DNA of 64,000 bases from Magnolia sinica (lineage: Eukaryota > Streptophyta > Magnoliopsida > Magnoliales > Magnoliaceae): assembly GCF_029962835.1 (NCBI RefSeq), contig NC_080579.1, positions 80,555,959 to 80,619,958 on the forward strand. Direction: 5' to 3'. The notes under the pieces are model-generated. The model was not told the DNA's origin and made no database searches. It saw only the letters and a program-made list of their open reading frames with translations. Positions 1 to 64,000 of the stretch are shown here, piece after piece (the first letter of the stretch is position 1; every line of letters begins with the position of its first letter). The translations under genes and the position numbers were made by a program.

Positions 1-619
1 TTGTTATATCTCGCAGTGTCCGATGCAGCAGTCAGCTTAGCTCTGATACGGGAGCACGAAGGAAAGCAGCTGCCAGTTTATTATGTCAGTAAGGCATTGT
101 TACCCGCAGAGACCAAGTATCCACTCCTAAAAAAAGTGGCCTTAGTCCTGATAGTATCTTCGCGACGACTTGGGTCATACTTTCAAGTTCATACCATTAT
201 CGTTATGACCGACCTCCCACTACATAAGATCCTTTAGAAACCAAAAGCATCCGGCTGACTTACAAAGTGGGTGATCGAACTTAGCGAATTCGATATTCAA
301 TACAAGCCGAGAGTAGCAATCAAAGGGTAAGCAGTGGCTGACTTCATTGCTGAAGTAACACCCAAGACGATCCAATAACCGAGCATGCTACCGAGCCTAT
401 TGAAGAATCGACGACTGCTTCGCCCAGTCAACACCCGACCCCATCCCCTGGAAGCTGTACGTCGATGACTCCTCCAACTCTAAGGCAAGCAGGGCAGGAG
501 TCGTCTTGGAAACTCCCGATCAAACTTATGTATAGTATGCCTTAGGACTTGGATTTCAAGCCTAAAGGAGACCCGGTTATGGAATGGACCAACTCTACTG
601 ACACCGCCCGAGGATCTGA
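1..619 (+). mobile_element. Ty3/gypsy pol fragment (RNase H region)
   Basis: The first 237 bases encode a Ty3/gypsy RNase H stretch: the motifs YYVSKAL, ETKYPLLKK and VMTDLPLHKIL are visible, followed by a piece resembling WVIELSEFDIQYKPR and ADFIAEVTP. A second RNase H-like piece (WKLYVDDSSNSKASRAGVVL) lies near 460-530. The element enters from outside the window, is broken in several places, and is cut at 619 by the solo LTR. Its own downstream end is probably the piece at 4655-5356. It is an old fossil. Confidence 0.75.
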
Positions 620-1651
620 TGTAAGCCCCGTATCCTAGACCGTACCGTTCCATAGGCTTTCGCAGTCTTTCCGGTCGAATTCCGGCAACCTTTGACTCTT
701 AATCGGTATTTGCGCGCGACCCTGATTCTCATGCCATCAACCCGAGTTAACTCAACCCAGGACTTGTACCTTAGCGACCATGTCATCGCCGCGGTTCCGA
801 TGCCGCGACTCGCGTGCCGAGGCGATACCGTGGTAGGGAAATGTGGGCCAGCGTTCGGTGCGAGGAAAACGTCGCGCTTGCAAATTCTGAGAGAATCTCT
901 ATAAGGTGTCACATCAATCAATCAACTCATCAATCCCATCATGTCAAGTACACATCACCTTTCACCTTTTCCCAAGCAAGCCCCAAAGTCAAAAAGATCT
1001 TACAAGCCCATACCTTCTCTTACACCATTAGCCACAAAAGTAAAAAAAAAGCCTTTTACACCCATCACCACCACATCCATCACTCTATCACCCGTCACTC
1101 CCTCTCTCTCTCTCTCTCCCTTTACAAGTCTCTCTCTCATTTTCAAACTCTCTCAAAGCAAAAATCCATACGTATGAGCTCTCCAACTCTTCCAAGCTAC
1201 AAGTGTGGCCTACCTTTCCATCCCTAGATCTCCCATCCTAGCCATCCATTTCTCATCTTCCTCCATCAAAGAGAAGCACAAGGAGCTAAGGAAGCCAAGG
1301 GAGCAAGAAGATCAAGCGGTGGGTGCTTTGATAGGGTAGTTTTTAATGTTTTCAAGATGGGCCAAGTGAGGCCAACCGATCAATGGTTTGGATCTCACTT
1401 TGGACCTAAGATGTGGCCGATGGCCCACTTGGATCATCATGATCATGCCATGATGGGGCCATTCTCCATGGACCCCATCATGATTTTATTTTCTTTGCAT
1501 ATTTAGGGTCATCTAGACCGTCTAATTTAGTGGAGAAGGGATCTCCACCGTTGGATTTTGATTTAATGGGCCTATGTGTAATGGGACCCACTTGATGTAT
1601 GATTTAGTGCAAAGGAGGGCCCATAGTGCCGGGGTCCCTCCATCACTCGTG

Positions 1652-1652
1652 T

Positions 1653-1687
<35 letters not shown>
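1652..1687. repeat. (TC)n microsatellite
   Basis: An almost pure run of TC dinucleotides inside the solo LTR. A shorter TC run lies near 1098-1120. Confidence 0.9.
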
Positions 1688-1691
<4 letters not shown>

Positions 1692-2724
1692 TCTTTTTCA
1701 TTTCCTTTTATAAGATCATGATAATGAGGTTGTGTGGCCCACTTGAATGGACCCCATCATGAAGCACGTATTTGATCCCAAGCCATTTGTAGGTGGGGGC
1801 CCACTTTTCATATATGTTGTGACCACCATCCATCATTTGGTGGCCCACTTGAACAGGGCCCACCTTAAAGTGCTAGGCAACACTGTCCAGTGTCCCTGGA
1901 CGCTGGACGTGTAAGGGAAACAAAAATATTAGCTTGCTTCACAAGCTTTTTGGGTGGACCACTTGTTCAGGCCCCACCTTGATGCATGTGTTCAATCCAA
2001 GCCATCCAACCTTTTCTTCAGACTATTTTAGGCGTTGAGCCGAGAAATGAGGTTGATCCGAGTATCTGATGGGCCATAGTATTAAAAACGGTGATTTTCA
2101 CCTTTCAAATGTGCTTAAAATTTCTTACGCGCCAGAACATGCCTAATATTGGGCTCGATGGACTTGTCGTAGTCTGCAGAGACTAATGGCTGGGATGGAT
2201 TTACATGATGCGGGCCGCACACCTGAAAAACCACAAGAAAATGCATTTTATATATATATATATATATGCATGAGCAGCAGCTGCTGATGTGTCCGAATGG
2301 CAGCAGGCGCTGCCTGCGCACCAGCGCCCGGGCGAACTGTGCAGCGGCCACGGCTCTAGCCGTGGGCCCCACCTTGATGTTTATTTGCCATCCAACCTGT
2401 TCACGAGGTAGGCCACCCCCAGCAGTGGCCCCCCTCCAAATTTTAGCTCCATACAGCGCTCAGGTGGCCCACACCGTAGGAAACAGTGGGATTGAACCTC
2501 TACCATTGAAACCCCTTTTGGGTCCACAGAAGTTTTGGATCAATATGAAATTTGTTTTTTCTCACTTCAATCCAGGTCTGTGTGACCTTCTCAACAGGTT
2601 GGATGGAAAGCAAACTTTATGGTGGGCCCCACGTGGAGCCCACAGCGATTTATATGTTTCATTTCCACCATCTACCTGGACGGTGGAGCCCACTGTGATA
2701 TTTGTGTTCATGTGCGTGCGTGTG

Positions 2725-2832
2725 TGGGTGTGTATGTGTGTGTGTGTATATATATATATATATAATATTATATTTTATATAATATTGTATGTACTATATA
2801 TATATATTATATATTATATTATATATAATACA
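2725..2832. repeat. GT/AT-rich simple repeat
   Basis: A TG-rich stretch passes into a long, nearly self-complementary AT tract. It sits at the same relative place as the AT-rich centre of the palindrome at 21,950-22,050. Confidence 0.8.
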
Positions 2833-2899
2833 CTGGTAGTGGGAGGCCCACCTCAATTTACTTGTGGCCCATGGTTGATGCCGTCTCTGATATATATGT

Positions 2900-3215
2900 A
2901 AGGCCCATGGGTCGAGGCCCATTTGATGTATTAGGGGCCCATGGGTTAAGGCCCATTAAAATGTATTAGGGCCTATGGGTTGAGGCCCATTTGATGAACT
3001 TATGGGGCCCGATTGGTTTGGCCCATTTGATACACACAAGGCCCATGTGATTAGGCCCATTGTGATGTATTGTAAGGCCCATGGGCTATGGCCCATTGCA
3101 ATATACATAAGGTCCGTTGGTGAGGCCCATTAATGCAGCCCATTTGATAAATGTAAGGCCCATGTGATACGGCCCATTTGATATATTGAAGGCCCAAGGG
3201 GATGTACCTAAGGTC
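2900..3215. repeat. GGCCCAT tandem block in LTR
   Basis: An imperfect array of AGGCCCATnnG ... AGGCCCATTTGATGTA units with a spacing of roughly 20-30 bp. Related blocks occur at 21,240-21,420 (reverse) and 22,672-22,815. The unit matches the plant GGCCCA motif known from promoters, but any function here is unproven. Confidence 0.75.
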
Positions 3216-4654
3216 CATTGCAATGTGTAATCCCATCATGGTTTATGCAATAATGCTTACGACAGGCTATGCTTTGGGAGTAATGTTGGTTTGACGTCCA
3301 TATTGCAAGTATAGTATTGGTTAAATGTCCACATTATAACTCACCCTAGGGCTCATTATAGGCCTGTACATGTAATGTGTAAGCTGTCTAAGCCCATCTT
3401 CGTTATGAACTGCATCTATTACCATATGACCTGCTTAGTATAGTTCCATGATTCACGATCATACGCATCATATGTATGCTTGATATGAGGAGTGACTGAT
3501 CATAGCATATGCCTTTGGGCAGATTGTTTAGGGGCTCCCGGATAGGGGGGTTGCCCTACATGAGCGCACGATACGTGCAAGATTGCTGTATGACTGGATA
3601 GTGTGATTCATGGATTCGCATTGTGTGATATGGTTACTGTACGCCCTAGCGACATCAGTGCCGTAGCCTCCACAGACGTATGGTGGTTGGCAGGATTGGA
3701 TACCAGAAATATTATTTTACATGGGGTGCTATAGATATCCCTGGGTGAAAGTCCCTAAACCCTTATGGTACTAAGAGGTTGCTCCAACGTCTAGACCGAG
3801 TGGGTGCATGAGCGTGAGTGCCGATTACCAGACGGTTGCGCTTTTCACTGTGTCGTGGTCGGTTGGAAGGGGGTGCGGCCTTACCCGCCCGAGAGTAGGG
3901 GGCAATGCTAAGCTGAGTCTGACCAGCTCGAGGAATGGGTCCGCTATTGACGAGCCGAGCCCTATATTGGCAGGCGGATAGTGAGGTCTTTTCCACTCAC
4001 CTTATTGCGCGCGATAGGGCGGCAATCTGGCTTGGAGTGTACTAGACCCTGGTGATATTCCAGATTTTGAGCTGTATCGATATGTAGACTTAGATGAAGA
4101 TTTGTATGTTTGAGTTGCATTTCGCATTGCATGGCCTTGGTATGGCCGGCATCATTCTTTGCACCGCATGGCCTTGGTACGGCTAATGGTATTCTTGGCA
4201 TTCATCAGCATGTTCCGCATTACTCTGATACTGCATAACTGCATTATCACCTTGAGAATACACTTTCACCACCCTCTAAGCTTTTTATAAGCTTATGCAC
4301 GACTGTTGTGTGCAGGTGACGTTGGATCGCAGCAGCGCTGAGGCTTGGGCGCGTGGCTGATCATTTTGGAGTTCTTGTTCAACTTCATTGTATTTCCCTT
4401 TATGCTCATTGTACTTGTAAAGTTTTTTATCATAGTGAAAATGTGATAAAGTTTCTGGTTGTTGTTGTGGGTTATGCCTTTGATTATGCTTATTACGAAT
4501 TAAACTGATGTTAAAAATCCTCCTCGTAGCATCCCAGGATCGGAACCTGGCGAATGGGCGCTGGGATCCGAGAATGGGGTTCTACAGAGGCTGTCGACGT
4601 AGGATTTGGCGATTGGAAATTTTGTGAACCCGATTTCCGAGTTTGGGCGTGACA

Positions 4655-5356
4655 TCCGAGGTAACGGGTCTGACCAAGGCAAGACAGTAAAGCCTAAAGG
4701 AAAGACTTAACTCGGATTGTAGAAAATAAATTTCAACCGAGAGATAAAGAATCAAGAGCTATAGGCCGAATGTATAAGACATAAAATTGTCTCGGATAAC
4801 GAGCCAGCAACGTCTAAAGGGGATCAACTGAGGTTCAAAGGCTATAAGTCGCCCGCTCGATCAGAAAACCGACTCATATTAAGTCGGTTGTACTGTCGGT
4901 TATTGGAATAAGGAGTATCGGTTATGAGCCGACTCTGTTTCATCCGATAGAAGATAAGAAGCCTTGTCCTTACAGCCAGCCAAGAGTCATCTATTACTAG
5001 AGTCGGTCAAGGCCGAGCCGAGCAAGGAAGAGATGGTATAAGCATGAATACCGTCCCGGAAATCTTGTGAAAAGATTCCTGACCCCGATAATCTCGAGAT
5101 CAGGAAGCATCCATAAGCAGATTGCAATCAAATCAAATCTCCTAAGATTGGGGAGAGAATCCCTGCACGGCAGGACCTCTCACTCTTATAAAAGAAGAAC
5201 GTTTCTAAGATCAAAGGTACGTAGAAAAACCCTTCATACACTGTCCAGTCACTGACTTTAGAATCGGAGGGTCCCCGGCTCTATCCAAGGTCTCTTTTAT
5301 TTCATCCTTGTGCAGGCGGTAGATCGAAGGAGGTTCACCAGTTTTTTGCATCAACA
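4655..5356 (+). mobile_element. Ty3/gypsy 3' portion with LTR end
   Basis: A non-coding LTR-like stretch with a TATA-type motif (CTTATAAAAGAA, about 5184-5195). It ends TTTTTTGCATCAACA, a common terminus of plant gypsy LTRs. The end coincides with the point where homology to the upstream regions of NLR copies 2 and 3 begins (GATAAAAATGxxATATTTTAAAATATT). It is probably the same old element as 1-619; its start is unresolved. Confidence 0.6.
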
Positions 5357-5743
5357 ACGATAAAAATGGAATATTTTAAAATATTCTGAGATTTATCGGT
5401 TAATGCATTTATTGTGATATTATCACGATATTTTTAAAATGTTGTAGATATTTGTCGTGCTGTTTTGCACCGATCTGCTTCCTTCTCCCCCGTGATTTTT
5501 CTTTGAAATCGGATTGCGTATTGAGTTACTTTGTACGCTTTTATTGTACCGAGTAAACTCAGTTGGGCCCACCTTGAATGTATATGGTCTATCCATACCA
5601 TTCATCCATTTTTCCATTTAATTTAAGGGGTTGAGCCAAAACTTGAAGCATATCCAAAGATCAAGTGGATCATACCACTGGAAAGAGTGAGGATAATGAT
5701 TTCCACGGTTGAAACCTTTCTAGGCTCCATATTGATGTAAAAC

Positions 5744-5914
5744 GAGTCGGGATCCTCTGTTATCAGGTCAACAGGGAATTCTTGTTACCTAATGGTTTGG
5801 CGTCTGAAGCTGTTTTTTATTATTTTTTATTTTTTTAGTGAGTGGTGACGTGGACCAATGGGAATTAGGGTATCAGGAATTCTCTGTTGACCTGGTAACA
5901 GAGGATCCGGACTC
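5744..5914 (+). mobile_element. 171-bp Mutator-type MITE, first copy
   Basis: Terminal repeats are GAGTCGGGATCCTCTGTTA at the left and the inverted form ending GAGGATCCGGACTC at the right. It is inserted in the larger MITE. The empty site survives at about 45,349 in the paralogous MITE. It is the same family as 5946-6116 but in the opposite orientation. Its own target duplication is not clear. Confidence 0.8.
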
Positions 5915-5945
5915 ACTTATTTGTCATCTAACCTGTTTATAAGAT

Positions 5946-6116
5946 GAGACCGGATCCTCTGTTATCAGGTCAACAGAGAATTCCTGATACCCTAATACTC
6001 ATTGGTCCACGTCACCACTCACTAAAAAAATAAAAATAATAAAAAACAGCTTCGGACGCCAAACCATTAGGGTAACAGGGATTCCCTGTTGACCTGATAA
6101 CAGAGGATCCCGACTC
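5946..6116 (-). mobile_element. 171-bp Mutator-type MITE, second copy (inverted)
   Basis: The same 171-bp element as 5744-5914, reversed. It is flanked by an exact 9-bp duplication TTATAAGAT at 5937-5945 and 6117-6125, which fits the Mutator superfamily. The empty site is at about 45,370 in the paralogous MITE. Confidence 0.85.
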
Positions 6117-6504
6117 TTATAAGATTATAGAGACATGGATGAAGGTAAAAGACAAATATAGGCTTGATCCAAAACTTACTGGTTTCCAAGAATTTTTCAA
6201 CGGACGTTCAATTCAAATGTTTACTGTGGTGTGGTCCATCTGAACATTGAATATTCCTCATTTTCTAGGTCAATGCCTAAAATTATCTAGTAAAATGGAT
6301 GGACGGAGCGGATAAAATACATAAATGATGGTGGACCTCACAGAGTTTACACAGTACGCTAAGCGTAGTGAGTTACTACGCAATCCGGAGCTTGACCATT
6401 ACTCGTTTGTAAGTCAATATGCAGGAACTTTTCCCGATGATTATCTATCATCAGAACAAACTTGTTTTTAGCTTTCTTCCTTTCACCCTCTAAATTATTT
6501 TCTC

Positions 6505-9500
6505 ATGGCCGATGGACTTGTTCCATCGGTTCTTGGTTCCTTGAATTCCATCCTCCTATCCGAGATAGGATCCGTGTTGTCCTGTCGCAAAGAGCTACAA
6601 GATCTTTCTAGTGCGTTCAAAGCCATTCAAGCCGTTCTTCGCGATGCTGAGAGGAAACGGCGAAAGGAAGAGGCTCTGAGCGACTGGCTGGAGAAGATCA
6701 AAGATGTGGCCTATGACGTGGAAGACTTGCTGGACCAGTACAAAGCCGAATCCCTCAGACATGAAAATGAAGAGAGCGGAATCCCACCTTTTGCAAAGCG
6801 GGTATGTAACTCTGTCTTACGTACTCTTAGTGTAGATGAAACAGTCGATGAACTGGGCTTTCATGTTAAATTGGGCATTGAGATGGGGCGTAGATTAAAA
6901 AATGTTAGAGAAAGGCTCAATGCTATATGTAGAGAGAAGTCTAACTTTCATTTGGAAGAAAGCATAGATAGCAAGATGGAGATGGTGGAGAGAAAAACTA
7001 GTTCCTTGGTTGATGAAACGGAGATTATTGGTAGGACTCCAGATAAGGAAAGGATCATACGCTGGTTGTTAAATGATATTAATCATGTCAGTTATGACAT
7101 TCCCGTCATTTCTATAATTGGTTTAGGGGGAGTAGGAAAGACTACTCTCGCTCAATTAATATATAATGACCAGCGAGTTATTGGGCACTTCTCTAAAATG
7201 ATGTGGGTCCATGTTTCAGATAATTTTAATGAGACTAAGATTTGTAATGCAATTATTGAAGCGGTGGAGGGTCGGCCTCCTCCTGTTTTCTTGGAATGGC
7301 AAATGGTGCAAACTCATCTACGGAATGTCTTGAAAGGAGAGCAATATTTTCTTGTGCTTGATGACATCTGGAATGAAGATGAAGACAAGTGGGATAAATT
7401 GAGGCTTCCTTTGAAAGACGGGGATATTGGAAGTAGAATTTTGATCACCACTCGCAATAAAACCGTGGCAAAAACTATGCGAGCCACGAAGTGGCATCAA
7501 CTGGCACCCCTATTAGAAAGAGATTCTTGGTCATTGTTCAGTCACATTGCTTTTGGGGAAAGAAAAACAGAGGAAAATGCTGAGTTTGAAGAAATTGGCA
7601 AAGAAATTGCAAGAAAATGTGACAGAATACCTCTTATTATAAAGAGAATAGCAAATGTGTTGCGTTTCCAGAGGACGAAAAGGGAGTGGGAGCATGTGTT
7701 GGAGACTGAAACATGGGATTTTCCAAATGTTACAAGAGGCATTGTATTTGACCTTCAATTAAGCTATGAAAATATGCCCCCGTACTTGAAGCGTTGCTTT
7801 GCCTTTTGTTATGTATTTCCGAAGGATCATGTTATAGAGAGGGAGACATTAATTAAGTTGTGGATGGCCCAGGGCTTTCTTCCAGAGGAAAGTGCAGCAA
7901 TGGAATGTACAGGCGATGGGTATTTTTACGATTTACTAGGGCGATCCTTGTTTGATGCTCCTATTACAGACCGCTTTGGCAATATCATGCACTTTCAGAT
8001 AATGGATGTTGTTCATGAGTTCTTCCAAACTGTCATGAGAGAATGCTATACCATGAACATGGAATTGTCGAACAACATCCCCCTGCATGTGCGCCATGTC
8101 TCATTGAAATGCAGTGACGATTTATCTTCAATTCCAGGAAACTTGTGCAAAGCCAAGAATCTGCGCACGCTCCTGTTCATTGGGTGGTCAAGAATCACTG
8201 TGCTGGCTGATGATTTTTTTGAAAATTTCAGGTACCTCAGAGCATTAGATTTGAGTGGTACAAAATGTTCTCATCTTCCAAAGTCCTTGAAGAACTTGAA
8301 ACTTTTAAGATACCTTAACTTATCTGCTACTGAAGTTGCGTTGCTGCCTGATTTCATATGCGGACTGTATTTGTTGCAAACCTTGAAACTTAATGCGTGC
8401 CGCCAACTGCCTGAACTTCCCAAAGAGATGTGGAAACTGGCAAGGCTAAGACATCTGGAAATTGAAAATACCTGGCAATTGCAGGCTTTACCCCATGGGA
8501 TTGGAAGATTAACTTCACTTAGAACATTGTCAAAGTTTATTGTTGGGAAAGGGATGGAATGCAGGATTGGGGAACTTAAAAACCTCAATCTCCTCCAAGG
8601 AAAGTTAGCAATATACCATTTGGAGAGGGTGTTAAATGAGAGTGATGCCAAGGAAGCAGAACTAATGAATAAGAAACACCTTCGCCACTTGGAATTGTAT
8701 TTTGGCCGGGGACTGTCAGCACTAGTGTTTGGAAGTTCAGAAATGTCAGTCGGGATTAAAGAAAAGATCAGTGAGGGTGTGTTGGAAGGCCTTCGGCCCC
8801 ATACAAATCTAAAAGAGCTGAATATATCAGGTTACATGGGATTGAAATTCCCGGGATGGATGGAAGATGCATTGTTCTCCAACCTAGTTAATGTGACTCT
8901 TCGTAACTGCCATGACTGCATAAAACTACCAGCACTTGGGACACTTCCATCCCTTAAATACCTTACCATAGCAGAAATGACTAAGGTGGAATTCATCGGT
9001 CCGGAGTTCTACGGGAACATCGACGGTAGAGACGTAACAGGTGCAGCTCCAGCATTCCCCAAGTTGGAGACACTCGTTTTGAATGGAATGGCAACATTGA
9101 GGGAGTGGGTTGGGAGTGAAGATGGAGGAATGCCGTCTCTCCTTGAACTACGTATTGCAAATTGCCCCATGTTAATGAAAGTGCCCTTATTCCTTCATGG
9201 TAAACTGTGGAAAGTAGATATTGAATTACCAAGCAAATACTGGACATCGTGCATTTCAGAATCTGTCGAGTGTTTGGTTGTAGACGGCATCAGTGGCAGG
9301 CTTATGTCCTTCAGAAACAACATTGAGCCCTACATCAGAGACATCGATATGATCCACCTGCCGTTATCTTGGAACCTCAAGTACTTGGTGATTAAAAACT
9401 CACCATATTTTGAGTTTCCCGTTGGGATACAAAATCTCCCTGGGCTCCAGATACTCCACGTTACAAACTGCCGAAAACTGACACATCTGCCTAAAGAGCT

Positions 9501-9673
9501 CAGAGACCTCTGTAACCTTCGTCAACTGAAGGTCATGCACTGTCCAAATTTAGAAAAATGGTGTGGAAAATATGCAGAGGACGATCAGCAACTAGCAATG
9601 TCACACATCCCTAATATCTGGATCGGCAACCGAGAGATCAAGCGAGATGGGCAAGAAATCGCTGGACATGAAG
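6505..9673 (+). CDS. NLR1: CC-NBS-LRR immune receptor, exon 1
   Basis: Intracellular immune receptor of the CNL class, which senses pathogen effectors. The open frame runs from ATG 6505 to a stop at 9790-9792, but a consensus donor (GAAG|GTAAGA) at 9673/9674 suggests exon 1 ends there. Visible order: Rx-type coiled coil (about 1-165, with VEDLLDQ as the EDVID-like motif), P-loop GLGGVGKTT (206-214), kinase-2 LDDIW (285-289), RNBS-B GSRILITTRN, a GLPL-like site reading CDRIPLI (about 372), RNBS-D CFAFCYVFPKD, and an MHD-like site reading IMD (499-501). LRRs follow to about residue 1040. The predicted spliced product is about 1080 residues. The ATG context is identical in all copies. It is about nine-tenths identical to NLR2 by eye, with four extra residues (IVFD) before LQLSYENMPP. 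Confidence 0.93.
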
Positions 9674-10120
9674 GTAAGAGTCATTTACTTCCCATTCCGA
9701 TTCCTGCATTGCATCTGTACTTGCTCCACACATCAAAATATGGCCACTCCCGTGCATATCCAATCCGGTCATCAGGTTCGCAAAGTATCTAGGCATGAAA
9801 AATGATTGGCATTTTCCTTCTTCTCTGTTTCTGGTCTCCGCACCCAGATTCCATCAAAACTCTCTATTCGTTGCCCTTTGTTAGCCTCACCAGCACCTTT
9901 CCATCATGAACCCAGATACAGCCAAGCTGTCGAAAAGGCATGTGGGTAGAACGTCCCAGCCATGTGCCAGGTGGGACAAACCGTCTAAAGCATCTGGCCA
10001 AAACCCAGACCATTCGATTATTGGGGAAGCCACACGTTTACAAAAGTAACGTACAACTACAAACAAACCTTTTGGAACCACGTTTCCATGGCATTTCTAA
10101 ATGTGTGACACCACGATGGG

Positions 10121-10330
10121 GATTGTACTGAGTAACTCAGTACAGGGTAGCTCGCCGAGGAAACTCTGTGATGCCCACCATGGTGTCTTTATCCATGCAT
10201 GCTATTCGGAATAGTTTCGTAGCATTAGCACAAAATTGAAGCATATCCAAAGCTCAAGTGGACCACACCTGATAATGAATTAGATCGCACCAATATCAAT
10301 ACTTTTTATTCGTGAATTCAATCACTTACC
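10121..10330. mobile_element. MITE remnant in NLR1 intron
   Basis: Begins GATTGTACTGAGTAACTCAGTAC, close to the termini of the MITE at 5510, and continues into the typical GAAGCATATCCAAAGCTCAAGTGGACCACACC body. A matching remnant is at 59,698-59,960, so the insertion predates the NLR duplication. Confidence 0.6.
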
Positions 10331-10849
10331 CAACATTAAGGAAACATTCGTAGTTTTTTAAAAGAAATAAGGAATGCCAATTTTTTCTAATTTTCTCATC
10401 ATCTGATTGTTCTTGAATTAGTTCATTCGATGGTTTGAAATCTCACAAGGTGACAAAAGAATCAATTAAAGAGGATCTCATGATTCTAGTTAGGAGTTTG
10501 TTGGGTCCCTTAGGGATTGCACCTAAAATTGTAAATTTTTATTCATATTACTATTTTAATGACTTATAAATTGAACGTCTACCATCGAAATTTTCTTGGG
10601 GCACAAAAGTTTGGATCAATTCAAGGTAATATTTATGTATTTGTATTTTCCCTTTTTAAAGGCTCATGTCAGATTGTAATAGAGTCTGTCACAGCATTAG
10701 TAACAATCATTAATTTTCCTTTCGTCACCACCATTGCTCACTTTATAATTTCCAATCAACTCTTTTCATAAAAAATTTTATACTCACTTTTATTTTTGTT
10801 TTTCACACGCACACGATGTCAAACCCTTAACCTAGTGTTGAAACTCTTG

Positions 10850-11020
10850 TAAGTCTACCACTGGGGCAAAAGTAACGACCGGGTGGTCATCTTCCTCGAA
10901 GTTTTCCAATGACAAAAGATTGTTACATAGTTTAGAAACTATAGGTGTGATACTATTGGATAGTAATTTTGACATCTCTAATCCCTATAATTTTACAAGT
11001 TGATATATATATTTATTCCC
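10850..11020 (-). mobile_element. Ty1/copia remnant shared with NLR2 intron
   Basis: Matches 60,225-60,400, which lies in the recognisable gag-pol junction of a copia fossil on the minus strand. Only this short piece remains here and it is badly broken. Sharing between the two NLR introns means the insertion predates their duplication. Confidence 0.55.
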
Positions 11021-11067
11021 TTCTTTTGTATTACCTAATGAACATATTAGATGTCAAATAACCATTA

Positions 11068-11262
11068 CAGTGGGCCCTAGGAGGTTTTTGATGGTGAACA
11101 TTCAATCACTACTGTTTTGCCATGGTGTGGTCCACCTAAGATTTAGATCTACCTCATTTTGGGATTAAGCCCTAAAATTATTTTTCAAAATGGATGGACA
11201 GCGTGGATAAAATACATACATCATGGTTGGGTCCACATAACACCTACCACTAGCCACCTGGC
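11068..11262. mobile_element. MITE-like block, private to NLR1
   Basis: It carries the recurrent body of the MITE families in this window (TGGTGTGGTCCACCTAAG, AAAATGGATGGACAGCGTGG, ATACATACATCATGG). No matching block is seen at the equivalent place in NLR2, where other sequence occupies 62,280-62,420. Termini were not resolved. Confidence 0.45.
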
Positions 11263-12191
11263 TGGTGGTGGCGTCACTAGCCAAACCGCGTCCATTTCCT
11301 CCTAATTCTACTCTTGCCCCACATGTCCCAAGATTCCACTTGTGTGCATTGGCCGGTCATAATAGGCACGTCTACTACTATGACAACACGTGTTTGAAAA
11401 ATGTACATGCTTGCCATAGTGGGTTAAGTGTGCATGTCATCTCTCTTATATATAATGCATACCTCTTTTCTTTTTCTTTTTTTTTGTTCTTTTTCTAGTT
11501 CCACGGAGCAGTGGCGGAATGACGCATCGGGCCTGAGGGATTCAACTGTAGTAAAACAGGTATGGAACGATCTTGGCCATGTGCAGGACATCTAGACATG
11601 TATAGAATGGGACATATCATATTGGAGCATTTGATAAAAATAAAAAATAAAAAATCAGGCTGTTTGGTTATCAGGGTGTGGGGCTTCCTCTTTTTCCAAA
11701 GCAGCGGACAGCCTAATAATTAAACAGCCTGAGTATTTGATCAAATGATTTGGGGATCCACCAAATACATTGAGCGTGTTGTTGGTGGAGCAACCATTAG
11801 TGGGGTTTGCTAATAGAAAATATCTGTTATACATTGATGATATTGTGATATTGTATATTAAAGTGTGATTGGGTTTCGAAGACAAATGCCATCTATCTCT
11901 CCACTAAGAGTGCATTTGTGATTGCCCGTTCCCCCATGAAAAGTGATCAAAGCCCTTCATCACAAGGTCTTTCTAACAGAAAATTTCTGGTCCGTCGATC
12001 ACAATCTAATCACAATGTCACGGTCCTCACTGTTGCCCCGGTGGTAGACTCACAGGTCAAGGGTTCGACTACCCGTGGGTGGACAGCGTGGGTGTGTGCG
12101 CGTGAAAACAAAAATCACAATGTCACAAATACTCTTTTATCTACGTGGTCATGCCGTAAAATGGATGGATGCACCATCCCTCTCGTTGCCC

Positions 12192-12193
12192 AT

Positions 12194-12233
<40 letters not shown>
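12192..12233. repeat. (CT)n microsatellite
   Basis: Pure CT run just upstream of the NLR1 last exon. The NLR2 equivalent at about 63,392-63,408 is much shorter. Confidence 0.95.
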
Positions 12234-12235
<2 letters not shown>

Positions 12236-12413
12236 TAAAATAAAAAATAAAAACAGAGAGAGAGAAGGAAACAGAGGAGAAGAGAAAGAAGAAGATGGGG
12301 CTTACTCATTATTGATACAGACCTTGACTGCGGGCTTACTGTCACTGCACTCGGATAGCGGGCTAAAAAGATTCATCCTCTTGACTTGTGATTGATTTAC
12401 GCTGGTCTCCATG

Positions 12414-12415
<2 letters not shown>

Positions 12416-12445
<30 letters not shown>
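12416..12445. repeat. (TG)n microsatellite
   Basis: Pure TG run about 30 bp before the predicted last-exon acceptor of NLR1. It is absent from the NLR2 equivalent at about 63,618. Confidence 0.95.
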
Positions 12446-12448
<3 letters not shown>

Positions 12449-12475
12449 AGCTCCTTATTCAATCCCATTTTGCAG

Positions 12476-12549
12476 TTGCAGATATCAATCTACACTATCC
12501 ATCAAATGATACTCCTCTTCCAATCAACACTGACGCCGGAAAGTCATAA
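12476..12549 (+). CDS. NLR1 predicted last exon (C-terminal tail)
   Basis: After acceptor TTTTGCAG, 74 nt continue the exon-1 frame: the split codon G|TT gives V, then the tail ADINLHYPSNDTPLPINTDA, then GKS and TAA at 12,547-12,549. The NLR2 counterpart at 63,651-63,724 has the same splice phase, length and nearly the same residues (HY to HH, G to R), with silent third-position changes. That is the pattern of a translated exon. It is too short for ordinary open-frame searches. A further GTAAG just after the stop (about 12,556) may start a 3' UTR intron. No transcript is available. Confidence 0.65.
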
Positions 12550-13165
12550 CAGTCGGTAAGTTGTGGCTGAAGGTGGAGCAACCATGGAGGTTTGTTACCA
12601 CACTTCTCCCGCATTTATTTTGGATTGTAAGGCATGTATGCCAATGTGTGTTGGTGTGAAACTCTTCAACTCCAAGGACAGTATACTTTGGATTTTTAAG
12701 GCCTGTAATGGTGTGAAATTCTCTACTCCAAGCACAGTAAGACTGTAATATTTGTGTTGTGTGGATGTTTCATTTGGATGTTAAGGCATGTGTCAATGTG
12801 GTCCCATGAACTGATAAACAGGTTCAGAAATGAAGAGGAGGTTACCTGGCTCTAGCAAGCTAATAAACTGATTTCAATCAACCAAGACATCAAGATGTGC
12901 CATGATTTATACTGCTTGAGCTTGCAAAATTGGATTTCGATATGTAGCAATTGATTTACCAGAGTGCATTAATGGATATTTCGTGGTAAGATTTTCATAA
13001 TCTTTTAGTAATGTATTGAGAAGAACTAGATCCCAACTTGTTTGGACATAGAAAAGTTTAAAGAACAAAAATGGGTTCTTGTCATTGGTAAGAAGAAGAA
13101 AAGGCCTTATGGCCTCTTTGTTGGAAACATTCCCTTCAATTTCTCACCAAATTTGACGCAGGGAT
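12550..13165 (+). other. Region 3' of NLR1
   Basis: 12,550-12,760 is shared with 63,725-64,000 (GGTGGAGCAACCATGGAGG, TTGTAAGGCATGTATGCC) and may hold the 3' UTR with one or more introns. From about 12,780 to 13,165 I see only AT-rich non-coding sequence with no recognisable gene. Confidence 0.5.
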
Positions 13166-13772
13166 GGACCAGGGATGGACGTGATGAGGTTGATCACCGT
13201 CTTCTCAAGGATACATAACTACTCCGAATCCACGGAGCTTCTTTAGACTCCTCACAGAGATTCCTTGAAATCACGAGGGAAAAGAAATAAATTCTAATAA
13301 AATCAAAAATAACTTGATTGATAATTGTCTGATGTGTGTCCTCGTTACACTATTAATAAAGATAAAAAATTAAAATTCATAATTACCAAAAGTAGCAAAA
13401 TTCTAACTCTAATAAAAATCCTAATTCTATTAAAACTCTTTTAAATCCTAATTTCTAAAAATAAAAATTTCAAATAAACTTTTACTAGAAGAGTCATATC
13501 ATGATTACAAGTTATTTCTAAAAAAGAAGAAAATCTAAAACTCTAAAAATTATATATATATATATATATAAAATCAAAACTACTAAAAATAGTAATTTTT
13601 CCTTAATTTTTCATTTTTGAGCTGAAAGTGCACATTTTCTGATAAAACGGATAGATGTGACCCACGTTGTGGGTCAGATTTCCTTGGATGGCCCGTTTAA
13701 GTAAAGATTGATAGGTTATGCGCCCCGTAATGATTCTCGAATCAAAGGTTATGGCCAATTTATGGTTTACCT
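13166..13772. repeat. Dispersed LTR-like repeat, copy 1
   Basis: Matches 61,636-62,280 over about 600 bp (GATGAGGTTGATCACCGTCTT, CCACGGAGCTTC, AGAGTCATATCATGATTACAA, TTTATGGTTTACCT). It is non-coding. The 61.6 kb copy lies beside a copia fossil, so a copia LTR fragment is possible. It is interrupted at 13,773 by a CACTA terminus. Confidence 0.6.
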
Positions 13773-13995
13773 CACTATAAGAAAATATACGTTTACCGGC
13801 GGCCAAAACCTTCGGGTAAAGATCCCAAAAACCACCGACAAAGCCTTTGCCGGCAGCCAGATATACGCCGAAAAAGGAGGTGTCACTTATTCATTTACTG
13901 ATGCCCATCATGCTTTTCCGGCGGTTTTGCTGATCGCCGCTATAGGGGGAGCTTTACCGGCGCTTCTTCTGACTACCATTGTAGACTAAAAAAGC
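13773..13995 (+). mobile_element. CACTA transposon terminus
   Basis: Begins CACTATAAGAAAATATACG, a typical En/Spm-type end, followed by GC-rich subterminal repeats (CCGGCGGC, CCGGCAGCC, CCGGCGGTTTTG, CCGGCGCTT) down to about 13,980. The uninterrupted site is visible at about 62,266. The other terminus was not found, so the element is probably truncated or extends left of or past the gypsy relic. Confidence 0.7.
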
Positions 13996-14780
13996 ATCGT
14001 TAAATGACATTGTTTATTATTTTTATTTGATTAAAATCTATATTTTTTTCTATATATTTAAAATCTAAAAAATATTGCACAACATAGTTAAAAATGATAT
14101 TAAAATAATATTTACAATAATAAGTTGAATGGTTCCAAATACATAAAAAAATCCATCGATCCAGCTCTCATTCGCCCTTGCCTACAACCTGTAAAAGAAA
14201 ATGGCAAAAAGAAATTAAATAATCCCAAATAACAAAAAAAAAAACTATCTATAGATGTTAAATTAACAAATGAAGATAATCATCTATACGTATTCCAATC
14301 AGCACAAGGATGACAACATGACATGCATATTTTAGATATTCTACATGAATATTTGTTTCTCCAACTTTAGGAAAAGGTAGACGTTGCCAGGATGATGCAG
14401 GACATGAAATTCAAGTATGATGTGCAAGAATTCAGGCTTAGATTATACCAATTCAAAAACAATTACACAAATTCCACATCCCACATGATAGTCCAAACAT
14501 TCAATGAAAGAAGAATCTATACGGGTCCAGGCCGACACAGGCTAGGGCTGAACCAATAAAAATTATAAGCCAAACGATGTCAAAGGGAAATAGAAATCAA
14601 CCACACATGCATAAGAATCAGTCCCTAATCCAAGGGATTCCCCAATTTCAATTTAAGGAACCCTAGGGTGAAAAAAATGGATAAATAAACTAGGGCTAAT
14701 GCAAACTAAGGCTAGGATTTAGGAAATAGGAATGAAAAGAGAAAAACCGGAGGAAAACCTAACCTAGAGAAAGCTCCAGC
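13996..14780. other. AT-rich stretch without a gene
   Basis: Low GC, non-coding, possibly the interior of the CACTA fragment that starts at 13,773. No motif or domain recognised. Confidence 0.5.
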
Positions 14781-14786
14781 GTGCAG

Positions 14787-15617
14787 ATGTTGACTTGGAG
14801 CTGACGCACGAGCGCGGGTGGGCTAGCCGCACATGTGATGGAAGCCTGCCTCCCCAAAGTGAAACCTAGGCCTTAGTCGGCCGGGGGAGACCTTCAATCT
14901 CTCCAAGTTTGACGACGATCCGACGTAAGGTCGAGGCGTAGTACTCCACTGAAGTTTCAGCCCTCCTATAGGTCCAGATTATGAAAATTGGTTGTAGGGG
15001 ATGAATAGCTGCAAAGGTTGAAAATTTCAAAGTAATAATGATGATAAAAGATGAGGTATATGGATGAGAGAAGTAAGGACGGATGAGGATAGATGTAGCT
15101 TCATACCACGTAGTTAGCCCTTCGAAAAGGGAGGGCTTCACACCCACTTTTGAATTCTTCTACAACTCAAGAAAAGAGCAGAAAAATAAAACAGAAATTT
15201 TTTATTAAGCTTGAATGAATGAAAAGAACTACAAGGGATGCCTATTTATAGGAAAAATCCTATACTCCAAAACTCGCACAATATACGCAACCTATTACTT
15301 GGTGGTGAAGTAAACTAAAATAAAAACTAAACAAAGAAATTCAAAGCGTTCACAATGTTCTAAATAATAACAATAAGCAAAACTTAAAATATGACATTAA
15401 TCCGACGAGTGGGCCATGAACATGAGGTCCTATGATGGGCTTTTCTTGACTATCGGGCCCACCCTTTTGAACCAAAACTTCGTCTTCTAACTAGAAGGTC
15501 CTCCCTGGACGTCGTCATCGAACCAAATCGATGGTGGAACCCTCCTTCTACGTACGTATGTGCATAGGGGGTGGCGTGCGTGTGCGTGTAGGCGGCGTGC
15601 GCACGATGTCCTCATCA
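14787..15617 (-). mobile_element. LTR of the minus-strand Ty3/gypsy relic
   Basis: Read on the minus strand the LTR begins TGATGAGGACATCG at 15,617, directly after a purine tract (GGGGAGAGT, 15,618-15,626) that fits a polypurine tract. A TATA-type motif CCTATAAATAGGC is near 15,240-15,252. The far boundary (about 14,787, TGTTGACTTGG on the plus strand) is a guess. Confidence 0.55.
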
Positions 15618-18600
15618 ACTCTCCCCAGCAGCGAAGATTTCGCCACTGGCGAAATAAAACTCCTGAACTACTCTAGGATGTCAGGATCAAGTCTCTGAAG
15701 CTCCTCCTCAATGAGCCACGTGCTGTCTGAAGCTGGGCGTGACTTCCATTTAACTAGGTTCTTCTGAAACCCGCCATCTAACATAAAACTATCTCATGGT
15801 CCAGGATATCCTGTATTTCTTCTCTGTGTGTGTAAATGGTAGGTATGGGAGGCATAGGCTGGGATGAAAGGTCGAGGAGAGGCCATGGATCAAAGGGTAA
15901 ATCTGGGAAATCAGGATGGGTGAGCGAAGGGTTGGACAAAGTATCAGTGGGTCCTTAAAAAGTAACTAGATCCTCCACATTGAATGTGGAATAATTTCCA
16001 TGGAAGGTGAAAGATCTACCTCATAGCATTGAGACCGTTTCGCTTTATAATTTTGAAGGGCTCAGCGTGACGCACATGTAACTTACGAACGGCCCCTGGA
16101 GGGTACCGCTCGGGCCTAATGCAGACCATTACAAAGTCCCCAATATTGAACTCTTTAAAACGTCTATGTTGGTCTACAAAAAATTTATAATGTTCATTAC
16201 TAGTAGTGATCTTTTGCCTGATTTCTTGATGCAATGAATGTATGTGATGCGCAAAAGACTCTACAGACTCTGATGGCCTATGGGACAATGACATGGGGAT
16301 AAGATCAATAGGCTTCATAGGCTTGTAACCAATAACAACTTCAAAAGAACTTAGAGCTATGGACCTATTGACAAAACTATTATATGCAAACTTGGCTATG
16401 GATAGTATAGTGTCCCATGTCCTGGTATGCTCCCCTACTAAACATCAAAATAAACTCCTAGGCTCCTATTAACCCCTCAGTTTGGCCATCGGTCTAAGGG
16501 TGGTAGGTAGAAGAAAATTGGAGCCTAGTATTTATCATGTGCTATAGTGTCTTCCAAAAGTAACTCATAAAGCGCACATCACGATTAAACACTATGGTTT
16601 TTAGTAACCCATGTAGTTTGACAACCTCACTAAAGAACAACTTGGCAACATGAGATGCATCAGAGGTCTTAGAATAAGGAATGAAGTGAGCCATTTTAGA
16701 TAAACGGTCCACGACAACAAATATGGAATCGTGTTTCTGAATAGTCTTGGGAAGTTCAAGCACAAAGTCCATACTGATGTCCTGCCAAGGGATGAATGGG
16801 ACTGGCAAATGTGTGTATAATTCTGTATTCTATTTCCTTTACTTTGCCAGTTGACAAGTACGACATTGCCCTATAATTTTAGCCACGTCTCGTTTGAGGG
16901 TTGGCCAATAAAGCCTATCATCCACTAGGGCAATGGTCTTGTCACGACCAAAATGACCAGCGACCCCTCATGAAAGTAACTCTCAGATAAGAAAATCGCG
17001 GAAGGAGTTGCGTGGTATGCACAAGCGGTCACTCCTAAACAAATATCCGCCCAAAATCAAATATTCACTATTAACTCCTGATGGACTCTCTAACAACGAC
17101 TCGTACACAACTCCGAAATCTGGACATGTAGAATATTCTTATTTGATGCGCTCAAGGCCCATAACTTCAACGCTCATGGAGTTGAGTAATGCGATTCGAT
17201 GACTCAACGTGTCGGCAGGCTTATTCTTGACACCAGCCTTGTGCTTAAGCACGAAAGTATACTCTTGAAGGAATTGAGCCCACTTGGCATGCCTGAGGCT
17301 TAATTTCTTCTGAGAGTTCAAGTATCTTAAGGCCTCGTGATTCGAGAATAAGACGAATTCTTGCGGTAATAGGTAATAACGCCAATGGCGTAGTGATTGC
17401 ATTACCGCGTAGAATTTCTTGTCATAGGTGAAATATCTTTGTTTCGCCTCATTCAGTTTCTCACAAAAAAAGGCGACAGGGTGCCCTTCCTGACTAAATA
17501 CTCCTCATATACCGACTCCTGACGCGTCACATGTGACTTCAAAAGCTTTTGAAAAATCTGGAAGTCGCGTGATTAGAGCTTCGGTCATCTTGACCTTTCT
17601 CCTTGAAGGCCTTCGAGGCGGCCTTTGTCCATTGAAACTCTCCCTTTTTATGCAGTCCGTGATGGGAACCACAATGGAACCGAAGCCTCAAATGAACCGC
17701 TTATAAAAAGTGGCTAAGCCATGAAAGCTACGCACCTCATAAATATTGTGGGGTTCAGGCCAATTAACGATGGTCTTGACCTTCTCGGGATCTACCGATA
17801 CGCCCTCAGCTGACACAATAAAACCTAAGAAGATCACACTATTAGACAAGAATGCACATTTTTTTAGGTTGTCGTACAACTTATCGGCCCTAAGGATCCC
17901 ACAAACCTGCCTTAAATCGTTGAGGTGTTGCTCCTTGGTCATGTTATAAATCAAGATATAATCAAAGTATACGACCAAGAACTTCCCCATGAAGGGTCTC
18001 AACACTTAGGTCATCACACGCATAAAAGTGCTTGGGGCATTAGTTAACCCAAAAGGCATAACTAGCCACTCATATATCTCATCCTTTGTCTTGAAGGCCG
18101 TCTTCCACTTATCATCCGGTCATATACGGATTTGGTGATACCCACTTTTGAGGTAAATTTTTGAGAAGATAGTAGCATTGACCATCATATCTATCATGTC
18201 ATTAAGATGTGGTATGGGAAACCGATACTTGACTGTAATTTTATTGATGGCCTTACTATCAACACACATCCTCCATGTACCATCCTTCTTAGGTGTAAGA
18301 AGGGCGGGCACGACACACGGACTCATGCTCTCTAGAATGAAACCCTTCTCTAGGAGTTCATCAATCTGCTTCTTCAACTCAGCGTGCTCCTTTGGGTTCA
18401 TTTTGTAATGCGGGAGGTTTGGTAGAGTTGCCCCACGGATTAAATCAATGGCATGATGTATATCCCTCATAGGGGGAAGCTCATTCGATCAATCATCAGG
18501 AAAGACACAATGAAACTCATGTACTACCTGAATGGCCTCAGTGGGTAACTCTACGCTAGTCTCTGGTACACTCTTCCTAGCCACAAGGGCGTATATCGTC

Positions 18601-19179
18601 GAGTCAGCCTCCGTTTCTCACTCAAAGTCTTTGGCATTCAAAATATAGAGTGGTTTGGACTTGGACTTTGACTCCACTTCTTTTGGGCCGCTCGCACCAC
18701 TCTATGTGATGGACTATTTTCTAGTTGTATTCTTGGGTGGCAAAGGATTTAGGTTGACTTTCTTACCAAACCATAATGTACACACATTTGAACAACTAAA
18801 TATGGTGACGTCCCTGTCATAGAGCCACGGCCTGCCCAAAATGATATGACCCACATTCATAGGGACAACATCACACCAAATTATGTTTTTATATGATCCA
18901 AACTGAATAGGGACAAGACAATGGTGCGAGACTGGAATGGATGTTTCATCAAACCAAGAGACTCTGTAGGGTTGAGGATGGGCTTCCAGCTTCAAACCCA
19001 AACGACTCACAGTGTTAGTCGATGCCACGTTGGCATAACTACCACTATCCACGATCATCTTACAGTTCTTTTCTCCACATTTTGCATAAGTGTAGAAGAT
19101 CGTGTTGCGGCGCCAATTATCGATGCTCTTAGCTTGAGCCAATGCGCAACGTACAATTGCGAGAGTCGCAGACTCTTAC
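15618..19179 (-). mobile_element. Ty3/gypsy internal region, minus strand, broken
   Basis: In coding order from right to left: aspartic protease (about 19,142-18,714, IVDSGSYANV and GRPWLYDRDV), reverse transcriptase (about 18,470-17,690, [28 protein letters not shown]), RNase H (about 17,402-17,139, FVLFSNHEALRYL) and integrase (about 16,950-16,016, [30 protein letters not shown]). The order PR-RT-RH-INT identifies Ty3/gypsy. It carries multiple breaks, the gag part was not recognised, and it is cut at 19,180 by an LTR-like insertion. Confidence 0.9.
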
Positions 19180-19812
19180 TGTAACAACCCGAATTTTCAT
19201 GGCCAAAGTATGTACTTATGCTCGAGAAAATCGGGTGTTAATAATGTACAACTGGATACTCTGAAATCACACCCTATTTTTTTAAAATTTATTTACATCC
19301 AGATATATTCATGAAGGTAACATTTACAAGAATAAAGTCAACTGTAATGACTATATATCATTAGAGTAAAAGAAATAGTCAAGGCCCCATAATGGGAGGT
19401 TTATTACAACATTAAGTTTACAGCGGAAGTATAAAACTAAATAGTAAAACTGTCTTCTTAGTTTTTTAAGATAATCTTCTATAGGGAAGTATTCTTCTAA
19501 GTCTTCAATCTGTACGTCACCCGCATCATCTGTACGGTTGGGAGAGGGTCAATGCCCTACTCATAGTGAAGGTTACCCTTTAAGATTAACAATAATTTCA
19601 GAGATACATAATAGGTAAAGTCAGGGTCTGATATGTCCTATGCTCCACTAACACGAGGGTATCAGCATGCGCAAACAACCTACATGAGATGAATACCTAG
19701 TAAAGTATGTGGGGTTCATCATATGTACTGATCATCACAATGTGGAATACGATTTATAGTTAACCGGCTCGACCCGCACTCTCACTATACAAATATTCGC
19801 TGGCATAGCCAA

Positions 19813-22800
19813 TGTCATGCCCCAAACTCGGAAACCGGGCTCACAAAATTTTTGATCGCCGAATCCGGCACCGATGCCTCCGTAGCACCCCATTCTCGGC
19901 TCCCAGCACTCATTCGCTAGGTACCGATCCTGGGATGTTACAAGGAGGATTTTCAACATCAATTTGATTTGTAATAAGCATAATTAAAGGCATAACCAAC
20001 AAACAACAACCAAAAACTCCATCACATTTTCACTATGATAAAAAAATTTATAAGTACAATGAGCATAAAGGGAAATACAATGATAATGGACAAAAAGCTC
20101 CAAGACGATCTGCCATGCGCTCTAGCCTCAACCCTGCTGTGGTCCAACGTCACCTGCATGCAACGGTCGTGCATAAGCTTATGAAAAGCTTAGAGGGTGG
20201 TGAAAGTGTGTACGCAAGGTAGTAATATAGTTATGCAGTATCATAAATGTGGAACATGCTGATGAATCCATGAATACCATAAGTCGTACCAAGGCTATGC
20301 GAGGCAAGACATGAGTGATGTCGACCATACCAAGGCCATGCGATGTGAGATGCAACTCAAGCATACAGTTCCTCATCTGAGTCCATATATCAATACAATT
20401 TAAATCTGGAATATCACCGGGGTTTAGTACACTCCAAATCGAATTGCCGCCTCATCGCGCCCAATAAGGCGAGTGGAAGAGACCTCACTATCCGCCTACC
20501 AATATCGGGCTCGGCTCGTCGATAGCGGAACCATTCCTCGAGCTGGTCAAACTCAGCCTAGCTTTTCCCCCTCCTCTTGAATGGGTAAGGCTGCACCCCC
20601 TTCCAACCGACCATGACATAGTGGAAAGCGCGGCCGTCTGGTAATCGGTACTCAACGCTCATGCACCCACTTAGTCTAGACGTTGGAGCAACCTCCTGTA
20701 TCATAAGGTTTAAGGACTTTCACCTAGGGATATCTATAGCACCCCATGTAGAATAAGATTTTTGGTATCCAATCCTACCCACCACGATACTCCTGTGGAG
20801 GCTACAGCCCTGATGTCACTAGGGCGTACAGTAACCATGTCACATAATGTGAAATACATGGATCACACTATCCAGTCATGCAACAATCCTGCACATATCG
20901 TGCACTTATGTGGGGCATCACCGCCTATCTAGGAGCCCATAAACAAACTGCCCAAAGGCATATGATATGATCAATCACTCCTCATATCAAGCATACATAT
21001 GATGCGTATGATCATGAATCATGGAACTATTCTAAACATGTTATATATGGTGATGGACTCTGTTCACAACGAAGATAGGCCTAGACGGCCTACACACTAC
21101 AAGTATGGGCCTAACAATGGGCCCATCGGGAGAGTTATAATGCGGACATTTAACCATCATTGATCTTACAATGTGGAGTCAAACCATCATTGCTCCCAAG
21201 GCGTGACCGCCAAAAAAACATCATCACACACATCATGGTAGAATCTCACGTCACACTAGGCATCATATACGTCGCACTCAGCCCACACAATGGCCTCACA
21301 TACGTCTCATTGGGCCTCATATACATCAAATGGGCCGATCGAATGGGCCGATCAAATGGGTCGAATCAATTGGGCCAAGTCAAATGGGCCTCATGTATAT
21401 CAAATCGAGCCCAACCTTATATATTTTTGGGATCCGACCTATTCACAAGTTAACATAGAAATAGATGAAATGAAAACAAATATGAAGTAAATTGGAAACT
21501 ACTGTTGCCCTTAGAAGTTAAATGGTGGACGTCACGGTCCACTATTTAAATGGTGGGGCCCACTTGAACTTTAGATCAGACTCACCCATTTTCCCATGCT
21601 GTAAAATGACCTCAAAAATGGTTGGATGACATGGGTACAACACATGCATCATGGTGGGTCCCACCGTCCAAACAGTAGATGGTGTAAATAAAGCACATAC
21701 ATCATCAGGGTCCACACCACGTGGATGAAACATATACACCTGTAGTGGGTCCCACCGCCAGAAGAGCTTGGAATGTACACATAAATCCCATGGACCTGCA
21801 GAACTCTGGACGATTAAGAGAGAGAGAGAGAGCAGCTACGTGGCTGCTTGTAAGAGCAGCATAGTTGCTCTTACTTTTTCTTCTTCTTTTTTTCTCTTCT
21901 TAAACAAAACAGAGGTGGGTCCCATGTTGGGCCCACCACAACAACATATATATAATATATATTATATAATATAATATATCATATATATAATATAATATAA
22001 TATATAATATATATATATATAATATGATATAATATATATTATATATATCTAACATCTAGGCCTTGGACGGCTTGGACAGTGACATTCATCATGGTATTGC
22101 CCCACACGGGTAGGTGGGGCCCTCCTTGATGTATTTATCCTAATCCACTCTGTTTATCCATCCAAAACGGTGTGGCCCACCATGATTTGAAAAAGTAAGA
22201 AGCAGCTATGCTGCTCATACAAGCAGCCACGTAACTGCTCTCTCTCTCTCTCTCTTAATCGTCCAGAGTTCTTTAGGTCCATGGGATTTACGTGTACATT
22301 CCAAGCTCTTCTGGCGGTGGGACCCACTCCAGGTGTATGTGTTTCATCCACGTGGTGTGGGTCCTGATGATGTATGTGCTTTATTTACACCGTCTACTGT
22401 TTGGACGGTGGGGCCCACCATGATGCATGTGTTGTACCCATGTCGTCCAACCATTTTTGAGGTCATTTTACAGCATGGTAAAATGGGTGAGTCTGATCTA
22501 AAGTTCAAGTGGGCCCCACATTTAAATAGTAGACCGTGACATCCACTGTTTAACTTCTAAGGGCAACAGTAGTTTCCAATTTAGTTCATATTTGTTTTCA
22601 TTTCATCTATCTCTATGTTAACTTATGAATAGGTCGGATCCCAAAAATATATGAGGGTGGGCTCGATTTGATATACATGAGGCCCATTTGACTTGGCCCA
22701 TTTGACTTGGCCCAATTGATTCGACCCATTCGATCGGCCCATTTGATGTATATGAGGCCCAATGAGACGTATGTGAGGCCTTTGTGTGGGCCGAGTGCGA

Positions 22801-24258
22801 TGTATATGAGGCCGAGTGCGACGTGAGATTCTACCATGATGTGTGTGATGATGTTTTTTTGGCGGTCACACCTTGGGAGCAATGATGGTTTGACGTCCAC
22901 ATTGTAAGATCAATGATGGTTAAATGTCCACATTGTAACTCTCCCGAGGGCCCATTGTTAGGCCCATACTTGTAGTGTGTAGGCTGTCTAGGCTCATCTT
23001 CATTGTGAACAGAGTCCATCACCATATATAACATGTTTAGAATAGTTCCATGATTCATGATCATACGCATCATATGTATGCTTGATATGAGGAGTGACTG
23101 ATCATAGCATATGCCTTCAGGCAGTTTGTTTATGGGCTCCCAGATAGGTGGTGATGCCCCACATAAGCGCACGATACGCGCAAGATTGCTACATGACTGG
23201 ATAGTGTAATCCATGCATTTCGCATTATGTGACATGGTTACTATACGCCCTAGTGACATCAGGGCCGTAACCTCCATAGGAGTATCGTGGTTGGCAGGAT
23301 TGAATATTGAAAATCTTATTCTACATGGGGTGCTATAGATATCCCTAGGTGAAAGTCCTTAAACCCTTATGGTACCAGGAGGTTGCTTCAATGTCTAGAC
23401 TGAGTGGGTGCATGAGCATCGAGTACCGATTACCAGACAGTCACGCTTTCCAATGTGTCGTGGTCAGTAGGAAGGGGGTGCAGCCTTACCCGCCTGAGAG
23501 GAGGGGGCAAAGCTAAGCTAAGTTTGACCAGCTCGAGGAATGGGTCCGCTATCGATGAGTCGAGCCTACTATTGGCAGGCGGATAGTGAGGTTTCTTCCA
23601 CTCACCTTATTGCGCGTGATGGGGAGACAATTTGGTTTGGAGTGTACTAGACCTCGATGATATTCCAGATTTAAACTGTATTGACATATGGACTCAGATG
23701 AGGAATTGTATGCTTAAGTTACATCTCGCATTGCATGGCCTTGGTATGGCCGACATCACTCATGTCTTGCGTCGCATAGCATTGGTACAGCTTATGGTAT
23801 TCATGTATTCATCAGCGTGTTCTGCATTACTCTGATACTACATAACTATATTACTACCTTACGCACACACTTTCACCACCCTCTAAGCTTTCCATAAGCT
23901 TATGCACGACTGTTGTGTGTAGGTGACGTTGGACCGCAACAGTGTTGAGGCTAGAGCGCGTGGCAGATCGTCCTAGAGCTTTTTGTCCATTATCATATGT
24001 ATTTCCCTTTCAGTAATGTATTCAAATGTTTATATTAGTGGATATGTGATGATGATGTTGTCCTTGTAATTTGGGTAAATTTGTGGTTATGCTTATTATG
24101 AGACAAATGTATAAAAAAAATCCTCCTTATAGGATCCCAGGATCGGAATCTAGTGTATGGACGTTGGAAGTCGAGAATGGGGTACTACGGAGGCTGTCGG
24201 CACCGGATTTGGGGATCGGGATTCTGGTGAATCTGATTTTCGGGTTTTAGGCGTGACA
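19813..24258. mobile_element. 4.45 kb palindromic insertion of two head-to-head LTR arms
   Basis: Starts TGTCATGCCCC and ends GGCGTGACA, flanked by exact GCCAA at 19,808-19,812 and 24,259-24,263. The left arm (about 19,813-21,885) and right arm (about 22,185-24,258) are inverted copies, very similar near the centre and more diverged near 24,000-24,110. Each arm matches the right half of the solo LTR at 620-4654. The 300-bp centre is an AT-rich, itself palindromic tract. There is no coding capacity. The single target duplication suggests it arrived as one unit. Confidence 0.75.
21885..22185. repeat. AT-rich palindromic centre
   Basis: Spacer between the two arms. 21,944-22,050 is almost pure A/T with repeated ATATAT/TATAAT units and can fold on itself. 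The remainder is a short GC-richer piece with GTGGGGCCCTCC. Confidence 0.8.
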
Positions 24259-24509
24259 GCCAACGCTACCGTGGATTTACGAGAACTCCTCAGAGTGCAC
24301 AACACATGGGCTGGGTGATTTATGTGACACGACTTGTTCATGGAGCAACTATTTGCGACATCCAATCCCGGGGTGATGTGACGCTGTTGCGACTTACATC
24401 GATTTGTGCACCACTACCCGATGGCTCAAGGACTTACTGCCCCAAGAGGGTCTTTACCCAGAGCGCATTACGTTCATGATAGAATATTTGAATCACTAGT
24501 TGTGATACA

Positions 24510-24850
24510 CCTTACACATCACTTGCATTTACAGAGATAAATTGAAACATAAAGAATATAATTGAATTTGAATCATGAAGAATATCAACTGAATTATGGA
24601 GGTTCTAAAATAGCAAGACACATGCCTATGTCGTAAAGATAGATGGCACGAGGCCAACATAATAAAGAGAAGATTAAGAATGGTCAACTTAACAAAAGTG
24701 GCAATGGCCAACATAATAACAAAAAGAGTGGCAAAGGCCAACTCGAATAATGAGACAAGTGGCAGGGCCAACTCAATAAATTTGATAAAGCAGGGCAAGG
24801 CTTGTATCCATAGCCTCACATAAATTCAGAGAAATCTATTATAATTGACA
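24510..24850. other. Non-coding stretch with GGCCAAC repeats
   Basis: Short, loosely repeated units (GGCCAACATAATAA, GGCCAACTCGAATAA) around 24,650-24,775. No gene seen. It is probably part of one of the neighbouring retroelements. Confidence 0.4.
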
Positions 24851-24853
24851 TGA

Positions 24854-27800
24854 TGTCATAATCCCAGTAGGGCCAATCATTGTAATGATAATAACTGAGT
24901 TAATTGATAGGATAATTCCCAAAAAAATATAAACATGAGAGGTAGGATGATTCACATAATTAAAGGTATATAAAGACAAGATAATCCACATCATTAAAGG
25001 TATGAAAAGGCAGGATAATTCACATCTTTAGAAGCATGGAAAGGTATGATAAATATAATAACTTAAATTAATGTAAGTTTAAAGGATAAAACCCTCACCT
25101 TAAGGTCGGATCACCCTCTTGTGTCGTTAAGATTTGGTGTACGCTTTAGGGTTGAATTCTCTGATCGAGTACTAGTGACCGTTGAACTGAAACTGGTCCG
25201 CCACGGTCGATCTGTAAATTCGATCGGTCCGAAAACTCAGCTTGACCTAGATCTAATGTCAAGGAACTTAAGTCCGACCGCATGCTGAAGGGAGGCCACC
25301 AGAAGTGCTCCGTTGGACTGAAATAGACGCCCTTTGGATATAACCTAAGTATAACTTGGCCCTGGGGCCATTTCCATCAGTCCTGGGCCTATATAAAGGC
25401 TTAAAACCCCCTCTCTCTCTCACTCCATACGAATTTGCTAACCTAGTTGAGAGAAGAGAAAAGAAAGAGAAGGAAAGAGAGAGAAAGTGTGAGGGAAGTT
25501 AGGGTTTTGCTACAGATATTGTTCCCTACCGCTCTAAGTATCGAAACACTGCTACCATGTCGCTATATTGGCGATTTTGGTTCAGTTCTTAGGCAAGAAA
25601 TCCTAACCCTAATCTGTTTTAGGTTTTCAAATGGTTTATTATATGAAATAGCTAACATATTTCATGCTATAGGTTGCCGTTGTGTCATAGCCAAAGGCTT
25701 AGTGTTTAAACTGAGTTCGTTACGAGTCTACCGATGAAAGGTACAGACTATAAATGTTTAGGTTATGGTTTTCAAGTCTTTCAATGTCAGTTAATGATTT
25801 ATGACTGACTTGAATGCTATCATATGCTTAGATACGATGTTCCCGCGCTTTACACATATATATGAACTATGTTGAGTGTAGTGTACTCCATGTGTTAATT
25901 GAAATGATTGAATGCATATAGAATTTGGACTCATGTTTGACATGATTATCCGTCGTGGATATAGGGTTGATGTATGTGCAACAGCCCCTTGGTGAAAGGA
26001 TTTGCCCTAATACATGTTATGGCCAACATACGTCATGTATGTTATAGTGTGTAGTCTAAGTGTTTGTTGAAATCAGTGAATGAATATGGGATTATGATTT
26101 GTGCTTGCCGTGTCTATGGAATACAAATACATGATTGTTGTGTATGTGATAACTCCTTGTTGGAAGATTCTGTTAACATATGTTATGTATGTTGATATGT
26201 GCAGTCTAATATTTGTAAAAAAGTCGATATGAGTAAGTATTTGGTGCATTGTACTTTATACAAGTGTCGAGATAAGATTCTCAACTACCTTAACTGTGTG
26301 TATAAATCTCTCCATGCAACCTGCACTATATTGTCTGTTTTACTTATGGAATGCATATGTGGGAATCCATGTTTATGCTGTATTTCATAAAATGCTAAAT
26401 GGTTGTAGGATCTGAATTATTTGTTCAATACTGCATTTACTACTTCATGTGATTACTTGTTGGAATCGAGTGTGGTTGGGACTATGAAATAGTCCAGGCA
26501 ATCGGTAACACGTCCTGGTTTAGCGGCCGAGGTTGTTTCACCATAGCAAACACGTTCAAGGAATCCGAGTCGTAATCTGCTAGTCGATAATGGTTAGGCC
26601 ACTCGGAATGCTTACGTGCTTCATGTCGATCAGCTCGATGTATGTTCGTACCAGTCAAGCTTGTGAAGTAACCCGATTGGCCCGATGTATGTTCACCATG
26701 TATGGATGCTACTGCTTAAATCTAAGGTACCAAACTCACCAGTGAAAAACCCGTTTAACTTTGGTACCTCGATCCGCTAAGACTCATGAGCCAGACATGG
26801 TAGTATGGGACACTGTGGTTGAGCTGTCGGCCTATGTTGGGGCAACGAGCCTCCCCGTAGTGACCAGTGAGCAATACCACCTCGTGAGCCGAATACGGTG
26901 GTATGAGATACTGTATTCAAGGTGCCGGCCTACACTGATCAGGTGACGAGCCCTTTGTAGTGACCTCGAGCATACTCTGAGACTGCGTTGAGGCAACGAG
27001 TCTTTCTGTAGCAACTAGAGTATAAACTAGGCCTATACTGATCAGGTGACGAGCCCTTTGTAGTGACCTAAAACCCAACATTGTATGAGATTTACTAGGA
27101 CTGACGACCCTAGAATGGATCATTGTTTGGGAATTGATATAAGGGAGGTACCTTAGCTTCCCAACCCTGCTGCATGAATAAACCTAAGTAAGAACTTGAT
27201 TAACACGATCATAACATTGCATTGCATAGTGTTTTGGCGAGGAAGTAGCATGTGTCTGGAATGGTGCATGCCACGACCGTGAGATGAAGTTCGCAGAGGG
27301 AGTGCAAGCGAGGGCATGCATCATATCATACCATCTTTACATTAACAAGAGTATTTAGGACTTAATTGTTGTACTACTTTATCATTTCTTTTTGATTGAA
27401 TTGATAACATGTTAACCTTTGCCTTATAACTCCACTGAGTTGATCACTCACTTTCACGTTTTGGGACGGTGTTTTAAATGCCAACCAGACTCTGGCTTAG
27501 TTGCAGATGATGATGCGACGTATGAGGCGAAGCCTAACTTCTACGACAACGAGGAGGAGTTCTCTTATATGCAGTTATCAGGCAGGTTTACTTAGATCGT
27601 CCTGATCGACGGGGGCTATAGGGCTTATCATTTGTAGTTGGACTATCTTTAATATTTTGTATTTTGAACTAATACATGTAATTATTTGACCTGGCAATGT
27701 ATTCATACTCTGGAGACCGACAATGGTCTATATGTTCCATATATGCTTATATACATCTCTCAGTCTATCGGTTGCATTATTTTACTGCCTCTGGAGTATG

Positions 27801-27943
27801 ATATACTGATTTGGTATAATCCCACTCATGTTTAATGCACTAATACAAACAACATTCAATCATCATCATATATGTTGCATAAGTGATGTTTTGGGACTCG
27901 GGAGTTGGGCTCCTGCTCGACCCCTGATTTTCAGGGCATTACA
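24854..27943 (+). mobile_element. Long LTR-like block, plus strand
   Basis: Ends TTTTCAGGGCATTACA at 27,943. A start at TGTCATAATCCC (24,854) would give near-inverted ends. A promoter-like motif CCTATATAAAGGC is at about 25,388-25,400, followed by a CT-rich leader, the usual U3/R order. The tail (about 27,440-27,660) resembles the tails of the other long LTRs here. No clear target duplication, so the limits are tentative. Confidence 0.5.
26765..27085. repeat. Minisatellite-like repeats in LTR
   Basis: Imperfect units built on GGCAACGAGCC...GTAGTGACC and TGATCAGGTGACGAGCCCTT (the latter at about 26,937 and 27,037, nearly identical). At least four related units. Confidence 0.7.
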
Positions 27944-28480
27944 ATGTGTGATTTATTTCTTTATCTTTTATGATTTAAGATTGTGGGATATATTTGTGGA
28001 TGTGAATGTTGTAATCTTTACATTTCAGCATTATGTGATGAATGTTGTAATAGATTAGTTTCTATTTCTTTCATATCATCTTCAGTTTGAGTTTTTGATA
28101 CTCCCCCATATTCTAGTAAAGTTGTCCTACCATAAACCATTGGTTTTTGGTGTTAGGTTGTCCTGCCACAAACCATTGGTTTTTGGTGCTAAGTTGTCCT
28201 TAGAACCAAGTTTGTTATCAACCTCTCAATACTCGATTTTTGAGGTTGTTATTTCCTTTGGTTATTTGCAATTCATTTGACTATCTTATTGTTTATATTC
28301 CACTTATTAATTTTTTTATTTGGCATAATCCTATTCACCCCCCCTCTAGGACATATAGCTCAGCCTTTTCAGAGTGGAAAGTAAAAAAAGTATTGTTGAG
28401 GGTCAAATATTGCATATCAGACCCAGTTATTGCCTAAATTTATGAACATGGTACCGTTGAATAGCCCATTTTAATCATGT
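27944..28480. other. Non-coding stretch with a copia-like scrap
   Basis: Contains a duplicated unit (AAACCATTGGTTTTTGGTG, at about 28,134 and 28,172) and near 28,330 a piece CCTATTCACCCCCCCTCTAGG that resembles the primer-site border of copia elements. No gene. Confidence 0.4.
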
Positions 28481-30730
28481 TTGTGTTGCAAGGTGGAATT
28501 GCGAGCTGAGACTGGATCGGGATGCTAAAAGTACGGATTTAACGTTCAGAATGCACCAAGGCAAGGGACGGACTCCATGGGACCAAGATCGACGGAATTA
28601 CACGCCAGGGATCCGCGAAAATTGAGAAACTGAAGCTCAAGCGGCCTGAAAGTCAGCTAGAATGCAAGATCACTGGGTTTCCATCATCTGTTTGGCTTGA
28701 AACTTTATACATGGCTCAAGGACCAAAAACTAACCGTACACGTCAAATTTCAGCCATTGGATCCTCGTGAAAGTGGCTGAACTAATAGATCAGTCCATAA
28801 AATCCTGATTTGGGGCCCGCCCACTGTTCAGATACGCTTTAACTTCGGCCCCCACGGCTCAAATAAAATGGGGAACAAGATGGATGGTGTGGATTTCTCA
28901 TAATCATCATACAGTGTACATAGTACACTTTTTGCACTAAGAGTGCATGGCAACACAGGGATGTCTCTCTTCAAAAATAGAACTCTGTTTCTATCATGAA
29001 ACAGAGACTGCAGATGATCTCAGTGGGCTATCATCATGGTCCAAATGCTCAATCCGAGCCGTCCATCATGCAGAGAGGCTCGATTTAGCCAAACCCATGT
29101 TGACTTTATGCACTCATGCACGCACACGTGTTGGTTTCAATGGTCACAAATGGACTGCCCTACAACTATTGCAGCTGATTTCTTCCGTGGGCCCACGCCA
29201 AATCTGATCCAAAATCCATCCCTCTTACCAAAATTTTGTCACGAATCTTATGAACGGAGTGGATTTACTTTATGACAGTGTTCATGGGCCCCACCAACTC
29301 TCAATCAAAAGACGGAAACTTCCGTTTCTTCTGGCATGAAACAGGGGCGCCGGTTGATCCTTATGGGCCACCATCTGAACTCAAAGGTCCAATCCGGACC
29401 ATCCATTAGAATCCCTCGGTCCATCTGAGCAAGACCTAGGTGACAAAAGTCCAAGAGATAGCGAGGATCGGATTTCAATACTTCAAACGCAAGATGGATG
29501 GCAGATAAAATATCCAGTATGCCGCATCAGCAGAAGACCAAAAATATATATTCTCGACCATAATTTCTAACCTCATCTAATGGACGGGGTGGATTTCTCC
29601 TTAGACTCAGATCATGGGTCCTGCAGCTAATGCAAATCAGCAATATTGTCTTGCTGCGTAAATGGAGTTTCCGCACCGATTGTTTTTGCGGAGATTCCTG
29701 ATCGAAGACGGGGAGAAAAGAGTCCCCCTTCAGCACGCCTGCAGGGGATAGGTTCGGCTGCCTATAAGGTAGAGAGAGATCGGTGGCTGAAGGAGGGAAG
29801 TTTTGGAGGGACTTGAGGAGGTTGGCTGCTGGAGCGTGAGAAGACAGCGCTGGAGCGTGTGGAGGGACGTGAGGAGGCTGAAAACAGGGAGCAATAGTTG
29901 GGTTTTTCTAGTTGGACGTCAGGGAGAGAGAAAGAGAAACAGAGAAGACAGGGAGAGCTGGGTTTGTTTTCAGATCTTCTATGTTATTTTCTTTCTTTCT
30001 TTCTTCTATGAATCTTAAGGTCCTTAGCCTAATCCTGGTTGGCTAAACCTCTTAGCTGGGGCTAAGAGGTGAAGCCTGTAGTGAGATGGGAGATTATATT
30101 TTGTTCTTGTAATTTCAAATTCATAAACTGAATGTGATTCTAGTTGATTATTTAAGGAATATTTTTCTTCGTCTTTAATGGTCTGTTGTGACTGAAATTA
30201 CAATGGATTTGCAATGGCTTTGAATATTTCTTTCCCCTTTTTATGTTTATGAAGTCAGGAAGCCCTGTTATTCATCATTGTTCCATGCGCATGGTAGGAT
30301 GACAGTACCCTTCCTGATCTTCATACATTGTTGATTGGTTGGTAATTAGTTTAATCCTGTTGTTTGCTTTGTCTCCTGGGCATGGTTAGATGATGGAATC
30401 CATTCTAACTCATATACCTTTCATCTTGTGAAGACTAGATCAAGTAGGTTCAGTTTGATTTCCATGATTCTTGATGCAGGCAAAAGATCTCCCTGATCCC
30501 TACAAGTGGATCCTCTGAATCCCTAGTTTATTTCCTCTGAATTCCTTAAGTTTTTACATTAATCTCTTACCATTATTCATCAATTTATATTTGATTTAGA
30601 TTGCATCTTAGGCTAGTTCTAGTTCTACTTAGTTTCAGGAAACGTACAAGTTTCAGTCCCTGTGGATTCGACCTCGGTCTTACCGAGTTTATTACTACAT
30701 CACAACCCTATACTTGGGGAGTGAACAAGT
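28481..30730 (+). mobile_element. Ty3/gypsy-type LTR, about 2.2 kb
   Basis: Near 30,650-30,720 it carries CCCTGTGGATTCGACC and CTTACCGAGTTTATTACTAC, familiar from the ends of plant gypsy LTRs. A TATA-type motif (CTGCCTATAAGG) is at about 29,759. Boundaries are unresolved. Open frames inside it are short and unconvincing. Confidence 0.5.
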
Positions 30731-30839
30731 ATTGCTTTGAGTGTTTGGACTACATATGAGGAGTTTCTATTTAAAATGTACAAGATTATTAAGACTACAT
30801 CGAATGATTATGATATTATGATTAAAGTATTGTGCAAAT

Positions 30840-33800
30840 GCTTAAACTAATCAATCTCTCCATCTGAAATCGATGACGACGAAGATGTGCAAGTGTTCTT
30901 GGCAACATAGTTGGAGCATCTAAATACATACATGCCTTTAATCATAGACACAATGAAACACATAAATGAGACAATACACGAAAACCATGTCGATCGTAGT
31001 GGTGTCGAACATGATGTCATCATTGAACATAATGCCCCTGCAATTACAGTTGAATATTTGTCTAAAGAATGTGGTATTAACAGGGCAGCTGAACTTAACC
31101 TGAAATGTGAATATATGGCATCACCTTTACGAGTACGTCTAAGCGACATTCCACCGCACGAGCCATCTTAAACATCAAACCTCATGACTAGTTAAGTTAT
31201 TATGCCTTTTGAGGATGTAAATTTGTGTAAGGAACATGGCGTTAGCTCAATGGCTGACCTTAACATCAAATATGAATATATAGCATCACCTTTATCTATA
31301 AGAGTACACATGCCTTCATCCTCCACCACCGGTGTAACAACTCAAAATTTTGTGGTTGCTTAAATATATTTTTTGTAAGGGATGAAATCGGTTGCAACCA
31401 CCCTCACCATTATCTTATCTATCTTATCCGAGGATCCGAGGGACTATCATTTCTTTATAGGAGCAGACTTTCCATCCGATCATAAAGAAATTAAAAAAAA
31501 AAATCAAGAGAGAAGAGAGAAAAGATAGGGGAGAGAGATAGATAAAGGGGAAGAAAGGCTTGCAAGGTTAGTATTTAATTTAATTTAATTTAATTTTTTA
31601 TATTTATGTTTTTATGCTTTGGACCTGCATGATGGACGGCGTGGATTTACCATAGGTACAATGCATGTGACATATATCAATAAGTGCATACATGCACAAT
31701 GCACCTTGGAGCACCTAATACATGTAAACAAGTAATAAAATCAAACACGTAAATATTTGTTTGATTTTACTTGAATTACGTGTTAGGCTTATTATTGCAT
31801 GTGAGGCCTAATCAATTCAATTCATTAGATTTTTTATGACCAAAATATGGCAAACCTCCAAAAATTAGGCCAAATCAATATTTGGGTGGGCCATAATATT
31901 CAAAATAGAATTCATGTTACATTCATTGATGGAAGGTCTATCAGGGAACTAATGAACGACTCAGATCTCAGATAGAAAGTTAGGAGGGACTGAGATAAGG
32001 AAGGTATTAGTTTTAATGGTGGAAGAATGGTCAGTATTGTTCATGATGGTTCGGTTCACTAGAATGATAAATATACCTCTTTTTTTACCAGTATCCTAAA
32101 ACTATGTTGGTAAAATGGTGAATGGGATAGATTTTATGCACACATATCATGTGTGGACCATTTGGAAAAAAATAAAATAATATAAAATAGGTGTAAAAAC
32201 ACTCCAGCATGCAAAAGTGAAGTTGATCTATTTACGGTATTGGAATTAATCCGGAATTAATAGTATGCTATTACAAGATCCAAGCCATCCATTTGGTGGG
32301 TCATCTTATAAGATATCTAACCTGCTCTTTTTGGCTAGGATAGATAGGATAAACCATATCCATTAGGTACATTACCTTATAAAACCTAAGCACCACTCTC
32401 ATGTATAACCTTAGTAATCGAAACAAATAAGGGACTTTATGAACTTGATATTTTTTTTAATATTATAGTGTACTGCATATGAATTATAGGTGTTCTCTGA
32501 TCTGCTTCGGGTAGATTTCTCCCTAAATTATCAGGTGAGTAATCCCAAAATGTTTCTTCTCCATATGATTAAAATAAACTGCCGTGTTGATATGATTAAT
32601 AATATTATGATTTCTGATGTACTAAACATTTGTGCCTAACATTATTAACACTCTTGTACGATTACCTAGGGAACAACCCATTGTACCCACTAGAAGCCCA
32701 CTATATGTGAAAGCCTGCCCAATGGGGGGATGCGGGCCTTGCCCATGCCTACCAATGGTAGAAGCCTACCGAGTTTAGATGCGGGTTGTTGATATCTAAT
32801 TCAAGCAAGTGGACGGTCTCTATTTATACCCACTTGATGCATCATTAATACCATTTATAACATTCACATTAATTATATTAGTCGCATTGTATTTCTGATT
32901 TTTATGCTTTACTTGTGTGTATTATTTTAATTATATCATGCATGAACGATGATGAGTTCACTCATTGGGCCTGGCCAACTGACGATTTATTGATGGAAAA
33001 ACCATACAGATAGAATTGAAGCAGATACAATGACTTAAGAGCAAGAACATGAAGTCAAACCAGTGGATGATCCACAGGAACAATGGCCGTATTTAACTGA
33101 AAACGAGCTTACTTCATTGGATCGGTAGAATAATTAAATGGGACACATGTTTCATATTATTATTTTATTTCTATTTTATAAGTTTTGAATAACTCGATAA
33201 TTCTAAGGACTTAATCAAAGTCTCAATTTGGTGAACAAAAATATTTTAGATTGTATTCTTATGAATGTGTGGTGGTGAATGTTTGTGAATGGATTGAGTT
33301 AATATGAATCTATTGATGGATGTTAATGAGAACATAAAATTCAGATTATATTATGCCTCTATTAAATAATGTGACTCATTGATTTAAGTACACTAAGTGT
33401 ACGAGTCATGGACCGTAACTCAAGTCTGAGGGTGCACACTCAATACCTGAATTTCGGGGCCTGACAAATGGTGACAGATATGTACGTCTAAGTGACATTC
33501 CACTGCCCGAGCTGCCTCGAATGTCAAACTTCATGACTAGTCAAGTTAATGTGCCTTTCGAGGATGGTGCATTCATTAATGCATATCTATCGGAATATTC
33601 AGATTCATTGGATGACTCGATTGAGATAGCCATTGGATAAACGTTTAAAGATAAAAGTTGGTGCCAGTATGTTTTGAACCAATTTGTAATTCACAGAAAC
33701 TTCCCATATATGGTCATGTACTCATCATCCAAGAGATTCACCGTGGTGTGTTTCAAAGATAATTTTGAATAAAGGGTTCATGCATCTAGGGTGAATGATG

Positions 33801-34830
33801 CAGAAATATTCAAGACAATGACTTACATGTCTAAACACACATGTGGTATGTCATGGATGAAGAGTGTCACCGACAAACAAATAGTAACTTAACCAGTGAG
33901 TTGGTTATTAGTCATATTGAACAGTGCATGGGATTGAGACCGAGTGACATTATATTAGTTATGCATGAGAAATATAATATTTTTATCAGTTATAAGAAGA
34001 CATGGCAGGCTAAGGAGATTGCAATCAAGCATGTAATGTGATCTTATGAAGACTCTTATAATGAACTCCCAGTCTATTTGTATGAGCTGAGGCCAACCTA
34101 GGAACAGTAACTGATGTGCTTGTTAACACACAAACGAGTAGGTTTGAGAGATGTTTTGTTTCTCTCGAACAGTGTATTAGAAGTTTTCAAAAGTTTTTCT
34201 GAAGGGTGTTAGCCATTGACGGGACCTGCCTAAAAGGTAAATACAAAGGTGTTCTATTTGGGTAATAACCTTGGATGGAGACAATTATATCGTAATAGTA
34301 GCATTTGGTATTGGGGAATCAGAAAACAGTAGCAGTTGGAATTGATTCCTGACCCACCTCAATTGTATGTTAAGGTATCTTCCGAGTCTTACCATTATAT
34401 CAGACCGACATAAAAGTTTAATGAAAGAAGTCCTCGAAGTTTTTTAATATGCAATCCATGGCTACTGTGCTTACCTATAAAAACTTGGTTAACACATTTA
34501 AAGACAAGTTGTTTGAAAAGTATTATTGGCGGGTTGTAAAGACATGCAAAAAGACTGCATTTAAAAAGTTAATACACGACATTGAAATGACTAATCCCCT
34601 AATACATGCATGGTTGAAAGAAATATGATACGAAAGATGTGCATCTTTGCATTTTCAGTAAAAGGATTCAATTTGGTGACTTTTAAAATATTAGAGTGTG
34701 TTAATGCTTTGTTCAAAGAAGCAAGAAAATACGCTGTGACCATATTGTGTGAGATTATAATGACACAATTAAGCTCAGTAAAATTTTGTGTACATATTGT
34801 GAGTTTGTGTCAAAAGATTGCCTTATATTT
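30840..34830 (+). pseudogene. Decayed MuDR-type (MULE) transposase gene
   Basis: A plain DNA-transposon relic. 30,850-31,330 encodes the N-terminal variable part (DDDEDVQVFL, ECGINRAAELNLKCEY). After an insertion, 33,480-34,380 carries the MULE core: FKDKSWCQYVLNQF, VCFKDN, HTCGMSWMK, an ISHIEQCMGLRPSDII piece, KTWQAKEIAIKHVM, EDSYNELP, and GVLFG-NLGW / IVAFGIG near the catalytic region. It is interrupted by many stops and frame changes, so it is inactive. The segment RLSDIPxPE...MTSQVxxPFED occurs twice (about 31,135-31,215 and 33,484-33,565), pointing to an internal duplication or two copies. Terminal repeats were not found. Confidence 0.75.
31333..33476 (+). mobile_element. LTR-like insertion in the MULE
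   Basis: Starts TGTAACAACTCAAAATTTTG and ends CGGGGCCTGACA, similar to the ends of the other LTRs in the window. It is 2.1 kb, non-coding, with a TATA-type motif (CTCTATTTATACCC, about 32,817). Flanks ACCGG/AATGG are at best a decayed target duplication. Probably a solo LTR of a Ty3/gypsy family. Confidence 0.5.
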
Positions 34831-34843
34831 AAGTGTTCTTTTA

Positions 34844-34845
<2 letters not shown>

Positions 34846-34880
<35 letters not shown>
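34846..34880. repeat. (TA)n microsatellite
   Basis: Pure TA run about 35 bp upstream of the CACTA insertion site. Confidence 0.95.
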
Positions 34881-34883
<3 letters not shown>

Positions 34884-35080
34884 TATAATATTCTTTATTA
34901 TATTTACCGCTCCTCACACTACAACAAAAACGTGCTTACTCGGCACTCTGGGTGCATCATTCAGCGGTGCTATGTAAAACGGTGCCCATGCATTTCACTG
35001 GATATATAATAATAATTAAAAAAAACCCTACTCCCTCATTTCGTTCCCAACTCCTGACTCTCTCCTCGTACCGGCCCCGA

Positions 35081-35082
<2 letters not shown>

Positions 35083-35117
<35 letters not shown>
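35083..35117. repeat. (TC)n microsatellite
   Basis: Nearly pure TC run in the putative 5' leader ahead of the MAP70 fragment. Confidence 0.9.
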
Positions 35118-35244
35118 GTTTTCTAGGGTTTTGATCTTTCATGAACATATGGAAACCAGATCGGATCTTTGATGGTGGATTTAGTGCAGACGCCATGACT
35201 CCATCTCCTCGCCATCCCATCCTCCTCATGCGACGCATTCCGGC

Positions 35245-35389
35245 CGTCGATTCTGCTGCCGTCTGATTCCTTCAAGGGCCGCAGGAAGGGTTCCTCAATC
35301 GCACATGCACGTTGATGATCTTATCAACCTCCTCCATGGCTCCGACCCCGTCAGGGTTGAGCTCAACCGCCTCGAGAATGAGGTCCGAG
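35245..35389 (+). pseudogene. Captured MAP70 exon-1 fragment
   Basis: Encodes HVDDLINLLHGSDPVRVELN followed by RLENEVR, the hallmark start of the conserved part of plant MICROTUBULE-ASSOCIATED PROTEIN 70. A donor-like CGAG|GTCAGG follows at 35,389, where the family has an exon border. The preceding SFKGRRKGSS piece is in another frame, so the fragment carries at least one frame change. It sits nearest the left CACTA terminus behind a CT-rich leader, the right place to supply the 5' end of a chimeric transcript. Family recognition is from memory of the motif. Confidence 0.8.
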
Positions 35390-36276
35390 GTCAGGATTTC
35401 CTCATCTTCTGTTACATCTTGGCTGTGGATTCATCGGTTTTTTGCTTGATTTTGCTGGGTTTTAGGGGTTTAGGGCTTGATTGGGGCAGGTTTAGGGTCT
35501 TTGAGGTGTTTTGGATGTGTCAGTGCACGGCCGCCCAACTTCCATTGGAAAGCCGCTACCATCATAAGAGGCCGCCCGTCCCTCATCATCAACAACCAAA
35601 CACATCTCCACCTACAATCGTCCACCATCAGTTCTGATTGGTAGGGATTTTTTTATTATTATTAGGGTTTTGATTATGGATTTTTGTTTTGAGTTTTCTG
35701 ATGGATCGGCATTTAGGTCAGGCTTTCGATTAGGGTTTTTTTGTTTTGGGACTTATTATTAGGGCTTTTTCAGTGTTTTTATTATTAGAGCCCTCACAGC
35801 TGATACCATCGCAGACAAGGTGAAGGAGATGATGAGCCACTATTTTGTTTGGGTTTTTCTAGTAGTTCTTTTTTTTTTTTTTTTTTGGTTTCAATTTATA
35901 ATGACTATAGAACTTAGCAGTTAACCATCTATATGGTATGAAGCCATTGCAAACTCCTCGACTTTTGTTTATCATGCATGATTCATTGCTCATTTGGATC
36001 TATGTTCAATCATTGATTCAAGCTCTGTTATTATTGAGGCTTTTTTTTTTCCAAACTTGTCCATATTTTGTATTCCCATGTGATTGCTTAAATTGCAAGT
36101 CATTTTGTTTTCTACATTTCTTGCTTATATTTGGAGCAGTACTTTTCCAGTGCTATTTAAGGAGAGATTATATGTCATGTTTCTGTTTAGTGCATTTCTT
36201 GGTGCTTGTTTGATTTCTTGAATGTGTGCAATAATATTTGTGTCAGTTGACCTCTTTGTTGTTGCTATGTAATAAG

Positions 36277-36738
36277 GCTCTATTACATTTCCTTGATCCA
36301 GAGAAATTCAAGAATAAAGATGATTTTGTTGAAAAATACAAGAATCTAAGCTCCTTTAATGACATTGAGGTTTTATCACTTACCTTGCACTCTCAGTTCC
36401 ATGTGGTATATTCTGTTTCCATATGTAGTTGAAGTTTACTGGGTTTTTCTTTAGCTTGCTAATCTTCACAAGGAATTGAGGCCTCACATTCTTCGAAGAG
36501 TTATCAAGGATGTGGAGAAGTCTTTGCCTCCAAAAATTGAGCACATCCTCCGGGTTGAAATGTCTCCCCTTCAGAAACAGTAAGCACACTGCCCTTAACT
36601 TGTAAGGGACTACTTAAAGTACTTAGTATGTTTGCTAACTTGGAGTGTGTCTGTTTATGGTTGCATCCTTCCATGTATTACAAGTGGATTTTAGAATGTA
36701 ACTTTCACAACCTGAACAAAGGAGTCCGCAGAAATCAA
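36277..36738 (+). pseudogene. Captured CHD1/CHR5-type chromatin remodeller exons
   Basis: Three exons of the SNF2 helicase region with introns retained: 36,277-36,369 (ALLHFLDPEKFKNKDDFVEK then YKNLSSFNDIE), 36,455-36,578 ([20 protein letters not shown], then [20 protein letters not shown]) and 36,675-36,738 (YYKWILECNFHNLNKGVR). Acceptors TAAG|GC and TTTAG|CTT and donors GAG|GTTTT and CA|GTAAGC look usable. The acceptor before the third exon reads CCAT instead of an AG. The parent protein is over 1,500 residues, so only a small piece is present. It matches the CHD1-like plant remodeller CHR5. Confidence 0.85.
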
Positions 36739-38322
36739 GTTTGCACCTATTTCAAATATTTAGGGCCCATTTGTCATTGAAGAAATGAGCACTTGTGATC
36801 CTTAAAAATCACTTATTAAGCACTAAATATGTTTGAGTTAATACTTAATTTGTTGCTTAATAAGCAATTTCCCCAGTAATCGCAGGTTTCTGAAATGTCC
36901 AGGGGGTCATTTCCCAACTTAATAAGCAATTGAGTACTTCTCATTTAACTGTTCATATGTTGGCCACCAATTGGAGGTCATAGTCATCCTTTAATTTTCT
37001 TTTCATTCATTCATTCATTCATTCTTCTTTTTCTTTTTCTTTTTTCTTTTTGGTTATGAGCTATGACTCATCTATAGTGTGAACCATTGTTTTAAAAAGT
37101 TGAAATAGATGTACAAATGTGCCAACTGTAGAGTCAGTAGGACCTGTTGAGAAAATTTTCAAGAAAATGAAGAGTGGTGATTAGACAATTCTGACTGTGA
37201 AAACAATTCCCTGTAGGAAATTTTTTCTTTCATGTATGTTTAAAAAACAATTTCCTTTTGTTGGCATAAGCATTTCTCAATAACATCTTAGAAGAAGCAA
37301 AAGACTTACTAAATCACTGGACGTTGTCACCCATCTAAGAAGAAGCAAAAGGCTTATCTGAATCACTGACTGCTGTTGTCAACGACATAATGGTCTGCTA
37401 ATGAATGGGTGAACAAATTGGCAAAAGATGGGGCCTTGTTGCAAATTGGCTTTTTTTTTTCCCCCTAATAATATTCACCCATTCATAAACAAAAATCTAG
37501 AGAACTGTTTATCATTAATCAATTCTCATTCTGCACGCCCTCGGGGCAATGCAAAGGAGCCCTGTTACAAGGGTTGCAGGAAACTCACTCTCTTCTGTTA
37601 TATGGAGAATATGAATAGGAGACTTGTATGTGGGTCCATTGTAGGAAGATAGCCTTGGAGAAATTCTAATCACCAAATTTCACAAGCATGCTAATTTAGT
37701 AGTGCCATTCATTCATGAATCCAACTCATTCACTGGTTAGCACTCACCATTGTATGGTTGTTAGCTCAAAATCACATGGCCTGATGTTGCCTTAAATAAG
37801 TATACTGGTTTTGTTGAATTTTCTTCTTCTTCCTTTTTTTTTTCTCCCTTTGAGCAGTCTTAGCACATTAGTGAAAAACTCAGGAACTTTTGATTGAGGG
37901 AAACCTGAAAACAATCTAAAGGGCCTCTTGCTTATTTGAGAAATTTGTTGTTGTTTCTGATTTTTCTGGAACACTATAATCTCCAAGATCAATTCATGGG
38001 GTTATTCTACCATAAATTTCTTTGCTCCAATGAGCCGCTATGCTAGTTCTGACAAATGGTGAAAGCCTTGCATAATGTTGGAATTGAGGTATGGTAGATC
38101 TTCCATTGTTTTAGGCAGTTTGCTTTTCCTCTTAAGGATAGTTTCTGATCAGCAGTCTGTTTGACATTGATTTTATTTGTAATTCATGACTTCTCAATAA
38201 GTAGCTTGTGATTTTTGGGTTAAAGCATATTAAGATAGTTTTCATATGTGAATGGCATCTATCCTATGTAATATTCTCCTTTTAACAAAGCTTGGCAATG
38301 GGTCGGGCCTAGGCCAACAAAA

Positions 38323-38670
38323 TCAAATTTTCAAAATCAAAATCCAGGCCAACCTTCGACTATCATGAAGCAATATAATCTTGTGCATTACGATTCCTCT
38401 TTCATTACAACTGTGGCCAACATCAAACAACATTGATCTTCGGTCATGCACATGCATAATCAGGGACACTGTCAGACAAACTCGACTTTCTGCATTAACT
38501 TTGTATTGAAGCATGTTGAATATCTTTTTACACACCCATATGTGCATTTTCATGGTTTGATAGCTCCACCCATTTGTTAGCTGTGCATTTACAAACATTT
38601 TGAAAACAGAGCAATGATCACATTCATCAGGCAAATGAACTTCCACATTTGGATGAAACCATTGGATCAT
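38323..38670 (-). other. Unidentified open frame inside the CACTA
   Basis: A 115-codon minus-strand frame containing FHPNVEVHLPDECDHCSVFK and ending in hydrophobic sequence. I do not recognise it. It could be another captured fragment or chance; it is the only sizeable minus-strand candidate in the element. Confidence 0.25.
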
Positions 38671-39414
38671 ATAATTTTTTTTTTTTTTTTTTTTAATGCC
38701 AGATCCATACCATGATGTGCATTAGCACCCCACTAATTTGCTTAAGCATCAGAACCAAGAATTGAGATTCACTCTTCCAAAAGGGAGAGAATCTCTCTTA
38801 AGAATAGAAAAAAAAGAAGAAGCCTAATTCTATGTTCGACTATTATCAAAGGAGGCTCTACAAGCATGTATAAGTATGGAAAAATCCCAACTATCCATAC
38901 AATCTAATTGTAGTCATTAAAAAAATTCACCTAAGCAGTCCCTCACATTTTTCTACTTTTGCATAAAATAAAAATAAGACCTAACCAAATTCTAAACAAA
39001 TTAGAAGGCCAGTTAAAAACCTCAAAACTATAATCCCATTGTATTCTTGTACCCACCATACTTTGGCAACAACTTCCTAGAATCATGGAGGGATCACATT
39101 ATCAAGGAATCATTTTAATGCTAACTCAAAATGCTTTCAAATGGGACTTTTTTTTTTTTTTTTTTTGAAGTCCTCAGCCGGACATCGTTTCACACCCAAA
39201 AGAATTATGATGCCCCACTGAACACAACTTTTTTTTGCTTGGCCAAGAAACTATATGGGTGGGGCCCTTATGGTGACCTAGAAAGTTCATTTGTTGGGCC
39301 CATCATTGACAGATGATGCTTTGGAAGTCTAATTAGTGACATGGAAATGGTGGTTTAGCCAATGGTTCACATTCAGTGACAAAAAAAAAAAGAAACTATC
39401 TAGCATATGATAGT

Positions 39415-39415
<1 letters not shown>

Positions 39416-39445
<30 letters not shown>
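39416..39445. repeat. Poly-T tract
   Basis: Thirty consecutive T residues. Shorter T runs are near 38,678 and 39,148. They could mark retroposed insertions on the minus strand, but no SINE or LINE body was recognised. Confidence 0.9.
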
Positions 39446-39446
<1 letters not shown>

Positions 39447-40147
39447 ATGGATGAGATATTTGGGATATGCTCATTCAAGATGAGTCACATTTGATGAACC
39501 TCTTGGATTGTAGGAAGATCAATCTGCCTGTATTGTTGCTTGTCAAACAAATGTTGTTTAGTCTAGTCAAACATTGTATAGTTCACGTTCTTCTCTTTAC
39601 CTCCCTACGAGATGCCTTGTACTAGGCTTGGTTTATATTATTAGCTTCCATCCTCTAGCATGTATTCATCAATCTCAATTAGTTTCTACTAGGTGATATT
39701 GTTTGTGCTTCCCGGATTTGAATTTACATGGGGGGCAAGTAAGGATGTCATCAAAGCCTCCTACTTTGTGATCCCAATAGAGAAGGTTGATACTTTGGAA
39801 AGTGATATTCTGATAGAAGAGTATTGAAATTCAGTTCAGCTTAGCAATGTTCAGTTAAATTTTGTAGCTATGGGAGTAATTAGCCAGATAAAACCTCGTG
39901 GGAAATTGATTATTTCCACTCAAATCACTTGAAACCTCAAGGGAAACATATGCTTTCAGCTCAAATCATGAGCAGCGCTGTTTCATGGATGGAGTCACAA
40001 CTCCATCCATGATTTCAGGTGAAAATGCTCCTTTTCTTTTTCAAGATACTTGCGCTACTCAAGCTGCCATTTTTCTTCCTAAAACATGCTTCTGCTTAAA
40101 TCATGAGAGGCTATTTCTAGTAGGATTAAGCTACTTTATCTGTCTAC

Positions 40148-40386
40148 AGATGGTCTTCTAAATGGAGAAATCCCAGAGTTTGCTGGGAATATAACCTCAC
40201 TTGTGGGTCTTGAATTGAAATTCAATGTGAATACAAGAGGTAGCATTCCAAGAGCCATAACTAAGCTAATCAATTTAGAGAGGTTGTCATTGTATGGATA
40301 CCATATACATGCAGCCATTCCTAATTGGTTAAATGAACTCAAAAATCTTAAAGAACTTGTTCTGTACGATTGCATGCTGACATACC
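40148..40386 (+). pseudogene. Captured LRR receptor fragment
   Basis: Encodes about three extracellular-type leucine-rich repeats: GEIPEFAGNITSLVGLELKF, GSIPRAITKLINLERLSLYG, IPNWLNELKNLKELVLYDC. The IP-x-W/L-x-x-L-x-N-L spacing is that of LRR receptor-like proteins or kinases. It begins after an acceptor-like CTACAG. It is unrelated to the NLR LRRs nearby. The exact parent is unknown. Confidence 0.7.
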
Positions 40387-41298
40387 AAATATTTAGACCA
40401 TTAATTGTGATTTATTGTTGTTTTCTTAATTGCGATTGTATTGAAGTACTATTTCATTGCAGATATCATGCTGACAAGGTTTTTCTTCTCCATGTGTTTG
40501 GTTTTTCAGGATAGGTAGGTTGAAACATTTGAGAAGAGGTACAAGAGTTTGTATGTTGTGGGTTTCTCATTTGAGTTTGAACAAGGTTGTATTTTAAATA
40601 GATACAAGAGTTTTATGAAATTGTAAGAATTACAACCAAGTGCAGTATGGCCATGTAATGATGGATGTTGTTTCTTTATTGCAGGCCCCTGTTTACATGT
40701 TACCACATTCACGCACATGTTTGATGATAGCAAAAGGGGTGGGTAGTTCAATTGCAAGAAGAGAATCATTGCATGTCAGTTGCTTCCATTTGTACAACTT
40801 CTCTCTATTTTTTGTTCTAACAAAGAATCCATGTTTACCTCCATTTGTACAACTCTTCTCGTCTTTTCTTTTTTCCTTTTTTATTTTCTTTTTCTTTGGT
40901 AATTTACCTTGACTGTTTTTTCTGATAATCTTGTAATTTGAGAATTTAGAACAGCTAGAAGCCTTTCAAAAGTCAAAATCAGAAAAGGCTTTGGAGGGAA
41001 AGGAAGTGTAAGTAATAGAAGCATTGATTAGACATTGTGTTTTTTGTCATTCTCTGTTTGCACTGTCTTGATAAGTAGAACTTTTGAAAAGATCCCCTGA
41101 CACATAATTGTTGACAGTTCATCCTTATATGTATATTTTTATTTTTGTTATCAAGTACCTTATAATTTTGTTATATGCTTGCACAGGTGATTATCCTACA
41201 AATGTTAATAAGCTCTGTTTTATAGTTCTGTTATTTGAATCACCATTCCCATTTTCTGTGAAAGTGATTAATGCTTATCTATTACATTTATTTCTTAG

Positions 41299-41521
41299 AT
41301 TGGATTGGCGATGTCTCCATTGAGCAACAACTCCTTGTTTCTGGAATATAGTTTTGCTGCACAGGTTTATTTGATTTCAATTCCTGCTTTTTTGTCCAAA
41401 CATCCAAGGTCAGGTCACTTAAAGAGTGATATGTTTTCAGGTATGGAAGCTCACTGCTTGTGATCTCTGTGAGATAGCAAGAAATTCAGCTCATCAATCT
41501 GGATTTTCCCATGCAGCAAAG
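41299..41521 (+). pseudogene. Captured AMP deaminase exons
   Basis: Two exons with consensus borders: 41,299-41,374 (IGLAMSPLSNNSLFLEYSFA then AQ, after TCTTAG, before GTTTAT) and 41,441-41,521 ([20 protein letters not shown] then GFSHAAK, after TTTCAG, before GTGTGA). These match the C-terminal catalytic region of plant AMP deaminase (FAC1 family). In the family the first piece continues through a 35-40 residue segment with HRNPFPMFFLRG before reaching EYSIAAQVWKL. Here the two are fused at LEYS, so that segment is missing. Confidence 0.85.
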
Positions 41522-42235
41522 GTGTGAAATCTCAAAAAATGTTTACTTTTTTGCTTTCTTTTGATTGATTTTTAGTTTCTTTTAATCATGTTCTTACTTT
41601 TTGGTTGTTAAGCTATTAGCGGCTCTTACTTTTTTGGTTGGAGAGCATTCTGATTACAGTATATTCGCATCCAACATGACTGTTCATTTTCTGAAATCTC
41701 AAAAAATGTTTACTTCTTTGCTTTCTTTTGGTTGGATTGATGGCTATATTTCCCAAAAATCAAGGAATTGTTACTGATTTCCACTGTTTTACTACTAATG
41801 ACCTCCATCCATTTCATCTAAAACTTTTAGAAATTTAGTTAATTAAGTCTTCCTTTTTTGTATGGACTTTAGTAAGCTGAATTTGCAGTTAGTATGGTTT
41901 GCTAAACAAGAACTTTAAAAAAAAAAAAAAGAAAAAGAAAAAGAAAAGTGGAAACTAATCCCATTTGCTTGGAAACAAATTGTGGCTGCAATCATTGTAA
42001 TAGTACAGGTATTGTTGTCTCTTACTACCAAGCAAATTGTTAATTCTAATGTTTTGTTTCTCAATTCAAGTGCTTCAAATGTGAGGAAATCGCTTCTTTA
42101 AATCTGAAGCATTTTCAATGTGGATTTATATCTTATATAATTTTTTTCTTGGACCAACAGATTGTCAATATTTCTCTTTTATGCACAATTTAAGTCTGGA
42201 ATTCATCTGCTGACCTATTCATATATGCTTGTTCA

Positions 42236-42300
42236 GGACATACGCATGTGGCTGAGGCACTAAAAGTACCACTTCACATATTCTTTACTATGCCTTGGAC
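42236..42300 (+). pseudogene. Captured sterol glucosyltransferase exon
   Basis: One exon between TTCAG and GTAAGT. In the natural frame it reads HTHVAEALKVPLHIFFTMPW then T, matching the plant sterol 3-beta-glucosyltransferase (UGT80) family, whose members read AHVAEALKIPLHIFFTMPWT. Borders and phase look intact. It is a single exon out of many. Confidence 0.8.
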
Positions 42301-42708
42301 GTAAGTCTTGTTGTTTGAGTAGAAATCCAATACTCTTAAAATTATCAGAGGCACCACCTTATCATTATATTGTTCATTTGTCACTACCTAGGTATTTCTT
42401 ATCTATTAAATTGATCACACCCCTTACAGGGTTGGAACATTAAAAAAAGATGCTATTAAATGCACGCAGACTGTTAGATGCATACATTCATGAATGCTTA
42501 TATACCCTAATGTGTACATGCATACTTAGGAAAATTTACTCGTTTCAAATCTTGTAGCTCCCTATTGGAATTAACCCCAATGAGGCAATATACAATTGTC
42601 TATCATGTGTTGATAGACCCAATAGCTGTTATAGGGTGTGAAATCATATACCATGATGCATTTTGAAGTAGAACTGGTGATTGCTACCTTAATTTTCATA
42701 TATGAGAG

Positions 42709-43412
42709 TTGCTAATATCTCCTTCAATGCATGTTGAGGTTGCTCTGAGAGATCTTATACTCTCAGATTATGCCAAGAAGAATAATATAAACACCTCGGC
42801 ACTGACACAGTCTGAAATTCATGATATAATACTGGGGGCTGAGATAACTCCACCTTCACAACATAGGCAACAGATTACGGAGATTGAGAAGCAGGTGATG
42901 TGTTTAATAAAAGCTAGCAAGCTGAGAAGCTTCTTTGCCGGTTTCACTTGGCTAATAATCTTTAGCAAATCTTCATGTGCAGGCGAAAGAAGCAAGCCAA
43001 CTTATAGTAGTCACAATAAGGACAGCAATTGTGCATGGCGATGAACTCATTGTCACCACAACAAGCCCCTATGAGCAAGCAACATTTAGTTCTAAAACTG
43101 ATTGGCGTGTGTAAGCAATTTCAGCGACGAATCTATATCTTGGAGTCAATCATATTTATGTAAACAATGAGGACATTAAGGTAAATAATTATGACTATTT
43201 TCCATTGTATGCACTTTTTAACTTTAAAGGTTCTGGAAACTGAACTTATGCGAGTAATTCATGATTACAGGAGACAGGCTACACATACATCATGCCCAAG
43301 AACATTTTGAAGAAGTTTATTTGCATAGCAGATCTTCGGATTCAAATTGCAGGATATTTGTATGGCATAAGCCTCCCCAGATAACCCTCAAGTGAAGGAA
43401 ATCCGCTGTATT
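42709..43412 (+). pseudogene. Captured PRP8 C-terminal exons
   Basis: Three exons of the spliceosomal PRP8 gene: 42,709-42,894 ([38 protein letters not shown]), 42,983-43,180 ([42 protein letters not shown]) and 43,271-43,412 ([32 protein letters not shown]). Borders CAG|GTG, GCAG|GCG, AAG|GTAAA and ACAG|GAG are conserved. There is a stop just after TDWRV, and a one-base frame change near 43,376 (AGCCTCCCC). It covers the start of the JAB1/MPN-like region only. It lies next to the right CACTA terminus. Confidence 0.88.
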
Positions 43413-43649
43413 AGTTATTAATTAACAATATTAATTTTTAGCCAACTCATCAAATTGAAGATATGTATTGTAATAAATATATATATTTTTTTATTGTCTA
43501 GTAATATAAATTTTGTTTAATATTTAGTTTTATTTGTATGGCATCATTTTTATGTTTCAAATATTTTCAAAATATAGGTTTCGATTGAATTATATATAAT
43601 AATAAAAAAATTACTGGCATGCTAGGGCCTACCAAATCTATACAAAAGC

Positions 43650-43920
43650 TTTAGTGGCGCTTGTGTAGAAACTTTGACGGCGCTTTTTCTTAAGAAAAAA
43701 TGTTCAGAAACCACTTCTACCGGCGCTCGGAGCAACTTTTAGCAGCGCTTATTTGCGTCGGGAAAAACTACAATTATTGGCGCTCATACAGGTGCCAATA
43801 AAACTCACCTAGTGTCGACAATACTTTTCCCGACATACTCATTTATCGGTGCTTGGTTAGGGCAAGTATTGAAATTACCGGCGCTTTTAGGGGATTTTAG
43901 CGGCGCTTTCGAGCACCGGT
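43650..43920. repeat. CACTA right subterminal GGCGCT repeats
   Basis: Repeated CGGCGCTT/TGGCGCTT-type motifs in both orientations (for example GACGGCGCTTTTTC, TACCGGCGCTC, TTACCGGCGCTTTTAG, TTTAGCGGCGCTTTC). Such subterminal arrays bind the CACTA-encoded DNA-binding protein in characterised elements. Confidence 0.8.
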
Positions 43921-44082
43921 TAAACTCCCAATGGTTGCAGTGTCATTCTAAGCCACGCGAAACTATAGGATGCATCTCGAATGAAAATGTGCATGTCGAG
44001 TGATAAAAGACTGAATTCTAACACACGGCGACTGAAGGTAGGATCCAACTGAAGAGTGGCCAGGATGTTGTGCATTGGGAAG

Positions 44083-44713
44083 CGGATTGGCTGATGTACC
44101 ACAGATCAGCTATATAGCAACTATAGGTACGTGCCGTGACAGGACGAGCACAGGCGCCTCGGGCTCCGAGTTGTACGGACGGTTCAAAGGAGATTGAAGT
44201 TACACCGGCCCCACAGTGATGCATTTATTATATCTACACTGTTAATATATTTTTAAAGATCATTTTAGAATATTATATAAAAAATGAATCATATCAAAAA
44301 TGAATCATATCCTAAGATCATATGGACCACACCACAAATAGTAGCGGATATAGTAATTTTCACGGTTAAACTATCCGCAGGGCCAGCCCACAGTAACATT
44401 TATTTTCTATCCAATTTGTCCATAAGGTTATAAAGACCCAAATAAAGAGGAAAAACAAATTTCATATTAATCCAAAACTTCTGAAAACCAAAAAGAGTTT
44501 CAATGGTAGACAGTTCAATCCCACACTGCTTTTTGTAGTGTGGTCCACTTGATAGTTAAATCCGTCTTATTTTTCGTCTCAAGCCTTCAGACGAGCTCGC
44601 AAAATGGATGGACGGTTTGGATATAAAACATACCTCATGATCAGAGCCACGGAACTTACTCTGGCGCCAATGCAGCAGCTCTATAGCTGATGGGATGTAC
44701 ACCAGCCAATCCG
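44083..44713. mobile_element. 631-bp MITE with CGGATTGGCTGATGTACC ends
   Basis: Left end CGGATTGGCTGATGTACC...CAGCTATATAG, right end CTCTATAGCTGATGGG...ACCAGCCAATCCG, inverted over about 35 bp. Non-coding. A partial copy of its right end is at about 54,820-54,870 upstream of NLR2. No clear target duplication. Confidence 0.75.
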
Positions 44714-45117
44714 TTTCAGTGCGTGTGAGCTGCATGTACGGTGATCTGATCATTTAATAATTAGCTCAGCTACCAGCGTTTTGCCCCATGGTGTCAAATC
44801 TCCTTCCCTACGAGATTTTCAAAACTTGAGTATTTTCTCGAGATATTATTGAAAATTTTAGAAGAAAATAAAAATCTTTTAAAATTTATAAGTAAATCTA
44901 AAATTTAACCATAGGTTTCTATAACAATTTCCTTAATGTTTTTATTAATCTTTTACTTAATATCATGATAAAAATGCAATATTTTAAAATATTTTGAGAT
45001 TTATCGATTAATGCATTTATTGTGATATTATCACGATATTTTAAAAATCTCGTAGATATTTGTCATGCTGTTTTGCACCGATCTGCTTCCTTCTTCCCCA
45101 TGACTTTTCTTCGAAAT

Positions 45118-46006
45118 CGGATTGCGTGCTGAGTTACTCTGTACGCTCTCATCGTATCGAGTAAACTCAGTTGGGCCCACCTTGAATGTATGCGGTCTAT
45201 CCACACCATTCATCCATTTTTCCATTTAATTTAAGGGTTTGAGCTAAAAATTGAAGCGTATCAAAAGATGAAGTGTATCGTACCACCGGAAACAGTGGGT
45301 ATAATGATTTCCACCGTTGAAACCTTTCTAGGCCCAAATTGATGTTTATCTGTCATCCGACCTGTTTATAAGATCATACAGACATGGATGACGGGAAAAG
45401 ACAAATACAGGCTTGATCTAAAACTTATTGGCCTCCAAGAATTTTTGGACAGTAGACGTTCAATTCAAATGTTTACTGTGGTGTGGTCCATTTGAACATT
45501 GGATATGCCTCGTTTTTTGGCTCAAGACCTAAAATTATCCAGTAAAATGGATGGATGGAGCGGATAAAATACATAAATCATGATGGACCTCACGGAGTTT
45601 ACTTAGTACGCTATGTTGGGTCTAAAACCCAGCTTCTTGCTGATGTGTGGCTGCAGCCACCAAAAAAGAAAAAAATTGAAACTTTTGGAAGAAGAAGAGA
45701 GATTGCTGCTGTATTGGAATGAATGAAAACGTATTACACTGCTACCTTTTATAGGCTTTCTTATTCTATGAAATGACTAATTTATCCATGTCTAGATTCA
45801 TCGTAGGGGTAGCTAAAGAAAGAAAAGAATCCAAAAAATATCTACCGTTTATCTTCACCTAGCTAGCAAACTAAACTTAGAAAAATCTCATAGCTAGCAT
45901 ACACGGCATGCACAGCTAGCTCAAAAAATCCTTATACAGTTATGGATTTGCACAAATCCTCTACCGTGTCCAACACGTTAAGCGTAGTGAGTTACTACAC
46001 AATCCG
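45118..46006. mobile_element. MITE, same insertion as 5510-6387
   Basis: Ends CGGATTGCGTGCTGAGTTAC and GAGTTACTACACAATCCG. Flanks match the NLR1 copy, so it was present before the two loci split. It lacks the two 171-bp MITEs of NLR1 and instead contains the solo LTR at 45,614-45,975. Confidence 0.8.
45614..45975 (-). mobile_element. 362-bp solo LTR, probably Ty1/copia
   Basis: TGTTGG...CCAACA ends, flanked by CGCTA (45,609-45,613) and CGTTA (45,976-45,980), a 5-bp target duplication with one change. The uninterrupted site is in the NLR1 MITE at about 6367. A minus-strand TATA-type motif (GCCTATAAAAGG) near 45,748 sets the orientation. Looks young relative to its host MITE. Confidence 0.75.
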
Positions 46007-46140
46007 GGGCTTGACATTTCCTCGTTTGTAAGTCAGTATGTAAGAACTTTTCCTTTGGTTCTGAATTTCCCGACGAGTATCTATCATCAGAACAAACTTC
46101 TTTTTAGCTTTCTTCCTTTCAGTCTCTAAATTCTTTTCTC

Positions 46141-46705
46141 ATGGCCGATGGACTTGTTCCATCGGTTCTTGGTTCCTCGAATTCCATCCTCCTATCCGAG
46201 CTAGGATCCATGTTGTCCTGTCGCCAAGAGCTACAAGACCTTTCTAGTGCATTCAAAGCCATTCAAGTTGTTCTTCGTGATGCTAAGAGGAAACAGAGAA
46301 AGGAAGAAGCTCTGAGTGACTGGCTGGAGAAGATCAAAGATGTGGCCTACGACGTTTAAGACTTGCTGGACCAGTGCAAAGCCGAGTCCCTCAGACGTGA
46401 CAATGAAGAGAGCAGAATCCCACCTTTTACAAAGCGGGTATGCAACTCTATCTTACTTACTCTTAATGTCGATGAAACAGTCGATGAACTGGGCTTTCAT
46501 GTTAAATTGGGCATTGAGATGGGGCGTAGATTAAAAAATGTTAGAAAAAGGCTCAATGCTATATGTAGTGAGAAGTCTAACTTTCATTTGGAAGAGAGCA
46601 TAGATAGCAAGATGGCGATGGCGGAGAGGAAAACTAGTTCCTTGGTTGATGAAACGGAGATTATTGGTAGGACTCTAGATAAGGAAAGGATCATACGCTA
46701 GTTGG
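46141..46705 (+). pseudogene. NLR3: truncated CC-NBS-LRR pseudogene
   Basis: The same ATG and coiled-coil sequence as NLR1/NLR2 for 187 codons, ending at the IIGRTLDKERIIR stretch just before the P-loop. Codon 73 is a stop (TAA 46,357-46,359, where the paralogues have GAA in YDVEDLL), and codon 187 is TAG at 46,699-46,701, where they have TGG. No NBS or LRR follows: homology stops at a short hairpin and then the minisatellite begins. The rest of the gene was not found downstream. Confidence 0.9.
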
Positions 46706-46730
46706 TTACCAACCAGCGTATGATCCTTTC
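46684..46730. repeat. 22-bp snap-back hairpin at NLR3 breakpoint
   Basis: GAAAGGATCATACGCTAGTT (starting 46,684) is repeated inverted at 46,709-46,730 across a 3-bp spacer (TTA). The arms differ at one base. The inverted arm keeps the paralogous TGG while the direct arm has TAG. Confidence 0.9.
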
Positions 46731-48050
46731 TCTAACCTATGGGTCGTGGTTGTGATGCAATCTACGAGCAGAAAATCAAAACCATGATACATATAACATG
46801 ACATACATAGATATCAAATATCTCATGTACTCACCAAGTTAGTGCAAGTCACATCATAGTCGTGCAAATGATATTTGTATCGTAGCATAGGCCCAGGTGG
46901 TTGTAATGCGGTAAGGGTTGTGGTTGTCATGAGTTATGGGTCATGGTTGTTATGTTATATGTCTCGTGGTTGTCATGGATTGTAGTTATCATGTTAAATG
47001 GGTCGTGGTTGTGTTGTTATATGGGTCGCGGTTGTAATGGATCACGACCCATCAAAGTTAGTACATGACATATGTAGATATCGAATATCTTATGTATATA
47101 TGGGTCGTAGTTGTCATGTTATATGGGTCGTGGTTGTGATGCAATCTGGGAGCAGGAAATTAGAACCACGACCCATATAACATGACATACGTAGACATCG
47201 TTTATCCCATGTACTCGTGGATATGACGAACAATGGGTCGTGGTTGTCATCCAAAATGGATCGTGGTTAGATAACACCGCTCAGTACCATGACGAACAAT
47301 GGGTCGTGGTTGTCAGATGGATACATCGTGCATATGATATATGTATCATATGACAAGTCATGGGAGTGCAGTACCATGATATATGTGCCATCTGGACGCT
47401 ATAACAGTCAAATGAATCAATGCTATAGAGGGAGGCTGATTGACTGTGCACACAGATATTCCTTTACCCCTTGTTGTACAAAGCTACTAGGGCCCACAGA
47501 TATGCCCATAGCAAATCCAATCCATCTGGATGACAACCACGATCCATTATGCATGTAAACCATGAACCATTGTATGGGTCATGGTTTTACAACATGAAGG
47601 CTCGTGGTTGTCACTATCAATGGTCGAGGTTTGATTTCTTGAAGGGTGGACCATGCATTGAGGCTAGTACGAAGGGTCGTGGTTATGAAGCACAAATGGT
47701 CCCGGTTGTCATGGACAATGGGGCGTGGTTCAAATGCACAATGGATCATGGTTTTCATGCACATGGGTCGTGGTTATGATGAGCAATGGATCGTTGTTAT
47801 ATCCTGCGTGGAACGTGGTTGCCAACCACGATCCATGTACCATGACAACCACGACTCATGTAACATGATAACCACGACCCACATCAACTGACAACCATGA
47901 CCCGTGTAACATAAAACCATGACCCATATAACATGACAACCATGATCCGTAATAGCCTTCAAGCCATGATCCATATATCGTCACAACCACAACTCATGTA
48001 ACCGAACAACCACGATACAAGATTATGAGCCAAACGAGTTAGGCCTTGCA
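46731..48050. repeat. 23-bp GTCGTGGTT minisatellite, left block
   Basis: Degenerate copies of GTCGTGGTTGTCATGTTATA(TGG), direct from 46,735 to about 47,820, then reversed (AACCACGACCCATATAACAT) to about 48,010. Spacers of unrelated sequence interrupt it (47,310-47,560). No gene; the short open frames here are translations of the repeat. Confidence 0.85.
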
Positions 48051-48059
48051 TAGGGCAGT

Positions 48060-51000
48060 ACACGGCATGAATTATGGACGGCTCGGTACTTATGTTTTTT
48101 ATCCATGCCGTCCATAATCCATGCCGCCCATCCTTTTTGCCATGTCATTTTAGGGGTAAGGCATCTATGCCGTCCATAATCCATGCCGTGTCATTTTAGG
48201 AGTAAGGCATCCACGCCGTCCATAATCTATGCTATGCATACTTTTTGTCGTGTCATTTTAGGGGTAAGGCCGATTATCAGCCGACAAGGTGGATAAAAGT
48301 GGATACTGCTTAAATCAGGACTTTTTAGGCCCACAGCGAGCTAGCCGATAGGGTGGATGGATCAAATCACCCCATTGTGGGCCTTAAGTTATGATACCAA
48401 TGGTTTGGTAGAAAAGGAAGTGAACACATTGAAGACAACAACCACGATCCATGCAACATGACAACCACAATCCATATAATATGGTAACTACAACCCATAT
48501 AACATGACAATCACGACCCATATAACATGACAACTACGAACTATGCAACATGGCAACCATGACCCATGCAAACCACGACCCATATAACATGAAAATCTTA
48601 ACCCCTATAACATTAAAATAACGATCCATGACAACTGCAATCCATATAACATGACAACCACGACCAATATAACACAGTCACTACCAGAAGAGAAGCTCAG
48701 TGAGGCACAAGACACTGCAAGTTTCTTCCACTTAAGTAAAAATGGGGATATTATCATCCTCCTCACTCTCATCATCACTGGTGAATAACTACGACCCTTC
48801 CCTTCAGACTCAGTTCATCCCTTCGGAATTAGTGCCACATGTTAATAACTACGATCCATGACAACCACGACCCATTTAACATGACAATCACGACCCATAT
48901 AACATGACAACCACAACCATAATTACAACATAATACAAAGTATATTTTTCTTTGACGGGCACCCAGGGAGTTGAAAAACTCCATTGAGAATGTCTTATTT
49001 TAACCCGATCAAAAACTCCGTTGAGAAGGTCAGGCTTAAACAAGTCATTCTCAACAGAGTTTTTCAGCTTGCTAGGTGCCATTGAAGAGAACTGTTCTTC
49101 CTATTGTATTGTAATTTTAGTCGTGGTTGTCATGTTGTATGGGTCGTGGTTGTTACGTTATATGGGTCTTGCATGTTATGTTATGTAGGTCGTGGTTGTC
49201 ATGTAATATAGGTCGTGGTTATTACGTTATATGGGTCATGTCGTCGAAGAGAACTGTTCTTCAACAAAGTTTTTCAGCTCGCTGATTGCTCATTGAAATT
49301 GTCGAGTTGCCAGAGTTTGAAAATTGTCTTCAGAATTTCATGTGGAGGCCGTTAAGCTTCAGGAAGATCGTCAACATCCCTGAGGAAAGAGAAGGGATCA
49401 CCAATAAAGGAAGAATACGAGAGGGACTCGATGGCTTTTTCGATTATCTCCCCCATTATTTTGATTGAAAGAGCAAAGAAATGCATGAATGCTTAAGTTG
49501 TTGCAATAAGAATTCTGGTTCGGATTGACTTGTGGAAGTAATTTGAAATCCAAGTACCACTTTTATAAGTTGGTCAACCAATGGTCAAGGTGCTGATTCC
49601 GAAGGGTTGCACTAATTCCCAATAGATTACGGGAAAGTAACGATATTAATGACATTTTTTAAAAAAGAATGTGGCGCTGATTCTGAAGAGTCGCGCTGAA
49701 TCCGAAAGGAATGATCATGGATATGACGAACAATGGGTCATGATTGTCATCCACAATGGATCGTGGATAGGAACTATGACCCAGTGTGTATGACAACAAT
49801 GACCCTGTCATGTGATTGTCGTTCACATGGACATTGGATCGTGGTTTTCATCCATGTTAGATCGTGGTTATCATCCAACGCTGGATCGTGGATCCAGGAA
49901 AAACGGAATGGCAACCAAGACCCATATAACACGAGAACCACGACCCATATAACATGAGAATCGTTCATCTATTTTTTGTAGATCATTTTAAGGCTTGACC
50001 TAGCTAAGCTGCACTCTCACTACTTTGGTCAGAATACCATTCATCTATTTTTTACAGATTGTTTTAGGTCTTGATCCCAAAAATGAGACAGATATAAATC
50101 TAAGGTGGAATACACCATAGGAAATCAACTGACAACCACGACCCATATAACATGACAACCACGACCCATATAACATAATAACCATGTCCCATGAAAACTA
50201 CGACCCATATAACATAACAAACATGACTCCATTGGAAACAACGACCCATATAATGTTACAACCACGACCCATATAACATGACAACCAAGACCATAATTAC
50301 AATACAATATGAAAAATAGCTCTCTTCAATGGGCACCCGACGAGCTGAAAACCTCTATTAAGAAGGTCCATATAACATGGGTTATGGTTCTCATGTATTA
50401 TGGGTCATGGTTGCAATTCTATTTTTCCCCGATCCACGATCCAACGTTGGATGATAACCGTGATCCAACGTGGATAAAAACCATGATCCAATGTGCATGT
50501 GAACGATGATCACACGACAGGGTCATTGTTGTCATACATACTGGGTGGTGGTTCCTAATCATGATCCATTATGGATGACAACCACAACCCATTGTTCATC
50601 ATATCCAGCGCGACCCTTCGGAATCAGCACCATATTCTTTTTCAGAAAATCGCATTAATATCGCTACTTTTTCGAAATCCCTTGGGAATCAACACGACCC
50701 TTCGGATTCAACGTGACTCTTTGAAATCAGCGTGACCCTTCGGAATCACCGCCTTAACCATTGGTTGACCAACCCACAAAAGTGGTACTTGGGTTTCATT
50801 TCACGAACCAGAATCTTTATTGCAACACCTTAAGCATTCATGGATTTCTTTGCTCTTTCCATCAAAATAAGAGAGGATATATTCGAAGAAGTCATCGAGT
50901 CCCTCTTGCGTTCTTCATTTATTAGTGATCTACAACCATTCACTTCAGATTCAACGAGACCCAGGAAGCTGAAAAACTCTATTAAGAATTTCGATGGAGT

Positions 51001-52275
51001 CGCTGACCCATATTAGATGACAACCACGACCCATATAACGTAACAACTACGACCCATATAACATGACAACCACGACCTATATAACATAACAACCACGACC
51101 TATATAACGTAACCACCACGACCTATATAACATGACAACTATGACCAAAATTACAATACAATAGGAAGAACAGTTCTTTTCAATGGGCACCCAGCGAGCT
51201 GAAAAACTCTGTTGAGAATGTCTTGTTTAAGCCTGACCTTCTCAACGAAGTTTTTGATCAAGCTAAAATAAGACATTTTCAATAGAGTTTTTCAGCTCGC
51301 TTGGTGCCCGTTGAAGAGAACTGTTCTTCCTATTGTATTGTAATATTGGTCGTGGTTCGCATATTATATGGGTCGTGGTTGTCATGTTAAATGAGTCGTG
51401 GTTGTCATGTTAAATCAGTCGTGGTTTTCATTGATCATAGTTATTAACATGTGATGCCGATGCCCAACGGTCGCGCTAAATTTGAAGGGAAGGGTCGTGG
51501 ATATGACCAAAAATGGGTCGTGGTTGTCATATTATATGGGTCGTGGTTGTCATGTTAAATAGTTCATGGTTGTCATGGATCGTAGTTATTAACATGGGTT
51601 GTGGTTCGCATGTGAAATGGGTCGTGGTTTTCATGGATCGTAGTTATTATCATGGGTTGTGGTTCACATGTGAAATGGGTCGTGGTTGTCATGGATCGTA
51701 GTTATTAGCATGGGTCGTGGTTTGCATGTGAAATCAGTTGTGGTTGTCATGTTAAATGGGTCGTGGTTATCATGGATCGTATAGTTATTATTATGGGTTG
51801 TAGTTCGTATGTGAAATGGGTCGTGGTTGTCATGTTATATGGGTCGTAGCCCTAAAATGACACGGCAAAGGATGGGCGGCATGGATTATACACATACTTC
51901 AATGTGGGCCCATATGGGCCGTGGTTCTCATGTTATGTGGGTCGCGGTTATTATATGTTCACTTCCTTTACTACTAAATGATAAGATAGCCATTGGTACA
52001 ATAACCTAAGGCCAACAATGGGGAGATCCGTTTCGTCCACCTTGTCAGCCAGCTCGGCGTGGGCCCAAAAAGTCTTTTTTGTGCAATGTCCAATTCTAAC
52101 AAACATTACAGTGAGCCTGGAAAGTTTCAATAGTGGCTTCCATTGTCGTGATTTTTTTCTATTATGTGACCCACACGAGCTCTAGATTAGGCTGATATTT
52201 GGGCCATAGCCCTAAAACGATGCGGCGAAAAGGATAGGCAGCATGGATTATACACATATATCAATGTGGGCCCCA
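48060..52275. mobile_element. Fold-back (long inverted repeat) minisatellite element
   Basis: An inverted repeat centred near 50,170. Mirror pairs: 48,060-48,250 with 52,190-52,275; 48,290-48,430 with 51,960-52,080; reversed 23-mers 48,430-48,900 with direct 23-mers 51,350-51,960; 48,950-49,085 with 51,175-51,330; 49,100-49,245 with 51,000-51,160; 49,250-49,720 with 50,590-50,990; 49,735-49,890 with 50,430-50,600. Arms are about 1.9 kb. No coding capacity. Long terminal inverted repeats built from short tandem repeats are the architecture of Foldback-type elements; that assignment is inference. Confidence 0.7.
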
Positions 52276-52517
52276 TGAGTTTGGTCCTTGCCCACGCACA
52301 AAAAAAGGGTTCCGTACACATTACTTTCTTAGCATTAAATACGACGTAACTTCTTATCCCTTAGAAAACCGCACAACTTCTGAAACAAGAACAAGGACAT
52401 TTTCATCCGAAACAATCTTCAAACCTTGTCAGAAGGCCACTCTTAGGATATATGGAACGTCCTACTTTTCTAGGTAATTGACCCAAACTTCGAGGTCAGT
52501 ATAGTCAATTTCCCTTT
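52276..52517. other. Non-coding stretch after the fold-back element
   Basis: No repeat or gene recognised. Confidence 0.4.
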
Positions 52518-52625
52518 TGCTTCCTTATCGTCCTTTGACATTTTGTTCCTCAGGGCTTCTGAATTTCTCGATGATGATCAATCGTCGAAACGAACTTCTT
52601 TTTAGCTTTCTTCTTTTCATCGACA
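52518..52625 (+). pseudogene. NLR leader relic without coding sequence
   Basis: Matches the NLR 5' leaders: CCTTTGACATTT, TTCTGAATTTCTCGATGATG, GAACTTCTTTTTAGCTTTCT. The ATG and everything after are missing; unrelated sequence follows from about 52,630. Confidence 0.6.
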
Positions 52626-52787
52626 GGGGTTCTAAATACTCGAAACAACGGCATGGAAGACTCTAAGCATAAAGGAAGTAAGATCAGTCTTATTCCCTGC
52701 TTTACGATACACATTGGATGTGAAGATGTGATGTAAGACACGATATTTATGAAACAGTTTGTTTGAGGGTAAGGCATCAACAAATCA

Positions 52788-53357
52788 CTATTCAGCATTG
52801 AAACCAGACATTACTGCTCTTATAATAGTTTTCTTTTTAGAGTTAGACATTTTCTTTAAAAGTGTGGTAATTGGAATTCCATCATCTGCAATGTCTATAC
52901 CCATTAAGGTATATATGACAGAAGGTGTAACCATGAATGTTTCTTCTACAAATTGAATAGAGAAAGAAAAATTCTCAAGAGAAATATCACAAATAGAGGC
53001 ATACATACGTTACACTACGGACCAGTAAGTCGTTCCACCTCAATTAAAAATACATTCCCATCCAACCTCAGAAAGAATTGGAACTAGACCAAAACGAGTA
53101 ATATGGTCCAGATTTACTACTTTTTCAATGATAATGTTCCTTGTGTGGAAATCTTGGATAATTTTTGGATCATCCTCCGGCGAAGGTATGGTCCGTACAC
53201 CAAGAGGGTGGGATCTAGAAGATGAGCCGGATCTTGATTTACGTACTATTTTTTTAGCCCGACATTCTATTATAAATGCACGAGAAATTACAAGAAAAAT
53301 GGAAGGAAGAAAGTATATCAGATTTTGATGAAAAACCCAACAAGAAAAGGGTTTCAA
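52788..53357 (-). mobile_element. Retroelement scrap with plant 'Transposase_32'-like domain
   Basis: Minus-strand pieces resembling the plant-specific domain found in the gag-side region of some LTR elements (DHITRFGLVPILSEVGWECI; VYASICDISLENFSFSIQF; PSVIYTLMGIDIADDGIPI). It is broken and has no recognisable LTR. Family assignment is by resemblance. Confidence 0.45.
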
Positions 53358-53714
53358 ATTGATGAAGAACTACTTAAACTAGCACATCTAGTGACGGACA
53401 ACCAAAATCTAGAAGGAAATTGAAATAAAATTACTTATAAGAGAGTTTGGTTGATGGGTTGGTCAAATGGGACACCGGCTAATCGAGGAAGAAGATGTGG
53501 AGTGAAAACAAATTGTGAGGTTTTTCCCCTTTTGAGCAAACCAGCGCGATCTTCGGCTAGCCCAAGCATTTGCTCGGCTGGCCGAAACATCTTAAAAATT
53601 TAAATTTTTTAAATTTTATTAATATTTTATTTTTCATTTTACCTTTCATGCATTTCATAATTACGAATAAACATAAAATTAAATGTAAAGAAAAAATAAT
53701 TAATTAACAATATA

Positions 53715-53905
53715 CAATCCAATATCATGCTTTAGATTTGAAAACTTAACATTGTCGAGCGGCTTCGTCAGTATATCTACAAGCTGCTTCTCAGTTTGAA
53801 TGTATTCTTGCATGATAGTTTTATCTTCAACTAATTCTTAAATATAATGGTATTGTATATCGAGGCACAGGTGAAACCCCATGTTGACACATGTACTTAT
53901 ATTAA
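53715..53905 (-). mobile_element. Ty1/copia RNase H end fragment
   Basis: On the minus strand it resembles the end of copia pol (IQYHYI, then TEKQLVDILTKPLD). Short, broken, minus strand. No LTR was identified beside it. Confidence 0.6.
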
Positions 53906-54504
53906 TTTTAACAAAATAGTAATGATATCCTGATAAATGCTTGATTCCTTCGACCAATATAAGCATAATTTCAAATTTCATTCTCGCAGTCACTTTATCT
54001 CCTAGCTTTAAATTCTTTCTCTTCTTTGAAAATCTCATTCCCTTCCTCCAATCCTCAATGATGACCACCTCTTCTCATCTATTCCTTCCTGATATAATGG
54101 TTGTGATGGACGAACTTGCCGACAAGTGCGCTGTGAAGACGGTCTTTGAGCCGTTGCTGGAAGAATACTTTATGCCTTGGTCCAACATTCTATGGACTGG
54201 TTCCCTTGATATCTAGATACGATTTATTTTGAGGGTCCTGGATTAAAATAAGCTTGTCCAACGGATGGACGGTATGCTGCGGACCTCGTAAACACACAGG
54301 ACTGATTTACGTAAGTACACTTCCAAAAACGCCAATGATGTCAGTAGCTCTGGCCCGCATATAGCTACAAGTGGGGGGTAAAAGTGTCTAATTTTTATTA
54401 TTATTAATTTTTAAATGTTTTAGGATAGTACTTACGATTGTTTAAGGTCACTAATGTTAGGGGACAATGCTAATACGGTCAAAATCTCCAAGTCATACAG
54501 AAAC
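53906..54504. other. Unassigned stretch
   Basis: A plus-strand frame at 54,060-54,216 (MVVMDELADKCAVKTVFEPL and onward) is not recognised and may be chance. The rest shows no gene. Confidence 0.3.
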
Positions 54505-54685
54505 CTTACCTTTGGTTCTGAATTTCCCGATGATGATCTATCATCGGAACAAGCCTCTTCTTTGCTTCCTTCCTTCTGCCGTCCAAACTCGTTTCTCGTG
54601 GCCGGACTTGTTCTCGATTCTTGGTTCCTTGAATTCCATCCTCTTATTGGAGCCAGGATCCGTGTTGTCCTGTTGCCAAGAGCTA
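54505..54685 (+). pseudogene. NLR 5' relic (leader plus first ~30 codons)
   Basis: Leader (TTTGGTTCTGAATTTCCCGA) followed by the start region: the ATG is lost (GTGGCCGGACTTG instead of ATGGCCGATGGACTTG), then TTGGTTCCTTGAATTCCATC and GTGTTGTCCTGTTGCCAAGA, ending at GAGCTA where the paralogues continue with CAAGACC. It lies 0.7 kb upstream of intact NLR2. Confidence 0.75.
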
Positions 54686-55376
54686 TTTGTGGTGTGGTCG
54701 AGATGATCTTTAGATGTGATTGATTTTTTGGATTATGCTCTAAAATAACCTCTAAAAGTATATAAACGGTGTAGATATAATAAATACATCGAGGAGCGTC
54801 GGCGCTCGTCTTCGCACGACACGTACCTACAGCCGCTATATAGCTGGTGTGTGGTACACCAGCCAATCCGCGTCCCTTGTGCGTGTGAGCTGCATGTACG
54901 GTGATCTGACCATTTCATAATTAGCTCACCTATCAGCGTTTTGCTCCATAGGGACAAATTTCGTTCCGTAAGAGATTTTCAAAACTTGAGGTTTTTCTCA
55001 TGATATTATTGAAAAATTTAGAAGAAAATAAAAATCTTTTAAAATATTTAAGTAAATCTAAAATTTAAATACATGTTTCTATAATAATTTTCTTAATGTT
55101 TTAACTAATTCTTTTAGTTAATATCGTGATAAAAATGCGATATTTTAAAATATTCTGAGATTTATCGCTTATGCATTTACTGTGATATTATCACAATATT
55201 TTCAAAATCTCGTAGATATTTGTCATGCTGTTTTGCTTCTTTATCCTCCTTTGACATTTCTTCTTCGGGTCATAAACAGAAACATAACATTTGGTTCTGA
55301 ATTTCCCGATGATTATCTATCATCAGAACAAACTTCTTTTTAGCTTTCTTCCTTTGACCCTCTAAATTCTTTTCTC
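54686..55376 (+). other. Upstream region of NLR2
   Basis: From about 54,820 it matches NLR3 upstream (partial MITE end, GTGAGCTGCATGTACGGTGA, ATCAGCGTTTTGCTCC) and from 55,120 also NLR1. It lacks the MITE found in the other two at about 55,230. The leader before ATG 55,377 is conserved. Confidence 0.7.
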
Positions 55377-58300
55377 ATGGCCGATGGACTTGTTCCATCG
55401 GTTCTTGGTTCCTTGAATTCCATCCTCCTATCCGAGCTAGGATCCGTGTTGTCCTGTTGCCAAGAGCTACAAGACCTTTCTAGTGCATTCAAAGCCATTC
55501 AAGCCGTTCTTCGCGATGCTGAGAGGAAACGGAGAAAGGAAGAAGCTCTGAGTGACTGGCTGGAGAAGATCAAAGATGTGGCCTACGACGTTGAAGACTT
55601 GCTGGACCAGTGCAAAGCCGAATCCCTCAGACATGACAATGAAGAGAGCAGAATCCCACCTTTTGCAAAGCGGGTATGCAACTCTGTCTTACGTACTCTT
55701 AATGTCGATGAAACAGTCGATGAACTGGGCTTTCATGTTAAATTGGGCATTGAGATGGGGCGTAGATTAAAAAATGTTAGAGAAAGGCTCAATGCTATAT
55801 GTAGAGAGAAGTCTAACTTTCATTTGGAAGAAAGCATAGATAGCAAGATGGAGATGGTGGAGAGAAAAACTAGTTCCTTGGTTGATGAAACGGAGATTAT
55901 TGGTAGGACTCCAGATAAGGAAAGGATCATACGCTGGTTGTTAAATGATATTAATCATGTCAGTAATGACATTCCCGTCATTTCTATAATTGGTTTAGGG
56001 GGAGTAGGAAAGACTGCTCTCGCTCAATTAATATATAATGACCAGCTAGTTATTGGGCACTTCTCGAAAATGATGTGGGTCCATGTTTCAGATAATTTTA
56101 ATGAGACTAAGATTTGTAATGCAATCATTGAATCGGCAGAGGGTCGACCTGCCCCTGGTTTCTCGGAATGGCAAATGGTGCAAAATCATCTACGGAAAAT
56201 CTTGATAGGGGAGCGATTTTTAGTTGTGCTTGATGACATCTGGAATGAAGATGAAGACAAGTGGAATAAATTGAGGCTTCCTTTGAAATATGGAGATATT
56301 GGAAGTAGAATTTTGATCACGACTCGCAATGAAGGCGTGGTTAAAATTATGCGCGGCACGAAAATGCATGAACTAGCGCCCCTATTAGAAAGGGATTCTT
56401 GGTCATTGTTCAGTCATATTGCTTTTGGGGAAATAAATACAGAGGAACGTGCAGAGTTGGAACAGATTGGCAAAGAAATTGCTAGAAAGTGTGACAGATT
56501 ACCTCTTATTATAAAGAGAATAGCAAATGCAGTGCGTTTCAAGAGGACGAGAAGGGAGTGGGAGCATGTGTTGGAGAGTGAAACATGGGATTTTCCAAAT
56601 GTTACAAGAGGTCTTCAATTAAGCTATGAAAATATGCCTCCTTACTTGAAGCGTTGCTTTGCCTTTTGTTCTATATATCCTAAGGATCATGTTATAGAGA
56701 GGGAGACATTAATCAAGTTGTGGATGGCCCAGGGCTTTCTTCCAGAGGAAAGTACAGCAATGGAAGGTATAGGCGATGGGTATTTTTACGAATTAATAGG
56801 GCGATCCTTGTTTGATGCTCCAATTACAGATTGCTTTGGCAATATCATGCACTGTAAGATGATGGATATTGTTCATGACTTCTTCCAAACTGTCGTGAGA
56901 GAATGCCATACCATGAACATGGAATTGTCGAACAGCATCCCCCTGCATGTGCGCCATGTCTCATTGAAATGCAGTAAAGATTTCTCATCAATTCCGGGAA
57001 GCTTGTGCAAAGCCAAGAATCTGCGCACGCTCCTGTTCATTGGGTGGTCAACAATCACTGTGCTGGCTGATGATTTTTTTGAAAATTTCAGGTGCCTCAG
57101 AGCATTAGATTTGAGTGGTACAAACTGTTCCCATATTCCCAAGTCCTTGAAGGACTTGAAACTTTTAAGATACCTCAACTTATCTACTGCTCAAGTAGAG
57201 TTGCTTCCTGAATTCATATGCGGACTGTATTCGTTGCAAACCTTGATACTTAATGCGTGCCGCCGAATCTCTATACTTCCCGAAAAGATGTGGAAACTTG
57301 CGAGGCTTAGACATCTGGAAATTGAAAGTACCTCGCAATTGCAGGCTTTACCCCATTGGATTGGGAGGTTAACTTCCCTTAGAACATTGTCAAAGTTTAT
57401 TGTTGGGGAAGGGATGGAATGCAGGATTGGGGAACTTAAAAACCTCAATCTCCTCCAAGGAAAGTTAGCGATATACCATTTGGAGAGGGTGTTAAATGAG
57501 GGTGACGCCAAGGAAGCAGAACTAATGAATAAGAAACACCTTCGCCATTTGGAATTGTATTTCATTGGCTGGGGACTGTCAGCACCATTGCTTGGAAGTT
57601 CAGTAGTGTCAGTCGGGATTAAAGTAAAGATCAATGAGGGCGTGTTGGAAGGCCTTCGGCCCCATGCAAACCTAGAAGAACTGAAAATATCGGGTTACAT
57701 GGGATTGAAGTTCCCGGGATGGATGGAAGATGCATCGTTCTCCAATCTAGTTAATGTGACTCTTCGTAACTGCCATCACTGCATAAAACTACCAGCACTT
57801 GGGACACTACCATACCTTAAATACCTTACCATAGTAGCAATGGCTAAGGTGGAATTCATCGGTCCAGAGTTCTACGGGAACAACGATAGTAGAGACGTAA
57901 CAGGTGCAGCTCCAGCATTCCCCAAGTTGGAGACACTCGTTTTGATGGGAATGGCTACTTTGAGGGAGTGGGCTGGAAGACCAGATGGAGGAATGCCGTC
58001 TCTCCTTGAACTACGTATTGCAAAATGTCCCATGTTAATGAAAGTGCCCTTATTCCGTCATGGTAAACTGTGGAAAGTGGATATTGAATTACCAAGCACC
58101 TACTGGACATCGTGCATTTCAGAATCTGTCGAGTGTTTGGTTGTAGACGACATCAGAGGCAGCCATCATGTGTTAATCAGAAACAACGTAGACGGCATCA
58201 GAGGCAACCATGTGTTAATCGGAAACAACGTAGACGGCATCAGAGGCAACCATGTGTTCATCAGAGACAGCGATGCGCTCCACATCAAAGACATCGATAT

Positions 58301-58623
58301 GATCCACCTGCCGTTATCTAACAACCTCAAGCACTTGGTGATTAAAAACTCACCATATTTTGAGCTCCCCGCTGGGATACAAAAACTCCGTGGGCTCCAG
58401 ATACTCCACGTTACAGACTGCCGAAAACTGACACATCTGCCTAAAGAGCTCAAAGACCTCCGTAACCTTCGTCAACTGAAGGTCATGCGCTGTCCGAATT
58501 TAGAAAAATGGTGTGAAAAATATGCTGACGATGATCAGGAACTAGCAATGTCACACATCCCTAATATCTGGATCGGCAACCGAGAGATAAAGCGAGATGG
58601 GCAAGAAATCTCTGGACATGAAG
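55377..58623 (+). CDS. NLR2: CC-NBS-LRR immune receptor, exon 1
   Basis: CNL-type intracellular immune receptor, a close paralogue of NLR1. The open frame runs from ATG 55,377 to a stop at 58,662-58,664, but the donor GAAG|GTAAGA at 58,623/58,624 probably ends exon 1, and the spliced product would be about 1106 residues. Coiled coil about 1-165 (VEDLLDQ), P-loop GLGGVGKTA (206-214), kinase-2 VLDDIWNED, RNBS-B GSRILITTRN, GLPL-like CDRLPLI, RNBS-D CFAFCSIYPKDH, MHD-like CKMMDIVHD (M495-M496-D497), then LRRs. The LRR region carries a 14-residue unit in three copies (residues about 923-965) where NLR1 has one. The long reading frame suggests the gene is functional. Unlike NLR1 it lacks the IVFD insertion. 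Confidence 0.93.
58143..58271 (+). repeat. In-frame 42/45-bp triplication in NLR2 LRR
   Basis: Units at 58,143-58,187 (45 bp), 58,188-58,229 (42 bp) and 58,230-58,271 (42 bp), each coding a version of VDGIRGNHVLIGNN. NLR1 has one diverged unit (VDGISGRLMSFRNN) at about 9280-9321. Confidence 0.9.
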
Positions 58624-59000
58624 GTAAGAGTCATTTACTTCTCTTTTTGAACCCTGCCACGTGACTCCTGCATTGCACCTGTACTTGCCCCACACGTCAA
58701 AATATGGCCACTCCCGTGCATATCCGATCCGGTCATCAGGTTTGCCAATGTATCTAGGCATGAAAAATGGTTGCCATTTTCTTTCTTCTCTGTTTCTGGG
58801 CTCCGCACCCAGATTCCATCAAAACTCTCTATTTGTTGCGCCCTTTTCTAGCCTCACAAGCACCTTTCCACGATGCACCAACATGCTGCCAAGCTGTCAA
58901 AATGACATGCGGGTAGAACGACCCAGCCATGTGTCAGGTGGGACGACACACCGTCAAAATATGGTTTTCCTCAGTAGCCCACGGTAATCCCCAAAGAAAT

Positions 59001-59543
59001 CGGATTGTGTACTGAGTTACTCAGTAAGCTTTTATCGTACTGAGTAAATTCAGTTGGCCTTACTATGAATGTATGTGGGTTATCCACACCATCCATCCAT
59101 TTTTCTAGCTCATTTTAGTGGTTGAGTCCAAAATGGAAGTATGCCCAAAGATAAAGTGGAACACACCAAAGGAAACAGTGAGAAAAATGACTTCCACCGT
59201 GGAACACACCAAAGGAAACAGTGGAACACACCAAAGGAAACAGTGATGTTTATTTGTCATCCAACGGGTTCATAAGATCACACAAACATGGATGAAGTGA
59301 AAACACAAATATCAGCTTGATGGAAAACTTCTGTGGGCCCCAAGAAATTTTCAACGGTAGAATTTCAATTCATATTGTTTCCCATGGTGAGGTCCACTTG
59401 ACATTTTGATATACTTAATTTTTGGGCTCAAGTCTTCAAATTATCTTTTAAAATGGATGGACGGATTAGATAAAATATGTAAATCACGGAATACCCCACG
59501 GAGTTTACTCAGTAAGCGTACTGAGGTACTCAGTACGCAATCC
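59001..59543. mobile_element. MITE, separate copy in NLR2 intron
   Basis: Begins CGGATTGTGTACTGAGTTAC and ends GTACTCAGTACGCAATCC, the fullest inverted ends of the family. Not at the site occupied in NLR1/NLR3. It contains a local tandem expansion of GGAACACACCAAAGGAAACA (three related units, about 59,157-59,245). Confidence 0.8.
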
Positions 59544-59697
59544 ACTTCCCTGGCCAAAACCCAGGTTGCTCGATTATCGGAGAAGGTTGCTCGATTATCG
59601 GAGAAGCCACACGTTTACAAAAATTACGTACAACTACAAACAAACCTTTTGTAACTACATTTCCATGGCATTTCTTAACGTGTGACACAACTACGGG

Positions 59698-59960
59698 GAT
59701 TGTACTGAGTAACTAGCTTACTTAGTAAACTCTATGCCCACCATGATGTCTTTATCCATGCTATCCATCTGCTTTTTGAAATAGTTTAAGGGCATTAGCA
59801 CAAAATTGAAGCATATTCAAAGCTCAAGTGGACCACACCATAGGAAATGATAGGAATTGAATATCTACTTTTGAAATTTTCCACGGAAGTTTTGGATCAA
59901 TTCAAGATAATATTTGTGTTTTCCCTTTCAAACCGCTTGTGTCAAATTGTAGCAGAGTCT
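59698..59960. mobile_element. MITE remnant shared with NLR1 intron
   Basis: GGGATTGTACTGAGTAACTA followed by the same body as 10,121-10,330. Older than the duplication. Confidence 0.55.
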
Positions 59961-60199
59961 GTCACAACATTAGTAACAATATCAACATCACCAACTATAG
60001 TATATCTAATCAAATGACATAAACCACCCATTAACTTTCCTTTCGCCACTACCATTGCTCACTTTACAATTTCCAATCGACTCCTTTCATCCGAAATTTT
60101 GTACTTATCTCATTTTCTTTTCTTTTTTTTTTTGCTCGCACGCACGCACACACCATATTGTAGTGGGATTTCACCACCTATGGGTACTCAAACTCTTGA

Positions 60200-61339
60200 C
60201 CTAGTGTTGAAACTCTTGTGAGTCTACTACTGCTGCAAGAGTAAGGACCTGGTGGTCATCTTCATTGAACTTTCGCAATGACAAAAGATTGTTCCATAGG
60301 TTTGGTATGTACCACACATTAGAAACTGTATGTATGTGTGATACTATCAAATATAGTAATTCTGACATATATAATCCTCGCAATTTTATACCTATTATCA
60401 CCAATGTAAACTGTGCAGCCATCATATGATTGATATGTATGAAAACAATCTCTATATGGAGTCATAGACAACGAAGTGCCTGAATCTAAGATCCATGATG
60501 GCTCAAATTCTCTCGTGAAATCACTGCCAACAACATTCCCCTATTCTCAGATGAATTGTCTTTCTTAACTAGATTTCCTTAGGAATCCATTGAATCTTAT
60601 GTTTGATTATGCGAATTAGGTTTGTAATTTTCATGATTTGCTTTTTTGAGTCTATAATTTCTGCGCAAGTGGTCATTTTTTTCGCAATTTTGACACTTAA
60701 CCATTTTGTACATTTTGACTTGGATCTTGTGTGATTTTTTCCATCAGTACTCTTTTGATCGGTAGATGGTCTTCTGACTAGTATGACATCACCAACTGAT
60801 TCTACATGCATTTTTTACAAGATTCTTCAGTAAACAATATGTATATGAATGACTTTATACTAAGATCCAAACCGTTGTTGAAATTCATAATCAAACCATC
60901 CCACAATTTTAGCATTGAATAGAGTGAAAGTGCGACATTCTCTTCATCGTCAATCTTCACATTGATTGCCTCCAATTTACTAATCAGAGTATTAAACCCA
61001 TTAAAGTATTCTTATAAAGAAGATCATTCCTTCATTTTCAAGTAGTATAGTTGTCGTTGAAGAAATATCTTGTTTGACATTGATTTCGTAATTTGTCCCA
61101 CAGGCCTTTCGTGGTGGTTTGATCAGACACATTGAACAAAATTGAATTATCTAATGTAAGAAGAAGGTTTGCCATGGCCAATTAATTTTTCTCCTCAAAT
61201 ATCATATTTTTTTATTTCTTCATGCTTCTTTTCCTTTTCTTGAATCACAATTGCACATCTTTCCTTCACCAATTGCAAAACAATTGGCAACATAGATCTC
61301 ATGCTAAGAGACTTCTCAACCTTTAACTCTGATACCAAT
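60200..61339 (-). mobile_element. Ty1/copia gag-protease fossil
   Basis: On the minus strand: a primer-binding-site-like TTGGTATCAGAGTT (about 61,324-61,338) complementary to initiator methionine tRNA, a UBN2-type gag stretch (about 61,200-60,830), a zinc-knuckle region (about 60,720-60,650) and the pre-integrase part with VSNVWYIPNLWNNLLSLRKF (60,330-60,240). The rest of pol is missing and there are several breaks. A remnant of the same insertion is in NLR1's intron. Confidence 0.75.
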
Positions 61340-62280
61340 TGTTGTGGAAAAATGCCTGCACATGATTAATGTAGATGAAGTTAAAACACAAAAGAAAACG
61401 TCCAAAGAAAAGCGAGAAAAAAATACGACGCATAAGAATTTACATAGTTCAACAATATACCTACTCTATTGATGAAAATGTTGATAGACCTATTAGATTT
61501 AATGTCCACTCTCCCCCATATATTACTTGGTTAGTTTTAGGCACGTCCTCCGTGCGACTATGCATTGTCAGGCCAGCATACTGTGCGATGCTAGATATTT
61601 CATATGTCAACCACCCAAGGAAACTAACACAAGGATGAATGTGATGAGGTCGATCATCGTCTTCCTCAAGGGGATAACCACTCCAAATCCATGGAGCTTC
61701 TCTGGACTCTTCACAGAGATTCCTCGAATCCACGAGAAAAAATAAGAAAATAGAAATAAATTATAAGAAATTTAAAGCTGATTGATTGATTCGTGATAAA
61801 AATAAATTTACAACTCTTTAAATAGTGATACCAAACCTTGGAAGAAGTTTCCGAATCAAATTCCCTAAAATTCGTAATTACCAAAAATAGTAAAATTCTA
61901 ACTCTGATAAAAATCCTAATTCCATTAAAATTTTCTAAAGCCTAATTTCTAAAAATAAAAATTTCAAAAAAACTTTTCCTAGAAGAGTCCTAGCATGATT
62001 ACAAATTATTTCTAAAGGAAGAAAAATCTAAAAGTCTAAAAATAAGAAATTAATAATAAAAATTTTTAAATTACTAAAAATAGTAATGTTTTCCTTAAAT
62101 TTTTGTTTTTGAGTTGAAACTGTGCTTTTTTTGGCGAAACAGATAGACACGACCCACTTTGTGGGTCGGTTCACTTCAGATGGCCTGTTTTAGTAAAGAT
62201 TGATAAGTTGTGCACCCCGTAAATATACCCGGATCAAAAGTTAATTATGGTCAATTTATGGTTCACCTTATTTTGATCCA
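61340..62280. repeat. Copia LTR and dispersed repeat, copy 2
   Basis: Starts TGTTGTGGAAAAATGCC at 61,340, next to the primer site, as expected of the minus-strand LTR. From 61,636 it matches 13,166-13,772. Where the LTR ends is unclear. Non-coding. Confidence 0.55.
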
Positions 62281-63650
62281 ATCATGCTAGGAATATATTT
62301 ATGCCACTTTCTATATCAAAAACTTGCACATAATGGATGACTCTGATCATTAGTATACTTGTATAAATACAAAATATGCCCAAATTCATTCCAAAGTTAT
62401 TTCTTACCAAGTCTACTCTTGCCCCACGTCCCAATATGCCACTTGTGTGCATCGGCCGGTCGTCACAGGCACGTCTACTGCTATGACAACACGTGTTCAA
62501 AAAATGTACATGCTTGCCATGTTGGCACTAGTGGGGTAAGCGAGCATATCATCTCTCCTCTTATATTTAATGCATTACTCTTTTATTTTAGTTCCACGAA
62601 GAGCAGCGGCGGAATGACGCATCAGGCCTGAAGGATTCGACTGTAGTGTAAGAGGTATGGAACGATCTGACCATGTGCAGGACATCTAACCATGTATGGA
62701 ATGGGACATATCATCTTGGAGCATTTGACAAAAAATAAAATAAAATCAGGCTGTCTGGTTATCAGGTTGCCGGACTTTTTCTTTTTCCAAAGCAGTGGAT
62801 AGCCAAATAAAATTAATTTATTTCTTTCAGTGTATTTTTAGTTACCAGCCATTGCTTCTCAAAATAGGTGGGATGCCTAATAATTAAACAGCCTGAGTAT
62901 TTGATCAAATGATTTGGAGATCCACCAAATACATTGAGTATATTGTTCCTGGAGCAACAATTAGTGGGGTCTACTATTAGAAAATATCTGTTATAGAGTG
63001 CTGATATCGTGACAGTGTGATTGGGTTTCGAAAACAAATGCCATATATCCATTGAGGTCTTCTCTCCACAGAAGCTGTACGAGTGCATTTGTGATTGCCC
63101 GTGCCCCCATGAAAAGTGATCAAAGCCCTTCATCACAAGGTCTTTCTAACAGAAAATTTCTGGTCTGTCGATCACAATCTAATCAGTGTCACGGTCCTCA
63201 CTCTTGCCCCCGTGGTGGACTCAACAGGAGTTTCAACACTAGGTCAGGGGTTCCGTAGGTGGACAGCGTGGGTGTGTGTGCGTGAAAAAAATAAAAAGAA
63301 AAAAAAAATCACAATGTCACAGATACTCCCTGTTATCTACATGGTCTTACCATGGAATGGCTGGATGCAACATCCCTCTCGTTGCCCATAACTCTCTCTC
63401 TCTCTCTGGTTAAAAAAAAAAAAGAAAAAAAAAGAAAAACAAGAAGAAAAACAGAGAGAATGAAGAAAACAGAGGAGAAGAGAGAGAAGAAGCCAGGGCT
63501 TACTCATTATTGATCCAGACCTTGACTACGGGCTTACTGTCACTTCACTCTGATAGTGGGCTAAAGAGGCTCATCCTCTTGACGTGTGATTGATTTATGC
63601 TGGTCTCCATGTTTTTGTGTTTTAGTGCCTTATTCAATCCCATTGTGCAG

Positions 63651-63724
63651 TTGCTGATATCAATCTCCACCATCCATCAAATGATACTCCTCTTCCAATC
63701 AACACTGATGCCCGAAAGTCATAA
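63651..63724 (+). CDS. NLR2 predicted last exon (C-terminal tail)
   Basis: 74 nt after GTGCAG, joining exon 1 in the same phase as NLR1: V, then ADINLHHPSNDTPLPINTDA, RKS and TAA at 63,722-63,724. Changes against NLR1 are mostly third-position, with two replacements. A GTAAG follows at about 63,731, as in NLR1. Confidence 0.65.
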
Positions 63725-64000
63725 CAGTCGGTAAGGGGTGGCTGTAGGTAGAGCAACCATAGAGGTTTGTTACCACACTTTCTCCCTCATTTATTTTGGA
63801 TTTCAAGGCATGTATGCCAATGTGTGTTGGTGTGAAACTCTTTAACTCCAAGGACAGTATACTTTGGATTTTTAAGGCATGTAATAGTGTGAAACTCTCA
63901 ACTCTAAGGGCATGTGGCTAAAGGTGGAGCAACCATAGAGGTTTGTTTCCACAGTTCTCCCTCATGTATTTTGGATTTCAAGGCATGTATGCCAATGTGT
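63725..64000 (+). repeat. Region 3' of NLR2 with a tandem duplication
   Basis: Matches 12,550-12,760. A unit of about 165 bp (GGTAGAGCAACCATAGAGG ... GGCATGTATGCCAATGTGT) is present at about 63,740-63,835 and again from about 63,905 to the window end; NLR1 has it once. Confidence 0.7.

Follow-up and report, generated by a model that had tools for sequence, protein, structure and literature searches.

The genome of Magnolia sinica contains a stretch of about 9 kb in which pieces of unrelated host genes follow each other on the same strand, and this raises the questions of what kind of DNA it is, how the pieces came together, and whether their common orientation and the gene annotated across them reflect selection. 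These questions are considered here for the window, the whole stretch of 64,000 nucleotides that was analysed, and for related loci of the same genome.

Identity and Ends of the Element

The stretch is a non-autonomous Pack-CACTA element, a kind of transposon which is already known. Its limits in the window are the following.

34914..34916, no strand: left target-site duplication TCA
34917..43942: complete non-autonomous CACTA element of Magnolia sinica, 9,026 bp, target-site duplication TCA
34917..35010, plus strand: left terminal inverted repeat (TIR), beginning CACTACAAC, followed by a short subterminal region in which CGGCAC/CGGTGC motifs occur
43412..43942, plus strand: right terminal region with AT-rich stretch, subterminal GGCGCT repeats and TIR (reverse complement CACTGCAAC)
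43943..43945, no strand: right target-site duplication TCA

The left border reads TCA followed by CACTACAACAAAAACG at 34917, the right border GTTGCAGTG followed by TCA, the element ending at 43942. Among the six start-like and ten end-like sites of the window this is the sole pair 0.2–25 kb apart with equal 3-bp flanks. With a stricter 9-bp end pattern a pair occurred in 13 of 300 first-order Markov shuffles and a pair with matching duplication in none of the 300. The two ends are identical at 20 of their first 33 positions, and motifs of the type CGG[CT][AG]C reach their maxima in both end bins, as subterminal repeats do. CACTA-type TIRs (CACT[A/G]), the 3-bp duplication and captured host-gene DNA with introns, aligned to donor loci for the CHD1-type and PRP8 pieces, place the element among the Pack-CACTAs. 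The preliminary description had taken termini, TCA duplication and subterminal repeats to delimit one complete element and had made this depend on the pairing of the termini; the ends are exact and pair with equal duplications, as they do in four relatives. Six-frame translation of the element yielded no transposase family (Pfam, E<=1), and Rfam gave 0 matches at gathering scores across the window. As the right TIR is CACTG and not CACTA, this copy may have lost its mobility and may be immobile now.

On one alternative view the cargo would be a Helitron, or consist of several Pack-MULEs, trapped within CACTA ends or between them. Helitrons are a class known for multi-gene cargo, and one Helitron-like hairpin with a CTAG end is found at 43813. 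The hairpin, however, is embedded in the CACTA subterminal repeats, with further repeats on either side of it. Helitron ends numbered one on the plus strand (0.3 expected from 20 shuffles) and none on the minus strand, and a scan of the element for nested TIRs with target-site duplications gave one candidate where five shuffles averaged 2.2. Moreover, other loci carry much of the same cargo between CACTA ends with 3-bp duplications. Helitrons (3' hairpin and CTRR) are not known to have TIRs or target-site duplications, both of which are present here, and in place of the Mutator TIRs and 8–11 bp duplications of a Pack-MULE there are CACTA ends and 3 bp. Such an origin is therefore regarded as extremely improbable. 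Separate nested elements, named at the outset as the finding that would overturn the single-element view, have left no sign, and the relatives carry other duplications. Poly(T)/poly(A) tracts were considered as retro-insertion tails and discarded, being without a repeated 10-mer flank.

Captured Gene Fragments

The following pieces were located within the element.

35262..35389, plus strand: MAP70 first-exon fragment, donor site at 35390
35828..37563, plus strand: CHD1-type capture block, exons at about 36277-36369, 36455-36579 and 36676-36741, with introns
37988..38088, plus strand: isoamylase fragment, a 22-residue part, then an 11-residue part in another frame
39618..40831, plus strand: block containing the LRR fragment
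40113..40391, plus strand: LRR receptor-like fragment, best PDB match MIK2
40950..41007, plus strand: exon 4 of the annotated chimeric gene, no donor assigned
41299..41521, plus strand: AMP deaminase fragment lacking its internal part, two exons (41299-41364, 41441-41521) and the intron between them
42237..42300, plus strand: UGT80 sterol glucosyltransferase exon, both splice borders present
42701..43411, plus strand: PRP8 capture block, exons at about 42733-42894, 42983-43180 and 43271-43411

Six donor genes had been named before, MAP70, a CHD1-type remodeller (which we take to be CHR5), an LRR receptor-like protein, AMP deaminase, UGT80 and PRP8. All six were recovered, and with isoamylase, which had been overlooked, the true count is seven. 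MAP70, SNF2/CHD1, AMP deaminase and LRR were identified via Pfam and/or PDB and PRP8 via PDB; for UGT80, 652 of 664 candidate proteins matched at E<=0.001, many of the 120 listed being named sterol 3-beta-glucosyltransferase. The first isoamylase part came from protein searches, the second was read by eye from the translation. The single orientation claimed for all pieces was confirmed, with seven of seven donors on the plus strand and neither Pfam families (E<=1) nor PDB matches (E<=0.1) in the three minus frames. One reading frame of about 40625–41029, different from that of the gene model, was searched for an extra donor and gave 0 of 928 candidates at E<=0.001. Sense matches to DUF809 (0.0018) and Fn3_ELFN (0.009) within the element were taken as chance and do not enter the donor count.

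Introns are indeed kept in the CHD1-type and PRP8 pieces, and splice borders are present, for example in UGT80, but the earlier picture has to be corrected for coding lesions in several pieces. The PRP8 block has an in-exon stop and a frameshift, and the MAP70 frame, judged by eye, seems broken upstream of the conserved LLHGSDPVRVELNRLENEVR. The right limit of the CHD1-type block possibly extends as far as 37714.

Donor Loci and Relatives

Two of the donor genes could be located in the genome, and in both cases the captured piece corresponds to genomic DNA with introns at 93–95% identity. The locus matching the CHD1-type block (L031; 95.1% and 93.5% identity, match beginning at 35828) has SNF2-domain matches beyond the captured stretch, and the PRP8 locus (L038; 94.8% identity over exactly 42701..43411) has PRP8 domain IV (5.5e-120) and a JAB/MPN domain downstream. 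Both pieces are about as far from the donor as from the relatives. Divergence to the donor is 3.7% for CHD1 (35829-36900) as compared to 2.3–4.8% to the relatives, and 4.9% for PRP8 as compared to 3.5–6.8%. Because relatives have junctions in common, the CHD1-type and PRP8 pieces were probably captured once each and amplified afterwards.

A search for siblings with the same termini, which had been proposed as a check, returned four relatives with both ends and duplications of their own, carrying part or most of the same cargo.

L009: complete relative, 7,627 bp, target-site duplication TTT
L012: complete relative, 9,591 bp, target-site duplication AGG
L013: complete relative, 7,919 bp, target-site duplication AGT
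L014: complete relative, 7,583 bp, target-site duplication AGA

All four keep the left end CACTACAAC; three of them have CACTA at the right end and the fourth has CATTA. In the other 16 of the 20 fetched relatives no paired right end with matching duplication was in view. The left end (query 34917-35217) gave 56 genome matches with 40 of 102 candidates scored, the right terminal region 41 with 40 of 690 scored, and the AMP deaminase piece 27 from 26 candidates. The UGT80 exon occurs at 13 places, the CHD1 piece at 15 and the PRP8 piece at 40 listed places, the last two including the donor. For pairing, the rows taken were the 32 left-end matches out of 56 that start within the first five query bases, 26 of 27 AMP deaminase, 40 of 43 PRP8 and 40 of 41 right-end rows, the others either being a further piece of a place already listed or lacking the end. 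CHD1 and PRP8 pieces were found together within 12 kb at five places, and the right end directly after the PRP8 piece in 24 cases. One pair of left end and UGT80 (C11) was in the wrong order and was not counted as one element.

Probable Stepwise Assembly from Modules

Several relatives look like intermediates. The block holding the LRR fragment is missing in L009, L013 and L014 with an identical junction in all three, and in two relatives with MAP70 only (L015, L027) the match ends at 35829/35835, adjoining the CHD1 boundary at 35828. The module of PRP8 plus right end is commoner than that of MAP70, CHD1 and isoamylase, and the element has both.

The explanation preferred for the whole, with a probability of roughly 0.8, is a Pack-CACTA whose cargo was built stepwise by the joining of modules and then decayed neutrally. 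A CACTA transposase encoded elsewhere would move the element in trans, and cargo would be added step by step from genomic DNA, as the alignments for CHD1 and PRP8 indicate. The left end with MAP70, to which CHD1 and isoamylase were then added, seems to form a left module that spread on its own, and PRP8 with the right end a right module that did likewise; this reading is based on PRP8 carriers (L041-L043) in which no left module occurs within about 5–6 kb, their left ends being out of view. The present class of elements would unite both modules with the AMP deaminase, UGT80 and LRR blocks in between, most likely via remobilisation of neighbouring elements of the same orientation, which would keep the gene pieces co-oriented. 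What counts against joining is that, where the modules would meet, a scan of the element found neither an internal TIR nor subterminal scars. A stretch of 20 nt in L014 is more likely older sequence entered by the UGT80 block than filler, since L040 has a like stretch.

The Annotated Chimeric Gene

A chimeric gene spanning the cargo exists as an annotation.

35305..43310, plus strand: NCBI gene model LOC131251525, 8 exons, 216 aa, stop TGA at 43308-43310

The NCBI protein agrees with the spliced element in 216 of 216 residues, over 8 exons and 7 GT-AG introns, and of the earlier suggestion of a chimeric transcript, possibly under selection, the part upheld is an annotated gene model. The element might accordingly be read as a young chimeric gene with a useful protein or RNA. 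L009 and L014 keep all 14 splice dinucleotides, L013 keeps 13, a TATA-like TATATAATAATA at 35003 and an AATAAA at 43472 bracket the model, and an ATG private to this copy could be a recent gain. At the position of this ATG, however, eight of ten relatives checked have GTG and one GTA, the tenth alignment being unclear. The full set of eight exons is present in three relatives (L009, L013, L014), yet the reading is broken by a stop in L013 and by a frameshift in L014, so that the frame is not kept open across copies. Divergence from the element copy in seven relatives is alike in exons (2.7–5.4%) and introns (3.0–4.5%), with 28 synonymous and 80 non-synonymous differences in sum. Five ATGs precede the model start. 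The model leaves out UGT80, isoamylase, LRR and the first exon of PRP8, and its last exon is read in a frame that is not the native one. Because of the missing start, the stop and frameshift and the similar divergence of exons and introns, these comparisons give no support to a chimeric product under selection, and a selected gene appears very unlikely. Under neutral decay of a stepwise-built cargo, leftover splice sites may be read as a chimeric mRNA by gene-prediction software, and possibly by the spliceosome, with a product that selection would not preserve. LOC131251525 is thus a public gene entry made of transposon payload and a warning for gene annotation.

Common Orientation of the Fragments

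A two-sided sign test, done by hand, gives 2/128 for seven of seven donors in sense. The preliminary description had argued from a chance of 1 in 32; the common strand is real, but the argument assumes independent captures and needs care because the cargo moved in modules. Nearly an even chance is given to the explanation that a few blocks happened to be in sense and were then copied together: blocks travel together, so that copies are not independent, the relative L016 has an antisense protein-kinase piece (beside a sense Transposase_32 match), and the finding was chosen for its striking look. What speaks against it is the run of seven within the element, and also two sense pieces, resembling ORC6 and HRDC, in L012, whose middle has other contents, though both pieces are below Pfam cut-offs. 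Parts of six sibling loci were scanned (L010, L012, L016, L017, L041, L043). L010 had one chance-level row only (0.088) in its middle, L017 AMP deaminase only, L043 a chance-level antisense row only (0.079), and L041 a sense GH1 piece, with the element limits outside the view, and an antisense DUF3915 row (0.0069). Among the listed pieces no opposite-strand pairs occurred within 12 kb. A family-wide sense bias of nine of ten donors, two of them weak, is only suggestive. A directional process, in which independent captures in this CACTA lineage end up in sense relative to the left end, through growth only by joining of same-orientation neighbours or through selection against antisense cargo that brings poly(A) or splice signals, is rather doubtful. 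If true, it would turn each element into a transcribable, spliceable exon array. As two donors and the capture boundaries are mapped, the orientation rule can be tested genome-wide.

Comparison with Known Systems

The locus clearly illustrates how a single transposon can gather fragments of seven genes, and two donors, capture boundaries and intermediates are recoverable from one magnoliid assembly. Capture order and module joining, like any orientation rule, thereby become testable from sequence alone. The closest parallel is Tgm-Express1, a soybean CACTA of 5.7 kb with fragments of five unrelated host genes, as compared to 9 kb and seven donors in Magnolia. According to the available part of its description (PMC1947982), it likewise has CACTA ends and several unrelated donors with introns, and its fragments are spliced as cassette exons of one transcript, which would therefore put them in one orientation. 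It lies within an F3H intron, with transcription from the F3H promoter, whereas the Magnolia element lies between NLR open reading frames; unlike Tgm-Express1, as described there, the Magnolia element has a family of relatives and two located donor genes. The Pack-CACTA or Pack-TYPE elements of Arabidopsis, rice and maize are, in the part of the report available (PMC8903248), similarly non-autonomous, with CACTA TIRs and captured coding DNA from several loci per element, and their growth was proposed to occur by remobilising neighbouring insertions, as is proposed here; in Magnolia, a different host, modules and common capture junctions are directly seen. Maize Helitrons also gain multi-gene cargo stepwise (PMC3288121, available part). 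In the Tpn1 family of Ipomoea nil, CACTA-type elements with conserved ends in which host genes replace the internal sequence, the accessible part of the report mentions chimeric transcripts and, as a difference from the Magnolia element, long (122- and 104-bp) tandem subterminal repeats (PMC5105172).

The Element and Its Captured Gene Fragments

The CACTA-ended stretch at 34917–43942 (9,026 bp) starts with CACTACAAC, finishes with GTTGCAGTG and is flanked on both sides by TCA. Six start-like and ten end-like sites are present in the window, and at a spacing of 0.2–25 kb the ends of the element are the sole pair with matching flanks. In 300 shuffles examined with a strict end motif a pair arose in 13 and a TSD-matched pair in none, which bears out the complete element with paired termini and TCA duplication proposed in the preliminary description. 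CGGCGC and CGGTGC motifs are absent from the element interior (35517–43342), and no internal end scars were found in the element. It is a real, complete, neutrally decaying and modular Pack-CACTA, unusual both in its richness and in how well its own genome documents it.

Gene fragments captured in the element
MAP70, plus strand: Pfam 1.8e-8 for its ORF
SNF2/CHD1, plus strand: Pfam 1.1e-6; PDB CHD1 5.7e-10
Isoamylase, plus strand: PDB 1.6e-5, stretch searched in isolation
LRR, plus strand: PDB MIK2 1.2e-19 for the whole frame, the best stretch of which extends leftward beyond the LRR into weak sequence; Pfam LRR_14 3.8e-5, below cut-off
AMP deaminase, plus strand: Pfam 3.1e-8; PDB 1.3e-7
UGT80, plus strand: protein search, E ≤ 0.001 in 652 of 664 candidates
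PRP8, plus strand: PDB 2.9e-32 to chains named PRP8

All six donors named beforehand were recovered on the plus strand by Pfam, PDB or protein search, and isoamylase, missed beforehand, is a seventh. The common strand of the fragments held for all seven donors, the minus-strand frames yielding no Pfam match at E ≤ 1 and no PDB match at E ≤ 0.1. Many of the 120 proteins listed for UGT80 bear the name sterol 3-beta-glucosyltransferase, and the PRP8 piece also matched a PDB chain named solely by its MPN domain (1.6e-35). As judged from translation, the MAP70 and isoamylase fragments each contain a frame break and the PRP8 fragment a stop and a frameshift; AMP deaminase has a gap, with Pfam coverage limited to profile positions 494–515 and 549–584.

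Relatives and Donor Genes

Searches of the 1.84-Gb Magnolia sinica assembly (window G000:C7:80555959-80619958) gave at least 56 matches to the left end (40 of 102 candidates scored) and at least 41 to the right end, which must be very common as only 40 of its 690 candidates were scored. Among 20 relatives fetched at 10 kb each, the suggested search for siblings with the same termini revealed four complete ones, each with its own identical TSDs (L009 TTT, L012 AGG, L013 AGT, L014 AGA); in the 10-kb stretches of the remaining 16 no paired right end was in view. MAP70 occurs in 10 of the 20, seven of these also carrying CHD1 and isoamylase, PRP8 in four, AMP deaminase in three and partly in L017, UGT80 in two, and LRR in one. 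L009, L013 and L014 lack the LRR block at one common junction. L014 lacks the UGT80 block and has at its place a 20-nt stretch which is also present in the PRP8 carrier L040, so UGT80 is probably a later arrival.

The relative L010 has its left end at 45235660 and a right end at 45211008 on the same strand (G000:C17:45211008-45235660), the latter the best match after the element's own among the matches listed, and judged from these ends may be a 24.7-kb element. L011 contains an internal array of ~300-bp repeats (reverse complement ~2100–9950), one unit of which also occurs in L010.

The CHD1-type piece, whose plant gene we take to be CHR5, was found at 15 genome places (15 of 15 candidates). 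Its donor locus, L031, shares a chromosome with the element. The match between the two is confined to 35828–37563, and L031 has further CHD1-type exons on both sides of the captured stretch (by eye) and SNF2-domain matches upstream; upstream CHD1-type exons are also present in L036. PRP8 gave at least 43 matches (40 of 49 candidates), and its donor locus L038, 94.8% identical to 42701–43411, encodes PRP8 domain IV and a downstream JAB/MPN domain in one frame. Since the sequence of relatives is continuous through 35828, 42701 and 43411, the CHD1 and PRP8 pieces are each probably the product of a single capture. UGT80 gave 13 genome matches and AMP deaminase 27 (26 candidates). Ten AMP deaminase copies start matching at 41319 (query position 30) and others stop near 41372, so that this piece may itself be composite.

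Among the places listed, the right end directly follows the PRP8 piece on the same strand in 24 cases, and PRP8 and CHD1 lie within 12 kb of each other in only five. Within the same distance one pair of pieces stood in the wrong order and none of the six listed kinds formed opposite-strand pairs. Matches to the MAP70-only relatives L015 and L027 end beside the CHD1 boundary. These counts and relatives fit stepwise capture and hybrid formation. Pack-TYPE elements are described as growing when neighbouring insertions are remobilised, local insertions often having the same orientation (PMC8903248, PMC13317346), and the present element would have grown in this manner.

Orientation of the Cargo

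The sense orientation of all seven donors gives a two-sided sign test of 0.016, and every piece of the element found in the relatives was also sense. The middle of L012 differs, containing ORC6-like (2.4e-5) and HRDC-like (0.0011) pieces, both sense, and no antisense pieces. In L016 a protein-kinase piece lies antisense (reverse complement 4065–4322; 1.1e-5, exceeding its cut-off). The insertion that holds it, 1,732 bp long, sits at element position 38109/38110, where L012 also switches sequence with the same first bases. Counting these three, nine of ten are sense family-wide (sign test 0.021, by hand). A sense glycosyl hydrolase family 1 fragment in L041 (5.6e-21; reverse complement ~1372–1545), ~4 kb left of PRP8, was omitted because the element limits lie outside the view. 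The bias is suggestive only, because some identifications are weak, the blocks are perhaps non-independent and the case was picked as striking.

In Tgm-Express1, five fragments are reported to be spliced as exons within one transcript (PMC1947982), which implies a single orientation like that of the seven donors here; for wheat chromosome 3B, 140 CACTA capture events and 17 putative exon-shuffled genes are reported (PMC4290129). Judged by title or abstract opening, none of the papers listed in literature searches was recognisable as dealing with a CACTA orientation rule or with Pack-CACTA in Magnolia.

The Chimeric Gene Model

The gene model LOC131251525 (216 aa) is reproduced exactly by eight exons of the element followed by TGA.

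Exons of LOC131251525, exact match to the NCBI protein
35305–35389, plus strand, exon
36302–36369, plus strand, exon
36455–36579, plus strand, exon
40950–41007, plus strand, exon
41299–41364, plus strand, exon
41441–41521, plus strand, exon
42983–43110, plus strand, exon
43271–43307, plus strand, exon, then TGA

Judged from the native frames, the acceptor that the model uses within CHD1 would be cryptic, and its donor at 43110 would overlap the stop of PRP8. Selection on this reading might be suspected from the splice dinucleotides, of which 14/14 are kept in L009 and in L014 and 13/14 in L013, but it is not supported by the remaining evidence. In nine of ten relatives another codon stands at the position of the ATG, GTG in L009–L014, L016 and L017 and GTA in L015 (the L027 alignment is unclear), and in this copy the ATG is preceded by five upstream ATGs. 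A stop interrupts the reading in L013, L014 shifts its frame, and the partial L016 has two stops. Exons and introns diverge to a similar extent, and exon differences summed over seven relatives were 28 synonymous and 80 non-synonymous, counts which are not independent, as this copy was the reference each time, and which omit gapped exons.

Another public protein, P0168 (191 aa), begins as MAP70 and continues into sequence called SWI/SNF-related in its record. Pfam matches MAP70 only, and the protein may represent a Pack element of independent origin or an erroneous gene model.

Genomic Surroundings

Two CC-NBS-LRR (R13L1-like) ORFs of 1106 aa each, at 6472–9792 and 55344–58664, are ~92% identical over 2.9 kb and accompanied by partial copies, so the element lies within an NLR gene cluster. 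A 2-kb inverted duplication with a short spacer (19813–21880 and 22189–24258, 89% identical) contains CACTACAAGTATGGGCCTAAC in each arm; translated in its three plus-strand frames, the left arm matched no Pfam family. Arrays of a 23-bp minisatellite of the ACAACCACGACCCATATAACATG type, in both orientations, occupy 47674–51847 between the NLR ORFs.
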